From NCBI RefSeq assembly GCF_017876515.1, contig NZ_JAGIOC010000001.1:2914001-2978000 (forward strand): 64,000 nucleotides of DNA, read 5' to 3'. Positions 1 to 64,000 of the stretch are shown here, piece by piece; the first letter of the stretch is position 1; each line of letters starts with the position of its first letter. Source of the stretch: Brachybacterium fresconis (GTDB lineage: Bacteria > Actinomycetota > Actinomycetes > Actinomycetales > Dermabacteraceae). A program made the translations under genes and the position numbers. A model generated the notes under the pieces. It saw nothing but the letters and a program-made list of their open reading frames with translations. It did no database searches and was not told the origin of the DNA.

Positions 1-1
1 C

Positions 2-553
2 GTCATCGCGGGAGCCGTCGGCGGGATCGTCGAGAAGCTGGTGGACTTCGCCACCGACGTCACCCTGGGCTTCCCCTTCCTCATCTTCGCCATCGCGCTC
101 AGCGCCCTGTTTCCGCTGGAGGCGCCTCGGGCCTTGCTGCTCACCCTGGTCATCGGCATATTCGGCTGGCCCGGGATAGCCCGCGTGGTCGCCGCGGAGA
201 CCCGCGTGATCGTGCGCCAGCCCTATGTCGTCGCCTCCCGCGTGATGGGCGCCCGCTTCGGGCACCTCTTTCGTCATCAGGTGCTCCCCAACGTCGCCTC
301 GACCGTGATCGTGTACTCGTGCATCTCGCTGCCGGGCAGGATCAGCGCGGAGGCCACCTTGTCCTTCCTGGGCGTCGGCGTGCTGCCGCCCACTCCGTCG
401 TGGGGCCGGTCAATCGGTGACGCCATCAGCTGGCTGCTCGTGGATCCCGCCTTTCTGCTGTTCCCCGCCGCGGCACTGTTCCTGGTGACCTTCTCCTTCA
501 ACATCCTCGGCGACACCCTGCGTGACGCCCTCGACCCCCGAGGGGTGCGCTGA
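2..553 (+). CDS. ABC importer permease, DppC/OppC type (5' partial)
   Basis: Inner-membrane permease of a peptide/nickel-type (SBP_bac_5) ABC importer. The frame is open from base 2, so the N-terminus lies outside the window. The visible part holds several hydrophobic segments, the EAA-type cytoplasmic loop (around SRVMGARFGHLFRHQVLPN) that docks the ATPase, and the typical DppC ending LGDTLRDALDPR. Its stop overlaps the next start (TGATG at 551-555), so it is translationally coupled to the second permease. The permease order is C before B, the reverse of the common dpp order. The substrate cannot be read from the sequence. Confidence 0.9.
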   Translation, partial: VIAGAVGGIVEKLVDFATDVTLGFPFLIFAIALSALFPLEAPRALLLTLVIGIFGWPGIARVVAAETRVIVRQPYVVASRVMGARFGHLFRHQVLPNVASTVIVYSCISLPGRISAEATLSFLGVGVLPPTPSWGRSIGDAISWLLVDPAFLLFPAAALFLVTFSFNILGDTLRDALDPRGVR

Positions 554-1602
554 TGCTCCTCTCCCTGCAGCGCGTCGCCCGCAGCCTGGGCGTGCTCCTC
601 GTCGTCGTCGCCCTCACCTTCGCGATCTTCTACGTCGCCCCGATCGATCCCGCGCTGCGCATGTGCGGAAAACCCTGCTCCCCGGAGGACCTCGAGGCCG
701 CCCGCGGCTTCATGGGGTTCGACCAGCCCTGGTGGATCCAGCTGGGGACGTTCCTGATGGCGATCGTCACCGGGCGCACCTTCGGCTCGGCCGACGTCGT
801 CGTCGAGTGCGCGGCTCCCTGCCTCGGGTACTCCTTCCAGCTGCACCAGCCGGTGACCAGCCTGCTCGCTGACCGTTTCCCGATCTCCCTCTCGATCGCG
901 CTCGGAGCCGTCGCCCTGCAGGCAGCGTTCGGCATCGCCGCCGGCGTGCTGGCCGCACGCCGACAGGGCGGCCCGCTGGATCGGATCGTGACCGGGGTGT
1001 CCGTCGTCGCCGCTTCGGCCCCCGCCTTCGTCGTGGGGCTGCTCGCCGTGGTGGTGTTCGCGTTGCGTCTGGGCCTCCTCCCGAGCGGTGGGTACGAGCC
1101 CTTCACCGACGGCCCGCTCCAGTGGGCACGCCACCTGGTGCTGCCCTGGGCGACCCTCGCCTTCCTCAACGGCGCCATCTACGCACGGCTCGTGCGGTCC
1201 TCGATGATCGAGCAGCTCGGCCTGGACTACGTGCGCACCGCGCGTGCCACCGGACTATCCGAGCGGCGCATCGACGGGTACGCGCTGCGCAACCTCGCCC
1301 TGCCGCTGACCACGCTCATCGCCCTCGACCTCGGTGCACTCCTCGGAGGCACCGTCATCACCGAGCGGATCTTCGGCCAACCCGGCCTGGGGGCGCTGCT
1401 GCTCGATGCGACCTCCACCGCCGACCTCCCGGTCATCGTCGGCACCACCCTCGTGGGCTCACTGCTCATCGTGCTCGCGAACCTCGGTGCCGATCTCGCC
1501 CGCCCTCTGCTGGACCGACGCCTCGCCCGCGGCGGCCGCTCCTCGCGCCGCCCCACAGCCACCACCCCGTCTGCTCAGAACCCTCAGGAGAATCCTTCAT
1601 GA
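553..1602 (+). CDS. ABC importer permease, DppB/OppB type
   Basis: Second transmembrane subunit of the importer, 349 aa, a normal length for DppB. It opens with an N-terminal membrane helix (LGVLLVVVALTFAIFYVAP), carries a periplasmic region with four cysteines (around MCGKPC and ECAAPC), and then the membrane core with an EAA loop (DYVRTARATGLSERRI). The four cysteines in the external loop are less usual and could form disulfides; that is inference. The ATG lies inside the previous stop and its own stop overlaps the lipoprotein start (ATGA at 1599-1602), so all four genes read as one transcript. Confidence 0.92.
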   Translation: MLLSLQRVARSLGVLLVVVALTFAIFYVAPIDPALRMCGKPCSPEDLEAARGFMGFDQPWWIQLGTFLMAIVTGRTFGSADVVVECAAPCLGYSFQLHQPVTSLLADRFPISLSIALGAVALQAAFGIAAGVLAARRQGGPLDRIVTGVSVVAASAPAFVVGLLAVVVFALRLGLLPSGGYEPFTDGPLQWARHLVLPWATLAFLNGAIYARLVRSSMIEQLGLDYVRTARATGLSERRIDGYALRNLALPLTTLIALDLGALLGGTVITERIFGQPGLGALLLDATSTADLPVIVGTTLVGSLLIVLANLGADLARPLLDRRLARGGRSSRRPTATTPSAQNPQENPS

Positions 1603-3269
1603 CCACGGCATCCTTCACGCGACGCGGCATCCTCGTCGCCACCCCGCTCGTGCTCGGCGCCGGAACCCTCGCCGCCTGCTCGAACAGCGGGTCCGCCAGC
1701 TCCCCCGACGACGGCGGCAAGAACGGGGGCACCCTGACCATCTTCACCACCGGTGAGGAGATGAGCTTCGACCCCGCGACCAGCCAGAACCTCGCGATCA
1801 CCACGCTGGGGCTGACAGCGCGTCGGCTCACCTCCTGGAAGACCCCGGCCGACGCCCCCACCGAGCTGATCCCAGATCTCGCGACCGACGTCGGCACCCC
1901 GTCGAAGGGCGGCCAGACCTGGACCTTCACCCTGCAGGAGGGCCTGCAGTTCGAAGACGGCACCCCGATCACCGCCGGCACCGTCAAGTACGGCCTCGAG
2001 CGGTCGTTCGCCTCCGAGCTCACCGGCGGACTCACTTATCACAAGGTGCTGCTCGAGGGCGGCGCCGACTACGCCGGTCCGTTCTCCGACGAGCACCTCG
2101 ACTCGATCGAGACGCCCGACGACCTCACCCTCGTCTTCCACCTCAACCGCCCCTACGGCGACTTCGGCTGGATCGCCTCGACCCCGGCGTTCGCACCGGT
2201 CCCCGAGGACTCAGGCGAGCCCGAGACCTATGCGACCGAACCCGTCGCCAGTGGCCCCTACCGGCTCGAGTCCTACTCCCCGGGCAGCCACGCCACACTG
2301 GTGCGCAACGAGACGTGGGACGTCGAGACCGATCAGGCCCGCCTCGGCGGCCCCGACTCGATCGAGTTCTCCCTCGCCCAGGACGCGAGCGTCGTCGCGC
2401 AAGCGATCATCGCCGACCGTTCGGACTCCCAGGACGCGTTCCTGGCGAGCTTCGTGCCCACGGCCCAGCTGGTCCAGGCCCAGAACGATCCGAACGTCGG
2501 CGACCGTCTGGTCACCTCCGGCCCTGGCGCGCTCGAGTACCTGGCGCTGAACACGGAGTCCGATGCGCTGAAGGACGTCAAGGTCCGCCAGGCCATCCAG
2601 TACGCCGTGGACAAGGAGGCCTACCGCACCGCCAAGGGCGGCGAGATCTCCGGCGACTACGCGACCACGCTGATCACCCCGGGCATCGCCGGCCGTGAGG
2701 AGTACTCGCTGTACGCGGACGATCCCACCGGTGACGTGGACCAGGCCACCGCGCTGCTCGAGGAGACCGGCGCCGGAGACCTGACCCTGCGCCTGGTCAT
2801 CACCGACGACCAGACCGGCACCGCCGAGTCCGTCCAGCAGGGCCTCAAGCGCGCCGGGATCACCGTGACGATCCAGCCGCTGGACGAGAACGCCTACTCC
2901 TCCGAGGTCACCGCCGGCGATGGCAGCGCCTACGACCTGGTGCTCAGCTCGTGGCAGCCGGATGTCCCCTCGCCGAACGCGAACCTCACCCCGCTGTTCG
3001 ACTCCAGCCAGATCGGGCACGGCAACTACAACCTCGCTCGCTACGACAACCCGGACGTGGATGCGGCGATCCTCGAGGCCTCCTCGACGCTCGACCCCGA
3101 GGAGGCGCACGCGAAGTGGGCCGCCGTGGATCAGCAGATCCTCGAGGACTCACCGGTGGTGCCGCTGATCTACTCGAAGAACTCGTTCATCCACGGCTCC
3201 GGCGTGGAGAAGTTCGTGATCGGCGAGTTCCCGGCCTACCCGAACTACCTCACGGTGGAGCTCGGCTGA
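1599..3269 (+). CDS. ABC importer substrate-binding lipoprotein (SBP family 5)
   Basis: Extracellular solute-binding lipoprotein of the peptide/opine/nickel class, 556 aa. The signal peptide has an RR pair (TRRGILVATPLVLGAG) and a lipobox LAAC near residue 27, so export and lipid anchoring on the outer face of the membrane are expected. The mature part shows the family pattern: a start like GGTLTIFTTGEEMSFDPA, then WTFTLQEGLQFEDGTPITA. The ATG at 1599 is chosen because it starts the signal peptide, has AGGAG just upstream, and overlaps the permease stop; the longer frame to 1122 is an antisense-like shadow over the permease. The ligand is unknown. Confidence 0.93.
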   Translation: MTTASFTRRGILVATPLVLGAGTLAACSNSGSASSPDDGGKNGGTLTIFTTGEEMSFDPATSQNLAITTLGLTARRLTSWKTPADAPTELIPDLATDVGTPSKGGQTWTFTLQEGLQFEDGTPITAGTVKYGLERSFASELTGGLTYHKVLLEGGADYAGPFSDEHLDSIETPDDLTLVFHLNRPYGDFGWIASTPAFAPVPEDSGEPETYATEPVASGPYRLESYSPGSHATLVRNETWDVETDQARLGGPDSIEFSLAQDASVVAQAIIADRSDSQDAFLASFVPTAQLVQAQNDPNVGDRLVTSGPGALEYLALNTESDALKDVKVRQAIQYAVDKEAYRTAKGGEISGDYATTLITPGIAGREEYSLYADDPTGDVDQATALLEETGAGDLTLRLVITDDQTGTAESVQQGLKRAGITVTIQPLDENAYSSEVTAGDGSAYDLVLSSWQPDVPSPNANLTPLFDSSQIGHGNYNLARYDNPDVDAAILEASSTLDPEEAHAKWAAVDQQILEDSPVVPLIYSKNSFIHGSGVEKFVIGEFPAYPNYLTVELG

Positions 3270-4903
3270 TGAGCACCGCCGACGAGCTCCTGGTCCTCCA
3301 TGACCTGCAGGTGAGTATCGCCGGCCGGTCCATCGTGACCGGCTTGGACCTCACCGTGCGCGCGGGGAGGATCACCGCGCTGGTGGGCGAGTCGGGATCC
3401 GGCAAGAGCATGACGGCGCTGGCCACGATCGGGCTCCAACCGCGCGGCGCCGAGGCGCGGGGCGGCGCCCGGCTGGACGGTGATGAGCTCGTCGGCCGTT
3501 CCGCCCCGGAGATGCGGCAGATCCGGTCCGGGCGGATCGGGATGATCTTCCAGGAGCCGGGGCAGTCCCTGTCCCCGGTGATGAAGGTGTCCACCGGCTT
3601 CCGGCATGGCCTCGCCGTGCGCGAGGGCATCCGCTCCCGGGCGCATGCCGCGCAGCGCACCCGCGAGCTGCTGGCCTCCGTCGGCCTGCCGGACCCGGAC
3701 CGCACCGCCGCCTCCTACCCGCACGAGCTCTCCGGCGGCGAACTGCAGCGCGTGGTCATCGCCCTTGCGCTGAGCGGCGATCCGTCGCTGCTGATCGCCG
3801 ACGAGCCCACCACCGCGCTCGACGTCACCGTGCAGCGCGGGATCCTCGAGCTGCTGGTGAGGATCGTGCGGGAGCGGCAGATCGGGATCCTGCTCATCAC
3901 CCATGACATGGGCGTGGTGGGCGAGATCGCCGACGAGGTCGTGGTGCTCAAGGACGGCGACGTGGTGGAGACGGGACCGGTGCGCCAGGTGCTCTCCGCG
4001 CCCGATGCCCCGTACACGCAGGCCCTGCTGTCCGCCGTTCCGCGGCTCGCCGAGAGCCTCGAGCGGGCCGACGGGGGAGCGGTGCCGGAGCAGCGGGAGG
4101 GCGAGCATCCCGTCGTCCGCGTCGAGGGACTGACCGTGGAGTACCACCGTCGCGGCGGCTCGCACCGGGCGCTCGAGGATGTCGGCACGGAGATCCGGCG
4201 CGGGGAGATCCACGGCCTGGTCGGCGAGTCCGGCTCCGGTAAGTCCACGTGGGGGAAGGCTCTCGCGGGCCTGGTCCCGGCGCAGGCGCGCACCCTCGAG
4301 ATCGAGGGCGTCGACCCGCGCACGCTCGGCGCCGCGCAGCGTCGGGCGGCGTACGCGCGGGTGGGGCTCGTGTTCCAGGACCCCGCCTCCTCGCTGAACC
4401 CGCGCCGCACCGTGGGCTGGAGCATCGGGGAGCCGCTGCAGCTGGCCGGCGGCATCTCGCGCACCGACATCGCGAGGCGCGTGAAGCGGGCGCTGGAGAT
4501 CGTGCATCTGCCTGCCTCGTACGTCAGCCGGCTGCCGCATGAGCTCTCGGGCGGTCAGCGCCAGCGGGTCTCGATCGCCCGCGCCCTGATCCTCGAGCCG
4601 GCCCTGCTCATCGCCGACGAGCCCACCAGCGCCCTGGACGTCACCATCCAGGCGCACGTGATCGACGTGCTGCGCGACGCGATCGAGGAGACCCGCTTCG
4701 CCTGCGTGTTCATCAGCCACGACCTGGCCGTGGTCGGGACCCTCGCCGATCGCGTGACGGTGCTGCAGGCCGGGAAGGCGGTCGAGCAGGGCGCCGCGCG
4801 CGATGTCCTCGGGAACCCGCAGCACGAGTACACGCGCACCCTGCTCGCGAGCGTGCCCGACCCCGCCCGGCGGCTGCGCGCCGGCGACCGGCCGGCCGCG
4901 TAG
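3269..4903 (+). CDS. Fused double ATPase of peptide-type ABC importer (DppD-DppF)
   Basis: Two ABC ATPase domains in one 544-aa chain, replacing the usual separate DppD and DppF. Domain 1 shows Walker A GESGSGKS, signature LSGGELQR and Walker B LLIADEPTTALDV; domain 2 shows GESGSGKST, LSGGQRQR and LLIADEPTSALDV. Each is followed by the oligopeptide-type tail (APDAPYTQALLSAVP, NPQHEYTRTLLASVP). The start overlaps the lipoprotein stop (TGATG). It completes the importer and is the last gene of the operon; a hairpin follows at 4970. Fused versions are common in Actinobacteria. Confidence 0.94.
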   Translation: MSTADELLVLHDLQVSIAGRSIVTGLDLTVRAGRITALVGESGSGKSMTALATIGLQPRGAEARGGARLDGDELVGRSAPEMRQIRSGRIGMIFQEPGQSLSPVMKVSTGFRHGLAVREGIRSRAHAAQRTRELLASVGLPDPDRTAASYPHELSGGELQRVVIALALSGDPSLLIADEPTTALDVTVQRGILELLVRIVRERQIGILLITHDMGVVGEIADEVVVLKDGDVVETGPVRQVLSAPDAPYTQALLSAVPRLAESLERADGGAVPEQREGEHPVVRVEGLTVEYHRRGGSHRALEDVGTEIRRGEIHGLVGESGSGKSTWGKALAGLVPAQARTLEIEGVDPRTLGAAQRRAAYARVGLVFQDPASSLNPRRTVGWSIGEPLQLAGGISRTDIARRVKRALEIVHLPASYVSRLPHELSGGQRQRVSIARALILEPALLIADEPTSALDVTIQAHVIDVLRDAIEETRFACVFISHDLAVVGTLADRVTVLQAGKAVEQGAARDVLGNPQHEYTRTLLASVPDPARRLRAGDRPAA

Positions 4904-4969
4904 ACCCGGACGGCAGGGCAGACCCGGACGGCGCGCCAGCCGAGCGGGCCACGTGCGCCGTTGCCGTGC

Positions 4970-5017
4970 GCCGTTGTGCGCTCCGCTTCCACACATGGAA
5001 GCACAGCGCACAACGGC
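4970..5017. terminator. Composite hairpin between convergent genes
   Basis: Two 22-nt arms (from GCCGTTGTGCGCT and ending GCTTCCA) close a CACA loop. Pairing is broken only by a symmetric 2-nt internal loop just below the GCTTCCA/TGGAAGC tip. It lies between the ABC operon and the leftward oxidoreductase gene, so it can serve as a two-way terminator. No T-tract is present. The tip and the internal-loop position are shared with 30128-30175 and 25347-25404. Confidence 0.7.
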
Positions 5018-5029
5018 GGACGGCCCCTG

Positions 5030-5157
5030 CCGCCACGAGCCAGGCATCCACGAGCCTGGCCCCACGAGCCTGCCCCCACGAGCCTGCCCTCACGAGGTGC
5101 CCGGAAGCCGGCAGGACGCTGTGGGCACCGGGGCGGTGTGGGCACCGGGGCGGTGCA
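5030..5157. repeat. Short GC-rich tandem repeats
   Basis: After the hairpin the gap holds about four imperfect copies of a unit like CCACGAGCCTGCC and then two copies of GTGGGCACCGGGGCG. No coding or regulatory meaning is evident. Confidence 0.6.
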
Positions 5158-5159
5158 GG

Positions 5160-6323
5160 TCAGACCGCCGGCACGGCCTCCCACGCCCGGGACGCCGCGG
5201 ACCGCACCACGGCCTCGCACACCTCGGCCGCCGCGAGCCCGTCGGCCGCGTTCGGCGCGAGCTGCGTGCCATGGGCGACGTCGGAGAGGAATTCCGCCGC
5301 CTCGATGGTCTTGAGGTCGTCGAAGCTCATGGGGATGCCGGGGCCCGGCTGGAAGCGGGAGTACTCGCCGTGACCGGGGCCGGCCAGCACCGTGGTGTAA
5401 CCGTGCTCGCTGCCGCCCTCGCCGAGCATCACCTCGAACTCGTTCATCCGGGTGAAGGACCAGCGGGCCGAGCCCTCGGTGCCGAACAGCTCCAGGGCGT
5501 AGTCGCTGCGGTGGCCGCGCGCCACGCGGGAGGACTCCATCGTCGCGTGGGCCCCGCCGGACAGATGCGCGAGCGCCGCGACCCAGTCCTCGTTCTGCAC
5601 CGGACCGCGTTCGCTGCCCACCTCGATGCCGCCGTGGCCGACCCCCGCGGAGGTGGGGATCGGACGCTCGGGGATGAACACGTCCGAGGTGGCGGTGACC
5701 TCGGCAATGTGCTGACCGGTCACGTAGGAGACCAGGTCCGCGCCGTGGGAGAGCAGATCTCCGATCACGCCGCTGCCCGCCTTGTCCCGGTCGTAGCGCC
5801 AGGTCAGCGGACCATCGGGGGAGGAGGCGTAGTCGGCGTTCAGCCAGCAGCGCACGTTCGTGATCCGGCCCAGGCTCCCGTCGGCCACCAGGGAGCGCAG
5901 GTGCTGGACGGCCGGCGCATGGCGGTAGTTGAAGCCGACGGCCGTGGCCACCCCGGCGGCGGCCGCGGCGTCGTGGATCTGGCGGGACTGCTGCGCGGAG
6001 ACGCCCATCGGCTTCTCGATCCAGAAGGGCTTGCCGGCCTCGGCCGCCTTGACCGCGAAATCGCGGTGCAGGAAATTCGGCGAGCAGATCGAGACGGCCT
6101 CGACCTCGGGATCGGCGAGCACCTCGTCGATGCTCGCCACTGCCTTGTCGAACCCGAACTGCTCGGTGGCAGCGTGCTGGTTCGCCTCCAGCGGGTCCGC
6201 CGCGACCACCAGGCGCGGCCGCACGCCGAGCTCGGGGAAGCGGGACGGGATCCGCTGGTAGGACGTGGCGTGCAGACGTCCCATCCAGCCGAGGCTGACG
6301 ACGCCGATGCCGATGTCTTCCAT
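5160..6323 (-). CDS. Gfo/Idh/MocA family NAD(P)-dependent oxidoreductase
   Basis: Cytoplasmic sugar/inositol-type dehydrogenase, 387 aa. The N-terminal Rossmann fold starts IGIGVVSLGWMGRLHA, and the EKP motif (FWIEKPMGVS) carries the lysine typical of the family; the C-terminal half is the GFO/IDH/MocA alpha/beta domain. The ATG at 6323 is chosen for the GGGGAG five bases upstream; a GTG at 6329 overlapping the previous stop (GTGA) is an alternative that adds VS. It follows a TIM-barrel isomerase gene in the same direction, a pairing common in inositol and rare-sugar pathways. The substrate is unknown; inositol or an isomer is the contextual guess. Confidence 0.9.
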   Translation of the reverse strand: MEDIGIGVVSLGWMGRLHATSYQRIPSRFPELGVRPRLVVAADPLEANQHAATEQFGFDKAVASIDEVLADPEVEAVSICSPNFLHRDFAVKAAEAGKPFWIEKPMGVSAQQSRQIHDAAAAAGVATAVGFNYRHAPAVQHLRSLVADGSLGRITNVRCWLNADYASSPDGPLTWRYDRDKAGSGVIGDLLSHGADLVSYVTGQHIAEVTATSDVFIPERPIPTSAGVGHGGIEVGSERGPVQNEDWVAALAHLSGGAHATMESSRVARGHRSDYALELFGTEGSARWSFTRMNEFEVMLGEGGSEHGYTTVLAGPGHGEYSRFQPGPGIPMSFDDLKTIEAAEFLSDVAHGTQLAPNAADGLAAAEVCEAVVRSAASRAWEAVPAV

Positions 6324-6325
6324 AC

Positions 6326-7195
6326 TCACTCCCCGTCGAACTCCGCGAGCAGGCGCTCGCGCATGCGCACATTGATCGCGTCGGCCTCCTCCTCCCAGCC
6401 GAACACGCACACGGACATCGGCCCGTCGTACTCGCGCTCGCGCAGGTAGGCGAAGGCGGCGTCCCAGTCGATCTCGCCGCGACCGATCTCGTTGTGCTGG
6501 TGGATGCGGGCGTCGACCCCGGGCGGGTTCATGATGTAGCGGTTGCCCACGTTGGCGGTGTGGTCGAAGACGTCCGCGATGTGCAGGTGCTTCAGGCGGT
6601 CCCCGGCGTAGTCCATCATCTCGCGCGGGTCGCGAGCGCCCTGGCCCAGGTGGTAGGCGTGCGGGAAGCAGAACTCGTAGTTCAGCCAGTCGCGGTCCAC
6701 GCCCCGGATGATCTGCACGGCCTGGTCGTTCTCCTCGACGAAGTCGTAGGGGTGCGCCTCGATCGTGCACTCCAGCCCGTACTTCTCGAAGACGGGGATC
6801 AGCTCCTCCATCGAGCGGTAGAACTGGTGCTCGCTCTGGAGCGCGCGGTTCGGGTCCCCGGAGAACTCGGTGGCGATCAGCGGCACCTCGAGGGCGTCGG
6901 CGATCTCCAGCATCCGCGTCCAGCTGCGCACCTGCGCCTGGCGCTCCTGCTCATCCGGGCTCGCCCAGTCGAAGACGGGGTTGAAGGTCCAGATCTTCAC
7001 CCCGGTGTCCTTCATCGCCTGCTTGACCTCGGCGATCTGGTGGCGATCCACCTTGGGGTAGTGGTGCCACTCGTGGAAGTCTGCGCGCGGGGACAGCTCG
7101 AGATAGTTGAAGCCGAGCTCGCGGGCCTTGTGCAGCTCCTCGGCGACCGAGAGGTGCGGGTGGTACATGCTCGGGTCCAGCAGGATCTTGACCAT
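6326..7195 (-). CDS. Sugar phosphate isomerase/epimerase (TIM barrel)
   Basis: 289-aa AP-endonuclease-2-type TIM barrel of the xylose isomerase-like class. Likely metal-binding positions are the Glu in CTIEAHPYDF, the downstream His residues (HAYH, HLHIAD) and the late acidic strand. It starts at ATG 7195 with AGGAGA upstream and overlaps the following oxidoreductase by four bases (if that gene uses its GTG). Enzymes of this class in inositol clusters act as inosose isomerases or dehydratases (IolI/IolE/IolH relatives). Which reaction applies here cannot be told from the sequence. Confidence 0.88.
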   Translation of the reverse strand: MVKILLDPSMYHPHLSVAEELHKARELGFNYLELSPRADFHEWHHYPKVDRHQIAEVKQAMKDTGVKIWTFNPVFDWASPDEQERQAQVRSWTRMLEIADALEVPLIATEFSGDPNRALQSEHQFYRSMEELIPVFEKYGLECTIEAHPYDFVEENDQAVQIIRGVDRDWLNYEFCFPHAYHLGQGARDPREMMDYAGDRLKHLHIADVFDHTANVGNRYIMNPPGVDARIHQHNEIGRGEIDWDAAFAYLREREYDGPMSVCVFGWEEEADAINVRMRERLLAEFDGE

Positions 7196-7273
7196 GGTGT
7201 CTCCTGAGGGGTCGGGCGGCCGACGGGGCGTCGTGCGCGATGCGGCGGGTGTGCGGGTCCGGTGGACCGGGGA

Positions 7274-8224
7274 TCACCTGATCCCGAGGCCGCACTCGGC
7301 CAGGAACTCACGGGTCGCGATCGCGTTGGGCAGCGGCAGACCGGGATCGCAGGGGTAGAGGTCCTGCTCGCAGATCACGTACAGCTCCTTGTCCATCGCT
7401 GCGAGCTTCGCGACCAGGTCCTTCATGTCCGGCAGGCCCTTCGGCGGGCACACCGAGGCGCCCTTGGCGACGGCCTCCCCGAAGGGCCAGTCCTTCTCGT
7501 GGGCCTCGCGGGTGAGGTCCGGGTCGAAGGCCTTGATGTGCACGTAACCGATGCGCTCGGGGTACTCGTCGATCATCGCCAGCGGATCGCCGCCGCCGTA
7601 GACGATGTGCCCGGTGTCCAGGCAGAAGCTCACCAGCTCCGGATCGGTGGCCTCGAAGATCGCGGCGATCTCCTCCGGGGTCTCGATGTGGCTGTCCCCG
7701 TGGGGGTGCAGCACCATCGTCAGCCCGTAGTCCTCCTTGAGCAGCTTGCCCAGGCGGTTGGCGTTGGTGACGTACCGTTTCCAGGCGTCTCCGGTGAGCT
7801 TGCGATCATCGGTGAACTCCCAGGTCTTGTCATCGCGGTACAGCGGCGGGAGGTGGACCATGTACTCCGCGCCGACGGCCGCGTGGGTCTCGGCGATCGC
7901 CCGGAAGGTCCGCTCCGTCTCCGCCCAGGCCTCCTCCTGGTGCAGGATCCCCCAGCCGGTGCCGGCGACCACCTGGAATCCGTGCTCGTCCATCACGGAC
8001 TGCAGCTGCCTCGCATCCTGGGGGAAATAGCCCCAGGGCCCGGTCTCCATGACGGAGAAGCCGGCCTCGGCCATCTCCCCGAGCGCCGTGCGCCAGGGGA
8101 TCTGCTTCTCGTCCTCGGGGAACCACACGCCCCACTGATCAGGGCACACCCCGATGGTGAGCTTGTCGAACGGCGGCTCGGGGTTGCGGGAACGGTCGGT
8201 GCGTGGGGCGTCGGTGGAGGTCAC
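7274..8224 (-). CDS. iolE: IolE-like inosose dehydratase / sugar phosphate isomerase
   Basis: 316-aa TIM-barrel protein. It closely follows the actinobacterial inosose dehydratase pattern: a start IGVCPDQWGVWFPEDEKQIPW, a central HPHGDSHIETPEEI, the CLDTGHIVYGGGDPL metal-binding segment and an ending EQDLYPCDPGLPLP. IolE would dehydrate 2-keto-myo-inositol to the trihydroxycyclohexanedione used by IolD, and iolD and iolA lie just upstream in the same direction. A GTG start at 8224 is chosen because AAGGAG lies seven bases ahead; upstream frame extension runs across an intergenic hairpin and antisense of iolA. The assignment to IolE rather than a close relative is probable, not certain. Confidence 0.72.
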   Translation of the reverse strand: MTSTDAPRTDRSRNPEPPFDKLTIGVCPDQWGVWFPEDEKQIPWRTALGEMAEAGFSVMETGPWGYFPQDARQLQSVMDEHGFQVVAGTGWGILHQEEAWAETERTFRAIAETHAAVGAEYMVHLPPLYRDDKTWEFTDDRKLTGDAWKRYVTNANRLGKLLKEDYGLTMVLHPHGDSHIETPEEIAAIFEATDPELVSFCLDTGHIVYGGGDPLAMIDEYPERIGYVHIKAFDPDLTREAHEKDWPFGEAVAKGASVCPPKGLPDMKDLVAKLAAMDKELYVICEQDLYPCDPGLPLPNAIATREFLAECGLGIR

Positions 8225-8553
8225 GGCGTTGCTCCTTCGATGGTCAGGGCGAGATTGTTCCGGACGGTGGGGTGGCGCGGGGCAAGGCGCGGCGGCTGGT
8301 GAGGGATGACAGAGCTGGTGAGGGATGACCGAGGGGTGACAGGGGGCGACGGACGGGCGACCGAGGGGTGACAGGGGAAGTAGTGGACTCCTTCGATCGG
8401 CCAACCCGTATGGGCGGTCGGCCGATCGACTACGTCCACTGCTTCCCCGGCCCCGCCGGCGGACCTGACGTGCCCGGCCCGGCGGCGGACCTGACGGGGA
8501 AGACTGTCGGGCCGGGCCGGGCCCGATGTGGCCGGGCCCGGCGGCGGCCGCCG
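8225..8553. other. Gap between iolA and iolE-like gene: repeats and hairpin
   Basis: This gap contains two copies of GACCGAGGGGTGACAGGGG (near 8327 and 8360), two copies of GGTGAGGGATGAC, the long hairpin at 8374-8448, and two copies of a unit like GGCGGACCTGACG on the iolA side. No credible reading frame is seen. A separate promoter for the iolE-like gene could lie here; none can be pinned down. Confidence 0.55.
8374..8448. terminator. Composite hairpin downstream of iolA
   Basis: The outer stem GGGGAAG-Y-AGTGGAC pairs with its complement at the far end with one G-U wobble. A 4x4 internal loop follows, then the inner stem TCGATCGGCC-R-ACC around a short loop. It lies after the stop of iolA (leftward), so a terminator or attenuator between iolA and the iolE-like gene is the simplest reading. 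Confidence 0.65.
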
Positions 8554-10050
8554 TCAGTCGTGGGTCGGGAAGCTCATGGAGGACTCGACGGTCTCGTTCT
8601 GCGCGGGCCAGCGCGTGGTGACGGCCTTCTGGCGCGTGTAGAAGCTCAGCCCCTCGGGACCGTGCGCGTGGTGCTCGCCGAACAGCGAGTCCTTCCAGCC
8701 GCCGAAGGAGTAATAGCCCACCGGCGTCGGGATCGGCACGTTGATGCCGATCATCCCCACCTGGATCTCCTCCTGGTAGCGCCGCGCGTAGTGCCCGGAG
8801 TCGGTGAAGATCGCGGTGCCGTTGCCGAACGGCGAGGAGTTCACCAGCTCGACGGCCTCGTCGAAGTTGTTCACGTGCATGACCACCAGCAGCGGCCCGA
8901 ACACCTCGTCGGTGTAGGTCGGATGGGTGCTCTCCAGGTCCGTGATGACGATCGGGCCGACGAAGTTGCCGTTCTCGTGGCCTGCGACGACCAGGTCGCG
9001 GCCGTCGACCAGGATTCTCCCGCCGGCTGCCTCGGCCTCGTCGGTCATGCGGATCACGCGCTCGCGGGCGTCGGGCGTGATCACCGGCGGCATGTCGGTG
9101 CGGGGGTCGTCGCCGGGGCCGACGACGAGCTTCTCGGCCTCGGCCTTGATGGCCTCGAGGAACGGCTCGTGCGCATCGCCGACGGTGACCGCGACCGGGA
9201 CGGCCATGCAGCGCTCGCCGGCGGAGCCGAAAGCGCCCGAGGCCACCTGCGAGGCGGCCGAGGGGATGTTCGCATCCGGCATCACCACGGCGTGGTTGTT
9301 GGCGCCGCCGAGGGCCTGGACGCGCTTGCCGGCGGCCGAGGCGGTGGCGTGGACGTGCTTCGCGATCGGGGTGGAGCCGACGAAGGACACCGCGGAGATG
9401 CCGTCGTGGGTGCACAGCGCGTCGACCGTCTCCTTGCCGCCGTGGATCACCTGGAAGACGCCGTCGGGCAGGCCGGCCTCCTGGTAGAGGCGGGCGACGA
9501 CGTTCGAGGCGGACGGGTCGCGCTCGGAGGGCTTGAGCAGGAAGGCGTTGCCGGTCGCGATCGCGATCGGGTGCATCCAGAAGGGCACCATGGCCGGAAA
9601 GTTGAACGGGGTGATGCCGGCGACGACGCCGAGCGGCTGGCGCATGGTGTGCGCGTCCACGCCGGTGGAGACGTTCTCGGAGAAGCCGCCCTTGAGGTCC
9701 TGGGTGATGGAGGTGGCGAACTCGAGGGTCTCCAGGCCGCGGGCGATCTCGCCCTTCGCGTCCCCGAGGGTCTTGCCGTGCTCGCGGGAGATGTGCGCGG
9801 CGATCTCGTCGCTCGCGTCGATCAGCAGCTCGCGCATGCGGTACAGGACCTGGGTGCGCTTGGCGAGGGAGACCTGGCCCCACTCGCGCTGCGCGGCGGC
9901 GGCGACCTCGACAGCGCGGTCGACGGTGGCGGCATCGCCGAGGTGCAGCGTGCCGACCTCCTGACCGGTGGCGGGGTCGAGGATCGGCTGGGTGGAGCCG
10001 GTGCCGGCGGTCTCGGTGCCGCCGATCCAGTGCTGGACGTCGTATCCCAT
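8554..10050 (-). CDS. iolA: CoA-acylating methylmalonate-semialdehyde dehydrogenase
   Basis: 498-aa aldehyde dehydrogenase of the MmsA/IolA type. In inositol breakdown it converts malonate semialdehyde to acetyl-CoA and CO2 in the cytoplasm. It shows the family NAD-binding and CoA-class signatures (GITPFNFPAMVPFW, LLKPSERDPSA, SFVGSTPIAKHVH) and the catalytic cysteine in GSAGERCMAVPVAV. The ATG at 10050 has GGAGAA upstream; a longer frame to 10443 is low-complexity intergenic sequence and was not used. It lies between iolD (upstream) and the iolE-like gene. Confidence 0.95.
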   Translation of the reverse strand: MGYDVQHWIGGTETAGTGSTQPILDPATGQEVGTLHLGDAATVDRAVEVAAAAQREWGQVSLAKRTQVLYRMRELLIDASDEIAAHISREHGKTLGDAKGEIARGLETLEFATSITQDLKGGFSENVSTGVDAHTMRQPLGVVAGITPFNFPAMVPFWMHPIAIATGNAFLLKPSERDPSASNVVARLYQEAGLPDGVFQVIHGGKETVDALCTHDGISAVSFVGSTPIAKHVHATASAAGKRVQALGGANNHAVVMPDANIPSAASQVASGAFGSAGERCMAVPVAVTVGDAHEPFLEAIKAEAEKLVVGPGDDPRTDMPPVITPDARERVIRMTDEAEAAGGRILVDGRDLVVAGHENGNFVGPIVITDLESTHPTYTDEVFGPLLVVMHVNNFDEAVELVNSSPFGNGTAIFTDSGHYARRYQEEIQVGMIGINVPIPTPVGYYSFGGWKDSLFGEHHAHGPEGLSFYTRQKAVTTRWPAQNETVESSMSFPTHD

Positions 10051-10142
10051 GGGTGTTCTCCTCGGTGCGGTGGACGGGGTGGTCTGTGGGGAGCCGGGGT
10101 GGCTCGGGTGGGTCAGGTGGCCCGTGTGGGTCAGGTGGGGCT

Positions 10143-10223
10143 GGCTGCGAACTTTCGTCGCCCTCCGTGACCTCACGGCCTGTACGGCGTTGAGGTCACG
10201 CTCAGCGACGAGAGTTCGCAGCC
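10143..10223. terminator. Composite hairpin downstream of iolD
   Basis: The outer stem GGCTGCGAACT-Y-TCGTCGC pairs with its complement with one G-U wobble, then a 4x4 internal loop, then the inner stem CGTGACCTCA. It stands between iolD (leftward stop at 10344) and iolA. The architecture is identical to 8374-8448 although the arm sequences differ. Confidence 0.65.
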
Positions 10224-10256
10224 GCGGGTGCTCGGCGGGGTGGCGATATCGGTGGC

Positions 10257-10343
10257 CGGGAACGATGTGCCCCGGAGCCCGGAGCCCGGAGCCCGGACCC
10301 CGGAGCCCGGACCCCGGAGCCCGGACCCCGGAGCCGGGGACGG
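10257..10343. repeat. CCCGGAG/CCCGGAC heptamer tandem repeats
   Basis: About ten tandem heptamers of CCCGGAG and CCCGGAC run almost up to the iolD stop codon. No function is evident. Together with the hairpin they fill the iolD-iolA gap. Confidence 0.75.
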
Positions 10344-12254
10344 TCAGAGATAGTGGCGCTGGGGCGCCTTGTCCGCCTCGTACTCGGTCGAGGCCTGCTG
10401 CGTGGACTCCAGGCGGGAGACCTGGGGGACGGGCACGTCCCACCAGCCGTTGCCGGGCGGGTTCGGGCCGTACAGGTCGGTGTTGACCACGATCGCGGTG
10501 GCGTCCTCGGAGGCCTCGGCCCGGCGGTAGGCGTCGCGGAAGTCGGCCGCGCTGGAGACCTCCTGGACCTCCAGGCCGTAGGAGCGGATGTTCGCCGGGA
10601 TGTCGAAGGGCAGCTTGTCACCGTCCAGCATCCCGGTGCTCTCGTCGCGCATGCGGTACTTGGTGCCGAAGCGCTGGGAGCCGTGGGACTCCGAGAGGGA
10701 GCCGATCGAGGACCAGCCGTGGTTCTGCAGGATCACCAGGATGACCTTGACCCGCTCGGCGACGATCGTGGCGATCTCCTGCGGCGCCATCTGGAAGGTG
10801 CCGTCCCCGATGATCGCGACGACCTCGGATTCCGGCCGGGCCATCTTCGCGCCGAGGGAGGCGGGCAGCTCGTAGCCCATGCAGGAGTAGCCGTACTCCA
10901 GGTGGTACTGGATGGGGGAGCGGGCCTTCCACAGCGCCTGCAGGTCACCGGGCATGGACCCGGCGGCGTTGATGACGATGTCCTCCTCGCCCATCAGCTC
11001 GTTCAGGGCCCCGAAGATCTCGGTCTGGGCGGGCAGCTCCTGGTCGTGGGGCTGGAAGCAGGGCTCGATGAGTTTCTCCCATTCGGCGCGCCTCGTCTGT
11101 GCCAGGGCGCTGTGCTCGGCCGGGGCGCGGTATCCGGCCAGCGCCTCCCGCAGGGCGTCGAGCCCGGCGCGGGCGTCGGTGACGACCATGGTCGCGGAGT
11201 GCTTGGCGGCGTCGAACGCCTTGACGTTGAGGTTCACGAACCGCGCGTCGGGGTGGCGGAAGGCCGTGTGGGAGGCGGTGGTGAAGTCGGTGTAGCGGGT
11301 GCCGACGCCGATGATCACGTCGGCCTCCGCAGCGAGATCGTTCGCGGCATCGGTGCCGGTCGCGCCGACGCCGCCGATCGCGAGCGGATGGTCGGCGCTC
11401 AGCGCCCCCTTGCCGGCCTGGGTGTCCAGCACCGGGATGCCGGTGGCGTCCGTGAACGCCGCCAGCGCCGCGCTCGCCTCCGAGTAGATGGTGCCTCCGC
11501 CGGCGATCAGCACGGGCCTGCGGGCGGAGCGGATGACCGTGGCCGCACGGTCGAGGGCGGCCGGCTCGGGGACGGGCCGGGCCACGTGCCAGGTGCGCTC
11601 GCGGAAGAACTCCAGCGGCCAGTCGAACGCCTCGGCCTGCACGTCCTGGGGGAGGGAGAGGGTCACGGCGCCGGTCTCGGCGGGATCGGTGAGCACCCGC
11701 ATCGCCTGCAGCGCCGCGGGGATCAGCTGCTCGGGCCGGGAGATGCGGTCGAAGTAGCGCGAGACGGGGCGGAAGGCGTCGTTGACGGAGACGTCCCCGC
11801 CGGTCTCGTCCTCGAGCTGCTGGAGCACGGGATCCACGGCGCGGGTGGCGAAGATGTCGCTGGGCAGGAGGAGCACCGGGATGCGATCCACGGTCGCCAG
11901 CGCCGCGCCGGTGATCATGTTCGTCGAGCCCGGCCCGATGGAGGCGGTGCAGGCGAGGGCCTGCCGGCGGTTCTTCGTGCGGGCGTAGGCCACGGCGGTG
12001 TGCACCATGTTCTGCTCGTTGCGCGCCTGGTAGTAGGGCATCGGGTTCTCGCCCTCGCCCGGGTCGGTCGCGTTCTGCAGCAGCGCCTGGCCGAGCCCGG
12101 CCACGTTGCCGTGGCCGAAGATCCCGAAGGTGGCGGGCAGGAAGCGCTCGCGGACGCCGTCGCGCTCGGTGAACTGGGCGGCGAGGAAGCGGACGAGGGC
12201 TTGGCCGACGGTGAGTCGGATCGTGCCGGCGCGGGCCGACGAGGGGTCGCTCAT
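10344..12254 (-). CDS. iolD: 3D-(3,5/4)-trihydroxycyclohexane-1,2-dione hydrolase
   Basis: 636-aa thiamine-diphosphate enzyme that opens the inositol-derived ring to 5-deoxy-D-glucuronate. The three acetolactate-synthase-like domains are in order: an N-terminal ThDP pyrimidine domain with the IolD marker FGIFGHGNVAGLGQALLQ, a central domain (RRPVLIAGGGTIYSEA), and a C-terminal diphosphate-binding domain with GDGTFQMAPQEI and a downstream Asn (ILQNHGW). Length is normal for IolD. The ATG at 12254 has GGAGG four bases upstream. It faces the inositol importer gene across a 400-bp divergent promoter region that carries a candidate GntR operator. Confidence 0.96.
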   Translation of the reverse strand: MSDPSSARAGTIRLTVGQALVRFLAAQFTERDGVRERFLPATFGIFGHGNVAGLGQALLQNATDPGEGENPMPYYQARNEQNMVHTAVAYARTKNRRQALACTASIGPGSTNMITGAALATVDRIPVLLLPSDIFATRAVDPVLQQLEDETGGDVSVNDAFRPVSRYFDRISRPEQLIPAALQAMRVLTDPAETGAVTLSLPQDVQAEAFDWPLEFFRERTWHVARPVPEPAALDRAATVIRSARRPVLIAGGGTIYSEASAALAAFTDATGIPVLDTQAGKGALSADHPLAIGGVGATGTDAANDLAAEADVIIGVGTRYTDFTTASHTAFRHPDARFVNLNVKAFDAAKHSATMVVTDARAGLDALREALAGYRAPAEHSALAQTRRAEWEKLIEPCFQPHDQELPAQTEIFGALNELMGEEDIVINAAGSMPGDLQALWKARSPIQYHLEYGYSCMGYELPASLGAKMARPESEVVAIIGDGTFQMAPQEIATIVAERVKVILVILQNHGWSSIGSLSESHGSQRFGTKYRMRDESTGMLDGDKLPFDIPANIRSYGLEVQEVSSAADFRDAYRRAEASEDATAIVVNTDLYGPNPPGNGWWDVPVPQVSRLESTQQASTEYEADKAPQRHYL

Positions 12255-12654
12255 GCTGCCTCCGTGATGCGCGATCCGTGACGGGGACGGATCTCGAGGG
12301 ACACCGTGCGTCGCGAGGGACTCGACGGTGAGTTCATGGGCTCCAGCATGCCCACGCGCTCCGCGCTTGTCAACACTTTGTCAGGACAAGAATCCCACAG
12401 GAGGTCTGCAGGTGAGGCGCCGCTGCCTGGAGGTCCGTGCGCGACGCACCTTCCGCGGGGCCCGATCCCTGTGCTAGCTTGCCGGTTAGTCAGTGAGTCC
12501 TAGACACTTAGACCGAACATATTGCATCCACGTGGTGACACACGCATGACATGTGGTGCGTGCCCTCGGACCCCGACTCGCCGCCGGTCACCGGATCGAC
12601 GCCCGGCACGATGAGCATCGCTCGCGCGCCGGACTCACGTTCCAAGGAGGGAAC
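12255..12654. other. Divergent promoter region, iolD and inositol importer
   Basis: This 400-bp gap drives iolD leftward and the MFS importer rightward. It contains the dyad at 12378-12389, an extra half site (CTTGTCAA, about 12366) and, nearer the importer, an AT-richer stretch around 12480-12530 (GTCCTAGACAC, GAACATATTGC) that is the likeliest place for the importer promoter. No convincing gene was found in it. Confidence 0.55.
12377..12390. promoter_or_regulatory. Candidate GntR operator, iolD/importer side
   Basis: TTTGTCAGGACAAG contains the perfect 12-bp dyad TTGTC-AG-GACAA. It matches the core ahead of iolC (17245-17258), and even the following bases are alike (AAGAATCCCA and AAAGAGTCCCA). 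The GTCWGGAC core resembles the GTNTANAC half-site style of HutC-type GntR proteins, and such a regulator is encoded at 21559. Confidence 0.65.
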
Positions 12655-14265
12655 ATGAGCCAAGCCCACCACGCGGAACGAGCGCGCATCACCGACCTCG
12701 TCCGCACCACCGCGGCCGCCGGCCCCAAGCGCTCGATCGGCTTCCTCGCCGTCGTCGCCTGCCTCGGCGGCTTCCTGTTCGGCTACGACACCGGCGTGAT
12801 CTCCGGTGCGCTGCCCTACATGTACATGCCGCAGGAGGCCGGCGGTCTCGCCCTGACCTCCCTCGAGGAGGGCCTGGTCGGCGGATTCCTGCTGGGCGGC
12901 TGCGCCGTCGGGGCCGTCGTCGGCGGTCGCCTCTCGGACCGCTACGGGCGACGGAACAACATCGTCATGCTCGCCGTCGTGTTCTTCATCGGCGCCGTGG
13001 CCTGCGCCCTCTCCCCGAACCTGTGGGTCCTCTATCCCGCGCGCTTCGTGCTGGGCATGGCCGTCGGCGGCGCCTCGACCACCGTGCCCGTCTACCTCTC
13101 CGAGACCGCTCCCAAGGAGCAGCGCGGCATGCTGGTCGCGGTCGACCAGCTGATGATCGTCACCGGCCAGTTCGTCGCCTTCGTCATGAACGCCCTGATC
13201 GCCTCGCTCCAGGGCGGGCCCCGGGCCGTCGTCGCCGAGGACCCCTCGGGGACGTACGCGGCGGGGGAATCCGTCTCCTGGTCGCTGCTGGCCGGGATCG
13301 GCGGCGTGGCCGTCTCCGACGGCAACGGGCACGCCTGGCGCTGGATGCTGGTGCTCTGCTCCATCCCCGCGATCGCCCTGTGGCTCGGCATCCGGATGAT
13401 GCCCGAGTCCGCCCGCTGGCACATCGGCCGCGGCGAGCTGACCGCGGCGATCGCGAACCTCAAGCGCGTGCGCATCGAGGGCAGGCACGACGTGGCCGTC
13501 GAGATCGCCGAGATGGAGGCGAACCGGCGCGCCGAGGAGAAGCGCGAGAAGCTCAGCCTGCGGGCAGGGCTGCGGATCCCCTGGCTGCGCTCGATCATCA
13601 TCTTCGGCGGCATCTTCGCGATCCTCCAGCAGCTCACCGGCGTGAACACGATGATGTACTACGCCCCGAAGGTCCTGATGGCCGCCGGCTTCGACGCGCA
13701 GGCCTCGATCGTCCTGAACGTCTTCACGGGGGTCGCCTCCGTGATCGGCTCGGCCGCCGGGCTGCTCGCCCTGCGTCGGTTCGGCCGACGCCAGGTGCTG
13801 CTGGTGGGCCAGACGATCCTCACCCTCTCGCTGATCGCGATGACCGCGATCTTCCTGTTCGGCATCCATCCGTACCTGACGGCCGACGGGGCGGTCTCCG
13901 AGGACATCCCCGGCTTCGTCCCGTACCTCGTCGTAATCGTGATCGTGCTGTTCATGCTCGGCATGCAGTCCGGTCCCGGCCCGGTGATGTGGGTGATGCT
14001 CTCGGAGATCTTCCCCAACGCCATCCGCGGCGCGGCCAACGGCTTCGCGGTGATGATCCTGTGGATCGCGAACCTGGCGGTCACCGTGACCTTCCCCGTG
14101 ATGATGTCCGGGATCGGACCGGTGGCGACCTACGGCATCTTCGCCGCGATCAACATCGGCGCGGTGATCTGGTACTTCGTGCGCATCCCCGAGACCAAGA
14201 AGTTCACCCTCGAGCGCATCGAATGGGAGTTCCGCGAGGCCGGCGGCGTCATCCGCCTGCGCTGA
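12655..14265 (+). CDS. MFS sugar porter, probable myo-inositol importer (IolT-like)
   Basis: 536-aa, 12-helix major facilitator of the sugar porter family, a proton-linked inner-membrane importer. Signatures are GFLFGYDTGVISGAL in helix 1, GRLSDRYGRR in loop 2-3, PESARWHIGRG after helix 6, and PETKKFTLERIEWEF at the C-terminus. A loop of about 60 residues between helices 5 and 6 (around residues 190-230) is longer than in many porters. The ATG at 12655 has a perfect AAGGAGG spaced five bases away. Facing iolD across a shared operator region, it most likely imports myo-inositol; the precise isomer is inference. Confidence 0.88.
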   Translation: MSQAHHAERARITDLVRTTAAAGPKRSIGFLAVVACLGGFLFGYDTGVISGALPYMYMPQEAGGLALTSLEEGLVGGFLLGGCAVGAVVGGRLSDRYGRRNNIVMLAVVFFIGAVACALSPNLWVLYPARFVLGMAVGGASTTVPVYLSETAPKEQRGMLVAVDQLMIVTGQFVAFVMNALIASLQGGPRAVVAEDPSGTYAAGESVSWSLLAGIGGVAVSDGNGHAWRWMLVLCSIPAIALWLGIRMMPESARWHIGRGELTAAIANLKRVRIEGRHDVAVEIAEMEANRRAEEKREKLSLRAGLRIPWLRSIIIFGGIFAILQQLTGVNTMMYYAPKVLMAAGFDAQASIVLNVFTGVASVIGSAAGLLALRRFGRRQVLLVGQTILTLSLIAMTAIFLFGIHPYLTADGAVSEDIPGFVPYLVVIVIVLFMLGMQSGPGPVMWVMLSEIFPNAIRGAANGFAVMILWIANLAVTVTFPVMMSGIGPVATYGIFAAINIGAVIWYFVRIPETKKFTLERIEWEFREAGGVIRLR

Positions 14266-14367
14266 GCGACGAGTGCCCGCGCACCCGGCGCCGACCTGCA
14301 CCGCACACGCGGACCACCAGCAACGCACCTCACGCACCACCTACCCCTTTTCGGGAAAGGATCTGAC

Positions 14368-15561
14368 ATGACCGCAGCACCCCTGTCCGTGGCCGTCATC
14401 GGCGCCGGCATGGCCGGCACGACCCACGCCAACGCCTGGCGCCAGGCCGGCACCGTCTACGACCTGGGCCTGCCACCGGTGCGCCTGGCGACGATCGCCG
14501 ACATGCACCTGCCCTTCGCCGAGGACGCCGCCGCCCGCTACGGCTACGAGAAGGCCGTCGGCGACTGGCGCGAGGTGGCCGCCGACGACTCCGTCGACAT
14601 CGTCTCGATCGTGGTCGGCAACGCCCTGCACCGCGAGATCGCCGAGGCCATGGCCGCCGCCGGCAAGCACGTGCTGTGCGAGAAGCCGCTGGCCGGGACC
14701 CTCGAGGACGCCGAGGCGATGGCGGCGCTGGAGCAGGAGCACCCGGACCTCGTGCTGGCCACCGGCTACACCTTCCGTCGCAACGCGGGCGTCGCCATGC
14801 TCGCGAAGCTCGCAGCCGAGGGCTCGCTCGGGCAGATCGCCCACCTCGACGGCCGGTACTTCGCCGACTACGGGGCCGACGAGAACGTGCCCATGGCCTG
14901 GCGCTACAAGGGCCCGATGGGCTCCGGGGCGCTCGGCGACGTCGGCTCCCACCTGGTCGACTCCGCCGAGCTGATCCTCGGCCCCGTGGTCGAAGTCTCC
15001 GGCGCACAGCTCGTGCAGACCATCGCAGAGCGCCCGGTCGCCGGCGGCGCCGTCGCCGGCGGCCGCGGGGTCACCGCCGCGGCCGACGCCCCGAAGGAGG
15101 CGGTGGAGAACGACGACGTCGCCACCTTCACCGCCCGCTTCGCCTCCGGGGCGGCGGGGACCTTCTCCGTCTCCCGCGTGGCCCACGGCCTGCCCAATTA
15201 CAAGGCGCTGACCGTGCTGGGCACCGGCGGCACGGCCAGCTGGTCCCTGGACCGCACCGGCGAGATCCAGATCGCCGACGGCTCCTCGCCCCAGGGCCTC
15301 GGCGGCATGCGCCAGGTGCTCGTGAACCCTGAGTTCCCCTACTTCGCAGGCGGCTCCTCGATGGCCTTCGGCGGCGTCGGCCTGAACCAGATCGAGCAGT
15401 TCACCTACCAGGCGCACGCCTTCCTGCAGCAGGTCGCCGGCATCACCGAGGGCGCCCTGCCGCCGTGCGCCACCTTCGCCGAGGGCCACCGCCAGATGCG
15501 CGTCCTGGACGCCGTCGCCCGCTCCGCCGGCGACGGCGGCCGAGCGATCTCGATCGACTGA
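14368..15561 (+). CDS. Gfo/Idh/MocA family oxidoreductase
   Basis: 397-aa dehydrogenase with Rossmann start VAVIGAGMAGTTHANAWRQAG and EKP motif (HVLCEKPLAGTLEDAEAM), then the MocA C-terminal domain (MGSGALGDVGSHLVD). ATG 14368 follows GAAAGGA. It is encoded 102 bases after the importer and 37 before another TIM-barrel isomerase, probably one transcript. The likely role is oxidation of an inositol isomer such as scyllo- or D-chiro-inositol, which would complement iolG; the exact substrate is inference. Confidence 0.9.
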   Translation: MTAAPLSVAVIGAGMAGTTHANAWRQAGTVYDLGLPPVRLATIADMHLPFAEDAAARYGYEKAVGDWREVAADDSVDIVSIVVGNALHREIAEAMAAAGKHVLCEKPLAGTLEDAEAMAALEQEHPDLVLATGYTFRRNAGVAMLAKLAAEGSLGQIAHLDGRYFADYGADENVPMAWRYKGPMGSGALGDVGSHLVDSAELILGPVVEVSGAQLVQTIAERPVAGGAVAGGRGVTAAADAPKEAVENDDVATFTARFASGAAGTFSVSRVAHGLPNYKALTVLGTGGTASWSLDRTGEIQIADGSSPQGLGGMRQVLVNPEFPYFAGGSSMAFGGVGLNQIEQFTYQAHAFLQQVAGITEGALPPCATFAEGHRQMRVLDAVARSAGDGGRAISID

Positions 15562-15598
15562 CCCGACCCCTGAGACCCTCGCTGGAAGGACCCCATCC

Positions 15599-16603
15599 AT
15601 GACCTTCACCTACGGTGCCTACACCGCCTGCCTGCAGGACCGCACCCTCGAGGAGGCGCTCGACGTCCTCGCCGCGGCAGGACTCACCGGCGCGGAGATC
15701 AACACGGGCGGGTTCATCCCCGCTCCGCACGCGAACGTCGACGCCCTGCTGGGCGGCGAGCAGGCCCGGCGCGAGTTCCTGCGGGTCTTCGAGGACAGGG
15801 GGATGGCTCTGACCGGGCTGACGGTCTCCGGGAACCCCCTGTCCCCGCTGCCCACCGAAGGCATCGGCCATGCCCAGGACCTGCGCCGCACCATCGAGCT
15901 GGCCGGGAAGATCGGCGTGCGCGACGTGGTCGCGATGTCCGGGACGCCGGGGACCGACCCAGGGGCCCGCTACCCGGCCTGGATCGTGAACCCGTGGAAC
16001 GGCATCGACCTGGAGATCCTTCAGTACCAGTGGTCCGTCGCCGTCCCGCTCTGGCGGGAGATCGACGCGCTCGCCCGGCAGCACGACGTGCAGATCGCCT
16101 TCGAGATGCACCCGCGCAACCTGGTCTTCTCCCCGCCGACGTTCGAGCAGTTCCTGGATCGGGTCGAGCCCACGAACATCGGGGTGAACCTCGATCCGTC
16201 CCATCTGTTCTGGCAGCAGATGGAGCCGATCGACTGCATCGAGCGCCTCGGCACCCGCATCACCCATGTCCATGCCAAGGACACCGCGGTGCTGCCGGGC
16301 GCGGCGACCCGCGGCGTGCTCGACACCGCCTTCGACCCGGTGCCCGAGGATCCCGCCCAGCGCACCCCCACCGGCATCGGCCATTACTGCTCGACCTGGC
16401 CGGAAGACCCGGCCTGGCGCTTCGTGGCGCTCGGCGAGGGGCACGACGTCGAGTACTGGACCCGCTTCCTCACGGCGCTGGCCGCGGTGAACCCCGACCT
16501 GCACGTGAACATCGAGCACGAGGATGCCGCCTTCGGACAGGTCGAGGGCCTCGAGCGCGGTGCCCGCACCCTGCTCGAGGCCGCCGAGCGCGCCCAGGCG
16601 TGA
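15599..16603 (+). CDS. Sugar phosphate isomerase/epimerase (TIM barrel)
   Basis: 334-aa xylose-isomerase-like TIM barrel. Likely metal ligands are Glu in IAFEMHPRNLVF, Asp and His in GVNLDPSHLFWQQM, His in THVHAKDTA and Glu in NIEHEDAAF. It follows the oxidoreductase gene closely, so the pair probably converts an oxidised inositol isomer into a form the iol pathway can use. GGAAGGA lies eight bases ahead of the ATG. It is not closely similar in motif wording to the two leftward isomerases, which points to a different substrate. Confidence 0.88.
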   Translation: MTFTYGAYTACLQDRTLEEALDVLAAAGLTGAEINTGGFIPAPHANVDALLGGEQARREFLRVFEDRGMALTGLTVSGNPLSPLPTEGIGHAQDLRRTIELAGKIGVRDVVAMSGTPGTDPGARYPAWIVNPWNGIDLEILQYQWSVAVPLWREIDALARQHDVQIAFEMHPRNLVFSPPTFEQFLDRVEPTNIGVNLDPSHLFWQQMEPIDCIERLGTRITHVHAKDTAVLPGAATRGVLDTAFDPVPEDPAQRTPTGIGHYCSTWPEDPAWRFVALGEGHDVEYWTRFLTALAAVNPDLHVNIEHEDAAFGQVEGLERGARTLLEAAERAQA

Positions 16604-16729
16604 GGCGCGGCGGCCGTCGGGCGGGGCGCAGTGGGCGCCGACCTCCCTCCGACGCGCCAACCGTCCTCGACCGCCCCGCCCCCACCCATCAGATATCCAG
16701 GGCCGTCGGGCCCGGACAAGGAACCGATC

Positions 16730-17119
16730 ATGCCTCTGGTCCGCATCACCCAGCAGGACGTCCGCACCCCCGTGCAGTCCCGGGCGATGGCCGACATCGT
16801 CCAGGACGTCATGCTGGAGCTGTTCGCCGCCCCGCCCGGGGACCGCTACCAGATCCTGGAGACCCTGCCCGTCGGCTCGATCCTCGCCGAGGACACCGGG
16901 CTCGGCATCGAGCGCAGCGACGGCGTGGTGATCATCCACGTCACCCAGCAGGGCCGCAGCACCGAGCAGAAGCAGGCGGTCTACGCCGCGCTCGCCGAGC
17001 GTCTCGCGGCCGCTGACCTGGTCCGGCCCGAGGACCTCATCCTCTCCGTGGTCCACAACGACCGCGAGGACTGGTCCTTCGGCCACGGCCGGGCGCAGTT
17101 CCTCACCGGGGAGCTGTGA
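16730..17119 (+). CDS. Tautomerase family protein
   Basis: 129-aa member of the 4-oxalocrotonate tautomerase/MIF fold. It begins MPLVRI, leaving the N-terminal proline as the catalytic base once Met is removed. The end DWSFGHGRAQFLTGEL is characteristic of a tautomerase subfamily found widely in Actinobacteria. The ATG at 16730 has AAGGA eight bases upstream; a longer frame to 16631 would bury the catalytic proline and was rejected. Embedded in the inositol region, it may interconvert keto/enol forms of an inosose or of a ring-opened product; that is inference. Confidence 0.85.
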   Translation: MPLVRITQQDVRTPVQSRAMADIVQDVMLELFAAPPGDRYQILETLPVGSILAEDTGLGIERSDGVVIIHVTQQGRSTEQKQAVYAALAERLAAADLVRPEDLILSVVHNDREDWSFGHGRAQFLTGEL

Positions 17120-17229
17120 ACGCCCTTCATCCGGGGAGCCCTGAGCCCCCTCCCGCCGGGTGCTCCGAGCATCCACCCCACGGGGAGCCGAGAGCGACCG
17201 CGGCGGCAGGAGACTCCGAACGCCATCCC

Positions 17230-17276
17230 GAACATGTTCCATAGTTTGTCTGGACAAAGAGTCCCAAGAATGGGAC
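17230..17276. promoter_or_regulatory. iolC promoter region with three dyads (GntR operator at 17245)
   Basis: Three inverted repeats are packed into 47 bases: GAACATGTTC (17230-17239), TTTGTCTGGACAAA (17245-17258) and GTCCCA-N4-TGGGAC (17261-17276). The middle one is a perfect palindrome sharing its core with 12378-12389, so it is the best candidate for the GntR operator. The iolC start is at 17357, so repression by blocking the promoter is plausible. Confidence 0.65.
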
Positions 17277-17356
17277 GATAGGACCATCGAGCGGCACGAC
17301 CCAGCGGAACGCCCCTGGTCACCGCCCAGATTTCGACGCAGAGAGGCTCTGAGATC

Positions 17357-18382
17357 ATGGCAGCACCCGACCTCGACATCATCACCTTCGGTCGCAGCGG
17401 TGTCGACATCTACCCCTTGGAGATCGCCAAGGGCCTCGAGGACATCTACAGCTTCGGCAAGTTCCTCGGCGGCAGCCCCACCAACGTCGCCGTCGCCGCC
17501 GCGCGCCTCGGCCACACCCCCGCGGTGATCACCGGCGTGGGCAACGATCCCCTCGGCCGCTACGTGGTGCAGGAGATGGAGCGCCTGGGTGCCTCCGGCC
17601 GGTTCGTCGTGACCGACGACGAGCTGAACACCCCGATCACCCTGTGCGAGATCTTCCCGCCGGACGACTTCCCGCTGTACTTCTACCGCCGGCCCAGCGC
17701 CCCGGACCTCCAGGTCGCTCCCGAGCACCTCGACCTCGACGCGATCAGAGAGGTCCCGCTGTTCTGGTTCTCCGGGACGGGGCTGTCCGAGGAGCCGAGC
17801 CGCTCGGCCCATTTCGCGGCGCTGGAAGCCCGGGGCCGCACCGCCCACACCGTCTTCGACCTCGACTACCGGCCCATGTTCTGGGACTCCGTCGACGACG
17901 CCCGCGCGCAGTACCGCGAGGCGCTGGCGCACACGACGGTCGCCGTCGGCAACAGGGAGGAGTGCGAGGTCGCCGTCGGCGAGACGGAGCCCGAGCGCGC
18001 CGCCGACGCCCTGCTCGAGGCCGGCGTCGAGATCGCCATCGTCAAGCAGGGGCCCAAGGGCGTGCTCGGCAAGACCCGCGAGCACCGCGTGGAGGTCGCC
18101 CCGAACCTCATCGAGGTCATCAACGGCCTCGGCGCCGGTGACAGCTTCGGCGGCTCCCTGTGCCACGGCCTGCTGGCCGGCCAGGACCTCGAGACCATCC
18201 TGACCCGCTGCAACGCCGCCGGCGCGATCGTCACCAGCCGCCTGGAGTGCTCCACCGCCATGCCCACCTCCCAGGAGATCGACGCGCTGATCGCGGGCGA
18301 GGACCCCAACCACGGCCGGACCGTCGACCAGATGCTCAGCGCCCTGCGCAACCGCGGCGTCGCCGAGGAGGAGAGCGCATGA
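17357..18382 (+). CDS. iolC: 5-dehydro-2-deoxygluconokinase
   Basis: 341-aa PfkB-family kinase that phosphorylates 2-deoxy-5-keto-D-gluconate in inositol breakdown. It opens with the IolC marker ITFGRSGVDIYPLE, carries the first PfkB pattern (GKFLGGSPTNVAVAAARLG) and the second (NGLGAGDSFGG) with the catalytic Asp near residue 262. Length is normal for the stand-alone kinase, with no fused aldolase. It is the first gene after the operator cluster at 17230-17276 and overlaps the next gene by four bases (ATGA, 18379-18382). Confidence 0.95.
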   Translation: MAAPDLDIITFGRSGVDIYPLEIAKGLEDIYSFGKFLGGSPTNVAVAAARLGHTPAVITGVGNDPLGRYVVQEMERLGASGRFVVTDDELNTPITLCEIFPPDDFPLYFYRRPSAPDLQVAPEHLDLDAIREVPLFWFSGTGLSEEPSRSAHFAALEARGRTAHTVFDLDYRPMFWDSVDDARAQYREALAHTTVAVGNREECEVAVGETEPERAADALLEAGVEIAIVKQGPKGVLGKTREHRVEVAPNLIEVINGLGAGDSFGGSLCHGLLAGQDLETILTRCNAAGAIVTSRLECSTAMPTSQEIDALIAGEDPNHGRTVDQMLSALRNRGVAEEESA

Positions 18383-19278
18383 TCACGACCGGCACCGGCT
18401 TCGTCAGCACCTACGAGGAGGTCACCCGCGTCCGCCTGGAGGACCCGGGCCGGATCGCCCGGCTCGCGGCCACCCGTCGCCGCCGCACCGTCGCGGACAC
18501 CGACGGCACCATGATGGTGATCGCGGCGGACCATCCCGCTCGCGGCGCCCTCGGCGTCGGCAGCCGCCCGCAGGCGATGGCCAGCCGGCTCGAGCTGCTG
18601 GACCGCATGCGCGAGGCCCTGGCCGTGCCCGGCGTCGACGGGGTGCTCGGCACCGCCGACATCCTCGAGGACCTGCTGCTGCTGGGCGCCCTCGAGGACA
18701 AGATCGTCTTCGCCTCGATGAACCGCGGCGGGCTGCAGGGCAGCTCCTGGGAGATCGAGGACCGCTTCACCGCCTACGACGCCTCGGCCATCGCCGCCTC
18801 CGGCTTCGACGGCGGCAAGATGCTCACCCGCATCGATCTCGACGACGACCGCACCTCCTTCATGCTCGAGGCCAGCGCGCAGGCCGTCACCGATCTCGCC
18901 CGCCACGAGCTGATCGCCATGGTCGAGCCGTTCCTCTCCAGCCGGCCCGGCGGCGGGAAGATCGTCAACGACCTCACCCCCGAGGGCGTCATCACGTCCA
19001 TCCACATCGCCCAGGGCCTCGGCGCCACCAGTGCCTATACCTGGCTGAAGCTGCCGGCGGTCGAGGACATGGAACGCGTCATGGACGCCACCACGCTGCC
19101 CACCCTGATCCTCGGCGGCGACCCCGCGAACGATGACCCCGACCTCCTGCGCGCGACCTGGAAACGCGCACTGGCCAGGCCGAACGTACGCGGGCTCGTC
19201 GTCGGTCGCACCTTGCTGTACCCCGCCGACGACGACGTCACCGCTGCGGTGAGCGCCTCCGTCGACATGCTCCGCTGA
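18379..19278 (+). CDS. Cgl0158-type (beta/alpha)8 barrel protein, aldolase fold
   Basis: 299-aa protein of the family found between iolC and iolB in Corynebacterium and other Actinobacteria. It shows MMVIAADHPARGALGVG near the N-terminus, GVLGTADILEDLLLLGAL, and a late strand TLILGGDPAND typical of class I aldolase barrels (DeoC/LacD relatives). A role as the DKGP aldolase (IolJ function), splitting 2-deoxy-5-keto-gluconate-6-phosphate, would complete the pathway because no other aldolase is visible here; this is inferred from position. It is translationally coupled to iolC. Confidence 0.83.
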   Translation: MITTGTGFVSTYEEVTRVRLEDPGRIARLAATRRRRTVADTDGTMMVIAADHPARGALGVGSRPQAMASRLELLDRMREALAVPGVDGVLGTADILEDLLLLGALEDKIVFASMNRGGLQGSSWEIEDRFTAYDASAIAASGFDGGKMLTRIDLDDDRTSFMLEASAQAVTDLARHELIAMVEPFLSSRPGGGKIVNDLTPEGVITSIHIAQGLGATSAYTWLKLPAVEDMERVMDATTLPTLILGGDPANDDPDLLRATWKRALARPNVRGLVVGRTLLYPADDDVTAAVSASVDMLR

Positions 19279-19392
19279 GGCCCGGGCCGACGGGGCGGGG
19301 CCGACGCCGCACCGTTCACCGTGGCCCCGCCCCATCGGCCTCGCCCCATCGACCCCGCACCATCGATCGGCCCCTTCGACAGGAGAGAGATC

Positions 19393-20295
19393 ATGACGAC
19401 CGTCCCCGACAGCTCCGAGCTGCACCTGCCCGCCGGCTCCACCGGCCGCGGCACCTACGAGACGATCATCGACCCCGGGGCACGCGACGGCTGGGTCCAC
19501 ACCGGCCTGCGCGTGCTCGCCCTCGGCCGCGGGGAGAGCGAGATCGTCACCGCGAACAGCGTCGAGGTGATGGTCGTGCCGCTGTCCGGCGGCTGCGACG
19601 TCTCCGTCGGCGGGCAGACCCATACGCTGCGCGGACGGACCGACGTCTTCGCCGCCGCGACCGACGTGCTCTACGTGCCCGTCGGCTCGCAGCTGACCGT
19701 CTCCTCCGCCGAGGGCGGACGCTTCGCCCTGGCCACCGCCGTGGCCACGACGGAGCACCCGGTCGCGCTGATCCGCGCCGAGGACGTGCCGGTCGAGGTC
19801 CGTGGCGGCGGGAACATGACCCGCCTCGTGCGCAACTTCGGGACCGTCGGCTCCTTCGACGGGATGGACAGCCTGATCGCCTGCGAGGTCGTCACCCCTG
19901 GTGGCAACTGGTCCAGCTACCCCGCCCACAAGCACGATACGACCGTCGACGACGGCGAGCACCGCGAATCGGAGCTCGAGGAGATCTACTACTACGAGAT
20001 CCAGGACGCCCCCGACGGCGGCCCCGGCTTCGGGTACCACCAGACCACCTCCAGCGGCGAGGACACCGAGATCGACGTGCTCAGCGAGGTGCGCAGCGGC
20101 GACACCGTGCTGGTCCCGCACGGCTGGCACGGCCCCTGCGCCGCCGCCCCCGGCCACGCCATGTACTACCTCAACGTCATGGCCGGCCCGGAGCCGGTGC
20201 GCGCCTGGAACATCACCGACCACCCCGAGCAGACCTGGGTGCGCGGCACCTGGGACGAGCTCGGCACCGACCCCCGCGCCGGCGACTTCCGCTGA
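19393..20295 (+). CDS. iolB: 5-deoxy-glucuronate isomerase
   Basis: 300-aa double cupin that converts 5-deoxy-D-glucuronate to 2-deoxy-5-keto-D-gluconate. The C-terminal cupin shows the metal ligands in WSSYPAHKHDT and the Glu of ESELEEIYYYEI; a second histidine sits in VPHGWHGPC. ATG 19393 follows AGGAGAGAGATC. It lies between the aldolase-fold gene and iolG in a single rightward operon. Length fits IolB. Confidence 0.94.
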   Translation: MTTVPDSSELHLPAGSTGRGTYETIIDPGARDGWVHTGLRVLALGRGESEIVTANSVEVMVVPLSGGCDVSVGGQTHTLRGRTDVFAAATDVLYVPVGSQLTVSSAEGGRFALATAVATTEHPVALIRAEDVPVEVRGGGNMTRLVRNFGTVGSFDGMDSLIACEVVTPGGNWSSYPAHKHDTTVDDGEHRESELEEIYYYEIQDAPDGGPGFGYHQTTSSGEDTEIDVLSEVRSGDTVLVPHGWHGPCAAAPGHAMYYLNVMAGPEPVRAWNITDHPEQTWVRGTWDELGTDPRAGDFR

Positions 20296-20407
20296 CGCCC
20301 CCGGCCCAGACGCCGGCCCAGACGCCGGCACAGACGCCGGCACCGACCCGCCCCCGTCCTCGGCGCAGACCGTGTCCGAGACATCGATACCACCGCAGGA
20401 GACCCTC
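20296..20407. other. iolB-iolG spacer with 12-bp repeats and a TGTC-N3-GACA dyad
   Basis: The spacer opens with about three tandem copies of CAGACGCCGGCA/C. Near 20370 a dyad TGTC-CGA-GACA lies about 30 bases ahead of iolG; it resembles the candidate GntR operator but has a three-base spacer, so its role is doubtful. Confidence 0.4.
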
Positions 20408-21448
20408 ATGACCTCCACCGCCCGCAGCGAGATCCCCCCGGACGTGCGCGTCGGCGTCATCGGCGTCGGCCAGATGGGCGCCGACCACGTCGCGCGGATC
20501 ACCGAGCGCATCAAGGGCGCCCGCGTCAGCGTCGTCGACGATTACGTGCGCGAGACCGCCGAGAAGGTGGCCGCCGGGGCACCCGGCTGCCGCGTCGCCG
20601 ACTCCTGGCAGGAGCTGATCGCCGCCGACGACGTCGACGCCGTGCTCATCGCCAGCCCCGGCCGCTTCCACCGCGAACAGGCCACCGCCGGCATCGACGC
20701 GGGCAAGCCGGTGCTGTGCGAGAAGCCGCTGGCGATGACCCCCGAGGACGCCTACGCCGTCGTCGAGGCCGAGAAGCAGGCCGGAGGCGCCTACGTCTCC
20801 CTCGGCTTCATGCGTCGCTTCGACCGCGAGTACGCCGAGCTCAAGGACGCCCTGGACGCCGGAGAGCTCGGCGAGATCAGCGTCATCAACTGCAAGCACC
20901 GCAATGCCCACACGCTGCCCGGCTTCGACGACACGATGATGGTCCACGACTCCGCGGTCCACGAGATCGACGCGATCTCCTACTTCCTCGGCGAAGCGGT
21001 CACCGAGGTCCAGACCGTGCTGCCGGTGCCCGGGCCGCGGGCCGACGACGGCCAGCACGATCCGATGATCCTGATGTTCCGCACCGCCTCCGGTCGGATC
21101 ATCACCGACGAGCTGTACGTGAACACCGACTCCGGCTACGAGGTGCGCACCGAGGTGCTCGGCTCCGCGGGGATCGCCACCATCGGGATGGGGATCGACC
21201 GGGTGACCACCCAGCTCAGCGGCGGCAGCTGGAGCGGCGCGATCCACCCCGACTTCCGGCCGCGCTTCATCGATGCCTACGACGCCGAGGTGCAGGCCTG
21301 GGTCGCCGCCGTCGCCGACGGCAGCCGCGTCGCCCGGCGCTCGGCGACCACCTGGGACGGCTACCTCGCTGCGGCCACCTGCGCCGCCGCCGAGGAGTCG
21401 CTGACCGCGGGCCGGTTCGTCCCGGTCACCACGCGGCCGCGTCCCTGA
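20408..21448 (+). CDS. iolG: Inositol 2-dehydrogenase (Gfo/Idh/MocA family)
   Basis: 346-aa NAD-dependent dehydrogenase oxidising myo-inositol to 2-keto-myo-inositol, the first pathway step. Rossmann start VRVGVIGVGQMGADHVARI; EKP motif VLCEKPLAMTPEDA with the catalytic lysine; DSAVHEIDAISYFLGE carries the Asp/His pair typical of IolG. ATG 20408 has AGGAGA six bases upstream. Of the three Gfo/Idh proteins in this region it best fits IolG, being next to iolB and having the DxxxHEID signature. Confidence 0.88.
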   Translation: MTSTARSEIPPDVRVGVIGVGQMGADHVARITERIKGARVSVVDDYVRETAEKVAAGAPGCRVADSWQELIAADDVDAVLIASPGRFHREQATAGIDAGKPVLCEKPLAMTPEDAYAVVEAEKQAGGAYVSLGFMRRFDREYAELKDALDAGELGEISVINCKHRNAHTLPGFDDTMMVHDSAVHEIDAISYFLGEAVTEVQTVLPVPGPRADDGQHDPMILMFRTASGRIITDELYVNTDSGYEVRTEVLGSAGIATIGMGIDRVTTQLSGGSWSGAIHPDFRPRFIDAYDAEVQAWVAAVADGSRVARRSATTWDGYLAAATCAAAEESLTAGRFVPVTTRPRP

Positions 21449-21510
21449 TGCTCTACTGGGAACGACGCAACCGGGAACGACGCACGGCGCGCGCAGGATG
21501 CTCGGGCTGA

Positions 21511-21530
21511 TGGTGCCGACCATCGGCACC
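21511..21530. promoter_or_regulatory. Perfect inverted repeat ahead of the GntR gene
   Basis: GGTGCCGA-CCA-TCGGCACC ends about 30 bases ahead of the regulator's start. It could be a terminator for the iol operon, or an operator or attenuator for the regulator; the sequence alone cannot decide. Just before it, GGGAACGACGCA occurs twice in tandem. Confidence 0.5.
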
Positions 21531-21558
21531 GCCACCGCACGGACGACGAGGAGGGGTC

Positions 21559-22317
21559 ATGGGCCCACGCACTGACGACGGCACCACCCCCCTGCAGGTC
21601 GACATCGACCGCGGCTCGTCCGACCCGCTGTACCTGCAGCTGGCGCGGGCGATCGAGCGGGCCATCCACGACGAGTACCTCACCCCGGGCTCCCGCATCG
21701 AGAACGAGGTCGCCCTCGCCCGACGCCTGGGCCTGTCCCGGCCGACGGTCCGCCAGGGGATCCAGGAGCTCGTGGACAAGGGCATGCTGGTGCGCAAGCG
21801 CGGCGTCGGCACCCAGGTGGTGCAGGCGCCGGTGAACCGGCAGGTCGCGCTGACCTCGCTGTACGACGACCTGCGCACCGCCGGCAAGGCGCCGCGCACC
21901 GAGATCATCGAATACCGCGTCGGCCGGCCCTCGGCGGAGGCCGTGGACCGCCTCCGGCTCGCCCCCGGGGAGCAGGTGCTGGACCTGATCCGGGTGCGGT
22001 ACGCCGACGACGAGCCGCTGGCCGTCATGCGCAACACCCTGCCCGAGCGGATCGCCCCCTCCCGGGCGAGCCTGGCCGACAGCGGCCTGTACGCCTCGCT
22101 GCGGGAAGCCGGCATCGTCTCGGTGCTCGCCCACGAGCGGATCGGCGCCACCGTCGCCGACGAGGAGCACGCCGAGCTGCTCGACGAGGAGGTCGGCGCG
22201 GCGCTGCTGACCATGGAGCGGAAGTCCTTCGCCAACGACGGCAGCGTCGTCGAATTCGGGTACCACGTCTATCGGGCGTCCCGGTACTCCTTCGAGGTCA
22301 CCCTCGTCGACTCCTGA
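21559..22317 (+). CDS. GntR-family regulator with UTRA domain (HutC type), likely iol repressor
   Basis: 252-aa transcription factor. Residues about 10-80 form the winged helix-turn-helix (SRIENEVALARRLGLSRPTVRQ), and residues about 95-245 a UTRA ligand-binding domain that normally senses a small metabolite. ATG 21559 has GAGGAGGGG upstream. As the last gene of the inositol region it is the obvious candidate for controlling it, comparable in role to the GntR-type IolR of Corynebacterium. The TTGTC-WG-GACAA dyads at 12378 and 17246 fit HutC-type half sites. Link to those sites is inference. Confidence 0.85.
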   Translation: MGPRTDDGTTPLQVDIDRGSSDPLYLQLARAIERAIHDEYLTPGSRIENEVALARRLGLSRPTVRQGIQELVDKGMLVRKRGVGTQVVQAPVNRQVALTSLYDDLRTAGKAPRTEIIEYRVGRPSAEAVDRLRLAPGEQVLDLIRVRYADDEPLAVMRNTLPERIAPSRASLADSGLYASLREAGIVSVLAHERIGATVADEEHAELLDEEVGAALLTMERKSFANDGSVVEFGYHVYRASRYSFEVTLVDS

Positions 22318-22325
22318 GGGTCACG

Positions 22326-22364
22326 GCCGTACGGCCTCCCCACCCGTCCCGGCCCTCGGACGGG
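22326..22364. terminator. Convergent terminator region
   Basis: The 52-bp gap between converging genes contains the palindrome GGCCGTACGGCC and a hairpin CCCGTCC-N8-GGACGGG (22343-22364). It probably ends both transcripts. Confidence 0.55.
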
Positions 22365-22369
22365 GCCGC

Positions 22370-24448
22370 TCAGCGGCGAGAGAGGGGCAGGGGGAGCCAC
22401 CGGAAGGACCCCACCTCGACCGTCTCGCCGGTCCGGTGCATCGTGCGCGCCCCATCCGGGCGGTCCGCCCCGCTCGGCGTCCTGTCGTCATCCGCCGCTG
22501 ATCCGTCCAGGCGCAGCGTGACGCGCCGCGTCCGGGACGACAGGTTCGCGACCAGCACCTCGGCATGATGGCCGCGCTGTGCACCGATCGCCCACAGCAG
22601 CCCGTCCGGGCTCCCGGAGACCAGCAGCTGTCCGCCCTGCAGGTCGGCGAGGGCCTCGAGCGCGGCACGGACGAGGAGGGCGGACCCGTCCGCGGTGGAC
22701 AGCCCGCGCGGTCCCCACTCCTCGAAGAAGGCCAGCGACGCGACGCCGGGGACCGTCAGGGCCGCTGCGCTCGCGATCGTCCACGCGGCCAGCTCCGGGC
22801 TCGCCTGGCGCGGATCGTCGCTTCCCGTGCGGTGGGCACCGTAGCCCGCGCACAGGTCCGTGCGGGTCGGCGTCGGGCGAGATGTGGTCGCGACATTGTT
22901 GAAGCGCGGGCGCAGGGTGACCGGGCCGATGTGCACGGGGACCCCGGGAGCCCGGGCGGTCACGTCCTCGGCGATCACGCGCTGCATCGAGACGGCCTCG
23001 ACGAGCTGCTCCGTCTCCCGGGTGTGGAACAGAGGCGTGGTGGCAAAGACCAGCCCGTCCAGGTTCCCGCGAGGCACGCGGTCCCACTCCCGATTGAGCT
23101 CCGTGAAGTGGGAGCGGGAGCCGCCGACGACGGGGACGTCGGCCGGCAGCGCCGAACGCAGCGCGGCGACCAGGTCGGGCTCGGATACATGGGAAGCGGC
23201 ATCGACGATCGCGGCCCAGCGCAGCGGAACGTCGCCGAGAACGCGTGCGATCTCGCCCAGCGCGGTCTCGTCGACGGGGGAGGGGGTGACCAGGAGCAAC
23301 GAGAGATCCTCGATGCCGGTCAGCGCGCGATGGTGAGCTGCGGGCCAGGCCGGATCGGTCAGCTCGAGCTCGACGTGCCGGTGGACGGCGAGGGGGTCGG
23401 AGCCCGACGGGCCGGGATCCGGTGCGGTCGCCGCGCCCACGGCGATCGTGGGGAATGCGCCGGCCTCGATCAGGTCCAGCACGTCGGGACCCGATGGGTC
23501 GACGGCGGGCGCGCTGATCGCGGATCTGTCATCCGCGGGCGAGCCGAGCACGGGGGAGCCCTGCGCGGGCGCGTCGACCTCGGAGGAGTCGCGAGCACCC
23601 GCGGTGAGGACGACCCGCTGGCGGATCCGCTCGCCGGCGGCCAGCGTGTACGGGAAAGGCTCATCGAGCGAGCGGTTGTAGGTCTTGTAGGAGGCGTCGG
23701 ACCAGTTGCGCTGGTCCTCCATCTCGAACACATCGCCCTCGAGGTCCAGGCGGAAGCGCGTGCCATGATCGCTCCAGGTCAGCGCGGCGATGTCGCGGGC
23801 CGGCTGGTGGGGGCTGATGGCAAGGGGGAAGTGCATCGACTCCTCGCCCCCTTCGGTGTGGTCGACGATGAGCGGCCGCCCGGCCAGGCGGGGCGGGTGC
23901 AGCACGACGAGTCCGGTGCGATTGGTGGAGGAGTCCGAGACCGCTGCGACGTCGAAGCTCACGACGAGGCGATCCCCGTCGGCCTCGGCGCGCACGGTGC
24001 CCCGGAGGTCGAGACCGAGGTCCTCGATGTCCAGGTCGATCGCCAACGACGAGTCGTCGCGGTGGAGGCGCACGTCGTGCGGCCGGGCGGACTGCCAGTC
24101 GACGTCGCGTGCCACGGCCCGGATCCCGCGCAGCACGATCCGATCGTCGCAGCGGATGTCGGCGAGATCGTCGGCCCGCACGTCCAGCGACCAGCGGCCG
24201 CTGCGCCAGCGTTCGCCGGAGGGGACGGGGCCCCAGGGGTCCGGGTCTGCTGCGGTGGGGTCCGGCGGGACGGCGCGATCCGACGGGACGCTGGGGCCCG
24301 GCGGGACGGCGGGATCCGACGGGACGCTGGGGCCCGGCGGGACGGCGGGATCCGACGGGACGCTGGGGTCCGGCGGGACGGTGCGGCTCGGCGCGGCGAC
24401 GGGCGGGCGGTCGTCGCCCCCGGCCGGTCCGGAACGCCCGTCCCTCAC
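22370..24448 (-). CDS. Large protein resembling D-apionate lactonase (ApnL)
   Basis: 692-aa protein with a GTG start overlapping the SDR stop (GTGA). The first 60 or so residues are a Pro/Ser/Asp-rich repeat (units like VPSDPAVPPGPS) coded by tandem DNA repeats at about 24270-24400. The rest is a beta-rich then TIM-barrel-like protein containing MEDQRNWSDASYKTYNRSL, FATTPLFHTRETEQLVEA and RFNNVATTS. I recall similar segments in D-apionate lactonase ApnL, which hydrolyses the lactone formed on D-apiose oxidation, but I could not align them. No signal peptide is seen. The neighbouring SDR would fit a dehydrogenase-lactonase pair. Confidence 0.55.
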   Translation of the reverse strand: MRDGRSGPAGGDDRPPVAAPSRTVPPDPSVPSDPAVPPGPSVPSDPAVPPGPSVPSDRAVPPDPTAADPDPWGPVPSGERWRSGRWSLDVRADDLADIRCDDRIVLRGIRAVARDVDWQSARPHDVRLHRDDSSLAIDLDIEDLGLDLRGTVRAEADGDRLVVSFDVAAVSDSSTNRTGLVVLHPPRLAGRPLIVDHTEGGEESMHFPLAISPHQPARDIAALTWSDHGTRFRLDLEGDVFEMEDQRNWSDASYKTYNRSLDEPFPYTLAAGERIRQRVVLTAGARDSSEVDAPAQGSPVLGSPADDRSAISAPAVDPSGPDVLDLIEAGAFPTIAVGAATAPDPGPSGSDPLAVHRHVELELTDPAWPAAHHRALTGIEDLSLLLVTPSPVDETALGEIARVLGDVPLRWAAIVDAASHVSEPDLVAALRSALPADVPVVGGSRSHFTELNREWDRVPRGNLDGLVFATTPLFHTRETEQLVEAVSMQRVIAEDVTARAPGVPVHIGPVTLRPRFNNVATTSRPTPTRTDLCAGYGAHRTGSDDPRQASPELAAWTIASAAALTVPGVASLAFFEEWGPRGLSTADGSALLVRAALEALADLQGGQLLVSGSPDGLLWAIGAQRGHHAEVLVANLSSRTRRVTLRLDGSAADDDRTPSGADRPDGARTMHRTGETVEVGSFRWLPLPLSRR

Positions 24449-25224
24449 AGCGAGGTCATGCCGCCGTCGACGGCGAACAGGGAGCCGGTGGCGAAGGCGC
24501 CGTCCTCGCTCGCCAGGAAGACCATGATCCCCTCGACGTCGTGCGCCGTGCCGGCGCGGCCCAGCGGTATGCGGCCCACGATCGCGGAGCGTTCGGCGGG
24601 ATCGTCCGAGATCGTCGTGACCAGCGGGGTCTCGGTGTAGGCGGGCACGACGGTGTTCACGCGGATCCCGTCGGCCGCATAGGCGGCGGCGACGGTGCGG
24701 GCCAGGCCGTGGATACCCGCCTTGGTGGCCGAGTAGGCGGTGAAGTCATTGCCCTCCCCGGTCAGGCCGGTGGGACTGCCCGTGAGGATGATCGACCCGC
24801 CGCCGGTGGCCAGCATCGAGCGCACGGCGTGCTTGACGGTGAGGAAGGTGCCGGTGAGGTTGACGTCCACGGTGCGCTGCCAGACGTCGAGGTCGAGCTC
24901 GGCGATCTTCGCGTCCTGGCCGAACAGCTGCACGCCCGCGTTGGCGACCACCACGTCGGGCGCCCAGCCCGCGGTGCCGAGTTCCGCGAAGCCTGCTTCG
25001 ACGGCGGCCTCGTCGGAGATGTCCACGGTCAGCGCCCGGACGGTGCCGTCCCCGGTCCCCTCCGCGATGCTCGCCGCGGCGCGGGTGGCGGCTTCGCCGT
25101 CGCGGTCGGCGAGCACGACGCGTGCTCCTTCTCGGGCGAAGCGGGAGGCCACGGCGAATCCGATGCCGGAGGCGGCGCCGGTGACGAGGGCGGTGCGAGA
25201 GCTGAGGCGAGTCATCGGGAACAT
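24445..25224 (-). CDS. Short-chain dehydrogenase/reductase
   Basis: 259-aa classical SDR: TGAASGIGFAVA cofactor motif, NAGVQLF strand, catalytic Ser in SIILTGSPTG, YSATKAG (Tyr-x3-Lys), and the C-terminal GSLFAVDGGM. Asp in VVLADRDG after the second strand favours NAD over NADP. Two starts are possible, ATG 25224 and ATG 25215; neither has a strong ribosome site. It is translationally coupled to the ApnL-like gene, so it probably makes that enzyme's substrate by oxidising a sugar. A FadR-style dyad lies 75 bases upstream. Confidence 0.88.
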   Translation of the reverse strand: MFPMTRLSSRTALVTGAASGIGFAVASRFAREGARVVLADRDGEAATRAAASIAEGTGDGTVRALTVDISDEAAVEAGFAELGTAGWAPDVVVANAGVQLFGQDAKIAELDLDVWQRTVDVNLTGTFLTVKHAVRSMLATGGGSIILTGSPTGLTGEGNDFTAYSATKAGIHGLARTVAAAYAADGIRVNTVVPAYTETPLVTTISDDPAERSAIVGRIPLGRAGTAHDVEGIMVFLASEDGAFATGSLFAVDGGMTSL

Positions 25225-25297
25225 CCGTTCGACGGGGGCGGAGCAGCACTGCTGTCGGACGCGACCCTGTCACCGGCCACGCGATCTCCAGTCTGCC

Positions 25298-25313
25298 CAA
25301 CCGGTTGACCAGT
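25298..25313. promoter_or_regulatory. FadR/LacI-like dyad ahead of the SDR gene
   Basis: CAACCGGTTG is a perfect palindrome, overlapping a second dyad ACCGGT-TG-ACCAGT (one mismatch). Such ACYGGT-N2-ACCRGT sites resemble operators of FadR-type GntR regulators. No matching regulator gene is next to it. Confidence 0.45.
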
Positions 25314-25346
25314 TGCAAGGCACGCCCGGCTCATGGCGAAATGCCC

Positions 25347-25404
25347 TGCGAGTCATGAGCGTCGAGCTTCCACATGATGGAAGCAGCACGCTCATGACTA
25401 CGCA
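25347..25404. terminator. Composite hairpin downstream of the TelA gene
   Basis: Arms starting AGTCATGAGCGT and tipped GCTTCCA/TGGAAGC close a CATGA loop, with a symmetric 3-nt internal loop and one bulged T near the base. It lies after the leftward TelA gene. The tip is the same as at 4970-5017 and 30128-30175, although the outer arms are unrelated. Confidence 0.65.
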
Positions 25405-25411
25405 GTAACCC

Positions 25412-25533
25412 CGCTCGGGCGTGGATTGTCCCGCTCAGGCGTGGATTGCCCCGCTCAGGCGTGGGTTGCTCCGGTCAGGCGTGGGTCGCCCGCTCAGGCG
25501 TGGAATGCCCCGCTCGGGCGTCGATGGCCCTGC
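25412..25533. repeat. Six tandem copies of a 20-bp unit
   Basis: Imperfect copies of CCGCTCAGGCGTGGATTGCC run without gaps up to the TelA stop codon. There are no spacers between copies, so this is a tandem repeat and not a CRISPR array. Confidence 0.8.
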
Positions 25534-26748
25534 TCAGTCCTCGATCTCCAGCAGGTCCCGGGCGTTCTTCTCGAGCTCCGCGCCCTCCTCGGGTTCCTGC
25601 TGCATCCGCTCGAGGTAGGGCTGCGCACGCTCCACCTGGTGCTCCAGCGCCGTGACCGTGGACAGGAAGTTCTCGTTGGCCTGGCTGCGGAAGGCATCGA
25701 TCCCGTCCATCGTGGTGAACAGGTTGTCGAAGGCCTTCTGCAGCGTCTCGGGAGAGACCCCCGAGGTCGCGGCCTGTTCCTGGATCTTCACCGTGTTGTC
25801 CGCGAGCATCTGCGAGGTGCGGTCGATGAGCGAATCGGTCGTGCTGTTGACCGCGTCGATCTGGTCCAGGACGATCTTCTGGTTCTCCAGCGCCTGGGCC
25901 GTGATCACCGCGGTGCGCAGAGCCGTGACCGTGGTGGTGCGGGCGCGGTCCACGCCCTGGGCGAGCTTGGTGTTGTTGTCCTCGATCAGGCCCATCGCCA
26001 AGTAGGCCTGCACGGTCACGGCGATCTGCGTGGCCACGTCCTGGCGGCGCTGGCGCACCGCGAAGAGCACGTCGCGCTCCAGGGCGTTCGCCTCGTCGGC
26101 CTTCCCCGCCGCGCGTGCCGTCTCGGCGCGGCGCACGGCCTGCTGGTCCAGCAGTCCCAGCAGGTGGGAGGCCTTCTGCAGGGCCCCGAGGTCGTCCCAC
26201 AGGGCCCGACGCTCCACCGCGAGCTCGGCGTTGTCGCGCTGGAGCATCTCCTGGCCACGGCCCAGGGCCGCGATCACCTCGTCCAGCTGCTTCTGGTTCG
26301 ACTCGAAGCTGCGGAAGTAGCGCTTGGCCACGTTCCGGCCAGGCAGGAACGACAGCGCCTTGTCGACGAAGGTCTCGTCGGCGGGGGCGAGATCCTCCAT
26401 CGTGGTGCGCAGCTCGGACAGGGACTTCGAGACCGACTCCTGCGCACTGCCGGAGCCCTTCGCCTCGCGCAGCGACTGCTCCATGAAGCGGGAGGAGGTC
26501 CCGGAGGTCCGCTCGAAGGTCCGACGGGCCACGGACCCCAGGGCGTCGACCTGTGCGGAGAACTCCTGCGAATGCGGGTTCAGCGTGGTGATCTGGTCCA
26601 GCCACTGGTCGGCGCGGTTCTCGAGATCCTGCTGCTGCTCGGCCGGCAGCTCGGTCAGCATCGAGACGGCCTCGTCCTCCTCGATCTGCTCGACGGGCTC
26701 GGAGGCCTCGATCTCGGGGGCGGGTGTGGGCGGTTCGAGCTTGTTCAT
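25534..26748 (-). CDS. Toxic anion resistance protein, TelA/KlaA family
   Basis: 404-aa mostly alpha-helical cytoplasmic protein, with an acidic Pro-rich first 30 residues and then the TelA domain over the rest. The family was named for tellurite resistance, but in most bacteria it accompanies envelope-stress or phage-related functions and its biochemistry is unclear. Diagnostic segments include SFLPGRNVAKRYFRSFESNQ, GQEMLQRDNAELAVERRALW and DAVNSTTDSLIDRTSQML. ATG 26748 follows GAGGAGA. It lies 67 bases downstream of the XpaC-like gene, the usual partner, so they form an operon. Confidence 0.9.
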   Translation of the reverse strand: MNKLEPPTPAPEIEASEPVEQIEEDEAVSMLTELPAEQQQDLENRADQWLDQITTLNPHSQEFSAQVDALGSVARRTFERTSGTSSRFMEQSLREAKGSGSAQESVSKSLSELRTTMEDLAPADETFVDKALSFLPGRNVAKRYFRSFESNQKQLDEVIAALGRGQEMLQRDNAELAVERRALWDDLGALQKASHLLGLLDQQAVRRAETARAAGKADEANALERDVLFAVRQRRQDVATQIAVTVQAYLAMGLIEDNNTKLAQGVDRARTTTVTALRTAVITAQALENQKIVLDQIDAVNSTTDSLIDRTSQMLADNTVKIQEQAATSGVSPETLQKAFDNLFTTMDGIDAFRSQANENFLSTVTALEHQVERAQPYLERMQQEPEEGAELEKNARDLLEIED

Positions 26749-26815
26749 CGGGGTCTCCTCGACGGTGTCGGGTGCGGTGGAAGGGTGAGATCAGGATGGA
26801 GGGGACGACGGGGTG

Positions 26816-27784
26816 CTACACGTCGATGATCGGGTTCAGGTGCTGGTCTGCGAAACGGGTGCGCAGGAACTCGGCATGGACCTCGAGGGAACGGGAGACG
26901 CCGGCGACGAGGTCGCTCTCGATCTGCTCGAGCCCGTCGCCGAGCACGGCGAGCTGGCGGTCGATGCCCTCGAGGTTCTCCAGCGCCTCCTGGCGGGCGC
27001 TGCCGGCGAAGGTCTCCAGGAAGCCGATGATGTCGGCGGCGGCATCGACCAGCTCGGGCAGGTACCTCGTGGCCATCCCCTCGAGCATGGTCACCTCGCC
27101 CTCGTAGGGGCGCTGGGCGCGCAGCTGCTCCGAGTCGGCGAGGGCGTCGATCCGACGCAGCAGGGTCTCGACGTGCTCGAGGGTGAGGCCGACGGTCGGC
27201 TCGGAGGCGCGGCGGCGCAGCGCCCGGGTGCGCTCCCGGGTCTCGGCGGTCGCGCTGCGGACCTTCTCGAGCATCTCTGCGGTGCCCTGAGGTCCTTCGG
27301 TCCCGGCGGTGACCTGAGGGGTCTGCGGGGAGCGGAGGGCGCGCACGGCCACTCCGCTGCCGCCGGCGGCGAGCAGTCCGGCGCCGGCGGCGATGCCGAG
27401 GGCACCGAGCGGACCGAGGATCGCGGTCCCGAGGCCCACGACGAGGCACGCCGCACCCACCAGGCCGCCCGCCAGAAGGGGGATTCCCAGCGAGAACAGG
27501 CCGGAGCGACGGCGGCCGACGGCGCCGGAGGTGGGGTCGTGGACGGTGCCCTCGAGCGGCTTCTCGATCGGGCCCCACAGGTTCCTGCGCTCCGGGGTGG
27601 CCTTCCAGGGCAGGTCGACGTCGCCTGGCGCGACGGGGTCCCCGGATGAGGCGGCGTCCCGGGGCGTTGCGTCCCTGGGTGTGGCGTCTCTGGGTACGGC
27701 GGCGTTCTCGGGCGCGACGGGGCCGGGGGACGCGTCGTCCCCGGTGCTCGGCCTCTGGGCCGGCTCTCCGTTCCCGTCACTCAC
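26816..27784 (-). CDS. XpaC-like membrane protein (5-bromo-4-chloroindolyl phosphate hydrolysis family)
   Basis: 322-aa protein. Residues 1-60 are low complexity with tandem PRDAT units; residues about 96-145 form two hydrophobic helices (LGIPLLAGGLVGAACLVVGL, then LGALGIAAGAGLLAAGGSG); the C-terminal half is helical with a cytoplasmic domain ending RTRFADQHLNPIIDV. XpaC and TelA are habitual neighbours. The start is GTG 27784; a GGAGGGAG lies rather far upstream, so the true start could be further in. It precedes TelA in the same operon. Confidence 0.82.
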   Translation of the reverse strand: MSDGNGEPAQRPSTGDDASPGPVAPENAAVPRDATPRDATPRDAASSGDPVAPGDVDLPWKATPERRNLWGPIEKPLEGTVHDPTSGAVGRRRSGLFSLGIPLLAGGLVGAACLVVGLGTAILGPLGALGIAAGAGLLAAGGSGVAVRALRSPQTPQVTAGTEGPQGTAEMLEKVRSATAETRERTRALRRRASEPTVGLTLEHVETLLRRIDALADSEQLRAQRPYEGEVTMLEGMATRYLPELVDAAADIIGFLETFAGSARQEALENLEGIDRQLAVLGDGLEQIESDLVAGVSRSLEVHAEFLRTRFADQHLNPIIDV

Positions 27785-27966
27785 ACGGACCCGCTGCTCC
27801 CTCCGGACGGCGGAGACGAGGCCGTCCGCGGAGTCCGGGACCGGGCCGGAGCCTGGTCGATCCCTCGCGCGGGCGCCTCGTCATGGCGTGCTGGAAGGCT
27901 ATCGCGAGCACCTGGACGGCTCCAGGGGGCCTGCTCTACGACAGCGGGGAACAGGTGCCTCGGCGG

Positions 27967-28476
27967 TCACTCAGCGCGGTCCTCCACGACCGAGGCGAGG
28001 GCCGCGAGGGAGCGGTCCAGGAACTCCGTGCCGACGGCGGGGAGGCCACCGACCTGTTCGGCGACCTCCGGCGGGGTCGCGCTCCAGTCGTAGGTGAGGC
28101 GCACGCCCGTGCCGTCCGGTGCGGGATCGAGGTCGTACCGCCAGGTCCAGCCTCCGCTGGTCAAGCTGCCGTCGGGCATGCGCTGGGAGGGCCGCCAGGC
28201 GATGGCTCGGTCCGGCTCGAGGTCGATGACGAGGTTGTGTATCTCGTACCGTCCTCCGGCACCGACGTGGAACATCTCGATGCCGAACACCTGGCCGACC
28301 TCGGTGATCCGTGGCGGGGCGGTCTCCAACGATCCGCGCACCCAGTCCGTCGGCTCCGTCAGGTGATGCCGGGACGGGTCGGTGAGCAGGGCGAAGATGG
28401 TCTGCGGTGTCGCGAGGACGAACCTCTCGGCGTGCAGGTGCGTCGTCTCGGCAGAGGTGTGCCGGCCGGTGCTCAT
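27967..28476 (-). CDS. SRPBCC-family (START-like) protein
   Basis: 169-aa helix-grip fold protein of the polyketide cyclase/AHSA1 superfamily, which binds hydrophobic ligands or acts on them. Typical features are the opening FVLATPQTIFALLTDPSRHHL, the central GRYEIHNLVIDLEPDRAIAW and WTWRYDLDPAPDGTGVRLTY, and the long C-terminal helix (FLDRSLAALASVVED). ATG 28476 has AAGGAA upstream and overlaps the stop of the DUF899 gene (ATGA). The pair is divergent from a TetR regulator that probably controls both. The ligand is unknown. Confidence 0.88.
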   Translation of the reverse strand: MSTGRHTSAETTHLHAERFVLATPQTIFALLTDPSRHHLTEPTDWVRGSLETAPPRITEVGQVFGIEMFHVGAGGRYEIHNLVIDLEPDRAIAWRPSQRMPDGSLTSGGWTWRYDLDPAPDGTGVRLTYDWSATPPEVAEQVGGLPAVGTEFLDRSLAALASVVEDRAE

Positions 28477-29168
28477 GCAGGGTTCCTTCCGTAGAGTGCG
28501 GCGACCTCGGGGGAGTCGAGCCATCTCTCACCGGTCCCGGCCTGCGGCCAGCCCTCCGGCACGTCCTGCCACGTCTCTTGGCGGCCGAATGGCAGCACGT
28601 CCATCAGGGCGAAGGTGTAGGAGAGCTGTTCGATCCCACGGCTGGTCGTGTGCCAGGTGCGATAGACGGTGTCGCCGTCGCGGAGGAACACGTTCAGGGC
28701 GAAGCCGCCTCCGGGCGGGGCGTCGACGTCGGCCCCGAAGGAGCTGTTCACGCTCGAGTACCAGTCCATCTCGTTGCCGACCTTTTCCCGGTAGGCGAGC
28801 GCTTCCTGGATCGATCCCTGCGTGACGACGACGAAACGGGCGTCATAGCGGCGCAGGAAGTCGAGACGGGTGAACTGGTGGGAGTAGCTGGTGCATCCCC
28901 CGCACTGCCACTCGGCTCCCGGGGACCACATGTGGTGGTAGGTGATCAGCTGGGACTGGCCGTCGAACAGGTCGACCAGCCGCACGGGCCCGTCCTTCGA
29001 CTCCAGCGTGTACTCGGGCATCTCCACCATCGGCAGTCGGCGGCGCAGGGCGGCGATCGCGTCCAGCTCGCGGGTCGCGGCCTTCTCTCGCGTCCGGAGG
29101 TCATCGAGGTCGCGCCGCCAGCTCTCGGGGTCGACGACGGAGGGAAGCGCGGTCGGGGTCGTGGTCAT
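28473..29168 (-). CDS. DUF899 thioredoxin-like protein
   Basis: 231-aa protein of the DUF899 family, which has a thioredoxin-like fold. The region SQLITYHHMWSPGAEWQCGG holds the active-site-like WxCxG segment (one Cys two residues before paired Gly) and is followed by CTSYSHQF. The end FGRQETWQDVPEGWPQ is characteristic. No enzymatic activity has been firmly assigned to the family as far as I know. AAGGAG lies just ahead of ATG 29168. It is coupled to the SRPBCC gene and divergent from the TetR gene, suggesting a stress-inducible unit. Confidence 0.88.
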   Translation of the reverse strand: MTTTPTALPSVVDPESWRRDLDDLRTREKAATRELDAIAALRRRLPMVEMPEYTLESKDGPVRLVDLFDGQSQLITYHHMWSPGAEWQCGGCTSYSHQFTRLDFLRRYDARFVVVTQGSIQEALAYREKVGNEMDWYSSVNSSFGADVDAPPGGGFALNVFLRDGDTVYRTWHTTSRGIEQLSYTFALMDVLPFGRQETWQDVPEGWPQAGTGERWLDSPEVAALYGRNPA

Positions 29169-29204
29169 CGTGCTCTCCTTCGAGACGGTGCGTTACAGTC
29201 CAAT

Positions 29205-29241
29205 GTGAACGCTGTCCACTTTCAGTGTGAACACCGTAAAC
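29205..29241. promoter_or_regulatory. Two candidate TetR operator sites
   Basis: GTGAAC-GCT-GTCCAC (29205-29219) and GTGAAC-ACC-GTAAAC (29227-29241) repeat 22 bases apart in the divergent promoter between the DUF899 and TetR genes. Each is an imperfect dyad of GTNNAC halves, a layout common for TetR autoregulatory operators. Confidence 0.55.
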
Positions 29242-29263
29242 TTCGTCAGGAGGGCCGTCAAGG

Positions 29264-29983
29264 GTGTCGGAGAGATCTCGTCCCTATCACCACGGTGACC
29301 TGCGGGCGGCGCTGCTGGCCGAGGGGCTGGAGATCGCCCGCACGGATCCCGGAACGCTGTCATTGCGCGAGGTGACACGTCGGGCGGGCGTCTCGCCGGC
29401 GGCCGCGTACCGTCACTTCCGCGACCGCTCGGCGCTGATGAGCGCTCTCGCCGAGGAGATCCAGGTCCGCATGGTCACCCGGATGCGAGCGCGGGACAGG
29501 AGTGCCCGGCCCGCAGATGCGGCCCCGGCAGCCCTGCGGCGCCTGCGTGGCGTGGGTCTGGGATACATCGACTTCGCGATCGAGGAGCCGGGCTGGTTCG
29601 AGCTGGCGTTCTTCGGGACGGCCGACGAGCAGGGCGGGTCCTCGGCGGCGCAGGGGCGACTGGCGGACGGCGGCCGTCCGGGGGCCGTGACTGCGGGTGA
29701 ATCCGGTCCGGGCGGCGCGCCCGCGAGCGGCACCGATCCGGCGAGCTCGCCCGCCCTGCGGCAGGTCCCGCCCTTCGCGGAACTGGTGGCTGCGCTGGAT
29801 GAGTGCACGGCGACCGGTGCGCTGCCCGCTGAGCGCCGGTCCGGGGCCGAGTTCTCCTGCTGGTCGGCCGTGCACGGGTGCGCCGAGCTGATGGTCCACG
29901 GCCCGCTGCGGGGCGCTCCTGCCCCCGTGGTGCGCGAGGTCGCCGAGCGCGTCGTCGACGACATCATCGCCGGGATCCGCTGA
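29264..29983 (+). CDS. TetR/AcrR-family regulator
   Basis: 239-aa repressor. The N-terminal helix-turn-helix spans about residues 25-60 (LSLREVTRRAGVSPAAAYRHF); the C-terminal ligand domain contains a low-complexity insertion rich in Gly/Ala/Ser (about residues 125-165), an expansion not needed for the fold. Start is GTG 29264, with AGGAGGG about ten bases ahead. Divergent from the DUF899-SRPBCC pair and separated from it by two candidate operator dyads, it probably represses both that pair and itself. Confidence 0.88.
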   Translation: MSERSRPYHHGDLRAALLAEGLEIARTDPGTLSLREVTRRAGVSPAAAYRHFRDRSALMSALAEEIQVRMVTRMRARDRSARPADAAPAALRRLRGVGLGYIDFAIEEPGWFELAFFGTADEQGGSSAAQGRLADGGRPGAVTAGESGPGGAPASGTDPASSPALRQVPPFAELVAALDECTATGALPAERRSGAEFSCWSAVHGCAELMVHGPLRGAPAPVVREVAERVVDDIIAGIR

Positions 29984-30017
29984 GCGGTGCGCCGCCCGGC
30001 GGTTGGGCTCCGTCGAT

Positions 30018-30120
30018 CGCGCACCGGGGCCGTCGCGCACCGGGGCCGTCGCGACCCGCGGCCGTCGCGCACCGGGGCCGTCGCGCACCGGGGCCGTCGC
30101 GACCCGCGGCCGTCGCGACC
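30018..30120. repeat. 15-bp tandem repeats (GTCGCGCACCGGGGCC / GTCGCGACCCGCGGCC)
   Basis: About seven imperfect 15-bp units follow the TetR gene directly. There are no spacers, so this is not a CRISPR array. A hairpin follows. Confidence 0.75.
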
Positions 30121-30127
30121 CGCGCAC

Positions 30128-30175
30128 GCCATTGTGCGCTCAGCTTCCATGGGTGGAAGCACAGCGCGCAATGGC
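30128..30175. terminator. Composite hairpin between TetR and M81 genes
   Basis: 22-nt arms from GCCATTGTGCGCT to the tip GCTTCCA close a TGGG loop, with one G-U wobble and a symmetric 2-nt internal loop. The inner part is nearly identical in sequence to 4970-5017, 25 kb away. It sits between convergent genes, fitting a two-way terminator. Confidence 0.7.
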
Positions 30176-30275
30176 GACTCGGGTCAGGGAGACGGGCCGA
30201 CCGGCTCAGGGACACACGGGCCGACCGACTCAGGGACGCGGGCCCGGGCGGCTCAGGGGCGTGGGCCCGGGCGGC

Positions 30276-31871
30276 TCAGGGGCGCGGGGTGCCGCCGCCG
30301 GCGCGGACGTCGGCCGCCCCGGGCGCCGGGATCTCCTTGTCGAAGGGGATCATCGGACGGCGGATCCGGGAGTGCCCCAGACGCACCAGGTCCTGGTCCA
30401 CGCCCCCCGGGGTCAGGGCCAGCATCCAGTCCGCGGCCGCCTCGTACTGCTCGGGCTCGAGGTAGCCCATCTTCACGGTGACGACGTCGAAGCCGGTCAT
30501 CGACAGCCCGAGCCGTTCGAACATCTCCTGCCGCGCCCACTGGGAGCGGCGCCCCGTGACCACCACGGTCAGTCCCGTCGGCCGCTCCCCGTCGAGCACC
30601 CGCAGCGCCGCGGCACGGCCCGTCGGCCCCGACTCGTCCAGCGCCGCCACCTCGGCGCGCAGCGGCACCGGGCCCGGATCGCGGGCATCGATCCGGCCGC
30701 CGACGGCGAACTCCCCGCGGCCGCCGACGCCCAGGTCCCACGCCGCGTCGGCCGAGACCGGATCGACCAGGGAGACCATCAGCGCGCTGACCTGCCCGGA
30801 GAGGATCTCCTCGCGATCCAGGAGCCGGGCCAGGCAGTGGGTGGTGTCGTCGGCCCCGCCGGCGCCGGGATTGTCCCCGGAGTCGGAGATCCAGAACGGG
30901 CGTGCCTCGGAGGCGATCGCACGGTCCAGGCACTGCGTGAAGCTGCCGGTCGGGGCGACGAACTCGAAGCGATGACGGGCCTGCCACAGGGAGCCGGCCA
31001 GCTCGAGGGCCGCGTCCTCGACCGCAGAGGCGTCGTCGCCGAACGCGACGATCGCGGCCTGGCAGCGGGGCTGATCCGCCCAGGCGAAGCCGATCCAGCA
31101 GGAGACGTCGGTGACGCCCTCGCGCTCGGTGAGCGCAGGGATCCCGCCGTAGATCGACGCGGCCGGTTCGATGCGGGTGGAGGTCATCTCCCCGGGCAGC
31201 AGGATCGGCACGTGCACGAGCGCCTTGTGCGGCAGGGCGCCGCCGTCGCGCACCCGGGTCGCGGCGGCGACGAGATCACGAAGACCGCGTTCGCGCGTCT
31301 CCCAGGCGTCGATGTGCGGGGCGTGGCGGTAGCAGGTCAGCAGGTCGCAGGCGTCGAAGAGGGTCTCGGAGACGTTGCCGTGCAGATCCATGGCGGTGCC
31401 CACCACCACGTCCGGGCCGACCGCGCCGCGGATCGCGGTGATCAGGTCCCCCTCGGCGTCCTCGAGCCCCACCACGCTCATCGCCCCGTGGATGTCGAAG
31501 AAGAAGCCGTCGAGTGCCTGCTCCGCGTGCGCGGCGGCCAGACCCTCGGTGATCTCGCGCTTCCAGCCCTCGTAGACCTCGCGCTCCAGCTGCCCGCCCG
31601 GCAGGGCGCGGGCGTGCAGCACGCCGACGTAGTCCGCCGCCTCGTGCAGCACTCGCCCGGAGTCGGAACCATCGGTGAAGAAGGGGAAGCGGTCCAGGAT
31701 GTCCGCGGTGCCTCGCCGCACCTCGAAGTCGGAGGCGGAGGAGCGGTAGGGGGTGAAGGTCGAGGACTCGATGGCGATGCCGGCGATGCCGATGCGGGGA
31801 CGTGCGGGACCGTCCTCTGCCGTGGGGCGGGTGCGTCCGGTCGGAGGCGGGGACGGCGTCGTCGCAGACAT
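30276..31871 (-). CDS. M81 family metallopeptidase (MlrC-like)
   Basis: 531-aa member of the microcystinase C (MlrC) family, presumed zinc-dependent hydrolases of small peptides or amides. N-terminal domain: RIGIAGIAIESSTFTPYRSS; conserved FFFDIHGAMSV and GTAMDLHGNVS with metal-ligand His/Asp; later ISDSGDNPGAGG, a family hallmark; the C-terminal MlrC domain follows. ATG 31871 with GGGAG six bases upstream. It is divergent from the fucosidase gene. Substrate unknown; most homologs outside cyanotoxin degraders have no assigned substrate. Confidence 0.88.
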   Translation of the reverse strand: MSATTPSPPPTGRTRPTAEDGPARPRIGIAGIAIESSTFTPYRSSASDFEVRRGTADILDRFPFFTDGSDSGRVLHEAADYVGVLHARALPGGQLEREVYEGWKREITEGLAAAHAEQALDGFFFDIHGAMSVVGLEDAEGDLITAIRGAVGPDVVVGTAMDLHGNVSETLFDACDLLTCYRHAPHIDAWETRERGLRDLVAAATRVRDGGALPHKALVHVPILLPGEMTSTRIEPAASIYGGIPALTEREGVTDVSCWIGFAWADQPRCQAAIVAFGDDASAVEDAALELAGSLWQARHRFEFVAPTGSFTQCLDRAIASEARPFWISDSGDNPGAGGADDTTHCLARLLDREEILSGQVSALMVSLVDPVSADAAWDLGVGGRGEFAVGGRIDARDPGPVPLRAEVAALDESGPTGRAAALRVLDGERPTGLTVVVTGRRSQWARQEMFERLGLSMTGFDVVTVKMGYLEPEQYEAAADWMLALTPGGVDQDLVRLGHSRIRRPMIPFDKEIPAPGAADVRAGGGTPRP

Positions 31872-31976
31872 GGATGCTCCCGAGGGTTAAACGGTTGATA
31901 CTGGGGTGCGGACATCCTTCCACCCCGACCGTCGTTCCCGCCATGAGCGCGCCGAGGCGCTCGCAGGAGCCTGCCC
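31872..31976. promoter_or_regulatory. Divergent promoter with TNAAC-G-GTTNA dyad
   Basis: The 105-bp divergent gap between the M81 and fucosidase genes has a short dyad TAAAC-G-GTTGA (31888-31898) within an AT-richer patch ending GATACT. LacI-type operators often have such an AACGGTT centre, but no regulator gene is adjacent. Confidence 0.4.
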
Positions 31977-33479
31977 ATGATCAGCTTCGATGACCGCCAC
32001 GGTCCGGCCGACGCCGCCCCGGCCGAGGCCTACCCGGATCTCACCGTGCCCGCCTGGTATCGCGACGCCAAGCTCGGGCTGTTCGTGCACTGGGGCCTGT
32101 ACTCCGTGCCCGCCTGGGCCGATGTGCTGGACCGGAGCGACGTCACCTCCGAGACCGCCTACGCCCGCCACCAGTACGCCGAGTGGTACGCCAACACCGT
32201 GCGCATTGCCGGCAGCCCCACCCGGCAGCGGCACGAGCGGCTCTACGGCGTCGGGCATTCCTACGAGGACTTCGCCGATGACTGGCATCCGTCGGCCGAC
32301 GCCGTGCCGGGGATCGTCGAGCTGGCCGGGCGCGCCGGCGCCCGCTACGTGGTGCCGACGACGAAGCACCACGACGGGTTCTGCCTGTGGGACTCCGCGA
32401 CCACCCCGTTCACCACCGCCCGCCGCGGTCCGGGCCGGGACCTGATCGCCGAGTTCGCCGCCGCCGTGCGCGCGAAAGGTCTGCGCCTGGGCCTGTACTA
32501 CTCCGGCGCCCACGACTGGCACGCCAGCGAGTTCCCGCCGCTGACCTCGCACCACGAGCTGTTCGCACTGCGCCGCAACGATCAGGAGTTCGCCGCCTTC
32601 GCCGCCGCGCAGCTGCGCGAGCTGATCGACCGTTTCGCCCCCGACCTGCTGTGGAACGACATCGACTGGCCCGACGCCGGCAAGGCCGACGGGCCCGACG
32701 CCCTCCAGGAGCTCTTCCGTGAGCACCTCGCCGCCGTGCCGGACGGGCTCGTGAATGACCGCTGGGGCGTGCCCGTCCGCGGCGTGCTCACCCGCGAATA
32801 CCAGGAGATCACCGAGGTGCAGGAGGAGGTCTTCGAATCGACCCGTGGGCTCGGGCTCTCCTTCGGATACAACGCCGACGAGTCCGCCGAGCACGCGCTG
32901 GACGGGACCGCGCTGATCCGCCTGCTGGCCGACGTGGTCTCCAAGAACGGGAACCTGCTGATCAACGTCGGTCCCCGCGCCGACGGCAGCATCCCCGAGC
33001 TGCAGCGTCGCGCCCTCGAGGAGCTGGGGCAGTGGCTGGGCCTTCATGGCGCGGCGATCTATGGGACGCGGCCCTGGTTCCACGAAGCGGTGCGGGTGCC
33101 GCCGGAGGGCGTGCGCTTCACGCTCGGGCCGGGGGCCCACCGGGCCGACGGCCCCCACGGCCCCGATGGGGCCGATGGGGCCGACGCGGCCCGCGGGGGT
33201 GGCGGGGTCGGTGGCGCTGTCCGGACCGACGAACCCGAGACGCTGCACGTGCTGCTGCTCGACCCGGCAGTCGGCTCCGTGACGCTCGACGAGGAGGTCT
33301 CGGCCGCGATCCGGGAGGTCGCGCAGGTGCCCGGCGCCGGCGACGGAGCCGGACCATCCGGCACGACGGGCGCTGAAGATGCCGTGCCGCCCGGGGCTCT
33401 GGACGCAGGAGGGCGGATCACGCTGACGCCGGAACCGGGGGAGCGGGCCGTCTCGGTGGTGAGCCTTTGTCTGCGCTGA
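31977..33479 (+). CDS. Alpha-L-fucosidase, GH29
   Basis: 500-aa glycosidase removing alpha-linked L-fucose. It shows the GH29 opening WYRDAKLGLFVHWGLYSVPAW, the active-site HHDGFCLWDS, and the nucleophile region DLLWNDIDWPD with Asp about residue 228; the C-terminal part is a beta-sandwich interrupted by a Gly/Asp/Ala-rich repeat (about residues 380-410). No signal peptide is visible, so it is probably cytoplasmic and acts on imported oligosaccharides. AGGAG precedes ATG 31977. It is divergent from the M81 gene and is followed by a strong hairpin. Confidence 0.92.
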   Translation: MISFDDRHGPADAAPAEAYPDLTVPAWYRDAKLGLFVHWGLYSVPAWADVLDRSDVTSETAYARHQYAEWYANTVRIAGSPTRQRHERLYGVGHSYEDFADDWHPSADAVPGIVELAGRAGARYVVPTTKHHDGFCLWDSATTPFTTARRGPGRDLIAEFAAAVRAKGLRLGLYYSGAHDWHASEFPPLTSHHELFALRRNDQEFAAFAAAQLRELIDRFAPDLLWNDIDWPDAGKADGPDALQELFREHLAAVPDGLVNDRWGVPVRGVLTREYQEITEVQEEVFESTRGLGLSFGYNADESAEHALDGTALIRLLADVVSKNGNLLINVGPRADGSIPELQRRALEELGQWLGLHGAAIYGTRPWFHEAVRVPPEGVRFTLGPGAHRADGPHGPDGADGADAARGGGGVGGAVRTDEPETLHVLLLDPAVGSVTLDEEVSAAIREVAQVPGAGDGAGPSGTTGAEDAVPPGALDAGGRITLTPEPGERAVSVVSLCLR

Positions 33480-33544
33480 GTCGGGCGCGGCGCTGAGCGC
33501 GAGGGCAGGGCGACCTTCATGGAAGCTAGAGCGCGCGGCGAGTT

Positions 33545-33588
33545 CTGCGCAGTTGGGGGCTCCGGGCCCGGAGAGAACAACTGCGCAG
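33545..33588. terminator. Composite hairpin between convergent genes
   Basis: The outer stem CTGCGCAGTTG pairs with CAACTGCGCAG, then a GGGG/AGAA 4x4 internal loop, then the self-complementary inner element CTCCGGGCCCGGAG. It lies after the fucosidase and the TauE genes, which converge here. The design is the same as the other composite hairpins, with unrelated arm sequence. Confidence 0.65.
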
Positions 33589-33632
33589 CAGTCGATGCCC
33601 TCCGGGGGCCTCTCTCGCCCGATCGGGCCGGA

Positions 33633-34385
33633 TCAGCCCACCAGCAGCCGTACCCCGGTGCCCAGCGCGAGCAGCGCGCCGATGAACCCGAGCGCCATCA
33701 CGCCGCGCTGGATGGTCTTCTCCCGCAGCCGCTTCTGCACCGCCTCGCCGAGGAAGATGGAGCCGACGACGATCACCACGATCGCGATCCACATCCAGAC
33801 GGGCATGTCGGGCAGCTGACCGTCGTCCCACGCCAGCTTGGAGGCGAAGGAGACCGAGGAGATCAGGATCCACAGCGGCTGCAGCGTCGCCACCATCGGC
33901 AGCACCGGCCAGCGCGAGAGGACCGCGTACACGGTCACGGCCGGACCGCCCACCCCGCCCAGGACGGTGCCCAGCCCCGAGCTGATGCCGGTGATCACTT
34001 GGGCCCGTCGGCCGCCGACAGTCACCTCCACCCGGACCAGCGCCACCGAGATCACCAGGCTCAGCAGCACCAGGGAGGCGACGACGAGATACAGCGGGCC
34101 GGGCGGGGAGATCGAGGAGACCCAGGCTGCCCCGGGCATCACCGCCACGGCGGGCAGTCCGATCCAGGCCACCGTGCGCCACTCGATGTCGGACCAGATG
34201 CGGGGCAGCAGCAGGATCGGCATCAGCGTGCCCAGGAAGTTGGCCAGCATGATGCCCTCATGCGCCCCGATCAGCACCACAGCGTAGGGCGCGAAGAGCA
34301 TGCCCAGGCCCAGGCCGACCACACGCTGGATGGTCGCGGCGATCAGGACGAGGGCGAGGAGGGAGAGTGACAGGGTGATGCTCAC
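33633..34385 (-). CDS. TauE/SafE (TSUP) family membrane exporter
   Basis: 250-aa inner-membrane protein with about seven to eight helices and the duplicated TSUP architecture. The family exports sulfite, sulfoacetate or related anions. Typical signatures are VVGLGLGMLFAPYAVVLIG early and GISSGLGTVLGGVGGPAVTVYAVL in the second half, each with the conserved Gly-rich turn. The start is GTG 34385 with only a weak ribosome site. No sulfur-metabolism gene is nearby, so the substrate is open. Confidence 0.88.
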   Translation of the reverse strand: MSITLSLSLLALVLIAATIQRVVGLGLGMLFAPYAVVLIGAHEGIMLANFLGTLMPILLLPRIWSDIEWRTVAWIGLPAVAVMPGAAWVSSISPPGPLYLVVASLVLLSLVISVALVRVEVTVGGRRAQVITGISSGLGTVLGGVGGPAVTVYAVLSRWPVLPMVATLQPLWILISSVSFASKLAWDDGQLPDMPVWMWIAIVVIVVGSIFLGEAVQKRLREKTIQRGVMALGFIGALLALGTGVRLLVG

Positions 34386-34548
34386 CGGATCAGCTCACTC
34401 GGCACGGGTTCTCCCTCAGAACGGAGACGGGGCTGGCCCCGCAGGATAGGAGATCGGTGCCGGACCCGGGCCCAGGATCAGGACCTGGACGAGGGCCGCC
34501 GGGTGCACGGCGGGGCCAGGGATCCGAACGGCTCGATCCGGCCGTCGG

Positions 34549-36027
34549 TCACCCGCGGCCCAGCAGCTCTGCGATCTGCGGATGACCGGCGACGTACCCC
34601 TCCAGCAGCTTCGCCCCCAGTTCCGGGGAGCTGACCAGCGGATGCGTGGCGAAGCCCTGCCAGGCGGCGTCGCGGGAGCCGGTGGTGGCGGCCTCGAGGA
34701 TCTTCCGCTCAGCCGCGCGCAGGGAGCTCATCATGCCCAGCCGCCCCAGCTCCACGGGGGCGACCGGCAACGGGTGCACGCCCGCGCCGTCCACCTCGCA
34801 CAGCACCTCGAGCACGGCGTCGGCCGGGAGCTCCGGGACGATCCGCTCGGCGGCGGGCGCTCCCTGCCGATCGGCGGCGATGTTGCCGACGTCCAGGATC
34901 ATCCGCTCCCGACGCCCCGTGGCCAGCGCCGTCATCAGCCGCAGCGCCACCTCTTGGTAGCCGCCGCCGGCGACGTCCTCCTCGCGGCGCTCCTCGTCGC
35001 GGGACTCGGCCATGTAGGTCGCCTCGCGCTCGTGGAGGGTGGAGCGCCAGAGCTCGACGGGGGAGGAGCAGCAGGATGCTTCCGTCGGGTCGGCCGGATG
35101 CGCGGACGTGGAGCCACTCGCCGACGTGACCGGCGGGCCCGGCGCGATGGCGTCGGCCGCCGCGAGGTAGAAGTCCCCCTGCTGCTTGGCGAGGAACTCC
35201 CCGCGCGTGGTGGCGGCGGCGGTGATCCGCTCGATGGCCGCGGTGGTGTGGAGGTAGTAATACAGGTACTCGTTGGGCAGCGCCCTGTCGGCCCGGACCC
35301 AGTCCTTGCCGATCAGGCGCGCCTCCTCGATCTCCTCCAGCGCGGCGTCGTCGGCCAGCAGGCCCGGCAGGCGGTCGACCCCCTCGACCGTCACCGAGCG
35401 CAGCCAGCCCAGATGGTTCAGCCCGACGTAGTCGACCTCGGCGCCGCGCTCGCCGGCCACCAGGTCCACGTCCAGCAGGCGGCCCACGCGGCGCACCAGC
35501 CCGATCGGGGTGTCGCAGATGCCCACCACGCGGTCCCCGAGGATCGAGCGCATCGCCTCGGTGACGATGCCGGCGGGATTGGTGAAGTTGATGGTCCACG
35601 CCGTCGGCGCGGCCTCGGCGATCGTGCGGGCGATGTCGAGTGCGACGGGGATGGTGCGCAGGGCGTAGGCGAGGCCGCCGGGACCGATGGTCTCCTGGCC
35701 CAGCAGCCCCAGGCCCAGGGCCACCCGCTCGTCGATCGTGCGGGCCTCGGCGCCGCCCACCCGGACGGCGCTGAAGACGAAGTCGGCGCCGGTGACGGCC
35801 TCGCGCAGCTCGGTGGTCGCACTGACCTGCGGCGGGTGGGCGAGTCGTCCCTCCGCCTCGAGCCGTTCGCGGACCCCGGCGATGACCTCGGCGATCGTGC
35901 CCAGACGCGCCGCGTCGACGTCCTGCAGGGCGATCTCGTCGACCTGCAGGCCGGTGGCGCCGGTGGCCACGGCCTCGTACACCAGCGGCACGCGGAAGCC
36001 GCCGCCGCCCAGGATCGTCAGCTTCAT
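34549..36027 (-). CDS. GH4 glycosidase (6-phospho-beta-glucosidase type)
   Basis: 492-aa NAD- and metal-dependent family 4 glycosidase. The dinucleotide motif is LTILGGGGFRVPLVYEA; metal ligands are the Cys in GICDTPIGL (about residue 171) and the His in GLNHLGWL (about 201); TNPAGIVTEA is the family hallmark. ATG 36027 overlaps the stop of the DeoR gene (ATGA). GH4 enzymes usually act on phosphorylated disaccharides from PTS uptake, yet the linked importer is an ABC type and a PfkB kinase is present, so the true substrate may be unphosphorylated or phosphorylated after entry. Substrate unproven. Confidence 0.9.
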   Translation of the reverse strand: MKLTILGGGGFRVPLVYEAVATGATGLQVDEIALQDVDAARLGTIAEVIAGVRERLEAEGRLAHPPQVSATTELREAVTGADFVFSAVRVGGAEARTIDERVALGLGLLGQETIGPGGLAYALRTIPVALDIARTIAEAAPTAWTINFTNPAGIVTEAMRSILGDRVVGICDTPIGLVRRVGRLLDVDLVAGERGAEVDYVGLNHLGWLRSVTVEGVDRLPGLLADDAALEEIEEARLIGKDWVRADRALPNEYLYYYLHTTAAIERITAAATTRGEFLAKQQGDFYLAAADAIAPGPPVTSASGSTSAHPADPTEASCCSSPVELWRSTLHEREATYMAESRDEERREEDVAGGGYQEVALRLMTALATGRRERMILDVGNIAADRQGAPAAERIVPELPADAVLEVLCEVDGAGVHPLPVAPVELGRLGMMSSLRAAERKILEAATTGSRDAAWQGFATHPLVSSPELGAKLLEGYVAGHPQIAELLGRG

Positions 36028-36794
36028 GGCAGCAGGACCTCCAGGTCCTCCCCCTCGGAGAGGGCGAGCGCGTCGGGATCGGGGGAGCGGTCGGTGATCA
36101 GGCCCGTGAACCGTTCCAGGGAGGAGACCTCGAGGAACCCCGAGCCGGGCAGCTTCTCGTGGTCGGCCAGGAGGAACGCCGAGGTCGAGACCTCGAGGAG
36201 GCCGCGCTTGACCGGCACCTCGCTGGGGGTCGAGTCGAGCACGGTCCCGTCGGGCCGGATCCCGGAGGTGCCCAGGAACGCGACATCGACCCGGACCTGC
36301 CGCAGCGCGGATTCGGTCAGGGTGCCCACGAGGGACTGGTAGTTCGGGCGCAGCAGACCGCCGAGCACGACGATGTCGACGTCGGGGGCCTCGGCGAGCG
36401 CCTGGACCACGGCGAGCGAGGCGGTCACCACGGTCACGGACCGGCGCGCGAGCAGGGGGCACATCGCGGCGACGGTGGTGCCGATGTCCAGGGCGATCAC
36501 GTCTCCGTCGGCGATGCAGGCCACGGCGCGCTCGGCGATCTGCCGCTTCGCCCTCGAGGCGGAGGTGGCGACGTCGGCGAAGGCCCGCACGTCGGCCTCG
36601 GGGCGGATGCTGCCGCGCACGTCGCAGGCGCCGCCGCGCACCCGGCGCACCGCCCCGGAGTCCGAGAGCAGCTCCAGGTCGCGGCGGATGGTGGCCTCGG
36701 AGACGGCGAAGTCCGTGCTCAAGCGGCCGACGGTCGCGGAGCCGTGGCGGCGCACGAGGGCGACGATGGCCTCGTGGCGTTCTTCGCTGAGCAT
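36024..36794 (-). CDS. DeoR/GlpR-family regulator
   Basis: 256-aa transcription factor. The N-terminal helix-turn-helix (ATVGRLSTDFAVSEATIRRDLELL) is followed by the DeoR sugar-phosphate sensor domain with DGDVIALDIGTTVAAM and VVLGGLLRPNYQSLVG. ATG 36794 is chosen since it begins the helix-turn-helix; the longer frame to 36962 crosses the promoter region. It is divergent from the sugar ABC operon and coupled to the GH4 gene, so it probably represses both in the absence of a phosphorylated sugar intermediate. Confidence 0.9.
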   Translation of the reverse strand: MLSEERHEAIVALVRRHGSATVGRLSTDFAVSEATIRRDLELLSDSGAVRRVRGGACDVRGSIRPEADVRAFADVATSASRAKRQIAERAVACIADGDVIALDIGTTVAAMCPLLARRSVTVVTASLAVVQALAEAPDVDIVVLGGLLRPNYQSLVGTLTESALRQVRVDVAFLGTSGIRPDGTVLDSTPSEVPVKRGLLEVSTSAFLLADHEKLPGSGFLEVSSLERFTGLITDRSPDPDALALSEGEDLEVLLP

Positions 36795-36824
36795 GGCGTC
36801 ACCGTAGCACCGTCCGCGCAATAT

Positions 36825-36885
36825 CGAGCATGAACGAACAGCATTCCGCACAAGACTGCATATGCGAGCATGGTGTGACACCATG
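36825..36885. promoter_or_regulatory. Candidate DeoR operator region
   Basis: CGAGCATG occurs twice, 40 bases apart (36825 and 36865). The second copy runs into a perfect dyad CATGGTGT-G-ACACCATG (36869-36885). GAGCATG occurs once more at the DeoR start codon. This spans the divergent promoters of the DeoR and lipoprotein genes. Confidence 0.5.
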
Positions 36886-36938
36886 GTGCTCTGCGCCACA
36901 GCACCGCGGCTGTCGCCGCCCGCCTCCAGGAGGACCCC

Positions 36939-38318
36939 ATGCGTCGTCTGTCCCGTCGTCATCTGCTCGGCTCGAGCGCCGCCGTCGGAGGGCTCGGCCT
37001 CCTCGCGGCCTGCGCCCCCGGCTCCGAGACCGGTTCCGGCGCGAGCGACGGGGGTGGCTCCGGCCCCGCCGCCTCCGACGTGGAGACCGACCCGGCGGCG
37101 ATGGGCGAGATCACCCTGAAGGTCTGGGACCAGGAGGTCCGCGGCGCCCAGAACGACGCCATCGAATCACTCATCGACGCGTTCGAGAAGGAATACCCGA
37201 ACATCACGATCGATCGGGTCAAGCAGTCCTTCGACGACCTGCAGCAGCAGTCCGGTCTGGCGCTGTCCGGCAACGACGTCCCGGACGTCCTGCAGGTCAA
37301 CAACGCCCGCGGCGACATGGGCGAGTTCGTCAAGGCGGGGCAGCTCACCGACCTCACCGGCTACGCCGAGGCCTACGGCTGGGAGGAGCGCTTCCCCGAG
37401 TCGGTGCTGTCCAAGATGCGCTACTCCGCCGACGCCGTCACCTTCGGCAAGGGCTCCCTGTGGGGCCTTCCGCAGACCGGCGAGGTGTGCGGCATCTTCT
37501 ACAGCACGAAGAAGCTCGAGGCGCTGGGGGTCGAGCCGCCGACGTCCTGGGACGCGGTGTACTCCCTGGTCGAGACCGCGCTGGAGGCCGGAGAGCTGCC
37601 GATCAAACTCGGCAACCTCGAGCAGTGGCCCGCCCTGCACGTCTTCGGTCCCCTGCAGGCCGCCTTCGTGCCCACGGACGACATCGTGAAACTGGCCATG
37701 GGCAACGAGGGCGCGGACTGGACCAGCCCGGAGAACCTCGAGGCCCTCACCCAGCTCGCCGACTGGGCCGGCGGCGGCGCGCTCGGCGACTCGCCCAACG
37801 GCCTCGCCTACGACACCGCGTGGGCGGAGTACACCGAGGGCGACGGCGTGCTGCTGATCGGCGGTTCCTGGCTGGGCCCGGACATGGAGGCCGTGATGGG
37901 GGAGGACCTGCGCTTCATGGCTCCGCCGGAGGGGGCCGACGGGACGATCGCCACCACCGGCGGCACCGGACTGCCCTTCTCGATCCCCGCCGCCGCCGCG
38001 AACGCCGATGCGGCCGCCGCCTACATCGACTACATCACCTCGGACTCCGCGATGGAGCTGATCGCGGAGGCCGGCGGCATGCCGGTGCTGCGCACCGCGG
38101 AGCTCTCCCCGGACTCCGGCGTGAACAAGGACATCTACGAGGCCTTCGACAAGGTCTCGATCGACGGGGTGCTGCTGCCCTACCTCGACTACGCCACGCC
38201 GACATTCGCCGACACCGCCGGCTCTGCCCTGCAGCAGGTCATCGGCGGCGAGAGCGACCCGGAAGGTGCCGCGGCGGAGCTGCAGACCGACTACGTGGAA
38301 TTCACCGCGGAGGACTGA
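36939..38318 (+). CDS. Sugar ABC importer substrate-binding lipoprotein (SBP family 1)
   Basis: 459-aa extracellular sugar-binding lipoprotein. The signal peptide is RRLSRRHLLGSSAAVGGLGL with a lipobox LAAC near residue 25 and a twin-arginine-like pair, followed by a Gly/Ser linker. The mature part shows the family-1 pattern: ITLKVWDQEVRGAQNDAIE early and a ligand-cleft region with GGSWLGPDM. AGGAGG lies just ahead of ATG 36939. It starts an operon with two permeases and a kinase; no ATPase gene is present, so it presumably uses a shared MsiK-like ATPase encoded elsewhere. Confidence 0.93.
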   Translation: MRRLSRRHLLGSSAAVGGLGLLAACAPGSETGSGASDGGGSGPAASDVETDPAAMGEITLKVWDQEVRGAQNDAIESLIDAFEKEYPNITIDRVKQSFDDLQQQSGLALSGNDVPDVLQVNNARGDMGEFVKAGQLTDLTGYAEAYGWEERFPESVLSKMRYSADAVTFGKGSLWGLPQTGEVCGIFYSTKKLEALGVEPPTSWDAVYSLVETALEAGELPIKLGNLEQWPALHVFGPLQAAFVPTDDIVKLAMGNEGADWTSPENLEALTQLADWAGGGALGDSPNGLAYDTAWAEYTEGDGVLLIGGSWLGPDMEAVMGEDLRFMAPPEGADGTIATTGGTGLPFSIPAAAANADAAAAYIDYITSDSAMELIAEAGGMPVLRTAELSPDSGVNKDIYEAFDKVSIDGVLLPYLDYATPTFADTAGSALQQVIGGESDPEGAAAELQTDYVEFTAED

Positions 38319-38326
38319 CCCCGCCG

Positions 38327-39214
38327 ATGTCGAAGAGCCCGCCCTCGGCGGTCGTGCGTTCGCGCGTGACCCCGTACCTGTTCATCCTGCCCGCGTTCGT
38401 CGTCTACGCGGCGTTCTCGCTGTACCCGCTGGTCCGGGCCGCCCAGTTCTCCCTGTACGACTGGCCCGGCTTCGGGCCCTCGACCTTCGTGGGCCTGGCG
38501 AACTACGTCGACCTCGCCGGGGACGAGGCGTTCCGGGCCGCCATCGGCAACGCCCTCGTGCTGATCGCGTTCTACGCCCTGCTACCGCTGGTGATCGGAC
38601 TGGTGCTGGCGGCGATCTTCCGCCGCGGGCAGGTGCGCGGGATGGGCTTCTTCCGTTCCGTGATCTTCCTGCCGCAGGTGATCGCGCTGGTCGTGGTCGC
38701 CGTGGCGTGGCGGAACATCTACGCGCCCAACGGGCCGCTGAACGAGCTGCTGCGCGCCGTCGGGCTCGAGGAGCTGGCCCGCGGCTGGCTGGGCGACCCC
38801 GGAGCGGCGCTCCCGGCGGTCGGCTTCATCGGCACCTGGCTGGAGATGGGGCTGGTGATGCTGCTGCTGCTGGCCGGCATGAGCCGCATCCCCGATGACC
38901 TCTTCGAGGCGGCGCGCCTGGACGGCGCCGGCCCGGTGCGGGAGTTCTTCGCCATCACCCTGCCCTCGGTGCGCGGCGAGATCGTCGTCGCCCTGGTCCT
39001 GACCATCATCGCCGCGCTGAAGACCTTCGACCTGGTCTACATGACCACGTCCGGGGGACCGGGCAACGCCACCACCGTGCCCAGCTACGAGGTGTACTAC
39101 CGGGCGTTCCAGCTGCGCGAGGTCGGCTCCGCCAGCGCCGTCGCCGTGGTGCTCACGATCCTGGTGTTCGCGATCAACGTGCTGGTCACCCGGATCGGGG
39201 AGCGATCACAGTGA
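38327..39214 (+). CDS. Sugar ABC importer permease, MalF type
   Basis: 295-aa inner-membrane permease with six predicted helices and an EAA loop (DLFEAARLDGAGPVREFFAITLPSVR) that contacts the ATPase. The first helix begins TPYLFILPAFVVYAAFSLYP. The start ATG 38327 lies eight bases after the lipoprotein stop. It pairs with the MalG-type permease that follows with a four-base overlap. Confidence 0.93.
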   Translation: MSKSPPSAVVRSRVTPYLFILPAFVVYAAFSLYPLVRAAQFSLYDWPGFGPSTFVGLANYVDLAGDEAFRAAIGNALVLIAFYALLPLVIGLVLAAIFRRGQVRGMGFFRSVIFLPQVIALVVVAVAWRNIYAPNGPLNELLRAVGLEELARGWLGDPGAALPAVGFIGTWLEMGLVMLLLLAGMSRIPDDLFEAARLDGAGPVREFFAITLPSVRGEIVVALVLTIIAALKTFDLVYMTTSGGPGNATTVPSYEVYYRAFQLREVGSASAVAVVLTILVFAINVLVTRIGERSQ

Positions 39215-40014
39215 GGGTCTCCGCCGGTGAGCGCACGATGAACTACATCGTGCTGGTGCTGTTCGCCCTGTTCGCCCTCGCCCCGATCCTCACGATCCTG
39301 GCCACGGCGTTCTCCCCGCAGATCGGCGAGCCGGCCGGACTGCATCCGGGCAACTTCGTCGAGGCCTGGCAGGTGGGCGGCTTCGGCCGCTCGCTGGGCA
39401 ACTCGCTGATCGTCGCCGCGATCGTGGTCACCGCCGCCGTGACGCTGTCGGTGCTGTCCGGCTACGCCTTCGGCACCATGCGCTTCCCCGGCTCGACGGT
39501 GCTGTTCTACGTGTTCCTGCTGGGGCTGATGATCCCCACCGAGGCGACCGTCATCCCGCTGTTCTTCGACCTGCGGTCCCTGGGCCTGACCGACACCTAC
39601 GCCGCGATCGCCCTGCCGCAGATCGCCCAGTCCGTCGCCTTCGGCACCTTCTGGCTGCGAGCCCAGTTCCGCACGATGCCGGTGAGCCTGCTGGAGGCGG
39701 CGGCGCTGGACGGGGCGGGCCCGATGCGCTCCCTGCGCAGCATCGTGGTGCCCTCCTCGGTGCCGGCTCTGACCACGCTGCTGGTGCTGGTGTTCATGTG
39801 GACCTGGAACGAATTCCTCATCGCCCTGGTCATGGCCCCCGGCGGAAATCTGCGCACCGCCCCGCTGGGTCTGTCCAACTTCCAGGGCCAGTACACCGCC
39901 GAGCTCGCCCTGCTCTCGGCCGGAGCCGTCATCGTCGCCCTGCCGATGGTGATCATGTTCCTGTTCCTGCAGAGGCACTTCATCCGCGGAATGCTCGAAG
40001 GAGCCGTGAAGTGA
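39211..40014 (+). CDS. Sugar ABC importer permease, MalG type
   Basis: 267-aa second permease. Six helices, the EAA loop SLLEAAALDGAGPMRSLRSIV, and the C-terminal FLFLQRHFIRGMLEGAVK typical of MalG/UgpE. The GTG at 39211 overlaps the MalF stop (GTGA); an ATG at 39238 is a possible shorter start. It ends in a TGATG overlap with the PfkB kinase start. The set LP-MalF-MalG-kinase matches carbohydrate uptake operons. Confidence 0.93.
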   Translation: MRVSAGERTMNYIVLVLFALFALAPILTILATAFSPQIGEPAGLHPGNFVEAWQVGGFGRSLGNSLIVAAIVVTAAVTLSVLSGYAFGTMRFPGSTVLFYVFLLGLMIPTEATVIPLFFDLRSLGLTDTYAAIALPQIAQSVAFGTFWLRAQFRTMPVSLLEAAALDGAGPMRSLRSIVVPSSVPALTTLLVLVFMWTWNEFLIALVMAPGGNLRTAPLGLSNFQGQYTAELALLSAGAVIVALPMVIMFLFLQRHFIRGMLEGAVK

Positions 40015-41342
40015 TGACCGAGAACCGACCGACCCCTGACAGCCCGGACCTCAACAGTCCGACCCCAGATCTCCCGACGCCCGGCGCACCGACTGCCGGT
40101 GCATCGACCCCCGCCAGCCCGAGCCCCGACCGCCTCGCCGCCGATCCCGACCGGCCGACCACGGACAGCGCGCCCTCGGACCCGGCCCCGCCGACGTCGG
40201 CCGTCGAGCGACCCTGGCTCACCGCCCGGGAGGCCGCCGCCGTCGATGCCGCCTCCGACTGGGACCCCCTGGCCGGGACCCGCGGCCAGGAGGACCCGCC
40301 GTTGGACGTGCTGCTGAGCGGGACGGTCTTCTTCGACATCGTCTTCACGGGGCTGGACCGCCTGCCCGCCCCCGGCGAGGAGCTGTGGAGCAAGGGCATG
40401 GGATCCAGCCCCGGCGGCATCGCGAACCTCGCCGTGGCCGCCGCTCGCCTCGGCCTGCGCACCGGACTGGTGGCGGGGTTCGGCGACGACGCCTACGCGG
40501 ACTGGATGTGGCACACCATGGCGCACGAGGAGGGCATCGACCTCTCCGCCTCGAGGCGCTTCCCCGACTTCCACTCGCCGCTGACCGCCTCCGTCGCCGC
40601 CCAGGGTGACCGGGCGATGGTCACCCACGGCCACGACCTGCCCGAACCGCTCTCGGTGATGATCGCGCGGGCCCCCGCCGCCCGGGCAGCCGTCGTCGAC
40701 CTCGCCGGAGAGACCGGCTGGTGGGCGGACCTCGCCCGCCGCGGCTCGAGGATCTTCGCGGACATCGGCTTCGACGAGACCGGTCGCTGGGACGTCGCCG
40801 ACCTCGCGCCGCTGGCCCACTGCCACGCCTTCACCCCCAACGCCGTCGAGGCCATGGGCTACACCCGCACCGAGAGTCCCGACCGGGCCGTGCGCGCGCT
40901 CGCCGAGAAGGTGCCGCTGGCCGTGGTGACCGACGGCGCCGCCGGCTCCTACGCGATCGACGCCACCACCGGCGAGGAGGCCTACTGCCCCGCCGTGCCC
41001 GTGACCGCGATCGACACCACCGGCGCCGGAGACGTTTTCGCCGCGTCGATGGTGCTGGGCACCCTCGCCGACTGGCCGCTCGACGAGCGGCTCAAGTTCG
41101 CCTCGCTCTGCTCCGCATTGGCCGTCCAGCAGTTCGGCGGGTCGCTGGCAGCCCCCGGCTGGGGCGACATCACCGACTGGTGGCGCCACCTCTCCGACGC
41201 GGCCGACGGCGGGGACCTGCGCGCCGCCTACACCCGCGACGGCTACTGCTTCCTCGACGGCGTCGTCCCCGACCACCAGGTCCAGGGCCGGCGCCGCGCC
41301 CAGGGCACCTTCGCCCTGCGCTCGGACGCCGGCAAGCACTGA
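40014..41342 (+). CDS. PfkB-family carbohydrate kinase with Pro-rich N-terminus
   Basis: 442-aa kinase of the ribokinase fold. The PfkB signatures are GMGSSPGGIANLAVAAARLG and DTTGAGDVFAAS, with the catalytic Asp about residue 340. The first 70 residues are low complexity (Pro/Ser/Thr/Asp), similar in style to the extension of the ApnL-like protein, and precede the fold; family members are usually about 310-340 aa. Start ATG overlaps the previous stop (TGATG). Last gene of the sugar operon; it probably phosphorylates the imported sugar or its hydrolysis product. The substrate is unknown. Confidence 0.88.
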   Translation: MTENRPTPDSPDLNSPTPDLPTPGAPTAGASTPASPSPDRLAADPDRPTTDSAPSDPAPPTSAVERPWLTAREAAAVDAASDWDPLAGTRGQEDPPLDVLLSGTVFFDIVFTGLDRLPAPGEELWSKGMGSSPGGIANLAVAAARLGLRTGLVAGFGDDAYADWMWHTMAHEEGIDLSASRRFPDFHSPLTASVAAQGDRAMVTHGHDLPEPLSVMIARAPAARAAVVDLAGETGWWADLARRGSRIFADIGFDETGRWDVADLAPLAHCHAFTPNAVEAMGYTRTESPDRAVRALAEKVPLAVVTDGAAGSYAIDATTGEEAYCPAVPVTAIDTTGAGDVFAASMVLGTLADWPLDERLKFASLCSALAVQQFGGSLAAPGWGDITDWWRHLSDAADGGDLRAAYTRDGYCFLDGVVPDHQVQGRRRAQGTFALRSDAGKH

Positions 41343-41468
41343 ACGGGGACATCGACAGCTGCCGAGGCCGCGCGATGTCGCGAGGCCGCGGGAGCCGCCC
41401 GAGACCATCTCGACGAATCCCGACCTCGCGCCGCATCGCCGCGGCGCCCTGTGAGAGACGAGAACCCC

Positions 41469-44279
41469 ATGTCGCATCCTGCCCCCGTGCACGACTCCTC
41501 CCGCTCCGACGCCTCCCGGATCGACCCGGCAGCGCCCACCGACCCCCGATCCGGCGACGTCCGGCGTGGGCCGTTCAGCAGGCGCCGGCTGCTGCAGGGC
41601 ACCGCTGCCCTGGGCCTCGCCGCCGGCGCCACCGCCCTGGACCTCACGTCCCTCACCCCCGAGGAGCGGGCGCTGGCCGACGGGACCGTCGACCTCGACA
41701 TCCTCTACATCGGGGCCCACCCTGACGACGAGGCGTGGACGCTGGCGGCCCTCGGCCAGTGGAACGAGTTCGCGGGGCAGCGGGCGGGCGTCATCACCGT
41801 CACCCGCGGGGAGGGCGGCGGCAACGCCGTCGGTCTCGAGGAAGGGCCGGCCCTGGGGCTGATCCGGGAGACCGAGGAGCGCACCGCCGTCGGCTATGCG
41901 GGCATCGAGCACGTCTTCAACCTCGACGCGGTCGACTTCTTCTACACCCTCTCGGCCCCGCTGACCTACGACGTGTGGGGCGGCGCCGAGGTGCTCAGCC
42001 GCATCATCCGGGTGGTGCGCGCGACCCGGCCCGATGTCATCGTCACCATGAACCCCTCCGCCGTCGAGGGCAACCACGGCAACCACCAGCAGGCCGCGAT
42101 GTTCGCCGTCGAGGCGTACCTGCTCGCCGGCCGCGAGGACGTGTTCCCCGAGCACTTCGATGAGGGCCTGCGACCCTTCTCGCCGCGCCGGATCCTCCGC
42201 TCGGGCTCCAACGGCACCTCGAGCACCGGGCCCGACGCGGTCGCCGAGGGCTATGAACCGGAGGTCGCCAGCGATGTCGTGTTCGGCGCCTGGAACGGCA
42301 CCCCGTCCGAGCGCCACGGCAAGCGCTGGAGCGCCGTGCGGGACGACGCCGTCCACAGCTATCGCACCCAGGGCTGGTTCGCCAACCCGCCCTCGCCCAC
42401 CGACCCCGCGCAGATCCCCGCCACCTGGTTCACGCTGCTCGCCTCCCGGACTCCCCTGGCGGACCCCACCTCCTCCGACACGGCCGCGCTGGCCGGGGCG
42501 AGCCTGCCGATCGACGGCGGCTTGCCGCTGGGCACCACCGTGGAGATCGACGCCGGCCGCTTCGCCGTCCTGCCGGGCCAGGACCTCGAGGTGACCGTCA
42601 CGGTCGGCTCCCCGGGCCGCGCCCTGCCCGGCGCGGCCGTCGAGCTCGAGGTGCCGCAGGGCTGGTCCGTCGGCGGCGCGCAGGAGATCGGCACGGTGCC
42701 GGCGAAGCAGCAGCGCGCCGCGACCTTCACCGTGACCGTCGCCGAGGACGCAGCCCCCGGCGAGCACGTCTTGCTGCGCGCCCGGGCCACCTCGCGGGGA
42801 GCGAGCGGGCAGAACGTGCTCCCGCTGCGCACTGCCGGACCGGTCGAGGCGGGCCTCGCCGAGCGTCCGGAGATCGCGGAGTTCCTGGCGTGGACGGAGG
42901 AGCTGGGGATGCAGCGGTTGGACACGCTGGTGCCCACACGGCGCGCGATCGGCTCGGGCCGTGCCGAGACCCTCGAGGTCGTGGCACGCAACCTGTCCGA
43001 GGCCGAGCAGGACGCCGAGGTGGTCCTCGACCTCCCCGAGGGGTTCGCGGTCGATCCGGCCCAGCTGCTGGTCGAGGCGATTCCCGCGGGCGGGGAGAGC
43101 ACCGTCGAGGTGCGGATCGAGAACACCGACGCCTCGCTGCCCACGGCGAATCGTGCCCCCGACGGTGGCGTCTACCCCGTCACCGTGACGGCCACCGCCG
43201 CCGGAGTCACGGCACCTCGCTCCCAGGGGCTCCACCTGGTGCCCCGCCTGGTGGCCACCCGCACCGAGGGCGTCGAGATCGATGCCGCCCGCGGCACCGG
43301 GGAGTATCCCGGGGACAGCATCGACATCGGGACCCTCTGGGAGGGCGAGGAGGTGACGCCCGAGGATGCCTCCGGCACCACCTGGGTGACCTACGACGAC
43401 GAGAACCTCTACGTGTTCGTGAAGGTCGTGGACGACACGCTCGGGGCGCTGCTGCCGCCGGAGGACAACAAGCAGCGCTTCCGCACGGACTCGATCGAGA
43501 TCATGGTCGACCCTCGCGCCACCTCAGAGAACACGGCCAGCACGTTCATCCTCGGCGCGCTGCCCGGCACCGCGGTCGACGGCGGCATCGGCGGCCCCGT
43601 CGCCGGCCGCGACCACGACAACCGGCAGGGACCGATCGATGAGACGGCGCCCGGCGTGCGGATCGACGCGATCGTCTCCGACCCGTACGAGGGCTACGTG
43701 TTCGAGACGCGGATCCCGTTCGCAGAGCTGCCCGACGGCATCGTCCCGGAGCACCTCGGCTTCAACGTCGTCGTCTACGACTCGGACACCCAGGACAAGA
43801 CCGGGCAGTCCCGCATCGGCTGGTCGACCTTCCCCGGCGTCCAGGCCGACCCCTACCGATGGGGGCTGCTCGAGCTCCCCGGGCTCACCGAGTCCCCGTC
43901 GGACCCGGCCGAGCCGCAGATCCCGGACACGGCGGCGCGGTCGGTCCAGTCGCCGGCCTCGATCATCCAGGCGGCCGAGGACGGCACCGGTCTCGGCGGT
44001 GCGCCCGCGCTGTCCGCCCAGGCCCTGCGGCTCGACAAGGTCTCGCGCACGGCCGACGGGGTCTCCGCCCGGGTGCGCACCCGGGAGGCGGGCACGGTGC
44101 GCCTGTACCTGTGGGGCGGCGGCGAGATCGTCGGCGCCCTCGATGCCCAGGAGGTCGGCGCCGGCAAGGAGACGCTCGAGGTGCTGCTGACCGGGGACGT
44201 GTCCGAGGATGACGGGCTGCGTCTGGCGGCATCGCTGGAGACCGAGGGCGGCACGGCCGCTGCGGACGCCGCCGTGTGA
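41469..44279 (+). CDS. Secreted PIG-L family deacetylase with CBM9-like C-terminus
   Basis: 936-aa exported enzyme. The N-terminus has a Tat-like signal (FSRRRLLQGTAALGLAAGA). Residues about 75-240 are the PIG-L/LmbE zinc deacetylase domain, with metal motif AHPDD at 84-87 and GNHGNHQ near 203. Two immunoglobulin-like NEW3 (alpha-galactosidase-associated) modules follow (about 370-560), and residues about 590-790 resemble a family 9 carbohydrate-binding module (TTWVTYDDENLYVFVKVVDD, DSIEIMVDPRA). The likely job is de-N-acetylation of an external amino-sugar glycan; the sugar ABC operon lies immediately upstream. ATG 41469 is the start of the signal. Confidence 0.82.
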   Translation: MSHPAPVHDSSRSDASRIDPAAPTDPRSGDVRRGPFSRRRLLQGTAALGLAAGATALDLTSLTPEERALADGTVDLDILYIGAHPDDEAWTLAALGQWNEFAGQRAGVITVTRGEGGGNAVGLEEGPALGLIRETEERTAVGYAGIEHVFNLDAVDFFYTLSAPLTYDVWGGAEVLSRIIRVVRATRPDVIVTMNPSAVEGNHGNHQQAAMFAVEAYLLAGREDVFPEHFDEGLRPFSPRRILRSGSNGTSSTGPDAVAEGYEPEVASDVVFGAWNGTPSERHGKRWSAVRDDAVHSYRTQGWFANPPSPTDPAQIPATWFTLLASRTPLADPTSSDTAALAGASLPIDGGLPLGTTVEIDAGRFAVLPGQDLEVTVTVGSPGRALPGAAVELEVPQGWSVGGAQEIGTVPAKQQRAATFTVTVAEDAAPGEHVLLRARATSRGASGQNVLPLRTAGPVEAGLAERPEIAEFLAWTEELGMQRLDTLVPTRRAIGSGRAETLEVVARNLSEAEQDAEVVLDLPEGFAVDPAQLLVEAIPAGGESTVEVRIENTDASLPTANRAPDGGVYPVTVTATAAGVTAPRSQGLHLVPRLVATRTEGVEIDAARGTGEYPGDSIDIGTLWEGEEVTPEDASGTTWVTYDDENLYVFVKVVDDTLGALLPPEDNKQRFRTDSIEIMVDPRATSENTASTFILGALPGTAVDGGIGGPVAGRDHDNRQGPIDETAPGVRIDAIVSDPYEGYVFETRIPFAELPDGIVPEHLGFNVVVYDSDTQDKTGQSRIGWSTFPGVQADPYRWGLLELPGLTESPSDPAEPQIPDTAARSVQSPASIIQAAEDGTGLGGAPALSAQALRLDKVSRTADGVSARVRTREAGTVRLYLWGGGEIVGALDAQEVGAGKETLEVLLTGDVSEDDGLRLAASLETEGGTAAADAAV

Positions 44280-44994
44280 GCTGGTCCGTGCCGTGCCGTG
44301 CCGTGCCGTGCCGTGCCGTGCCGTGCCGTGCCGTGACGTGACGTGCCGTGCCGTCGGGGCGGGGTCGTCGGGGCGGGGCTGTTCCGGCGCCCCGCCGTCG
44401 GGGCGGGGCCGTTCCGGCGCTCCGCGGTCCGCGCCCGTCGAGCATCACTCCGCCCCGCATGGGGAGAACTCCCCGGGGACTTCTCCCCGGGGAGTGCTGA
44501 CGGGGGAGTTCGGCCCATCGCGCTCCCGGGCGGATGGCCCTAGATTTCAGGTACTGGGTGCGGGCCCCACACGGGGACGTGAGGACAGGGCTCGGGATCG
44601 CCCGCTGCGTGAGCCGATCCCGACGGCAGGGGGCCGTCGGGACGGTGGGGACCGCGGCGGCGCCGATCCCGTGACCCTCCTCGGGGACCGGGTGGGAGAG
44701 TCGACGATCGTTCGTAGGGGGAGCGGTCGTCGCCCCCGTGCTCGGTGGAGGCGGGATCCGGGCCGAGGGGCCGGGGTCCCGCCTTCGGTGTTCGGCGCCC
44801 GGTCCTGGGATCGATCCCGTCAGATGTGTCGTTGAGGAGGGGCTCAGCGGCACATTCGACGGGATGGACGCGCGCAGCACGTGCGGCGCGGGGATCGGGC
44901 GCGCGGAAGGGTGCTCGGCGCCGGGTTGGCGCAGGACGAGCGGCGGGAGGACTCGGGCGCACGGGGTGTGCGGAGGCGGACTCGGGCGCTGGGG
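44280..44994. other. 715-bp gap: microsatellite, dyads, no credible gene
   Basis: This is the longest gap. It opens with the GTGCC pentamer array (44287-44358), then G+C-rich duplicated text, then a stretch of overlapping dyads near 44461-44500 (GGGGAGAA ... TTCTCCCC enclosing TCCCCGGGGA). Reading frames on both strands are low-complexity Arg/Pro/Gly strings and are judged non-coding. An AT-richer stretch near 44530-44550 could be a promoter. Confidence 0.6.
44287..44358. repeat. (CGTGC)n pentanucleotide microsatellite
   Basis: About fourteen tandem copies, the last few varied to CGTGA. It begins within ten bases of the stop codon of the deacetylase gene. Simple sequence repeats of this length are prone to length change. 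Confidence 0.85.
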
Positions 44995-46224
44995 TCAGGC
45001 GCGCAGGTGGGCGAGCGCGCCGGTCACGGCCGCCTCGGTGGCGACGCCCAGCGTGGGCTGGAGGTCCGGGGACCACAGCGGGCTGTGGTTGGGGTAGGTC
45101 TCCCGCCTCTCGGCGTAGGCGCCGACGCCCCAGTAGCAGTACGGCGCGCCGAAGGCGTCCGGCACGATCGAGAAATCCTCCGAGGCGGTCACCGGGGACA
45201 TCTCCTCGACGCGCTCCTGCCCGAACTGCGCCAGGAAACCGTCCCGCACCACGTCGGCCGCCGCCTCATCGTTCGTGGTCAGCGGGTAGCGATCGTAGAT
45301 CTCGATCTCCGGCTCGTGCGGGGACCGGGCCGCCTCGCACTCGGCCCGCACCATCCGCCGGGCGCCCTCGATCAGCCGTTCCAGGATGTCCTCGTCGTAG
45401 GCGCGGAAGTTCAGCAGCATCGTCGCGCTGTCGGGGATGATGTTGGCGCTGGCGCCGGCCTGCAGGGAGCCGACGGTGACCACCCCGAAGTCCGCCGGGG
45501 ACAGCTCCCGCGCCACCAGGGTCTGGATCCGGGTGACGATCGCGGAGGCCAGCACCACCGGGTCCACCCCGAGGTGCGGCATCGAGCCGTGGGAGCCGGC
45601 GCCGTGGACCACGATCCGGGCCGAGGCCGCCGTGGACATCACCGGCCCCGACGTCACCGCCACCCTCCCGGCCACCGGGTCGGTGAGGACATGCTGGCCC
45701 AGGCACACGTCGGGCGTGGGTATCGCGTCGACCACGCCGCCTGCGACCATGGAGCGGGCCCCGGCGGCCTTCTCCTCGCCGGGCTGGAACAGCGCGATGT
45801 ACGTCCCGGACCAGTCCTCGCGGTGCTCAGCCAGCAGCTGGGCGGCGCCGAGCCCGGCGGTGATGTGGAAATCGTGGCCGCAGGCGTGCATCGTCGGCTG
45901 CTCGACGCCGTCGCCGTCGGCCTGCGTCTCCGTAGAGGCGTAGTCCAGGCCGGAGGCCTCCTGCACGGGCAGACCGTCGATGTCGGCGCGGAACAGCACC
46001 GTGCGGCCTTCCCCGCCCTTGCTGCCGGCGAGCACCCCGACCACGCCGCCGCCGATCTCATGGACCTCATAGCCGTACTTGATGAGCTGGGCGGCGATCA
46101 CGTCGCGGGTGCGCTCCTCTCGCATCGACAGCTCCGGGTGGCGATGGAAGTCCTTCAGCAGCGCCTCCTGCCAGGAGGTCTGCTCCTGAAGAGCGTCGTT
46201 CATCGCGGCGCTGAGCACGGTCAT
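44995..46224 (-). CDS. M20 family amidohydrolase (hippurate hydrolase-like)
   Basis: 409-aa metal-dependent amidohydrolase of the AbgB/HipO class that cleaves N-acyl amino acids or amides. Catalytic and metal motifs: HRHPELSMREERT, LFRADIDGLPV, MHACGHDFHIT, the catalytic Glu pair in FQPGEEKAAGA, and GAGSHGSMPHLGVDP in the dimerization domain. Late SEDFSIV is also typical. ATG 46224 follows AAGGAGAA. Substrate unknown; it stands apart from neighbours in a monocistronic unit. Confidence 0.93.
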   Translation of the reverse strand: MTVLSAAMNDALQEQTSWQEALLKDFHRHPELSMREERTRDVIAAQLIKYGYEVHEIGGGVVGVLAGSKGGEGRTVLFRADIDGLPVQEASGLDYASTETQADGDGVEQPTMHACGHDFHITAGLGAAQLLAEHREDWSGTYIALFQPGEEKAAGARSMVAGGVVDAIPTPDVCLGQHVLTDPVAGRVAVTSGPVMSTAASARIVVHGAGSHGSMPHLGVDPVVLASAIVTRIQTLVARELSPADFGVVTVGSLQAGASANIIPDSATMLLNFRAYDEDILERLIEGARRMVRAECEAARSPHEPEIEIYDRYPLTTNDEAAADVVRDGFLAQFGQERVEEMSPVTASEDFSIVPDAFGAPYCYWGVGAYAERRETYPNHSPLWSPDLQPTLGVATEAAVTGALAHLRA

Positions 46225-46275
46225 GAGTTCTCCTTGTCGATCGGGTCGATCTGCACGGCACGAGGGGACGCCCCG

Positions 46276-46476
46276 TCACTCGTCGTCGAAGCCTTCGTCC
46301 TCGTCGCCCTCATCATCGTCCTCGTCGTCGTGCCGACGTGAGGCGGGGCCGAAGAATGCGAGCTTCACCAGGGCCGCACCGACCACCAGCAGCACGAGGA
46401 CGACGATGACCATGCCCACCAGCATGATCAGCTCCCACCCACCCAGGCCGAAGAAGGTATTCACGTCTCCACCCAC
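46276..46476 (-). CDS. Small membrane protein with acidic tail
   Basis: 66-aa protein. After a short polar start comes one hydrophobic helix (about residues 14-43, WELIMLVGMVIVVLVLLVVG), then a cytoplasmic tail with eight consecutive or near-consecutive Asp/Glu runs (HDDEDDDEGDEDEGFDDE). Start is GTG 46476 or GTG 46464; ribosome sites for both are weak. No family is recognised, but a hydrophobic anchor plus acidic tail, without low-complexity Pro/Ala text, suggests a real gene. It lies 52 bases upstream of the amidohydrolase gene in the same direction. Confidence 0.65.
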   Translation of the reverse strand: MGGDVNTFFGLGGWELIMLVGMVIVVLVLLVVGAALVKLAFFGPASRRHDDEDDDEGDEDEGFDDE

Positions 46477-46691
46477 TCTCCATCCGGCATTGCGGTCGGT
46501 TCCAGCGCGGCCGCCGCTCCGGGCCCCCGCTGGACGCTCTGGTGAGTGTCAACCTACCTGCCGTGCGTGGCGCCCCGGGGGCGCGCCGCACGGTTCGAGC
46601 ACGGAACGTGCGGTCGTGGTGAGAGGCTGGGACCCGCCACCGCGCTCGATCCGCGGTACACCATCCGACAGAGACGACGGAGCCGACCCCC

Positions 46692-47453
46692 ATGACCAGC
46701 AGCGAACCCACCCGGCCCGGGACGACGTTCACCATCGTCGGCCACCGCGGAGCGATGGCGAGCGTCCTCGAGAACACGATCGCGTCGTTCGAGGAGGCAG
46801 AGCGCGTCGGCTGCCAGGAGATCGAGCTCGACATCCGTCCCAGCGCCGACGGCCGCCTCGTGCTCACCCACGACCGCAGCCTGGACCGCATGATGGCCGA
46901 GCAGGACCGTGGGCTCGGCCCCGTCGACACCATGAACTGGGCCGCACTGCAGAAGGTGGAGCTGCGCGACGGCCACCGGGTGGCCACCCTCGAGGAGGCC
47001 GTCGCGGCCACCAGCGTCTTCCTGCAGGTCGAGATCAAGGACCCGGCCGTGGTACCCCTGCTGGCCGATCGCGTGGACAAGCTCCCCGCGCTGACCCAGC
47101 GGGTGCGCCTGACCAGCTTCGACACCGAGGCGCTGGTCCACGCCCGGCAGCTGATGCCGCAGATCCCCCGCGGCCAGATCATCCACGGACTGCCGCTGCC
47201 CGAGGACCGCCGCGAGGATCTGGAGAGCCTGCTCCAGCGCACCGGCGCGGATGCCCTGTACTGCGGATGGACGGGGCTGACCGCAGAGGTGGTCGCCGAC
47301 CAGCACGCCGCGGGCCGACTGGTCCACGGCTGGCCCACCCGCAGCGAGGAGGACCTCGCCCTCGCCCTCGAGCTCGGCCTGGACGGCACCACGGCCGATG
47401 ACCCCGAGGCTGCGATCGGGTGGTACGAGCAGGCCCGCGCCGCAGCCGGCTGA
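46692..47453 (+). CDS. Glycerophosphodiester phosphodiesterase (GDPD)
   Basis: 253-aa TIM-barrel phosphodiesterase that cleaves glycerophosphodiesters to glycerol-3-phosphate and an alcohol. The opening GHRGAMASVLENTIASF holds the catalytic His, followed by EIELDIRPSADGRLVLTHD with metal ligands; VEIKDPAVVP carries the next Glu/Lys. Cytoplasmic, with no signal peptide. ATG 46692 has GGAG ten bases upstream. It stands alone before the defense island and converges on it. Confidence 0.93.
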   Translation: MTSSEPTRPGTTFTIVGHRGAMASVLENTIASFEEAERVGCQEIELDIRPSADGRLVLTHDRSLDRMMAEQDRGLGPVDTMNWAALQKVELRDGHRVATLEEAVAATSVFLQVEIKDPAVVPLLADRVDKLPALTQRVRLTSFDTEALVHARQLMPQIPRGQIIHGLPLPEDRREDLESLLQRTGADALYCGWTGLTAEVVADQHAAGRLVHGWPTRSEEDLALALELGLDGTTADDPEAAIGWYEQARAAAG

Positions 47454-47554
47454 CCCGGGGGCAGCGTCACCAGCAATGGGGTTTCACCTGCGGCGCCCGT
47501 GAAGAGGGAAGGCGCCCCGTTCGAGCCCTCCTCGGACGGGCCGCCACTCCCGGA

Positions 47555-50500
47555 TCAGACCTCGGGCGGCTTCTCCACGAAAGCCCTGTCGGGCTGGTCC
47601 TCCCGACGGACCTTTCGCATGATCACGCCCTTCGGCGCCGCCGAGTACGGGAAGCTGATCGAGAGGTGTACGGCGACGTCCTCCGGCGGCAGGCTCGACC
47701 CCGCCGGGAAATCGGAGAGCTTCGTCCCCGACTTCGGATCGAAGTCACCGGAGAAGCTCAACAGGAGACCGCCCCGTCTTTCTGCGGCGAGCTCCTCGGC
47801 GAGCTCGCCACCCTGACCCATCGCGTCGGGGAGCATCGCGATGCGTTCGACAGCGGGGCGCTGACGCCTGGACGATCCCGAGAAGCCGTCTCGATCGCGA
47901 CGACGGTTACGGGTGATGAAGTCGAGCTCCACGTCCGGATGGCCCGCGACGGTCCCGGGGAGCACTTGACGGCCGCCCTTCAGCTGCGGGACCACGACGC
48001 CGAAACTCGTCAACTTCCCGGAGTCGATGAGCCCCCGGAAGAACTCCTCGTCGGGTCGGTACATCCCGCGACTGATCCACGGCATCACCGAGAACAGCTC
48101 GAGAACACGCTCCGCAGGGACTGTCCCGAAGTGCGCTCCGTAGGGATGGCCGGCGCCGGCATCGGTCAGGAAGGCCTTGTCGTCGGTCGGTGAAACGATC
48201 TCGCCGAGCGAGCGCACGAGACCGAGAGCGTTCTCCACGGCGCGACGGTTGCCGTTGCCGTTCCCGCGGGGTGCCTGGAATGGGTAGTCCTGGAGTCGTC
48301 CGCCGATGCCCTTCGAGGTGATTTCGCTGTTGTACATCTTGCTGGGGCTGGTCGGTTTGAGCCACGGGAGCCTCTGGACCACGAGGGGTGGGACGTCGAT
48401 GGGTAGCACGCGGGGGGACCCGTCATCGTTGAACCCCGCGTACTGGTCCAATTCGACACGGAAGTCCTCCTCGTCGCGTGCTATCGAAGTGAAGGCCTCG
48501 TACAGGTCCACGCCCCCGGGGACTCCCCGCCGCTCGATCTGGGATCCGAGATATACGCGCACGAGGTCGCGGTAGCCCTTGCGGTAGCCAAACCACCGCC
48601 CCATTTGCATGAGGGTGTCCGCGGCGAGCGTCACGCGCGTGTACACGGAGACGGTCAGGCCCTCGACGGTGAAGCCTCTGCTGAGCTTTGCGCCACCGAC
48701 GAGGATTTTCCAGACGCTCCGCTTCTCGAAGGCAATGTCCTCCTTGGCGTAGTCGGCGTCCTTGGACCCGTTGACGAGCACGACCGGTGAATCGCCGCGC
48801 TCGATGAGACGCACGGCCGGGCCGATGTACGGCCAAAGCTCGTCGAACGTCGGGACAGGGGCTCCCTCCTCTGCACGGGCTCTCGATACCTCGACGAAGT
48901 CCTCGACCCAGAGTGCGCGGAGGCGAGCCTTTGTCGAGGGAACGCCGTAAGCGTTCCTACGCCAGAGATCTTTGAGTTCCTGCTGGGTGTCCGAGTGCAC
49001 TCCCGTGGACTGGGACTCGTGGACCAGCATCGTGTGGTGGCGGTACTTCCCGAACCCTTGCTCCTCCCTCAAGAGCTTCGTCGCGCCTGTGAGGACATAG
49101 GAGTCGAGGGCATCCCGCAGTGCCTTCTCGCGATCAGCCTCGGAATCGAGCGGGACGGGGCGATGGAACGCGGCCCGGTTGGAATGCCGAGGGGTGTCGT
49201 CGATAGGCGATTCCAGGTCGTGGAGCTCCTTGGCACCCATGTACTCCGGAGATGTCTTCAGAGAGAGGATGAAGTCCTTCGGGAAGATGTCGTGGTCGTC
49301 CTCCATGTCCACGAAGACATTGGCGAACGGTGTCGCCGTGTACGCGACGTACTGGGAGCGCGGGAGTGTCCGGAGCATGTCGGAGATGTGCCCATTGATC
49401 GCAGTGCGTTCCTTCTCCTCCGCGGTCTTGCTCGTGCGCTTCGTCCGTTTGGTGTTGATCGACGCCTGATCTGCCTCGTCGTCGATGATCAGTGTGGGAA
49501 CGTCCTCGAGCTTGGTGCGGATCTTGGCGAGGTCGCCTGCGAGTTTCTTGAGGACGCTCGAGTTCTTCTTCATGATCGCCAGCCGGACGTTGACCCGGGG
49601 GAGGTTCGCGGCGTCGTGCAGCGGGAGCATCGGGAAAGGAAGGTTGTTCTGGAAGTCCAGAGCGTCAAGACCGGTCTTCAGTGCCCTGTAGTCGAACTTG
49701 TTGTTCGTCAGGCGCGTGATCCACGGGACGTCGATGTGGTCGAGGGGTTCTGGTGTTTCGAGGAAGTTTCCTTCTTGCCAGTCAGCGTCCTCCGTCGAGG
49801 CGTAGTCGTGGGTACCAGCCAGCTCGGCGAGCCGCGCCGCGGCCTCGCTCTTCTCCCGGTCCGACGTCGCATCCTTCTTAGCTTGTTCGGCCGCGAGATA
49901 GTCCTGGAACTGACCCTGAAGAATGTTCTCGCGTCCGACGAGCTCCATGTCCAGTCGTTTCTGCGTCTGTGAGCGTAGGTTGTCATAGGTGCCAGTTAGG
50001 ACGATGACGAGCTTGTAGCCGGCGTCGATTGCCTTGGCCAGAACCCCGGTGAAGTTGGCCGTCTTCCCGCTCTGCACGTGTCCGACGACGAGTCCCTTGG
50101 TCTGCCAGATATCGGGGTCCGACGGATTTGCGAGGCGCTCCACGATCTCGTCCGTCGCCAGATCCAGGCCCATGATCGCGTCGGGGTCGAAGTTCTTTCG
50201 CGCCAGGAGTTCCCGGTAACGTGGCCAGTAGTGCCCCTGCAGAGACTCGGGTGAGTACCACTGCGACCATTCCTGCTTTTTGGAGATGACTGTGGGGGAG
50301 TTGTCCTTCAGGTGGAAGAACGAGGACAGCTGCCGGACCGAGGTCTCCTCGAGGCCGAGCGCCTTGTAGATCTGGGCACGCCGCTCGGGCGTGAACGGCT
50401 CGGTCTCACCACCGGTGACTTTTTCGTGGAGGGCCGGCGCGGCGTTCCAACTGTTAAGCAGCAGATGGAAGGCGCGCTGCACTGGGTCGTTCGCATCCCC

Positions 50501-50653
50501 CGGAGTGAGCCTCCTGACGAGGTCGGTCTCAGCGAGAGGATCCAGATCGTCGTCCTCGAGCTGCCGATCGATCGCTCGGAGCAGGTCCTTGGGCCGATCG
50601 CCCGGGAGCTGCTTGATGGCGTCGAGCACGGACCGGCTGATGACGTCAGTCAA
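47555..50653 (-). CDS. Z1-domain helicase-like protein of MutL/MORC-linked RM system
   Basis: 1032-aa protein of the Z1 group, a divergent superfamily II helicase-like ATPase known only from restriction-modification islands with MutL/MORC ATPases. Walker A is VGHVQSGKTANFTG (about residue 194), Walker B IIDDEAD (about 392), then YTATPFANVF (about 439) as motif III and MQMGRWFGYRKG later. The TTG at 50653 is chosen: AGGAGG is five bases upstream, embedded in the end of the PD-(D/E)XK gene, which it overlaps by eight bases. The role in restriction is inferred from family neighbourhoods; biochemistry is unknown to me. Confidence 0.85.
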   Translation of the reverse strand: MTDVISRSVLDAIKQLPGDRPKDLLRAIDRQLEDDDLDPLAETDLVRRLTPGDANDPVQRAFHLLLNSWNAAPALHEKVTGGETEPFTPERRAQIYKALGLEETSVRQLSSFFHLKDNSPTVISKKQEWSQWYSPESLQGHYWPRYRELLARKNFDPDAIMGLDLATDEIVERLANPSDPDIWQTKGLVVGHVQSGKTANFTGVLAKAIDAGYKLVIVLTGTYDNLRSQTQKRLDMELVGRENILQGQFQDYLAAEQAKKDATSDREKSEAAARLAELAGTHDYASTEDADWQEGNFLETPEPLDHIDVPWITRLTNNKFDYRALKTGLDALDFQNNLPFPMLPLHDAANLPRVNVRLAIMKKNSSVLKKLAGDLAKIRTKLEDVPTLIIDDEADQASINTKRTKRTSKTAEEKERTAINGHISDMLRTLPRSQYVAYTATPFANVFVDMEDDHDIFPKDFILSLKTSPEYMGAKELHDLESPIDDTPRHSNRAAFHRPVPLDSEADREKALRDALDSYVLTGATKLLREEQGFGKYRHHTMLVHESQSTGVHSDTQQELKDLWRRNAYGVPSTKARLRALWVEDFVEVSRARAEEGAPVPTFDELWPYIGPAVRLIERGDSPVVLVNGSKDADYAKEDIAFEKRSVWKILVGGAKLSRGFTVEGLTVSVYTRVTLAADTLMQMGRWFGYRKGYRDLVRVYLGSQIERRGVPGGVDLYEAFTSIARDEEDFRVELDQYAGFNDDGSPRVLPIDVPPLVVQRLPWLKPTSPSKMYNSEITSKGIGGRLQDYPFQAPRGNGNGNRRAVENALGLVRSLGEIVSPTDDKAFLTDAGAGHPYGAHFGTVPAERVLELFSVMPWISRGMYRPDEEFFRGLIDSGKLTSFGVVVPQLKGGRQVLPGTVAGHPDVELDFITRNRRRDRDGFSGSSRRQRPAVERIAMLPDAMGQGGELAEELAAERRGGLLLSFSGDFDPKSGTKLSDFPAGSSLPPEDVAVHLSISFPYSAAPKGVIMRKVRREDQPDRAFVEKPPEV

Positions 50654-51635
50654 GGGGGACCTCCTGGAGGAGAGTGGCGATCTCGGGACCGGGTACATCG
50701 TGTCGTAGAGGGCTGACATCGACGCGGTAGGCGACGTCCTGGCCGATCAGACCCGCGTTCGGGACGACGGTGTCGACGCGACGCCGGGTGATCGCCGGGA
50801 ACTGGTCGTCGATCGGGTAGCTCCGGGGTGCCGTCCGTTGCACGTATCGCTTCGTGTAGAGCTCGGCGTCGGCCTCTCTCCAGCCCACTGCCTCGAGTGC
50901 GCGCTCCACGTCCGCACCGTGAGCTCCGGCTGCTTCGACGGTACGGCGTGCCAGGAGGGTCAAGGACTCACCGGTGCCGCGGCCGGCAGGCGTGAACTGC
51001 ATGGAGATCAGCCAGAGTGCGCGCCCGTAGGTCGGCTCGAGTTGGTCGAGTCCGTGTACGACGTGCTTCCTCTCCTCGGAGAGGGTGGTCTTCACCTCGA
51101 GGTCGTAGGCCTCGAGCGAGAAGTCGTGTTCCTCGGCCTCCGGTCCGAGCCAGGCCTCGATCGCGTGCTCGATACCGAGCGTGGAGAAGAGATGCAGGAG
51201 CACGGTGAGCTCACCGATGAGTCCCGTTTCCTGTGAGGGGGAGAGACGTCGTCGGGCCCGCAGCAGGTTCCGGAACTGCTCGACCGCTGCGGTCAGGGCG
51301 TGCGTGTAGGAGTCGCCGGTGTCGGTCTGCCGAACGACGGCGTATGCCAGGGCGTACGCGGCGTCCGGGGCGTCTTCCGTCGAGACAGTCAGGACGTAGC
51401 GCGCGGGGTCCTCGGACTCGTCGAGTTCGATGCTGACGTTCTCGAGGTCCTTGGAGTCCTCGAAGGTGCCGTCCGCTGGGGAGGCCAGGACGATCTCGCG
51501 TCGGCGGGGGTCGATCGTGAGGAGATGGTCACCATTCACGCCGTGCGGCAGGAGGGAGGTCTCGTCGATGGAGAGGTAGTCATCCAACGCCTCGGGGGAG
51601 AGGGACGTCGTCTGGCCTCGGACGGGCTCTGTCAT
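50646..51635 (-). CDS. PD-(D/E)XK nuclease-like protein
   Basis: 329-aa protein of the PD-(D/E)XK superfamily found beside Z1 and MutL-type genes. The nuclease core is complete by eye: Glu142 in GLIGELTVL, Asp171 in EEHDFSLEAYD, Glu180-x-Lys182 in DLEVKTT. It probably supplies the DNA cleavage activity of the system. ATG 51635 is chosen because GTGGAG lies six bases upstream; a GTG at 51668 overlapping the previous stop (GTGA) is a possible alternative that adds VNDNYDEVEFP. It overlaps the Z1 start by eight bases. Confidence 0.85.
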   Translation of the reverse strand: MTEPVRGQTTSLSPEALDDYLSIDETSLLPHGVNGDHLLTIDPRRREIVLASPADGTFEDSKDLENVSIELDESEDPARYVLTVSTEDAPDAAYALAYAVVRQTDTGDSYTHALTAAVEQFRNLLRARRRLSPSQETGLIGELTVLLHLFSTLGIEHAIEAWLGPEAEEHDFSLEAYDLEVKTTLSEERKHVVHGLDQLEPTYGRALWLISMQFTPAGRGTGESLTLLARRTVEAAGAHGADVERALEAVGWREADAELYTKRYVQRTAPRSYPIDDQFPAITRRRVDTVVPNAGLIGQDVAYRVDVSPLRHDVPGPEIATLLQEVPLD

Positions 51636-51664
51636 CGGGAACTCCACTTCGTCGTAGTTGTCGT

Positions 51665-53194
51665 TCACTTCTTCTTGAACTTCCGGCGTCGACGCTGCTC
51701 CTCGGCCTCTGCGGCCAACCACAATGACTCCTGCATCGTCTCCATACGCAGCTTCTGCGCGACACCTACGTACTGTCCGGAGAAGAAGTCGGCGGTCAGG
51801 AGATACACCAGCGTCCGCGTGAGCGGGCCGCTCTTCCCGTCGGCGACGGGCTCCCCGCTCACCAGTTCATGGAATCGTTTATTGATCGTCAGGATCTGCG
51901 CATCCCGATCGACCTCGAAGAACCTTCGACCGGTGATGCGTCCCCACTGCACCGTGAACTCCTCCGCGTCTTCACGAAGGTGCCCGCGCTCCTCGAGGTT
52001 CCGGCGGACCTCGGTGGGGATCCCCGATGCCGGTGTGAAGTCAAGGGGACGCCGGCTCCGGCTCCGAGACGCCCGATCCTGCTGCCTCGCGGCGGTCTGG
52101 AAGTCGCGGAACACCGTGCCGTCGGGGGCCGTGGCGCTGTGGAGGGCGTTCCGGAGTGTGGAGTCGAACTCGACGCCGGACTTTTCCGGGTTGATGCGTG
52201 CGTGGTTTTCGACGTCGTCGATGTCCAGACGGATACGAGCGAAGCGAAGGTCCTCCGAAGGAACGAGCACCCCGTTCCAGCCGCCGACCTGGAGGAGGCG
52301 ATCCCGGCGGTAGACGAAGAATCCCTGTCGCCCCTCTTCACCCCCCATGTCGAGCCGGTAGTTGGGGCTGGTCCGGTCCACGTAGGGAACGACGTGCGCG
52401 CTGAAGGAGAACTTGGCGTCGGGGAGCGAACTGTGGAAATCCTTGGGGTACTCGCTGGCCGGGTCCTCCGAGTAGGTGAACGGGTCCAGCGGCTCTACCG
52501 GGAACTCCATGCCGATCTCGCCGAAATCTTCGTCGTAGGTGTCTACGACCACCGATGGGACACCATCGCCCAGGAGCCGGTGGTGACGGGTCCCGAGGCT
52601 GGCGGCGACGTTCCGGAGAGTGGCATCGAGCCAACTGTTCTGCGCGTTCTGGTCCGGGTCCTGGGGAAAGGCGCGTACGTCGTTCCATTCGATCACCGTT
52701 CCGTGGTGCAGCGGCTCGGAGAGGGAGATTGCGTCGAGGTGGTTGATGACGGAGTCCGCCGAGTAGTCGGACACCCGGGGAGAACCTCCTTGCGACGGGG
52801 AATGTCGCATCTTTCGCCCCACGGGCGTGGCCCCGTCCTTGTGGGAGAAGACGAGGAGGGCGTCGGCCTGGCTGAGCGAGGCGGCCTTGAAGCCGACACC
52901 GAAGTGACCGAGTTCCTTGAGACCGTAGTCGCGGGTCGCCCCCATGACCATCGCCTCGTCGACTTCTTCAGCCGACATACCGGGGCCGTCGTCGATGATC
53001 TGCAGAGCCGTCGCGGCGCCGCCGCGCAGTAAGAATCTGATCCGGATCAGGCGCGCGCCGACGGAGACGGAGTTGTCAACGATATCGGCGATCGCACTCT
53101 GCAGGGAGTGATGCGCACCGATGTACCGGGCTAGGGACGGGTCCGGAGGGACGTCCCTCTCCTTCGTGATCCAGAGTTCCGTGTCGTCGGTCAT
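51665..53194 (-). CDS. GHKL (MutL/Hsp90-type) ATPase, MORC-like
   Basis: 509-aa ATPase. The GHKL motifs are intact: IADIVDNSV with Asn41 (magnesium), IIDDGPGM with Asp68-69, and GHFGVGFK (residues 96-103) as the ATP lid. ATP-driven dimerisation like a clamp is expected. It is related to the MutL/MORC families that accompany Dcm and Vsr in restriction islands, and here it would couple recognition to the Z1 and nuclease partners. ATG 53194 follows GGGAGAGA. The basic tail (EQRRRRKFKKK) may contact DNA. It is the first gene of a three-gene overlapped unit. Confidence 0.88.
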   Translation of the reverse strand: MTDDTELWITKERDVPPDPSLARYIGAHHSLQSAIADIVDNSVSVGARLIRIRFLLRGGAATALQIIDDGPGMSAEEVDEAMVMGATRDYGLKELGHFGVGFKAASLSQADALLVFSHKDGATPVGRKMRHSPSQGGSPRVSDYSADSVINHLDAISLSEPLHHGTVIEWNDVRAFPQDPDQNAQNSWLDATLRNVAASLGTRHHRLLGDGVPSVVVDTYDEDFGEIGMEFPVEPLDPFTYSEDPASEYPKDFHSSLPDAKFSFSAHVVPYVDRTSPNYRLDMGGEEGRQGFFVYRRDRLLQVGGWNGVLVPSEDLRFARIRLDIDDVENHARINPEKSGVEFDSTLRNALHSATAPDGTVFRDFQTAARQQDRASRSRSRRPLDFTPASGIPTEVRRNLEERGHLREDAEEFTVQWGRITGRRFFEVDRDAQILTINKRFHELVSGEPVADGKSGPLTRTLVYLLTADFFSGQYVGVAQKLRMETMQESLWLAAEAEEQRRRRKFKKK

Positions 53195-53413
53195 GAACTG
53201 TCTCTCCCATGCTCTGAGTGGCTGTCTTCGGCACCGAGCGTCCGGTCGTTGTCCGAGACGACGCGGGAGACGGAGTCGTCGAATCCGTCGCCATGCTCGG
53301 CGAGTCTCATTACCGAGACGGTCGTCCGGGCAGGATTTTCTGAGGCTATCGCTTGGTGCTGACTCGCGACGACCGGTCTCGGCCGTCGCCCGGGGCAAGG
53401 AACCGGTGGCTTA

Positions 53414-54463
53414 TCAACTGAGCTCGTAGCGGTACTGCACCGGGACCAAGGACGAGATCGAGGGTTGCCAGCCTCTACGGGCGTCGAGATCTCCGTCGGA
53501 CGTGATCATCTCGGTACCTTCACGCCAGCAAGGGATGTCGTGTACAAGAACCAAGTCCGTCGGAGCCCGGTAGATGTCGTCGACCGCGGCCGATGACAGA
53601 TCGACGGCTCGCACGCGTTCGGTGCTGCCTCGCACGATCACCTGGCGGTCCGCTCCGCCGCGCGCGGGTGACAGAAGGAGGTCGAACGACCTTGAGGGAC
53701 CCACGTCGGTGACGAGCGACCCGTCGGCCTCCAGGTGAGCTTTCACCTGTCGCAGCGCTCGGAGCTCCACGGCGTGCCGGAAGGTAGCGTCGCCCAGGTC
53801 TCCTGCCTCACGGGCCCTCCGGCGGTCCAGGCGGGTCTCGACGGCCGCCTTACCGGCTCGCTCCGCGGTCAGGACGAACTCGTTGTGGGCGTCAGAGAGG
53901 TTGGCGGTCGGGAGCAACTCGGGGAGGTGTTCGAAGAGCGCTGCAGGGAACTTCGACAGGTACGCGCCTTGGTGGACACGGATCTCCCTTCCCTGCCCGT
54001 ACGGGTCGAAAGGGAAGAGGAGCGATTGCTTCCAGGTGTGCCGTCGGTCACGAACCCTCTTGGTAAGGGACGACTTGAGATCGAAGATCTTCTTGCGACG
54101 CTCGTGGAGCATCGTGCGGGTTAGCGGTTCCGGGATCTCGGTGAAGTCACGGAGTAGAGCGGCGCGGCCAGGGAGAGGGTCTGCGACTTCGTACTCGACC
54201 GCCTCGGTGGGGAACGGGAGACCGTTCACGATCGAGTACCCGACGAAGCCCTGGACCGCATGGTGAGGCCCTGTCGCCCAGTGGAGGACGACGTCGCCGT
54301 CGCGCACCATGTCCACTGTGGCGTGGAACGGCATGTCGGTCCCGTCCCGGCCACGGTCGTACGGAGCGAGGAGCCGGGTGCCGAATTCCGGGCGTGCGAT
54401 GGCCTCCATCCAGAAGCGCTCTTCGGGATCGTCCTCCCACCAGTACGACTTCTGTGCGCTCAT
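53414..54463 (-). CDS. Island protein with DUF3883-like C-terminus, catalytic Lys missing
   Basis: 349-aa protein not recognised as a whole. The N-terminal 100 residues (YWWEDDPEERFWMEAI, DGDVVLHWATG, VQGFVGYS) look like an EVE/PUA-type modified-base reader. Residues about 190-330 resemble DUF3883, a restriction-endonuclease-like domain (helix HNEFVLTAERAGK, then FDLLLSPARGG and VHDIPCW), but the usual VEVKGT strand reads VIVRGS, so the Glu and Lys expected in an active nuclease are gone. It may be an inactive adaptor or a reader for modified cytosine. Both domain calls are inference. It lies 23 bases after dcm. Confidence 0.6.
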   Translation of the reverse strand: MSAQKSYWWEDDPEERFWMEAIARPEFGTRLLAPYDRGRDGTDMPFHATVDMVRDGDVVLHWATGPHHAVQGFVGYSIVNGLPFPTEAVEYEVADPLPGRAALLRDFTEIPEPLTRTMLHERRKKIFDLKSSLTKRVRDRRHTWKQSLLFPFDPYGQGREIRVHQGAYLSKFPAALFEHLPELLPTANLSDAHNEFVLTAERAGKAAVETRLDRRRAREAGDLGDATFRHAVELRALRQVKAHLEADGSLVTDVGPSRSFDLLLSPARGGADRQVIVRGSTERVRAVDLSSAAVDDIYRAPTDLVLVHDIPCWREGTEMITSDGDLDARRGWQPSISSLVPVQYRYELS

Positions 54464-54486
54464 CGGTTCTCCCGAGTGGTCGTCGG

Positions 54487-55593
54487 TCAGTCGAAGAAGG
54501 GCTCGAGATGCTTACCGATTGCTGTGCCGAGCGGGATCGGGACGGCGTTCCCGATCTGCTTGACGATCTCGGTCATCGGCCCCACGAACTTGTACCCCGC
54601 TGGGAAGCCCTGGAGCCGCGCCCCCTCCCACGCGGTGATCGCACGATCCGCGGTCGGATGGAGATAGCGACCCTTCTCGGGCTTGGTGAACTCGGTACGG
54701 ATCGTCACGGAGGGCTTGTCCCACCGGAGCCGGCCCATCACGTCACCGCTGCCGGAAGTGTGCTTTTTCCACGCCTCGCACTTCAGGTCTTCGGGCAGGT
54801 TCATGCGATTGCCGCCCTCGGGGATCTCCGCGAACCGGTCCAGGGAGAGCTGGGAGTAGTTCCGTCGCACGTGTAGCTCCTTGGCGAGGAACGGTCCCGG
54901 AGTCCGCTTCCCGTTCACGTCGGTGAAGACGTCTCCCGGGAGCTCGGCGAGGGCACCGGGGAGGGCCCCGATCGCCGACTCCACATCCTTCCAGCCCACG
55001 GGTTCGGGATGAGACTTCGCCGGAAAGCCGGGATCGGTCTGGTCACGTCGGTGACCGATGACGATGACCCGCTTCCGTACCTGCGGTGCTCCGTACTCGG
55101 CGGCGTTCAGGACATGATGCTCGATCTCGTAGTTCTCGAGCTCCCCGTCCGGCTCGGTCATCCGCTGGAGCAGCGGGAACTGCGGCGACGTGAGGAACTG
55201 AGGGACGTTCTCGAGGACGAAATAGCGCGGCCTCGCCCGCTGCACCACCTCGGCATACGTGCGCCAGAGCTCGTTGCGGGCGTCGTCTGCGCGCTGCTTG
55301 CCGAGCGTCGAGAACCCCTGGCACGGGGGGCCACCGATCACGAGATCGGCGGCTGGTACCTCCTCGTCGCGGAGCCAATCCTGGATCGGTCCACAGTAGA
55401 CGTCGGCGTCATGGTTCAGGCGGTAACCTGCTGCAGCACGAGGCTCCATCTCGACGGCCTTCAGCACCTTGTACCGGTCGCTCGCCCGATGGAACCCCTC
55501 GCTGAGTCCACCGACGCCGGCGAAGAGGTCGATGATGGTGATGGCATCGCCTCGCACCGAGGTGTCCGGGGAAGAGGTGAGTGACGAGGTCAT
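54487..55593 (-). CDS. DNA (cytosine-5) methyltransferase
   Basis: 368-aa C5-cytosine methyltransferase with a full motif set: DLFAGVGGLSEGF (residues 22-34), GGPPCQGFS with catalytic Cys91, ENVP (128-131), QVRKRVIVIG (about 172), and QIGNAVP (346-352). It transfers methyl from S-adenosylmethionine to a cytosine in a specific DNA sequence. The target-recognition region (about 200-300) is short. Companions Vsr and the GHKL/Z1/nuclease set mark it as the modification arm of a restriction system rather than a solitary enzyme. Target sequence unknown. Its ATG overlaps the vsr ATG on the other strand (CATG, 55591-55594). Confidence 0.95.
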   Translation of the reverse strand: MTSSLTSSPDTSVRGDAITIIDLFAGVGGLSEGFHRASDRYKVLKAVEMEPRAAAGYRLNHDADVYCGPIQDWLRDEEVPAADLVIGGPPCQGFSTLGKQRADDARNELWRTYAEVVQRARPRYFVLENVPQFLTSPQFPLLQRMTEPDGELENYEIEHHVLNAAEYGAPQVRKRVIVIGHRRDQTDPGFPAKSHPEPVGWKDVESAIGALPGALAELPGDVFTDVNGKRTPGPFLAKELHVRRNYSQLSLDRFAEIPEGGNRMNLPEDLKCEAWKKHTSGSGDVMGRLRWDKPSVTIRTEFTKPEKGRYLHPTADRAITAWEGARLQGFPAGYKFVGPMTEIVKQIGNAVPIPLGTAIGKHLEPFFD

Positions 55594-56140
55594 GTCAACA
55601 GATCCTAGCCGGCGGGAGGGTCAGCTGAGCGCAGACTCGCTGACCGAGAATGAGCGTCCGACCTCGTCCCTTTCTTCCGAGGAGCCGGTCGAGGAGACGG
55701 TCCGAGCACGGATGGCCGTCCAGCGCCGGCGAGACACGGCTCCGGAACTCGCGCTGCGCCGTTCGCTCCATCGTGCAGGACTCCGTTTCCGAGTCGATCA
55801 CCCTCTGCCGGGGATCCCCAGGCGACGAGCCGACGTGGTGTTCACGCGGGTGAATCTTGCGGTGTTCGTCGACGGGTGCTTCTGGCACGACTGCCCCGAG
55901 CACGGGACCAGGCCGAAGTCCCGGGCTGCGTGGTGGGAGGAGAAGCTCCGTCGGAATGTCGAACGCGATCATGACACCGACACACGGCTCGGCGAGGCGG
56001 GATGGACGGTCCTCCGATTCTGGGAACACGAGGACATGGCGCAGGCTGCGATCGAGGTGCTACGCACGTACCGATTCCTTCGCGTCACCGGGCAGCGCCG
56101 GCGGGGACCTTCTTCGACCACAGGTGGTCGAAGTGGGTGA
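55592..56140 (+). CDS. vsr: Vsr-type very short patch repair endonuclease
   Basis: 182-aa nuclease that nicks beside T:G mismatches produced when 5-methylcytosine deaminates. Family motifs are clear: DTAPELALRRSLHRAGLRFRVD, catalytic Asp81 in RRADVVF, FVDGCFWHDCP (zinc/catalytic His99), WWEEKLRRNVERD and FWEHED. It is divergent from dcm with overlapping start codons and converges on the helicase gene, whose stop it overlaps by 56 bases on the opposite strand. The first 35 residues lie upstream of the conserved domain. Confidence 0.92.
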   Translation: MSTDPSRREGQLSADSLTENERPTSSLSSEEPVEETVRARMAVQRRRDTAPELALRRSLHRAGLRFRVDHPLPGIPRRRADVVFTRVNLAVFVDGCFWHDCPEHGTRPKSRAAWWEEKLRRNVERDHDTDTRLGEAGWTVLRFWEHEDMAQAAIEVLRTYRFLRVTGQRRRGPSSTTGGRSG

Positions 56141-59100
56141 ACGCCAGCTTCGTCCCGAAGTTATCGGCGTTGTCCTGGACGTTCACGATGTCCACGCGCT
56201 CGGTCCCCCCATTCTGGGGCCCTCGCAGCCCGCGCCCGATCATCTGCAGGTAACGGTTCGGGACGAAGGTGGGACGGCACACGTACACCGCGGAGACGTC
56301 GGGGACGTCGAAGCCCTGCGAGAGGACGTTGAAGTTCGTGAGGACCTTCAGGTCTCCTCTTCTGAAGCGTTCGACCGCTGCGCGGCGGGCCCCCGGGGAC
56401 ATGTCAGCGTGGACCGCTACCGACTCGATCCCCTCGTACGAGAACACGGCCGCGAGTGCGTGGGCATGCTGGACCGAGGCGGCGAAGAGCAGCGTTCGCT
56501 GGTCCTCCCCCCGGGACAGGATCGAGCGGATGATCTGGTTGTTGCGCTCGGTGGAGCGGGCGACTGCAGCGAGATCGAGCTGGGCCTCACTCATCCGAGT
56601 GAGGGGTGAGGAGATCTCCTCGTCCACCTCCTGCGCAGCACGCGTCTTGGGGAGGGCGATGCCGTCGAGTATGTGGTGGTCCACCTGGGACAGGTATCCG
56701 TTGGCCTGGAGGTACTGGGTCGCGTCATCGGGCCCGAACTGCGAGGGTGTCAGGAGGTTCCGGTCGAAGATCTCGACGAGGCTCTCCGTGCTCCGTTCGT
56801 CCGTCCCCCGGTAGGGGGTCGCGGAGAGACCGAGGACGGGGGTACGGGCAGTCCCTCTCCTCTTGAAACGCGAGAGCATCTGCTTCGTGGTGCGGGCCTC
56901 GGCGCCGTGGGCTTCGTCGATGATCACGATTCCCGGACGTTGGAACCAGCCATCCTTGGCCTTCGTGGACTCGAACATCCTCGCCGCGGTCGCCGGCGTG
57001 GACACGATGACATGGAGTCCTGCGTCCTGAGTGACGACCTCGCGAGGGTTACCGTCCCAGAACCGGCTCACCACCATGTCGGTGTTCTCGCTCCCGTGCG
57101 CCCGCCAGACGGCCATCCAGGTGCCGACTGCCTGCTCGCACAGCTCCTTGGTCTGGGCGATCCACATCACGTGGCCCTTCAGTGGCTCCTCCGACCCCGC
57201 GACGTGACGTACCACGGACTCGACTGCGACGCGTGTCTTGCCGGCGCCCGTGGGCAGCTGCACCATTGCACGGCGATCGTCCTGACCGGAGAGCACGTCC
57301 CGGATCAGGCCACTGACGTCCTCCTGGAAGGGGTGTAGCGGCTTGAGCCGAACCGGCCCTGTCACGACCTCCTGGGCGGGAAGGCGCACGTACCGCTCGC
57401 CCGCGAACTCGGGATCGATCCCGAGTTGCTCCACGAAATCCTTCGCGTCCCTACTTCCGCTGAACCGTGTCGGTCCCGCGGCGTCCCCACGCTCCTGGAG
57501 CGACTTGCTCAATTGACGGACGACGTCCGCGCCGTACATTGCCTTGGCGACCTCGAAGAGTTCCTTGGCGGAGAGCTCCCGGCTGAGGTACTCCTCGACC
57601 ATCGCTCGGGTCTGTTGGGGGACGACGGCGTTGATGGAGTCCGCTCCGAAGTAGGCGAGGAGCTTCTCCCACTCGTTCTGCTTCGCGGACGCTTCCTTGA
57701 GGCGGGCGTCTTCGAGGGCCTTGCGCATGAGTAGGCGGGCGTCCTCCACCGACCTGCTCGAGTCCACGGCGCGGAGGGCGTACTGGAGGACATTGCTCTT
57801 GAGCTCACGGTCGACGACCAGCAGCTCCTGCGCGCGGAGGAACCGCGCCTTCTTCGAGACGTCCTCAACCACGACGTCGTCGAAGTCGTTGGTCGTCCGC
57901 AGAAGAACCGAGTCCGCCAGGGCGACACGGAGCCGCTTGAGCCTCGGGTCGACGACACCGATGTGCGGGTGCAGCTCGGCCATGTGGACCGGGGAGTCGT
58001 AGCTGTCCTCGGGGAGGTACGAGTCGAAGGCGATGTCGACCACGTCCAGGGACCACTTCTCACCAAGAGCGCGAGCGAGCGCTTCGTCGTCCACCTGGAT
58101 GACGCCGACGTCCTGGTGGGTGAGTAGATGGTCCGTCGTCGCCTTTCTGGAGGTCACCACACAGAACTCACTCTCCACGAAGCGTCGCTCGTCCTTGTCG
58201 AGTGCGCGGAGGCGAGCCGGGCGCCGAGCGCCCTGCGTCGCGGCGTGTGCGTACAAGCGATGCACGGAGGTCAGGTTCCGCATCGCGTCGACGACGGTGC
58301 CGAACAGGAAGTCCCACGCCTTCGCGGTGACCATTGGAGTGAGTACCGGCCGCGCGAAATGGCCGAGATCATGAGGAATGGGCAGGAACTCCCGCGGGAA
58401 GGACGACGCGACCTCTTGCCCGCTCGTGCAGTGCTCGACCGGGAGGGCGCCCAGCGGGGTCTCCGCAACCCCGTACTCGAGAACCCACCACGCATCGGGC
58501 GATAGCACACGTGTGTCCCACGTCCTGTAAGAGGCCGTCGTGCGCAAACTGGCTTCCGACCCTTGCCGCTCGACGAGCAGCTTGACGATCCGCTCCCTGG
58601 TGCGGGTGGAGGCGTGCGCCAGGTCCAGCAGTCCTGGCGTGAGAGTCGTGGGGGAGAGGTCAATATCTCCGGCGCTGATCTGGTAGCCGAGGCCGCGCGC
58701 ATCGGTGAGCGCGGTGCGTTTCACCGAGTCCCTCCAGGCCCTTTCGAGGCTTGGGTCGTGAGCTAGCGGAGCGGTGTCGGGCAGGTTCTGGCGAACGCCC
58801 CACCGTGCGAGCAGTCCGAGGTCCGGGCCGTGGAACGCGTCGTCCAGCAGGAGGCTCGGATCGGTTCCTCGGGAGCTCGGGACGAAGACGGACCCGATAC
58901 GCCACGCACTCGTGACCGGCTTCCACGCACCGTCGAGCATCTTCACGAACACCTTGCCCGGATCCGGGAAGCTCTGCGATAGCAGCGCCTCGACCGACCG
59001 TCGGTCCCGCAGCTGGTGGGCGGTCTCCCACAGGTTCTTGAACGCCTGGGCGTTAGGGGACTGCACCGCAGCCCTGATGACCCGGCGGAGCCGGCCCTCG

Positions 59101-60857
59101 TCGTCGTGGCCCGTGATCCCGAGCAGCTTGAGATGCGGAAGGCAGACCGGATCGTGTGCGACCTGCGGGAGGACGACGGGCCCGGACGGCGCATCGTCCT
59201 CCGGGTCCGGAAGAGTCAGCCTGCCGGCTTCCGGAGCCTCCAGCCTCCCTTCGAGGGTCGGGATGAACGCAGCGCGGTACACCTCGGAGTGCCATGCAGC
59301 GTAGGAGCGGAGGACGACCGAAGCGAACGTCAACGCGTTTCGGTACCCCGTCATCGTCCTCGACGCGGCAAGTCCTTCGACCAGTTCGCGGGGCTCCTTC
59401 GCCGCCACTCCCGCGAAGTCCAGCAGTCTGCGCACCTTGGCGTGCCGGCCTGTCCCGTCGTTCTTGAGCGCGGACTCGTGAAGCCATGGGGCGAGGGTCC
59501 CGGATTCTTCGTGAGCGAGGGCGTACCAAGCATCACGGGCATCGCGGAGCTCGGTGTCCTTCACTGCTTCGAGAAGGGGTGGTACGAGGAGTTCGTCGGC
59601 GCGCCGGAACGTCCCGTCCAGGTCGGGGAAGCAGGAAGTGGTGGCTACGGCACGCATGACGGCGTCGTTGCTCACCTCGTCCGCCCAGCTGTCGACTTCC
59701 CGGTCGCGGGACGGCAACCAGCCGAAGTGCCGGCTCGGTGCCGACGGCTCCGCGACCTCCGGGAGCCCGGAGGCGATCACCGCGGGAAGGGTCCGCGCGA
59801 GGATCTCCTCGTTGTACTCCCCATTGATGATGTCGTGGCGGTCGTCGGCCGTCTGGAACTGTGCATTCACGATCCCGCGGACGGACAGGGTGCTCGCGGT
59901 GGGGAAATGTGACCAGAGCTGTCCCTTGGATGTACTTGAACCATCAGCGGGAATCGCCCACTGCACAGCCAGTTCTTCGCGACTGTTCCGGACACCGGCG
60001 AAGGCTGCTGCCCTCGGCGACGGGTGGTGCTCGGCGGAGAACACGCGCCAGCGGACGGTGCCGGCCCGGGGTGTGCCCTCCGAATGCGACTCAGCGGTGT
60101 GGAGATCAAGCGTCGTGTCGTCGAGCCGGTCGACGCGCCATTCCCTCCGGGTCCCGGACCGACGATCGTCGAGCTCGAGCCGCCCGATGCTGTCGGAGAA
60201 GAGGACGAACTCGCCGCTGAAGGTGGCGATGGAGTGGGAGACCTGCTCTGCCACGCCGTCCACGAGGGGGAGTCGGACGACCGTGTCGGCCCACGCCATC
60301 ATCTCGGTGAGGACGACGTCCGACTTCGCCTCGGATACCGGATCGAAGATCTCGGCGATTCGGAGAACGGGGAGGTGTTCGGCGCCATACTCCACGGCCG
60401 CTGTCGCGAGGGCCCGCTGCGTGATCTCCTCCGACCAACGGAAGGACCCGGAGCGCGAGAGAATCTCCGGTCGGTCACTGATCTCAAGGACCGACTTGAA
60501 GCCCAGGCCGTAACGGCCGATCTCCTTGCCACGCTTGCTCGATCGATGGGCCATCATGATCGCGGTGACGCCCGAGCTCTTGAAGGGTTGGCCTTCGTTC
60601 GCGCAATAGAGGGTGTCGTCGGTGAGGACCATCTGCAGACGTCCTTCGAGCCCGAGCATCGCGTCGGCGGCGTTCTGGACGAGCTCGTTGAGCTGCGCCC
60701 GGCGATAGCCGCTCTCCACGACCGATCGCTCGATGCCGTACTGCTCGTCGAGGAGCCCCGGCTGGGCCTTGAAGCTGTTCACGGCCTTGCGAGATTGCTC
60801 CCGGACCTCGTCAGCGACCTGTGACGTTCCGGCGTCCCACGACTTTTCCTGCGGCAA
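56085..60857 (-). CDS. Giant GHKL ATPase fused to SF2 helicase
   Basis: 1590-aa protein. N-terminal sacsin-like GHKL ATPase: RRAQLNELVQNAADAM (about residues 52-67) and GRYGLGFKSV (about 111-120). A long middle (about 200-1150) has no recognised domain. C-terminal superfamily II helicase: LPTGAGKTR (about 1200), DEAH (about 1314), SATPYRG (about 1346), QMIGRGLRG (about 1541). An ATP clamp joined to a translocase could sense and move on target DNA. Start TTG 60857 follows AGGAG nine bases upstream. The stop overlaps vsr in antisense. Fusions of this kind occur in defense islands; the activity of this one is unknown. Confidence 0.88.
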   Translation of the reverse strand: MPQEKSWDAGTSQVADEVREQSRKAVNSFKAQPGLLDEQYGIERSVVESGYRRAQLNELVQNAADAMLGLEGRLQMVLTDDTLYCANEGQPFKSSGVTAIMMAHRSSKRGKEIGRYGLGFKSVLEISDRPEILSRSGSFRWSEEITQRALATAAVEYGAEHLPVLRIAEIFDPVSEAKSDVVLTEMMAWADTVVRLPLVDGVAEQVSHSIATFSGEFVLFSDSIGRLELDDRRSGTRREWRVDRLDDTTLDLHTAESHSEGTPRAGTVRWRVFSAEHHPSPRAAAFAGVRNSREELAVQWAIPADGSSTSKGQLWSHFPTASTLSVRGIVNAQFQTADDRHDIINGEYNEEILARTLPAVIASGLPEVAEPSAPSRHFGWLPSRDREVDSWADEVSNDAVMRAVATTSCFPDLDGTFRRADELLVPPLLEAVKDTELRDARDAWYALAHEESGTLAPWLHESALKNDGTGRHAKVRRLLDFAGVAAKEPRELVEGLAASRTMTGYRNALTFASVVLRSYAAWHSEVYRAAFIPTLEGRLEAPEAGRLTLPDPEDDAPSGPVVLPQVAHDPVCLPHLKLLGITGHDDEGRLRRVIRAAVQSPNAQAFKNLWETAHQLRDRRSVEALLSQSFPDPGKVFVKMLDGAWKPVTSAWRIGSVFVPSSRGTDPSLLLDDAFHGPDLGLLARWGVRQNLPDTAPLAHDPSLERAWRDSVKRTALTDARGLGYQISAGDIDLSPTTLTPGLLDLAHASTRTRERIVKLLVERQGSEASLRTTASYRTWDTRVLSPDAWWVLEYGVAETPLGALPVEHCTSGQEVASSFPREFLPIPHDLGHFARPVLTPMVTAKAWDFLFGTVVDAMRNLTSVHRLYAHAATQGARRPARLRALDKDERRFVESEFCVVTSRKATTDHLLTHQDVGVIQVDDEALARALGEKWSLDVVDIAFDSYLPEDSYDSPVHMAELHPHIGVVDPRLKRLRVALADSVLLRTTNDFDDVVVEDVSKKARFLRAQELLVVDRELKSNVLQYALRAVDSSRSVEDARLLMRKALEDARLKEASAKQNEWEKLLAYFGADSINAVVPQQTRAMVEEYLSRELSAKELFEVAKAMYGADVVRQLSKSLQERGDAAGPTRFSGSRDAKDFVEQLGIDPEFAGERYVRLPAQEVVTGPVRLKPLHPFQEDVSGLIRDVLSGQDDRRAMVQLPTGAGKTRVAVESVVRHVAGSEEPLKGHVMWIAQTKELCEQAVGTWMAVWRAHGSENTDMVVSRFWDGNPREVVTQDAGLHVIVSTPATAARMFESTKAKDGWFQRPGIVIIDEAHGAEARTTKQMLSRFKRRGTARTPVLGLSATPYRGTDERSTESLVEIFDRNLLTPSQFGPDDATQYLQANGYLSQVDHHILDGIALPKTRAAQEVDEEISSPLTRMSEAQLDLAAVARSTERNNQIIRSILSRGEDQRTLLFAASVQHAHALAAVFSYEGIESVAVHADMSPGARRAAVERFRRGDLKVLTNFNVLSQGFDVPDVSAVYVCRPTFVPNRYLQMIGRGLRGPQNGGTERVDIVNVQDNADNFGTKLAFTHFDHLWSKKVPAGAAR

Positions 60858-61067
60858 CTCTGCACACTCCTAGCTCCAAGGGTTCCGACCAACTCAGATT
60901 AACGGGACCCCAGGACAAACGAACGGCCTTCCATGAAATCGGTTCCTGACCGCCACTTGTCGGACGGACGCGATAGCTTGACGCTACGGATCTTTTCTCC
61001 TCGTTGGCGGCGACCGGTATCCCGGCTCGTCCGGAATGGCCGAGGAACTCAACCGTGAAGGAGCAAC
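60858..61067. other. Divergent promoter, giant helicase and HEPN gene
   Basis: The 210-bp gap between the two divergent genes is AT-richer than the flanks and must hold both promoters. TTGACG (about 60979) lies in the rightward direction. No dyad stands out. Confidence 0.4.
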
Positions 61068-62147
61068 GTGACGACCACACCCCGGCAGACCGTCCTCTCG
61101 GCGACGGACCATCTCGCAGCGCGACTCGACGGCATCATCGCGGCCGTGCTCGCCCCTCATTTGAACGGCTTGGAATGGACGTCAGTCCTTGTCGAGCTCG
61201 ACAAGCTCAAGGGGAGGAGGCCGTCGGTCACCACGGCGAACGACCTTCAGTCCCAGCTGAGGATGCTGACAGAACGACTCGGAGGCCTCGGATTCCCGTT
61301 CGACGACGAATCGCGGACGGTGAGCACTGTGGCGAGCGACCTCCGTGCGGTGCGGAGGAACCTCGCTCACACGAACCCCTTTACGACGTTGGAGGCATGG
61401 AGGGCTGCTGACCACTGCGTGCGCCTGCTCGAAGCACTCGGCGATGCAGACGGCCTCATCCCCGCGACGGAGATCCGACACCATGCGTTCCTGGAGTACG
61501 CCAAGGAGTCGGGACTCGGCCCCGCCCCGGCACTTCCGGAAGGTGATAAGGCCGCCGAGACGTCGCACGGCCCGGTGGGAGTCGGATCTGCCACGGCCGA
61601 GCAGAGCCGGCGATCGATGGAGGAGGTCGTGCGCGGGGACCGAAGTGAGCTCGTCTACGAGGAGTGGGTGGGCCACCAGGCAGGGGATGTGACGGTTCTC
61701 GACACGATCGCGCGCAATGAATCGAAACTGAAAGTCCGAGCCCTCGCGGAGGAGATCGTCGACCTGGAGTGGCCCATCGCGCTCGCCCGGCTCGCCAAAC
61801 TGGTCGGGAGGGGCTTCGGACTCGGGAAAGTCGTCTCGGGGCGACAGAGGAAGATCGAACACCAGATCCGCAACGCCAACTTGTTCATCGATGAGCACGG
61901 ATTCGTGTGGTCCACTGTGGCCGACGCGGAGGACTGGACAGAGTATCGGGTCGACAATGGGGACCGACCACGCGACTTCAAGGAGATCAGCCCACGAGAG
62001 GTCGCCAATGCTCTCGCTCGGGTGCGGGAGGAAGACCCGTCGCTCGACGACGACGATCAGGAGCTCGCGGTGCTGCGCGCGTTCGGACGGGAGAGGAAGA
62101 CCCAGGGTGTACGCCACCAGCTGGATCTCGCATGGGAGCTGCTCTAA
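61068..62147 (+). CDS. Swt1-like HEPN domain plus DUF3320-like domain protein
   Basis: 359-aa two-part protein. Residues 1-130 form a helical HEPN domain of the Swt1 type, with the candidate RNase motif Arg96-x4-His101 (RRNLAH). Residues about 220-355 match the DUF3320 pattern usually seen at the C-terminus of large DUF4011 helicases: a winged-helix-like EEIVDLEWPIALARLAKLVG, then DFKEISPREVANALARV and VLRAFGRERKTQGVRHQLD. HEPN proteins in defense islands are commonly RNA-cutting effectors; here it could be an abortive-infection arm. GTG 61068 with GAAGGAG upstream. Divergent from the giant helicase and 20 bases before the IS. Confidence 0.75.
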   Translation: MTTTPRQTVLSATDHLAARLDGIIAAVLAPHLNGLEWTSVLVELDKLKGRRPSVTTANDLQSQLRMLTERLGGLGFPFDDESRTVSTVASDLRAVRRNLAHTNPFTTLEAWRAADHCVRLLEALGDADGLIPATEIRHHAFLEYAKESGLGPAPALPEGDKAAETSHGPVGVGSATAEQSRRSMEEVVRGDRSELVYEEWVGHQAGDVTVLDTIARNESKLKVRALAEEIVDLEWPIALARLAKLVGRGFGLGKVVSGRQRKIEHQIRNANLFIDEHGFVWSTVADAEDWTEYRVDNGDRPRDFKEISPREVANALARVREEDPSLDDDDQELAVLRAFGRERKTQGVRHQLDLAWELL

Positions 62148-62166
62148 GCACTCGTAATCGATCGAT

Positions 62167-62186
62167 CCCTAGCCTCGGGATTTCAT
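62167..62186 (+). repeat. IS1380 left terminal inverted repeat
   Basis: The left end begins CCCTAGCCTCGGGATTTCAT, 20 bases after the HEPN gene stop. It pairs with the right end at 63865-63884 with two mismatches. Confidence 0.8.
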
Positions 62187-62293
62187 GGGGGCGTGGTCCC
62201 GACCGGCGGACGGCATGGAGAAAGGTGCTCCTGACCTGGAATGATACGGGGTGTTGAAGCTCGTATCGATCCACCGGAAGGAGCACCTTTCAG

Positions 62294-63706
62294 GTGTCCC
62301 AGCCTACCTTGTTCTTCTACCCCCGTCCGCGCGTGGACATCGCTGAGGTCCCGGCGGTCTCGCAGGCGGGTGCGGTGCTGCTGACCGACACGCTCCATGC
62401 CACTGGCCTGGCCGCTTCGCTGCGCGAAGCGCTGGGTCCCTGGACGAAACCGCTGGCCGAGCATCACGCCGCGAAAGTCCTGCTGGACCTCGCGATGACT
62501 CTCGCGATCGGCGGGGAAGTCGCCCGCGACACTGACCTGCTGCGGTGCGAGCCGGGACTGTTCGGGTCCGTCGCCTCTGCGCCGACGATCTCCCGCACAC
62601 TCACTACCTTGGCCCAGGACGCCCCGGCGGTGGTCGAGGCGATCTCGAGGGCTCGCCGTGCCGCGCGCGAACGAGCCTGGACCATGGCCGGTGACCACGC
62701 CCCTGGCCACGGGGTCAGCGCGAAGAACCCGCTGGTCATCGACCTTGATGCCACACTGATCAACGTTCACAGTGAGAAGGAGCAGGCCTCACCGACGTTC
62801 AAACGCGGGTTCGGCTATCACCCTCTATGCGCGTTCCTCGATCACGGACAGGCCGGCACCGGGGAACCCCTCGCCATCGCCCTGCGCCCGGGCAACGCGG
62901 GATCGAACACCGCCGCCGATCACATCGCCGTCACGCGCGAGGCTCTCGCCCAGCTCCCGCCAGCCCTGCTGGGCCGGGGCGGGCGGGGGTCGAAGAAGAT
63001 CCTGATCCGCACCGACGGAGCCGGCGGCACCAAGGACTACATCCAGTGGCTGACCACGCGGCGTCTGGCCTACTCGGTCGGGTTCACCCTCCCCGCACAT
63101 ACTCCTGACCTGCTGAAACGAGTTGACGAAGCAGACGCGTGGACGCCGGCCTATGACAGCGACGATGACGGGATTCGAGACGGGGCCTGGGTCGCAGACC
63201 TCACCGGGCTGCTGGACCTCGCAGGCTGGCCCGACGGGATGCGCGTCATCGTGCGGAAAGAACGACCGCACCCCGGGGCACAGCTGCGAATCACTGACCA
63301 CGACGGGATGCGGATCACCGCGTTCGCGACCAACACCAGCCGCGGACAGCTCCCCGTTCTCGAGCTGCGTCACCGTCGCCGCGCGCGCTGCGAGGACCGG
63401 ATTCGCAACGCGAAGGACATGGGCCTTGAGAAGTTCCCGCTGCAGGGATTCGCGCAGAACCAGATCTGGTGCCAGATCGTCCAGCTCGCCTCTGAGCTTG
63501 TCGCCTGGATGCAGACCATCGCCTTCACCAGCGGCGACGCAAGGAGATGGGAGCCCAAACGACTCCGCGCGCGGTTGTTCGAGATCCCCGCGACGCTCGT
63601 GCGGCGCTGCCGACACAAGGTCCTCCACCTCGCCCGGCACGCCCCGGAAGCCTCCACCGTCCTGACCGGCGTCAACCGGCTCCGCACCGCCGTCGCCCAG
63701 ACCTGA
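62294..63706 (+). CDS. IS1380-family transposase
   Basis: 470-aa DDE transposase. The catalytic acids are likely the Asp in VIDLDATLINVHSEK, the Asp in LIRTDGAGGTKDY and the Glu in RCEDRIRNAKDMGLEKFP, which matches the IS1380 layout. Length is normal and the frame is intact, so the element may be active. Start is GTG 62294, with AAGGAG ten bases upstream. Confidence 0.93.
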   Translation: MSQPTLFFYPRPRVDIAEVPAVSQAGAVLLTDTLHATGLAASLREALGPWTKPLAEHHAAKVLLDLAMTLAIGGEVARDTDLLRCEPGLFGSVASAPTISRTLTTLAQDAPAVVEAISRARRAARERAWTMAGDHAPGHGVSAKNPLVIDLDATLINVHSEKEQASPTFKRGFGYHPLCAFLDHGQAGTGEPLAIALRPGNAGSNTAADHIAVTREALAQLPPALLGRGGRGSKKILIRTDGAGGTKDYIQWLTTRRLAYSVGFTLPAHTPDLLKRVDEADAWTPAYDSDDDGIRDGAWVADLTGLLDLAGWPDGMRVIVRKERPHPGAQLRITDHDGMRITAFATNTSRGQLPVLELRHRRRARCEDRIRNAKDMGLEKFPLQGFAQNQIWCQIVQLASELVAWMQTIAFTSGDARRWEPKRLRARLFEIPATLVRRCRHKVLHLARHAPEASTVLTGVNRLRTAVAQT

Positions 63707-63864
63707 CCAGACGACTCAGCCGTCCCTACGATCTCCAGCTGCACGACCTCGGGCGTGGAACCCGACCGCCCGCAACGGACACTGCGACAGATCGTCACAC
63801 CCAGATGCCAGAATCAGCAGCTGAACACCGGCAACGACGCCGGCCCACCCCACTCACGGGCGTC

Positions 63865-63884
63865 ATGAAATTTCGAGGCTAGGG
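63865..63884 (-). repeat. IS1380 right terminal inverted repeat
   Basis: The right end (reads ATGAAATTTCGAGGCTAGGG on the + strand) is the inverted match of the left end. Confidence 0.8.
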
Positions 63885-64000
63885 CGCGTCCTAGCGCGGT
63901 GGGGTGAGGCTCCCTACGGCGAGTTCGCGCGTCGTGGTTCAAATATCCGCCCCGCATCCGAGCTGTTGCCGATCACGCTGGCCGCGAAGCGGGCAGGACG
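63885..64000. other. Right edge beyond the IS, unassigned
   Basis: 116 bases. On the - strand a frame reads from the window edge to a stop near 63917 (ending GRIFEPRRANSP), which could be the tail of a gene outside the window, but it is too short to call. Confidence 0.3.

Follow-up and report, generated by a model that had tools for sequence, protein, structure and literature searches.

The window analysed here, a 64,000-nucleotide stretch of the Brachybacterium fresconis genome, contains on its reverse strand a gene for a 1590-residue protein, termed SACHEL, in which a sacsin-type GHKL ATPase is fused to an SF2 helicase. The start codon is TTG, with AGGAG located 9 nt upstream. The protein is 39, 38 and 35% identical to its three best relatives, and because conservation extends along its entire length, we regard SACHEL as a real gene. 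The protein and its neighbours are arranged as follows.

56085..60857 (-): SACHEL, whole gene; sacsin-GHKL / SF2 helicase fusion, 1590 aa
60258..60695 (-): aa 55-200, sacsin-type GHKL ATPase head with intact motifs (P_loop_sacsin, PDB sacsin, invariant residues)
59568..60260 (-): aa 200-430, part in common with TmtA, holding D339-R340 and N349 (PADLOC TmtA profile, alignment)
57708..59567 (-): aa 431-1050, middle of the SAC module, no family assigned (profile searches)
57363..57707 (-): aa 1051-1165, pre-helicase segment (match starts in relatives, tblastn)
56088..57362 (-): aa 1166-1590, RadD-like SF2 helicase tail (Pfam/NCBIfam matches, motifs)
55469..56140 (+): Vsr-type endonuclease, between SACHEL and the methylase (NCBIfam vsr, 117 bits; cut-off 97.85)
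54487..55593 (-): C5 cytosine methylase (Pfam DNA_methylase, E 7.8e-59)
53414..54463 (-): 349-aa protein, three relatives of which near SACHEL carry NOV_C (PF13020)
51665..53398 (-): MutL-like GHKL ATPase of 577 aa (GHKL577), MzaB-like under the cut-off
50646..51722 (-): DUF4420 PD-(D/E)XK protein with HDF and EVK motifs, MzaD-like under the cut-off
47555..50719 (-): Z1 SF2 motor protein with GHVQSGKT, DEAD and TATP motifs, MzaC-like under the cut-off
61068..62147 (+): Swt1-like HEPN protein, divergent from SACHEL (Pfam HEPN_Swt1, 47.2 bits; cut-off 27.5)

The Vsr-type endonuclease, which carries DVVF and FWHDC, probably starts downstream of 55469. Its gene, on the opposite strand, separates SACHEL from the methylase operon, which counts against assuming co-transcription in the window. 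The methylase contains both PPCQ and ENV; among PADLOC models its best match is DruM2 (E 1.7e-92), and DrmMII (E 3.3e-50) is also outscored by MTase_II models. The 349-aa protein gives no NOV_C match and lacks the EVK motif that its three NOV_C-bearing relatives near SACHEL carry; the idea of an EVE-like N-terminus found no support in Pfam or PDB and was dropped. The second stand-alone GHKL protein that the preliminary description placed next to SACHEL is indeed present nearby, but as the fourth gene along, after the vsr, methylase and 349-aa genes. Its N-box reads DNSVSV, yet the changed position varies in some relatives too, and we do not claim that this ATPase is degenerate. The notion of a dead Z1 protein for which the SACHEL helicase compensates was rejected, the Z1 P-loop being present. 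The Swt1-like HEPN protein is a possible, unproven member of the locus: relatives occur at two other SACHEL loci (L049 and L050, the latter the same locus as L031), and HEPN_Swt1-DUF499 proteins adjoin a related cassette in L225 and L227.

The reading of this open reading frame as a GHKL head joined to an SF2 tail was borne out by profile searches. The head matches NCBIfam P_loop_sacsin (NF047352) at aa 55-132 (73.3 bits; cut-off 50), falls slightly below the gathering cut-off of Pfam SACS (29.7 versus 32.8 bits), and matches the PDB sacsin structures 5v44-5v47 by profile (best E 6.7e-9). The tail exceeds the cut-offs of Pfam DEAD, ResIII and Helicase_C across aa 1176-1545 and keeps intact LPTGAGKT, DEAH, SATP and QMIGRGLRG motifs; the RadD equivalog scores 81.8 bits, well below its cut-off of 720. 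As the preliminary description had proposed, there are two ATPase cores in one chain, and neither is degenerate. All 88 aligned proteins, that of the window included, have the head residues E58, N62, D65, G89, G114, G117, G119 and K121 in common. The helicase residues K1207, D1314, E1315 and H1317 are shared by 86 of the 88; the exceptions, L074 and L204, are without the helicase half. Such an arrangement had also been called unusual, which did not hold within the family: 86 of the 92 members gathered, the window's among them, are at least 1450 aa long, and the GHKL-helicase fusion is the standard form. The 92-protein set omits L046, L057, L088, L093 and L100, for which no start could be assigned, as well as L102 and L108, which have no SAC match.

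Between the two cores, the roughly 950 unassigned residues described earlier proved to be a long region that does lack an assignment but is shorter than thought. Because the PADLOC TmtA profile covers aa 12-424 (E 1.8e-48), the family-free part is about aa 430-1165, or 735 residues. Within aa 200-430, D339, R340 and N349 are each identical in all 88 aligned proteins, and D339-R340 / N349 are likely to be the counterpart of the arginine of sacsin sr2 and the Hsp90 middle domain. For aa 430-1165, neither Pfam nor NCBIfam, searched with 48 family members, nor PDB sequences gave a match better than expected by chance. A known domain there found no support, and the outcome that the preliminary description had named as refuting its view, a middle made up of domains common in helicases, did not come about at the sequence level. 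Residues 431-1050 keep their length across relatives with weakly conserved sequence, and profile comparison found no internal repeat or duplication. The segment at aa 1051-1165 appears to accompany the helicase part, judging from helicase-side matches that begin at aa 1005-1053 in five genomes and from tblastn with aa 1051-1590, which found nothing in L074 or L204.

We examined the distribution of the family in 396 genomes of the order. SACHEL is patchy, occurring in 16 genomes and in 13 of 110 genera. DrmA was found on the same contig, within 3 kb of SACHEL, in all 15 other SACHEL genomes, and DrmB shares the contig in the same 15; the genome of the window has no DrmA at E <= 1e-10 and no DrmB (DUF1998/MZB) at E <= 1e-5. 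DrmA is present in 37 genomes and together with SACHEL in 15, where 1.5 would be expected (hypergeometric 2.6e-16, a guide only, because the genomes are related). All but one of the 16 SACHEL genomes have a methylase on the same contig within 14 kb of it. Beyond this sample, a single-sequence scan of genome contigs found no relatives; an alignment-based scan yielded 168, the best 80 of which represent 79 distinct loci, overlapping the 396 genomes in at least L050 and L094. Within the retrieved flanks of these 79 loci, DrmA and DrmB occur in 67, a methylase in 61 and Vsr in 43; 12 show no DrmA. Usually DrmA follows a UvrD-type or NERD helicase and precedes DrmB, although the UVRD and NERDHEL profiles cross-match and two of the 67 loci with DrmA (L081 and L084) show neither. 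Among the tested neighbours, L093 has type I RM genes and L099 housekeeping genes, so SACHEL may also act alone. In viral contigs (79 loci from the best 80 of 466 relatives) one relative is full-length (L125), and at the remaining 78 the match is confined to the region from aa 1050 onward. Of 14 matching plasmid records, p2MP alone extends over the SAC part, the matches in the remaining 13 being confined to the region from aa 1067 onward.

Two Arthrobacter loci, in MA-N2 (L074) and on plasmid p2MP (L204), share the gene order methylase-SAC-GHKL-DUF4420-Z1, in one direction and with tight spacing. Their SAC proteins have 1117 and 1096 aa, respectively, and no helicase part was found. A single SAC clade of the window, L074 and L204 was rejected (lnL 118.5, p-AU 3.8e-70) in a tree of 20 of the 88 aligned rows; by this test, one origin of the three sacsin parts is rejected. 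The window SAC sits on a long branch (end branch 1.3 in the 20-row tree), and its nearest relative differs between trees, being L032 with 88 rows and L047 with 20. The 88-row tree was built without L111, L114, L118 and L123, whose proteins are short or broken, and the Z1 and GHKL trees comprised 15 and 14 rows selected from 30 loci. Across the order, DUF4420 was found in 4 of the 16 SACHEL genomes against 1.7 expected (P 0.077), little above chance, so the SACHEL-Z1 pairing is rare. The DUF4420 neighbourhoods that we inspected, in 26 of 41 other DUF4420 genomes and in none of those with weaker matches, include related cassettes with methylase and Vsr (L223 and L232) that have no SACHEL within about 20 kb. 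The occurrence of the family in the window, and separately in Arthrobacter, with a different motor/nuclease set suggests a common, exchangeable part of otherwise unrelated defence systems.

In the window, the MutL-like GHKL, DUF4420 nuclease and Z1 motor set takes the place of DrmA/DrmB next to the methylase and SACHEL. From this context we consider, with about even confidence, that SACHEL belongs to a phage-defence system resembling restriction-modification. In such a system, the sacsin module would be an exchangeable, ATP-driven unit of recognition or loading and the helicase a separable tail. The methylase would mark host DNA. The sacsin module may act as an ATP-driven clamp of the Hsp90/MutL type, with the GHKL head binding ATP and R340 of the next segment completing the site. 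Binding of ATP would make the large recognition body (aa 430-1050) close around a sign of invasion, for example a protein of the phage or DNA that is unmarked or single-stranded. The RadD-like tail could then load or open the captured DNA and hand it to an interchangeable motor/nuclease set, either DrmAB or GHKL-Z1, with DUF4420 cutting in the latter case. Vsr may repair deaminated 5-methylcytosine sites, or nick, and the 349-aa protein, lacking the EVK motif, could at most serve as a reader. That the sacsin part stays constant while its partners change, and that the helicase is absent in Arthrobacter, fits, rather than proves, a role in loading or in sensing, the latter being the step that the preliminary description had suggested.

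It is also conceivable, though we think it unlikely, that SACHEL works by itself as a single-gene defence protein similar to Tiamat and simply resides in defence islands, with its neighbours belonging to separate systems. The TmtA profile over aa 12-424, the antisense vsr that separates SACHEL from the methylase operon, and relatives with no DISARM gene found in their flanks, such as L099 (housekeeping) and L093 (type I RM), are in keeping with this. Nevertheless, the best TmtA model, 1538 positions long, is matched at positions 7-413 only, DrmA and DrmB adjoin SACHEL in 15 of 15 other genomes and at 67 of the 79 loci from the best 80 of 168 relatives, and the Arthrobacter genes form tight one-direction operons. 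Those operons, which contain the same pairing, also argue against a decaying DISARM-like island that has lost DrmA/DrmB, with SACHEL as a leftover and a paraMORC-DUF4420-Z1 RM system that works without it. Decay would account for the absence of DrmA/DrmB in the window's genome alone among 16, for the missing EVK motif of the 349-aa protein, and for the L223 and L232 cassettes with methylase and Vsr that do without SACHEL within about 20 kb. However, both sets of SACHEL ATPase motifs are kept despite deep divergence (end branch 1.3), which implies lasting selection on the protein, and we rate decay as quite unlikely.

MutL and Vsr are repair proteins, and the tail resembles RadD (81.8 bits), which might point to a fusion serving DNA repair or housekeeping with RadD/MutL-like partners instead of defence. 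This seems very improbable given that the RadD match is far below the 720-bit cut-off, that the family is patchy (16 of 396 genomes, 13 of 110 genera) and keeps company with a methylase and DISARM core genes, and that the SAC form is also plasmid-borne (p2MP). Returning to the reading of SACHEL as a defence component, we offer a broader version only tentatively, at less than even confidence: that the sacsin module is a portable recognition/loading unit traded by RM-like defences, that methylase-SAC became coupled at least twice independently to paraMORC-DUF4420-Z1 replacing DrmAB, with or without its own helicase, and that the eukaryotic sacsin / NO VEIN architecture goes back to the prokaryotic pairing of sacsin-GHKL with NOV_C seen in these loci.

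If these proposals are correct, a sacsin-like giant would count among the regular subunits of one DISARM-like subtype, for which sampling here is best in Actinomycetota, and such defence systems would have an exchangeable motor/nuclease half. The natural experiments at hand, with and without the helicase, with DrmAB and with Z1, could reveal which part distinguishes host from phage DNA; in the sections drawn on here, the structural study of DISARM leaves open what its less-conserved components do (PMC9142583). The family would also offer bacterial models of the sacsin ATPase cycle.

The likeness to DISARM lies in the usual neighbours of SACHEL, namely DrmA, DrmB and a cytosine methylase, whereas the window has neither DrmA nor DrmB. 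DISARM descriptions, as far as the consulted excerpts extend (PMC9142583 among the sources), list DrmA-E and methylases and no sacsin-type protein. For ten neighbours tested in L030, L046 and L050, the listed matches include no DrmC, DrmD or DrmE model, and a literature search, with coverage excluding most subscription journals, found no paper naming both sacsin and DISARM. The MORC/paraMORC RM operons of Iyer et al. 2008 (PMC2292703) contain a Z1-type SF2 helicase, an NRE nuclease, Dcm and Vsr, the same kinds of genes as in the window. At 47555-56140, a GHKL ATPase, a Z1-type SF2 helicase and an RE-fold nuclease, presumably DUF4420 as the NRE nuclease of that work, lie side by side with methylase and Vsr, the combination that defines Z1-type MORC/paraMORC RM operons in the available part of PMC2292703; that part names no additional subunit of the sacsin-type GHKL-helicase kind. 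With MZA, GHKL577, Z1 and DUF4420 match MzaB, MzaC and MzaD, but at 103.8/850, 292.8/1500 and 80.4/420 bits, respectively, all far under the curated cut-offs, and the remaining Mza genes (AIPR and others) were not among the PADLOC matches listed for eight window proteins.

TmtA of PADLOC, which we take to be the Tiamat protein, has in its profile a sacsin-type GHKL and next segment as in SACHEL. In the best TmtA model, only positions 7-413 of 1538, its first quarter, are matched, and the SACHEL tail is a helicase. Tiamat appears among systems of unknown mechanism in the consulted portion of PMC10482375. The SIRPT unit of eukaryotic sacsin, as described in the accessible text of PMC3629688, likewise has a GHKL head and an invariant arginine in the following segment, and its length of about 1000-1385 aa is comparable to that of the SAC module; homology of aa 430-1050 to srX/sr3 would be conjectural. 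The SACHEL chain has no HEPN or DnaJ match in Pfam. The plant NO VEIN architecture combines GHKL with NOV_C. In the window, sacsin-GHKL and the 349-aa protein are separate genes, whereas sacsin-GHKL and NOV_C proteins lie near each other in L048-L050 and are fused in L208.

The 1590-residue protein, here called SACHEL together with its relatives, is encoded on the minus strand of the window at 56085-60857, with a TTG start codon and the sequence AGGAG 9 nt upstream. The preliminary description of a sacsin-like GHKL head joined to an SF2 helicase tail was borne out: the head matched the NCBIfam sacsin N-terminal ATP-binding domain at 73.3 bits against a cut-off of 50, and DEAD, ResIII and Helicase_C were all above their cut-offs in the tail. 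A profile of 48 family members, window SACHEL among them, was compared with the sequences of solved structures and matched solved sacsin domains (5v44-5v47) at residues 55-136, with a best E value of 6.7e-9. Hsp90-type chains were matched over the same head region; apart from these and one chance-level chain, this profile found no other solved structure. Both ATPase cores, for which degeneracy had been raised as a possible objection, are intact. All 88 aligned proteins share the GHKL residues E58, N62, D65, G89, G114, G117, G119 and K121, and 86 of them share the helicase residues K1207, D1314, E1315 and H1317, the remaining two being helicase-free Arthrobacter proteins (L074 and L204; L numbers denote loci from further collections). 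Among the 86 long proteins, strict motif patterns fail in a few relatives, such as Walker A in L051, L064, L067 and L122; window SACHEL passes them.

The long middle had been described as about 950 unassigned residues. This holds for residues 430-1165, where no Pfam or NCBIfam family was matched in any of the 48 members, beyond scattered chance-level matches to one or two of them, and where a search for an internal repeat found none; it does not hold up to residue 424, since the PADLOC profile TmtA matched residues 12-424 (E 1.8e-48). Mean column conservation was 0.59-0.73 at residues 36-140, 0.34-0.61 at 141-420 and 0.29-0.46 at 421-1050. D339, R340 and N349 are identical in 88/88 aligned proteins. 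According to a paper on sacsin (PMC3629688), the sr2 region of that protein comes after the ATPase and carries an arginine compared with the Hsp90 middle domain; we infer that R340 is the counterpart of this arginine.

Of the 396 genomes sampled from the order, 16 encode SACHEL, representing 13 of 110 genera. Two entries of this sample are identical to named loci from Pseudarthrobacter and Flavimobilis, which places the order in Actinomycetota. In all 15 SACHEL genomes other than that of the window, the DISARM core genes DrmA and DrmB are found close to SACHEL and on its contig; in the genome of the window both were searched for and neither was found. DrmA itself occurs in 37 of the 396 genomes, so that 15 genomes with both compare with 1.5 expected (P 2.6e-16, a guide only, as the genomes are related). 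The usual gene order is SACHEL, a UvrD-type or NERD helicase, DrmA and DrmB. Fifteen of the 16 genomes encode a cytosine methylase on the SACHEL contig, no more than 14 kb away, the exception being G028, whose contig stops just beyond SACHEL; the methylase gene may stand ahead of SACHEL, behind DrmB or a few genes away. DrmA matches in this sample take two forms, one continuous along the profile and one interrupted at about positions 355-390; the interrupted form is accompanied by SACHEL in 15 of 18 genomes (exceptions G009, G116 and G145).

A second collection comprised 79 named loci (the best 80 of 168 relatives), at least two of which (L050 and L094) come from genomes already counted in the first sample. 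Within the flanks examined, 67 contain DrmA and DrmB, including loci from Acidobacteriaceae (L076) and Dehalococcoidia (L088); 61 contain a methylase and 43 a Vsr gene. The 12 loci lacking DrmA, several of which sit on short contigs, are from Streptomyces (L067), Gordonia (L106), Arthrobacter (L074) and, in nine cases, other phyla or Acidimicrobiia; in two (L093 and L099), the neighbours tested were type I RM or housekeeping genes. DrmC, DrmD and DrmE were not among the PADLOC matches listed for ten neighbour proteins tested. A Z1 gene lies within the flank examined in eight DISARM-like SACHEL loci (L059, L068, L078, L087, L103, L105, L107 and L113), six of them from Streptomyces. A full-length relative (L125:7968-12671) is located on a contig catalogued in IMG/VR.

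The window locus differs from this usual DISARM setting. Encoded on the same strand as SACHEL are a methylase, a 349-residue protein and a cassette of a MutL-like GHKL ATPase, which is the second, stand-alone GHKL protein of the preliminary description, a DUF4420 nuclease and a Z1 motor; between SACHEL and the methylase, the opposite strand carries a Vsr gene. The Z1 protein retains GHVQSGKT, DEAD and TATP, and the DUF4420 protein retains HDF and EVK. Other features are as follows.

53414-54463, same strand as SACHEL: the 349-residue SACHEL neighbour, a NOV_C relative in which the EVK motif is not kept
61068-62147, divergent from SACHEL: HEPN_Swt1 protein, its C-terminal half resembling the end of anti-phage ProA, below cut-off
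62294-63706: DDE transposase (DDE_Tnp_1_4) adjoining the island

Relatives of the 349-residue protein were found in G024 and G099, and partially in G358, among the 16 SACHEL genomes, and in L048, L049 and L050 among the 79 loci; every one sits on a SACHEL contig. NOV_C with its EVK motif was recognized in three of three relatives tested (E 2.2e-8 to 7.7e-7), and the window copy gave no NOV_C match. In G188, from the genus of the window, a 619-residue chain (L208:2480-4336) combines a sacsin-type head, below cut-off for SACS, with NOV_C above cut-off, and is encoded near Z1, DUF4420, Vsr and methylase genes.

The order methylase, SAC (SACHEL without the helicase tail), GHKL, DUF4420 and Z1, all in one direction, was observed in Arthrobacter sp. 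MA-N2 (L074) and on Arthrobacter 68b plasmid p2MP (L204). Their sacsin proteins, of 1117 and 1096 residues, are 91-92% identical and thus represent one lineage. A search for the helicase part (residues 1051-1590) found no match in either locus; SAC is therefore a unit that occurs naturally, with the helicase as a detachable tail. L114 has its SAC and helicase parts in two overlapping ORFs, where a frameshift is possible. Plasmids L205 and L207 carry helicases resembling the SACHEL tail as stand-alone genes, beside genes for an ATP-binding protein, a PLD protein, a PAPS-reductase-family protein and a cysteine desulfurase.

Trees of Z1 and GHKL place the window, L074 and L204 in one cassette group of seven with L223, L232, L225 and L227 (support 100). 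SAC trees place L074 and L204 within a DISARM-context Micrococcaceae group (support 100) and the window SAC elsewhere, on a long branch whose sister changes from tree to tree. Forcing the three SAC sequences together cost 118.5 lnL units (20 rows, LG+G4), and a single clade was rejected (p-AU 3.8e-70). The other four cassettes have as neighbours either methylase and Vsr genes, with SAC missing, or a gene for a HEPN_Swt1-DUF499 protein of about 1180-1250 residues (L225:12057-15602 and L227:12119-15880), which occupies the cassette-side place held by SAC in Arthrobacter; among these seven, the place beside the GHKL gene is therefore variable. Two SAC-cassette pairings fit these data, as does descent from an older composite locus from which different parts were lost. 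The pairing is rare, since DUF4420 occurs in 42 of the 396 genomes and 4 also contain SACHEL, against 1.7 expected (P 0.077).

Gene content, retained motifs, exchange of partners and a helicase-free form are established, and a role for SACHEL in defence is very probable. GHKL modules of the MutL and Hsp90 type close upon ATP, and methylases mark self. We give roughly even chances to a hand-over model, in which the SAC module would recognise or load invader DNA, or respond to a phage protein, and would then pass the DNA on to DrmAB or to GHKL-Z1-DUF4420. DrmAB, according to PMC9142583, is autoinhibited, loads onto 5'-overhang DNA and is damped by methylation. A literature search pairing sacsin with anti-phage, DISARM and RM subjects found, within the collection covered, no article naming both 'sacsin' and 'DISARM'; GHKL and Hsp90 were not found as terms in the available part of the YprA/ARMADA preprint (PMC12458937), and the HEPN paper (PMC3710099) treats sacsin and Swt1-like HEPN domains. 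Among known systems, the window cassette resembles MZA, with GHKL similar to MzaB, DUF4420 to MzaD and Z1 to MzaC, all far below equivalog cut-offs. The methylase-GHKL-DUF4420-Z1-Vsr set of the window is of a kind that a 2008 paper (PMC2292703) describes for RM operons.
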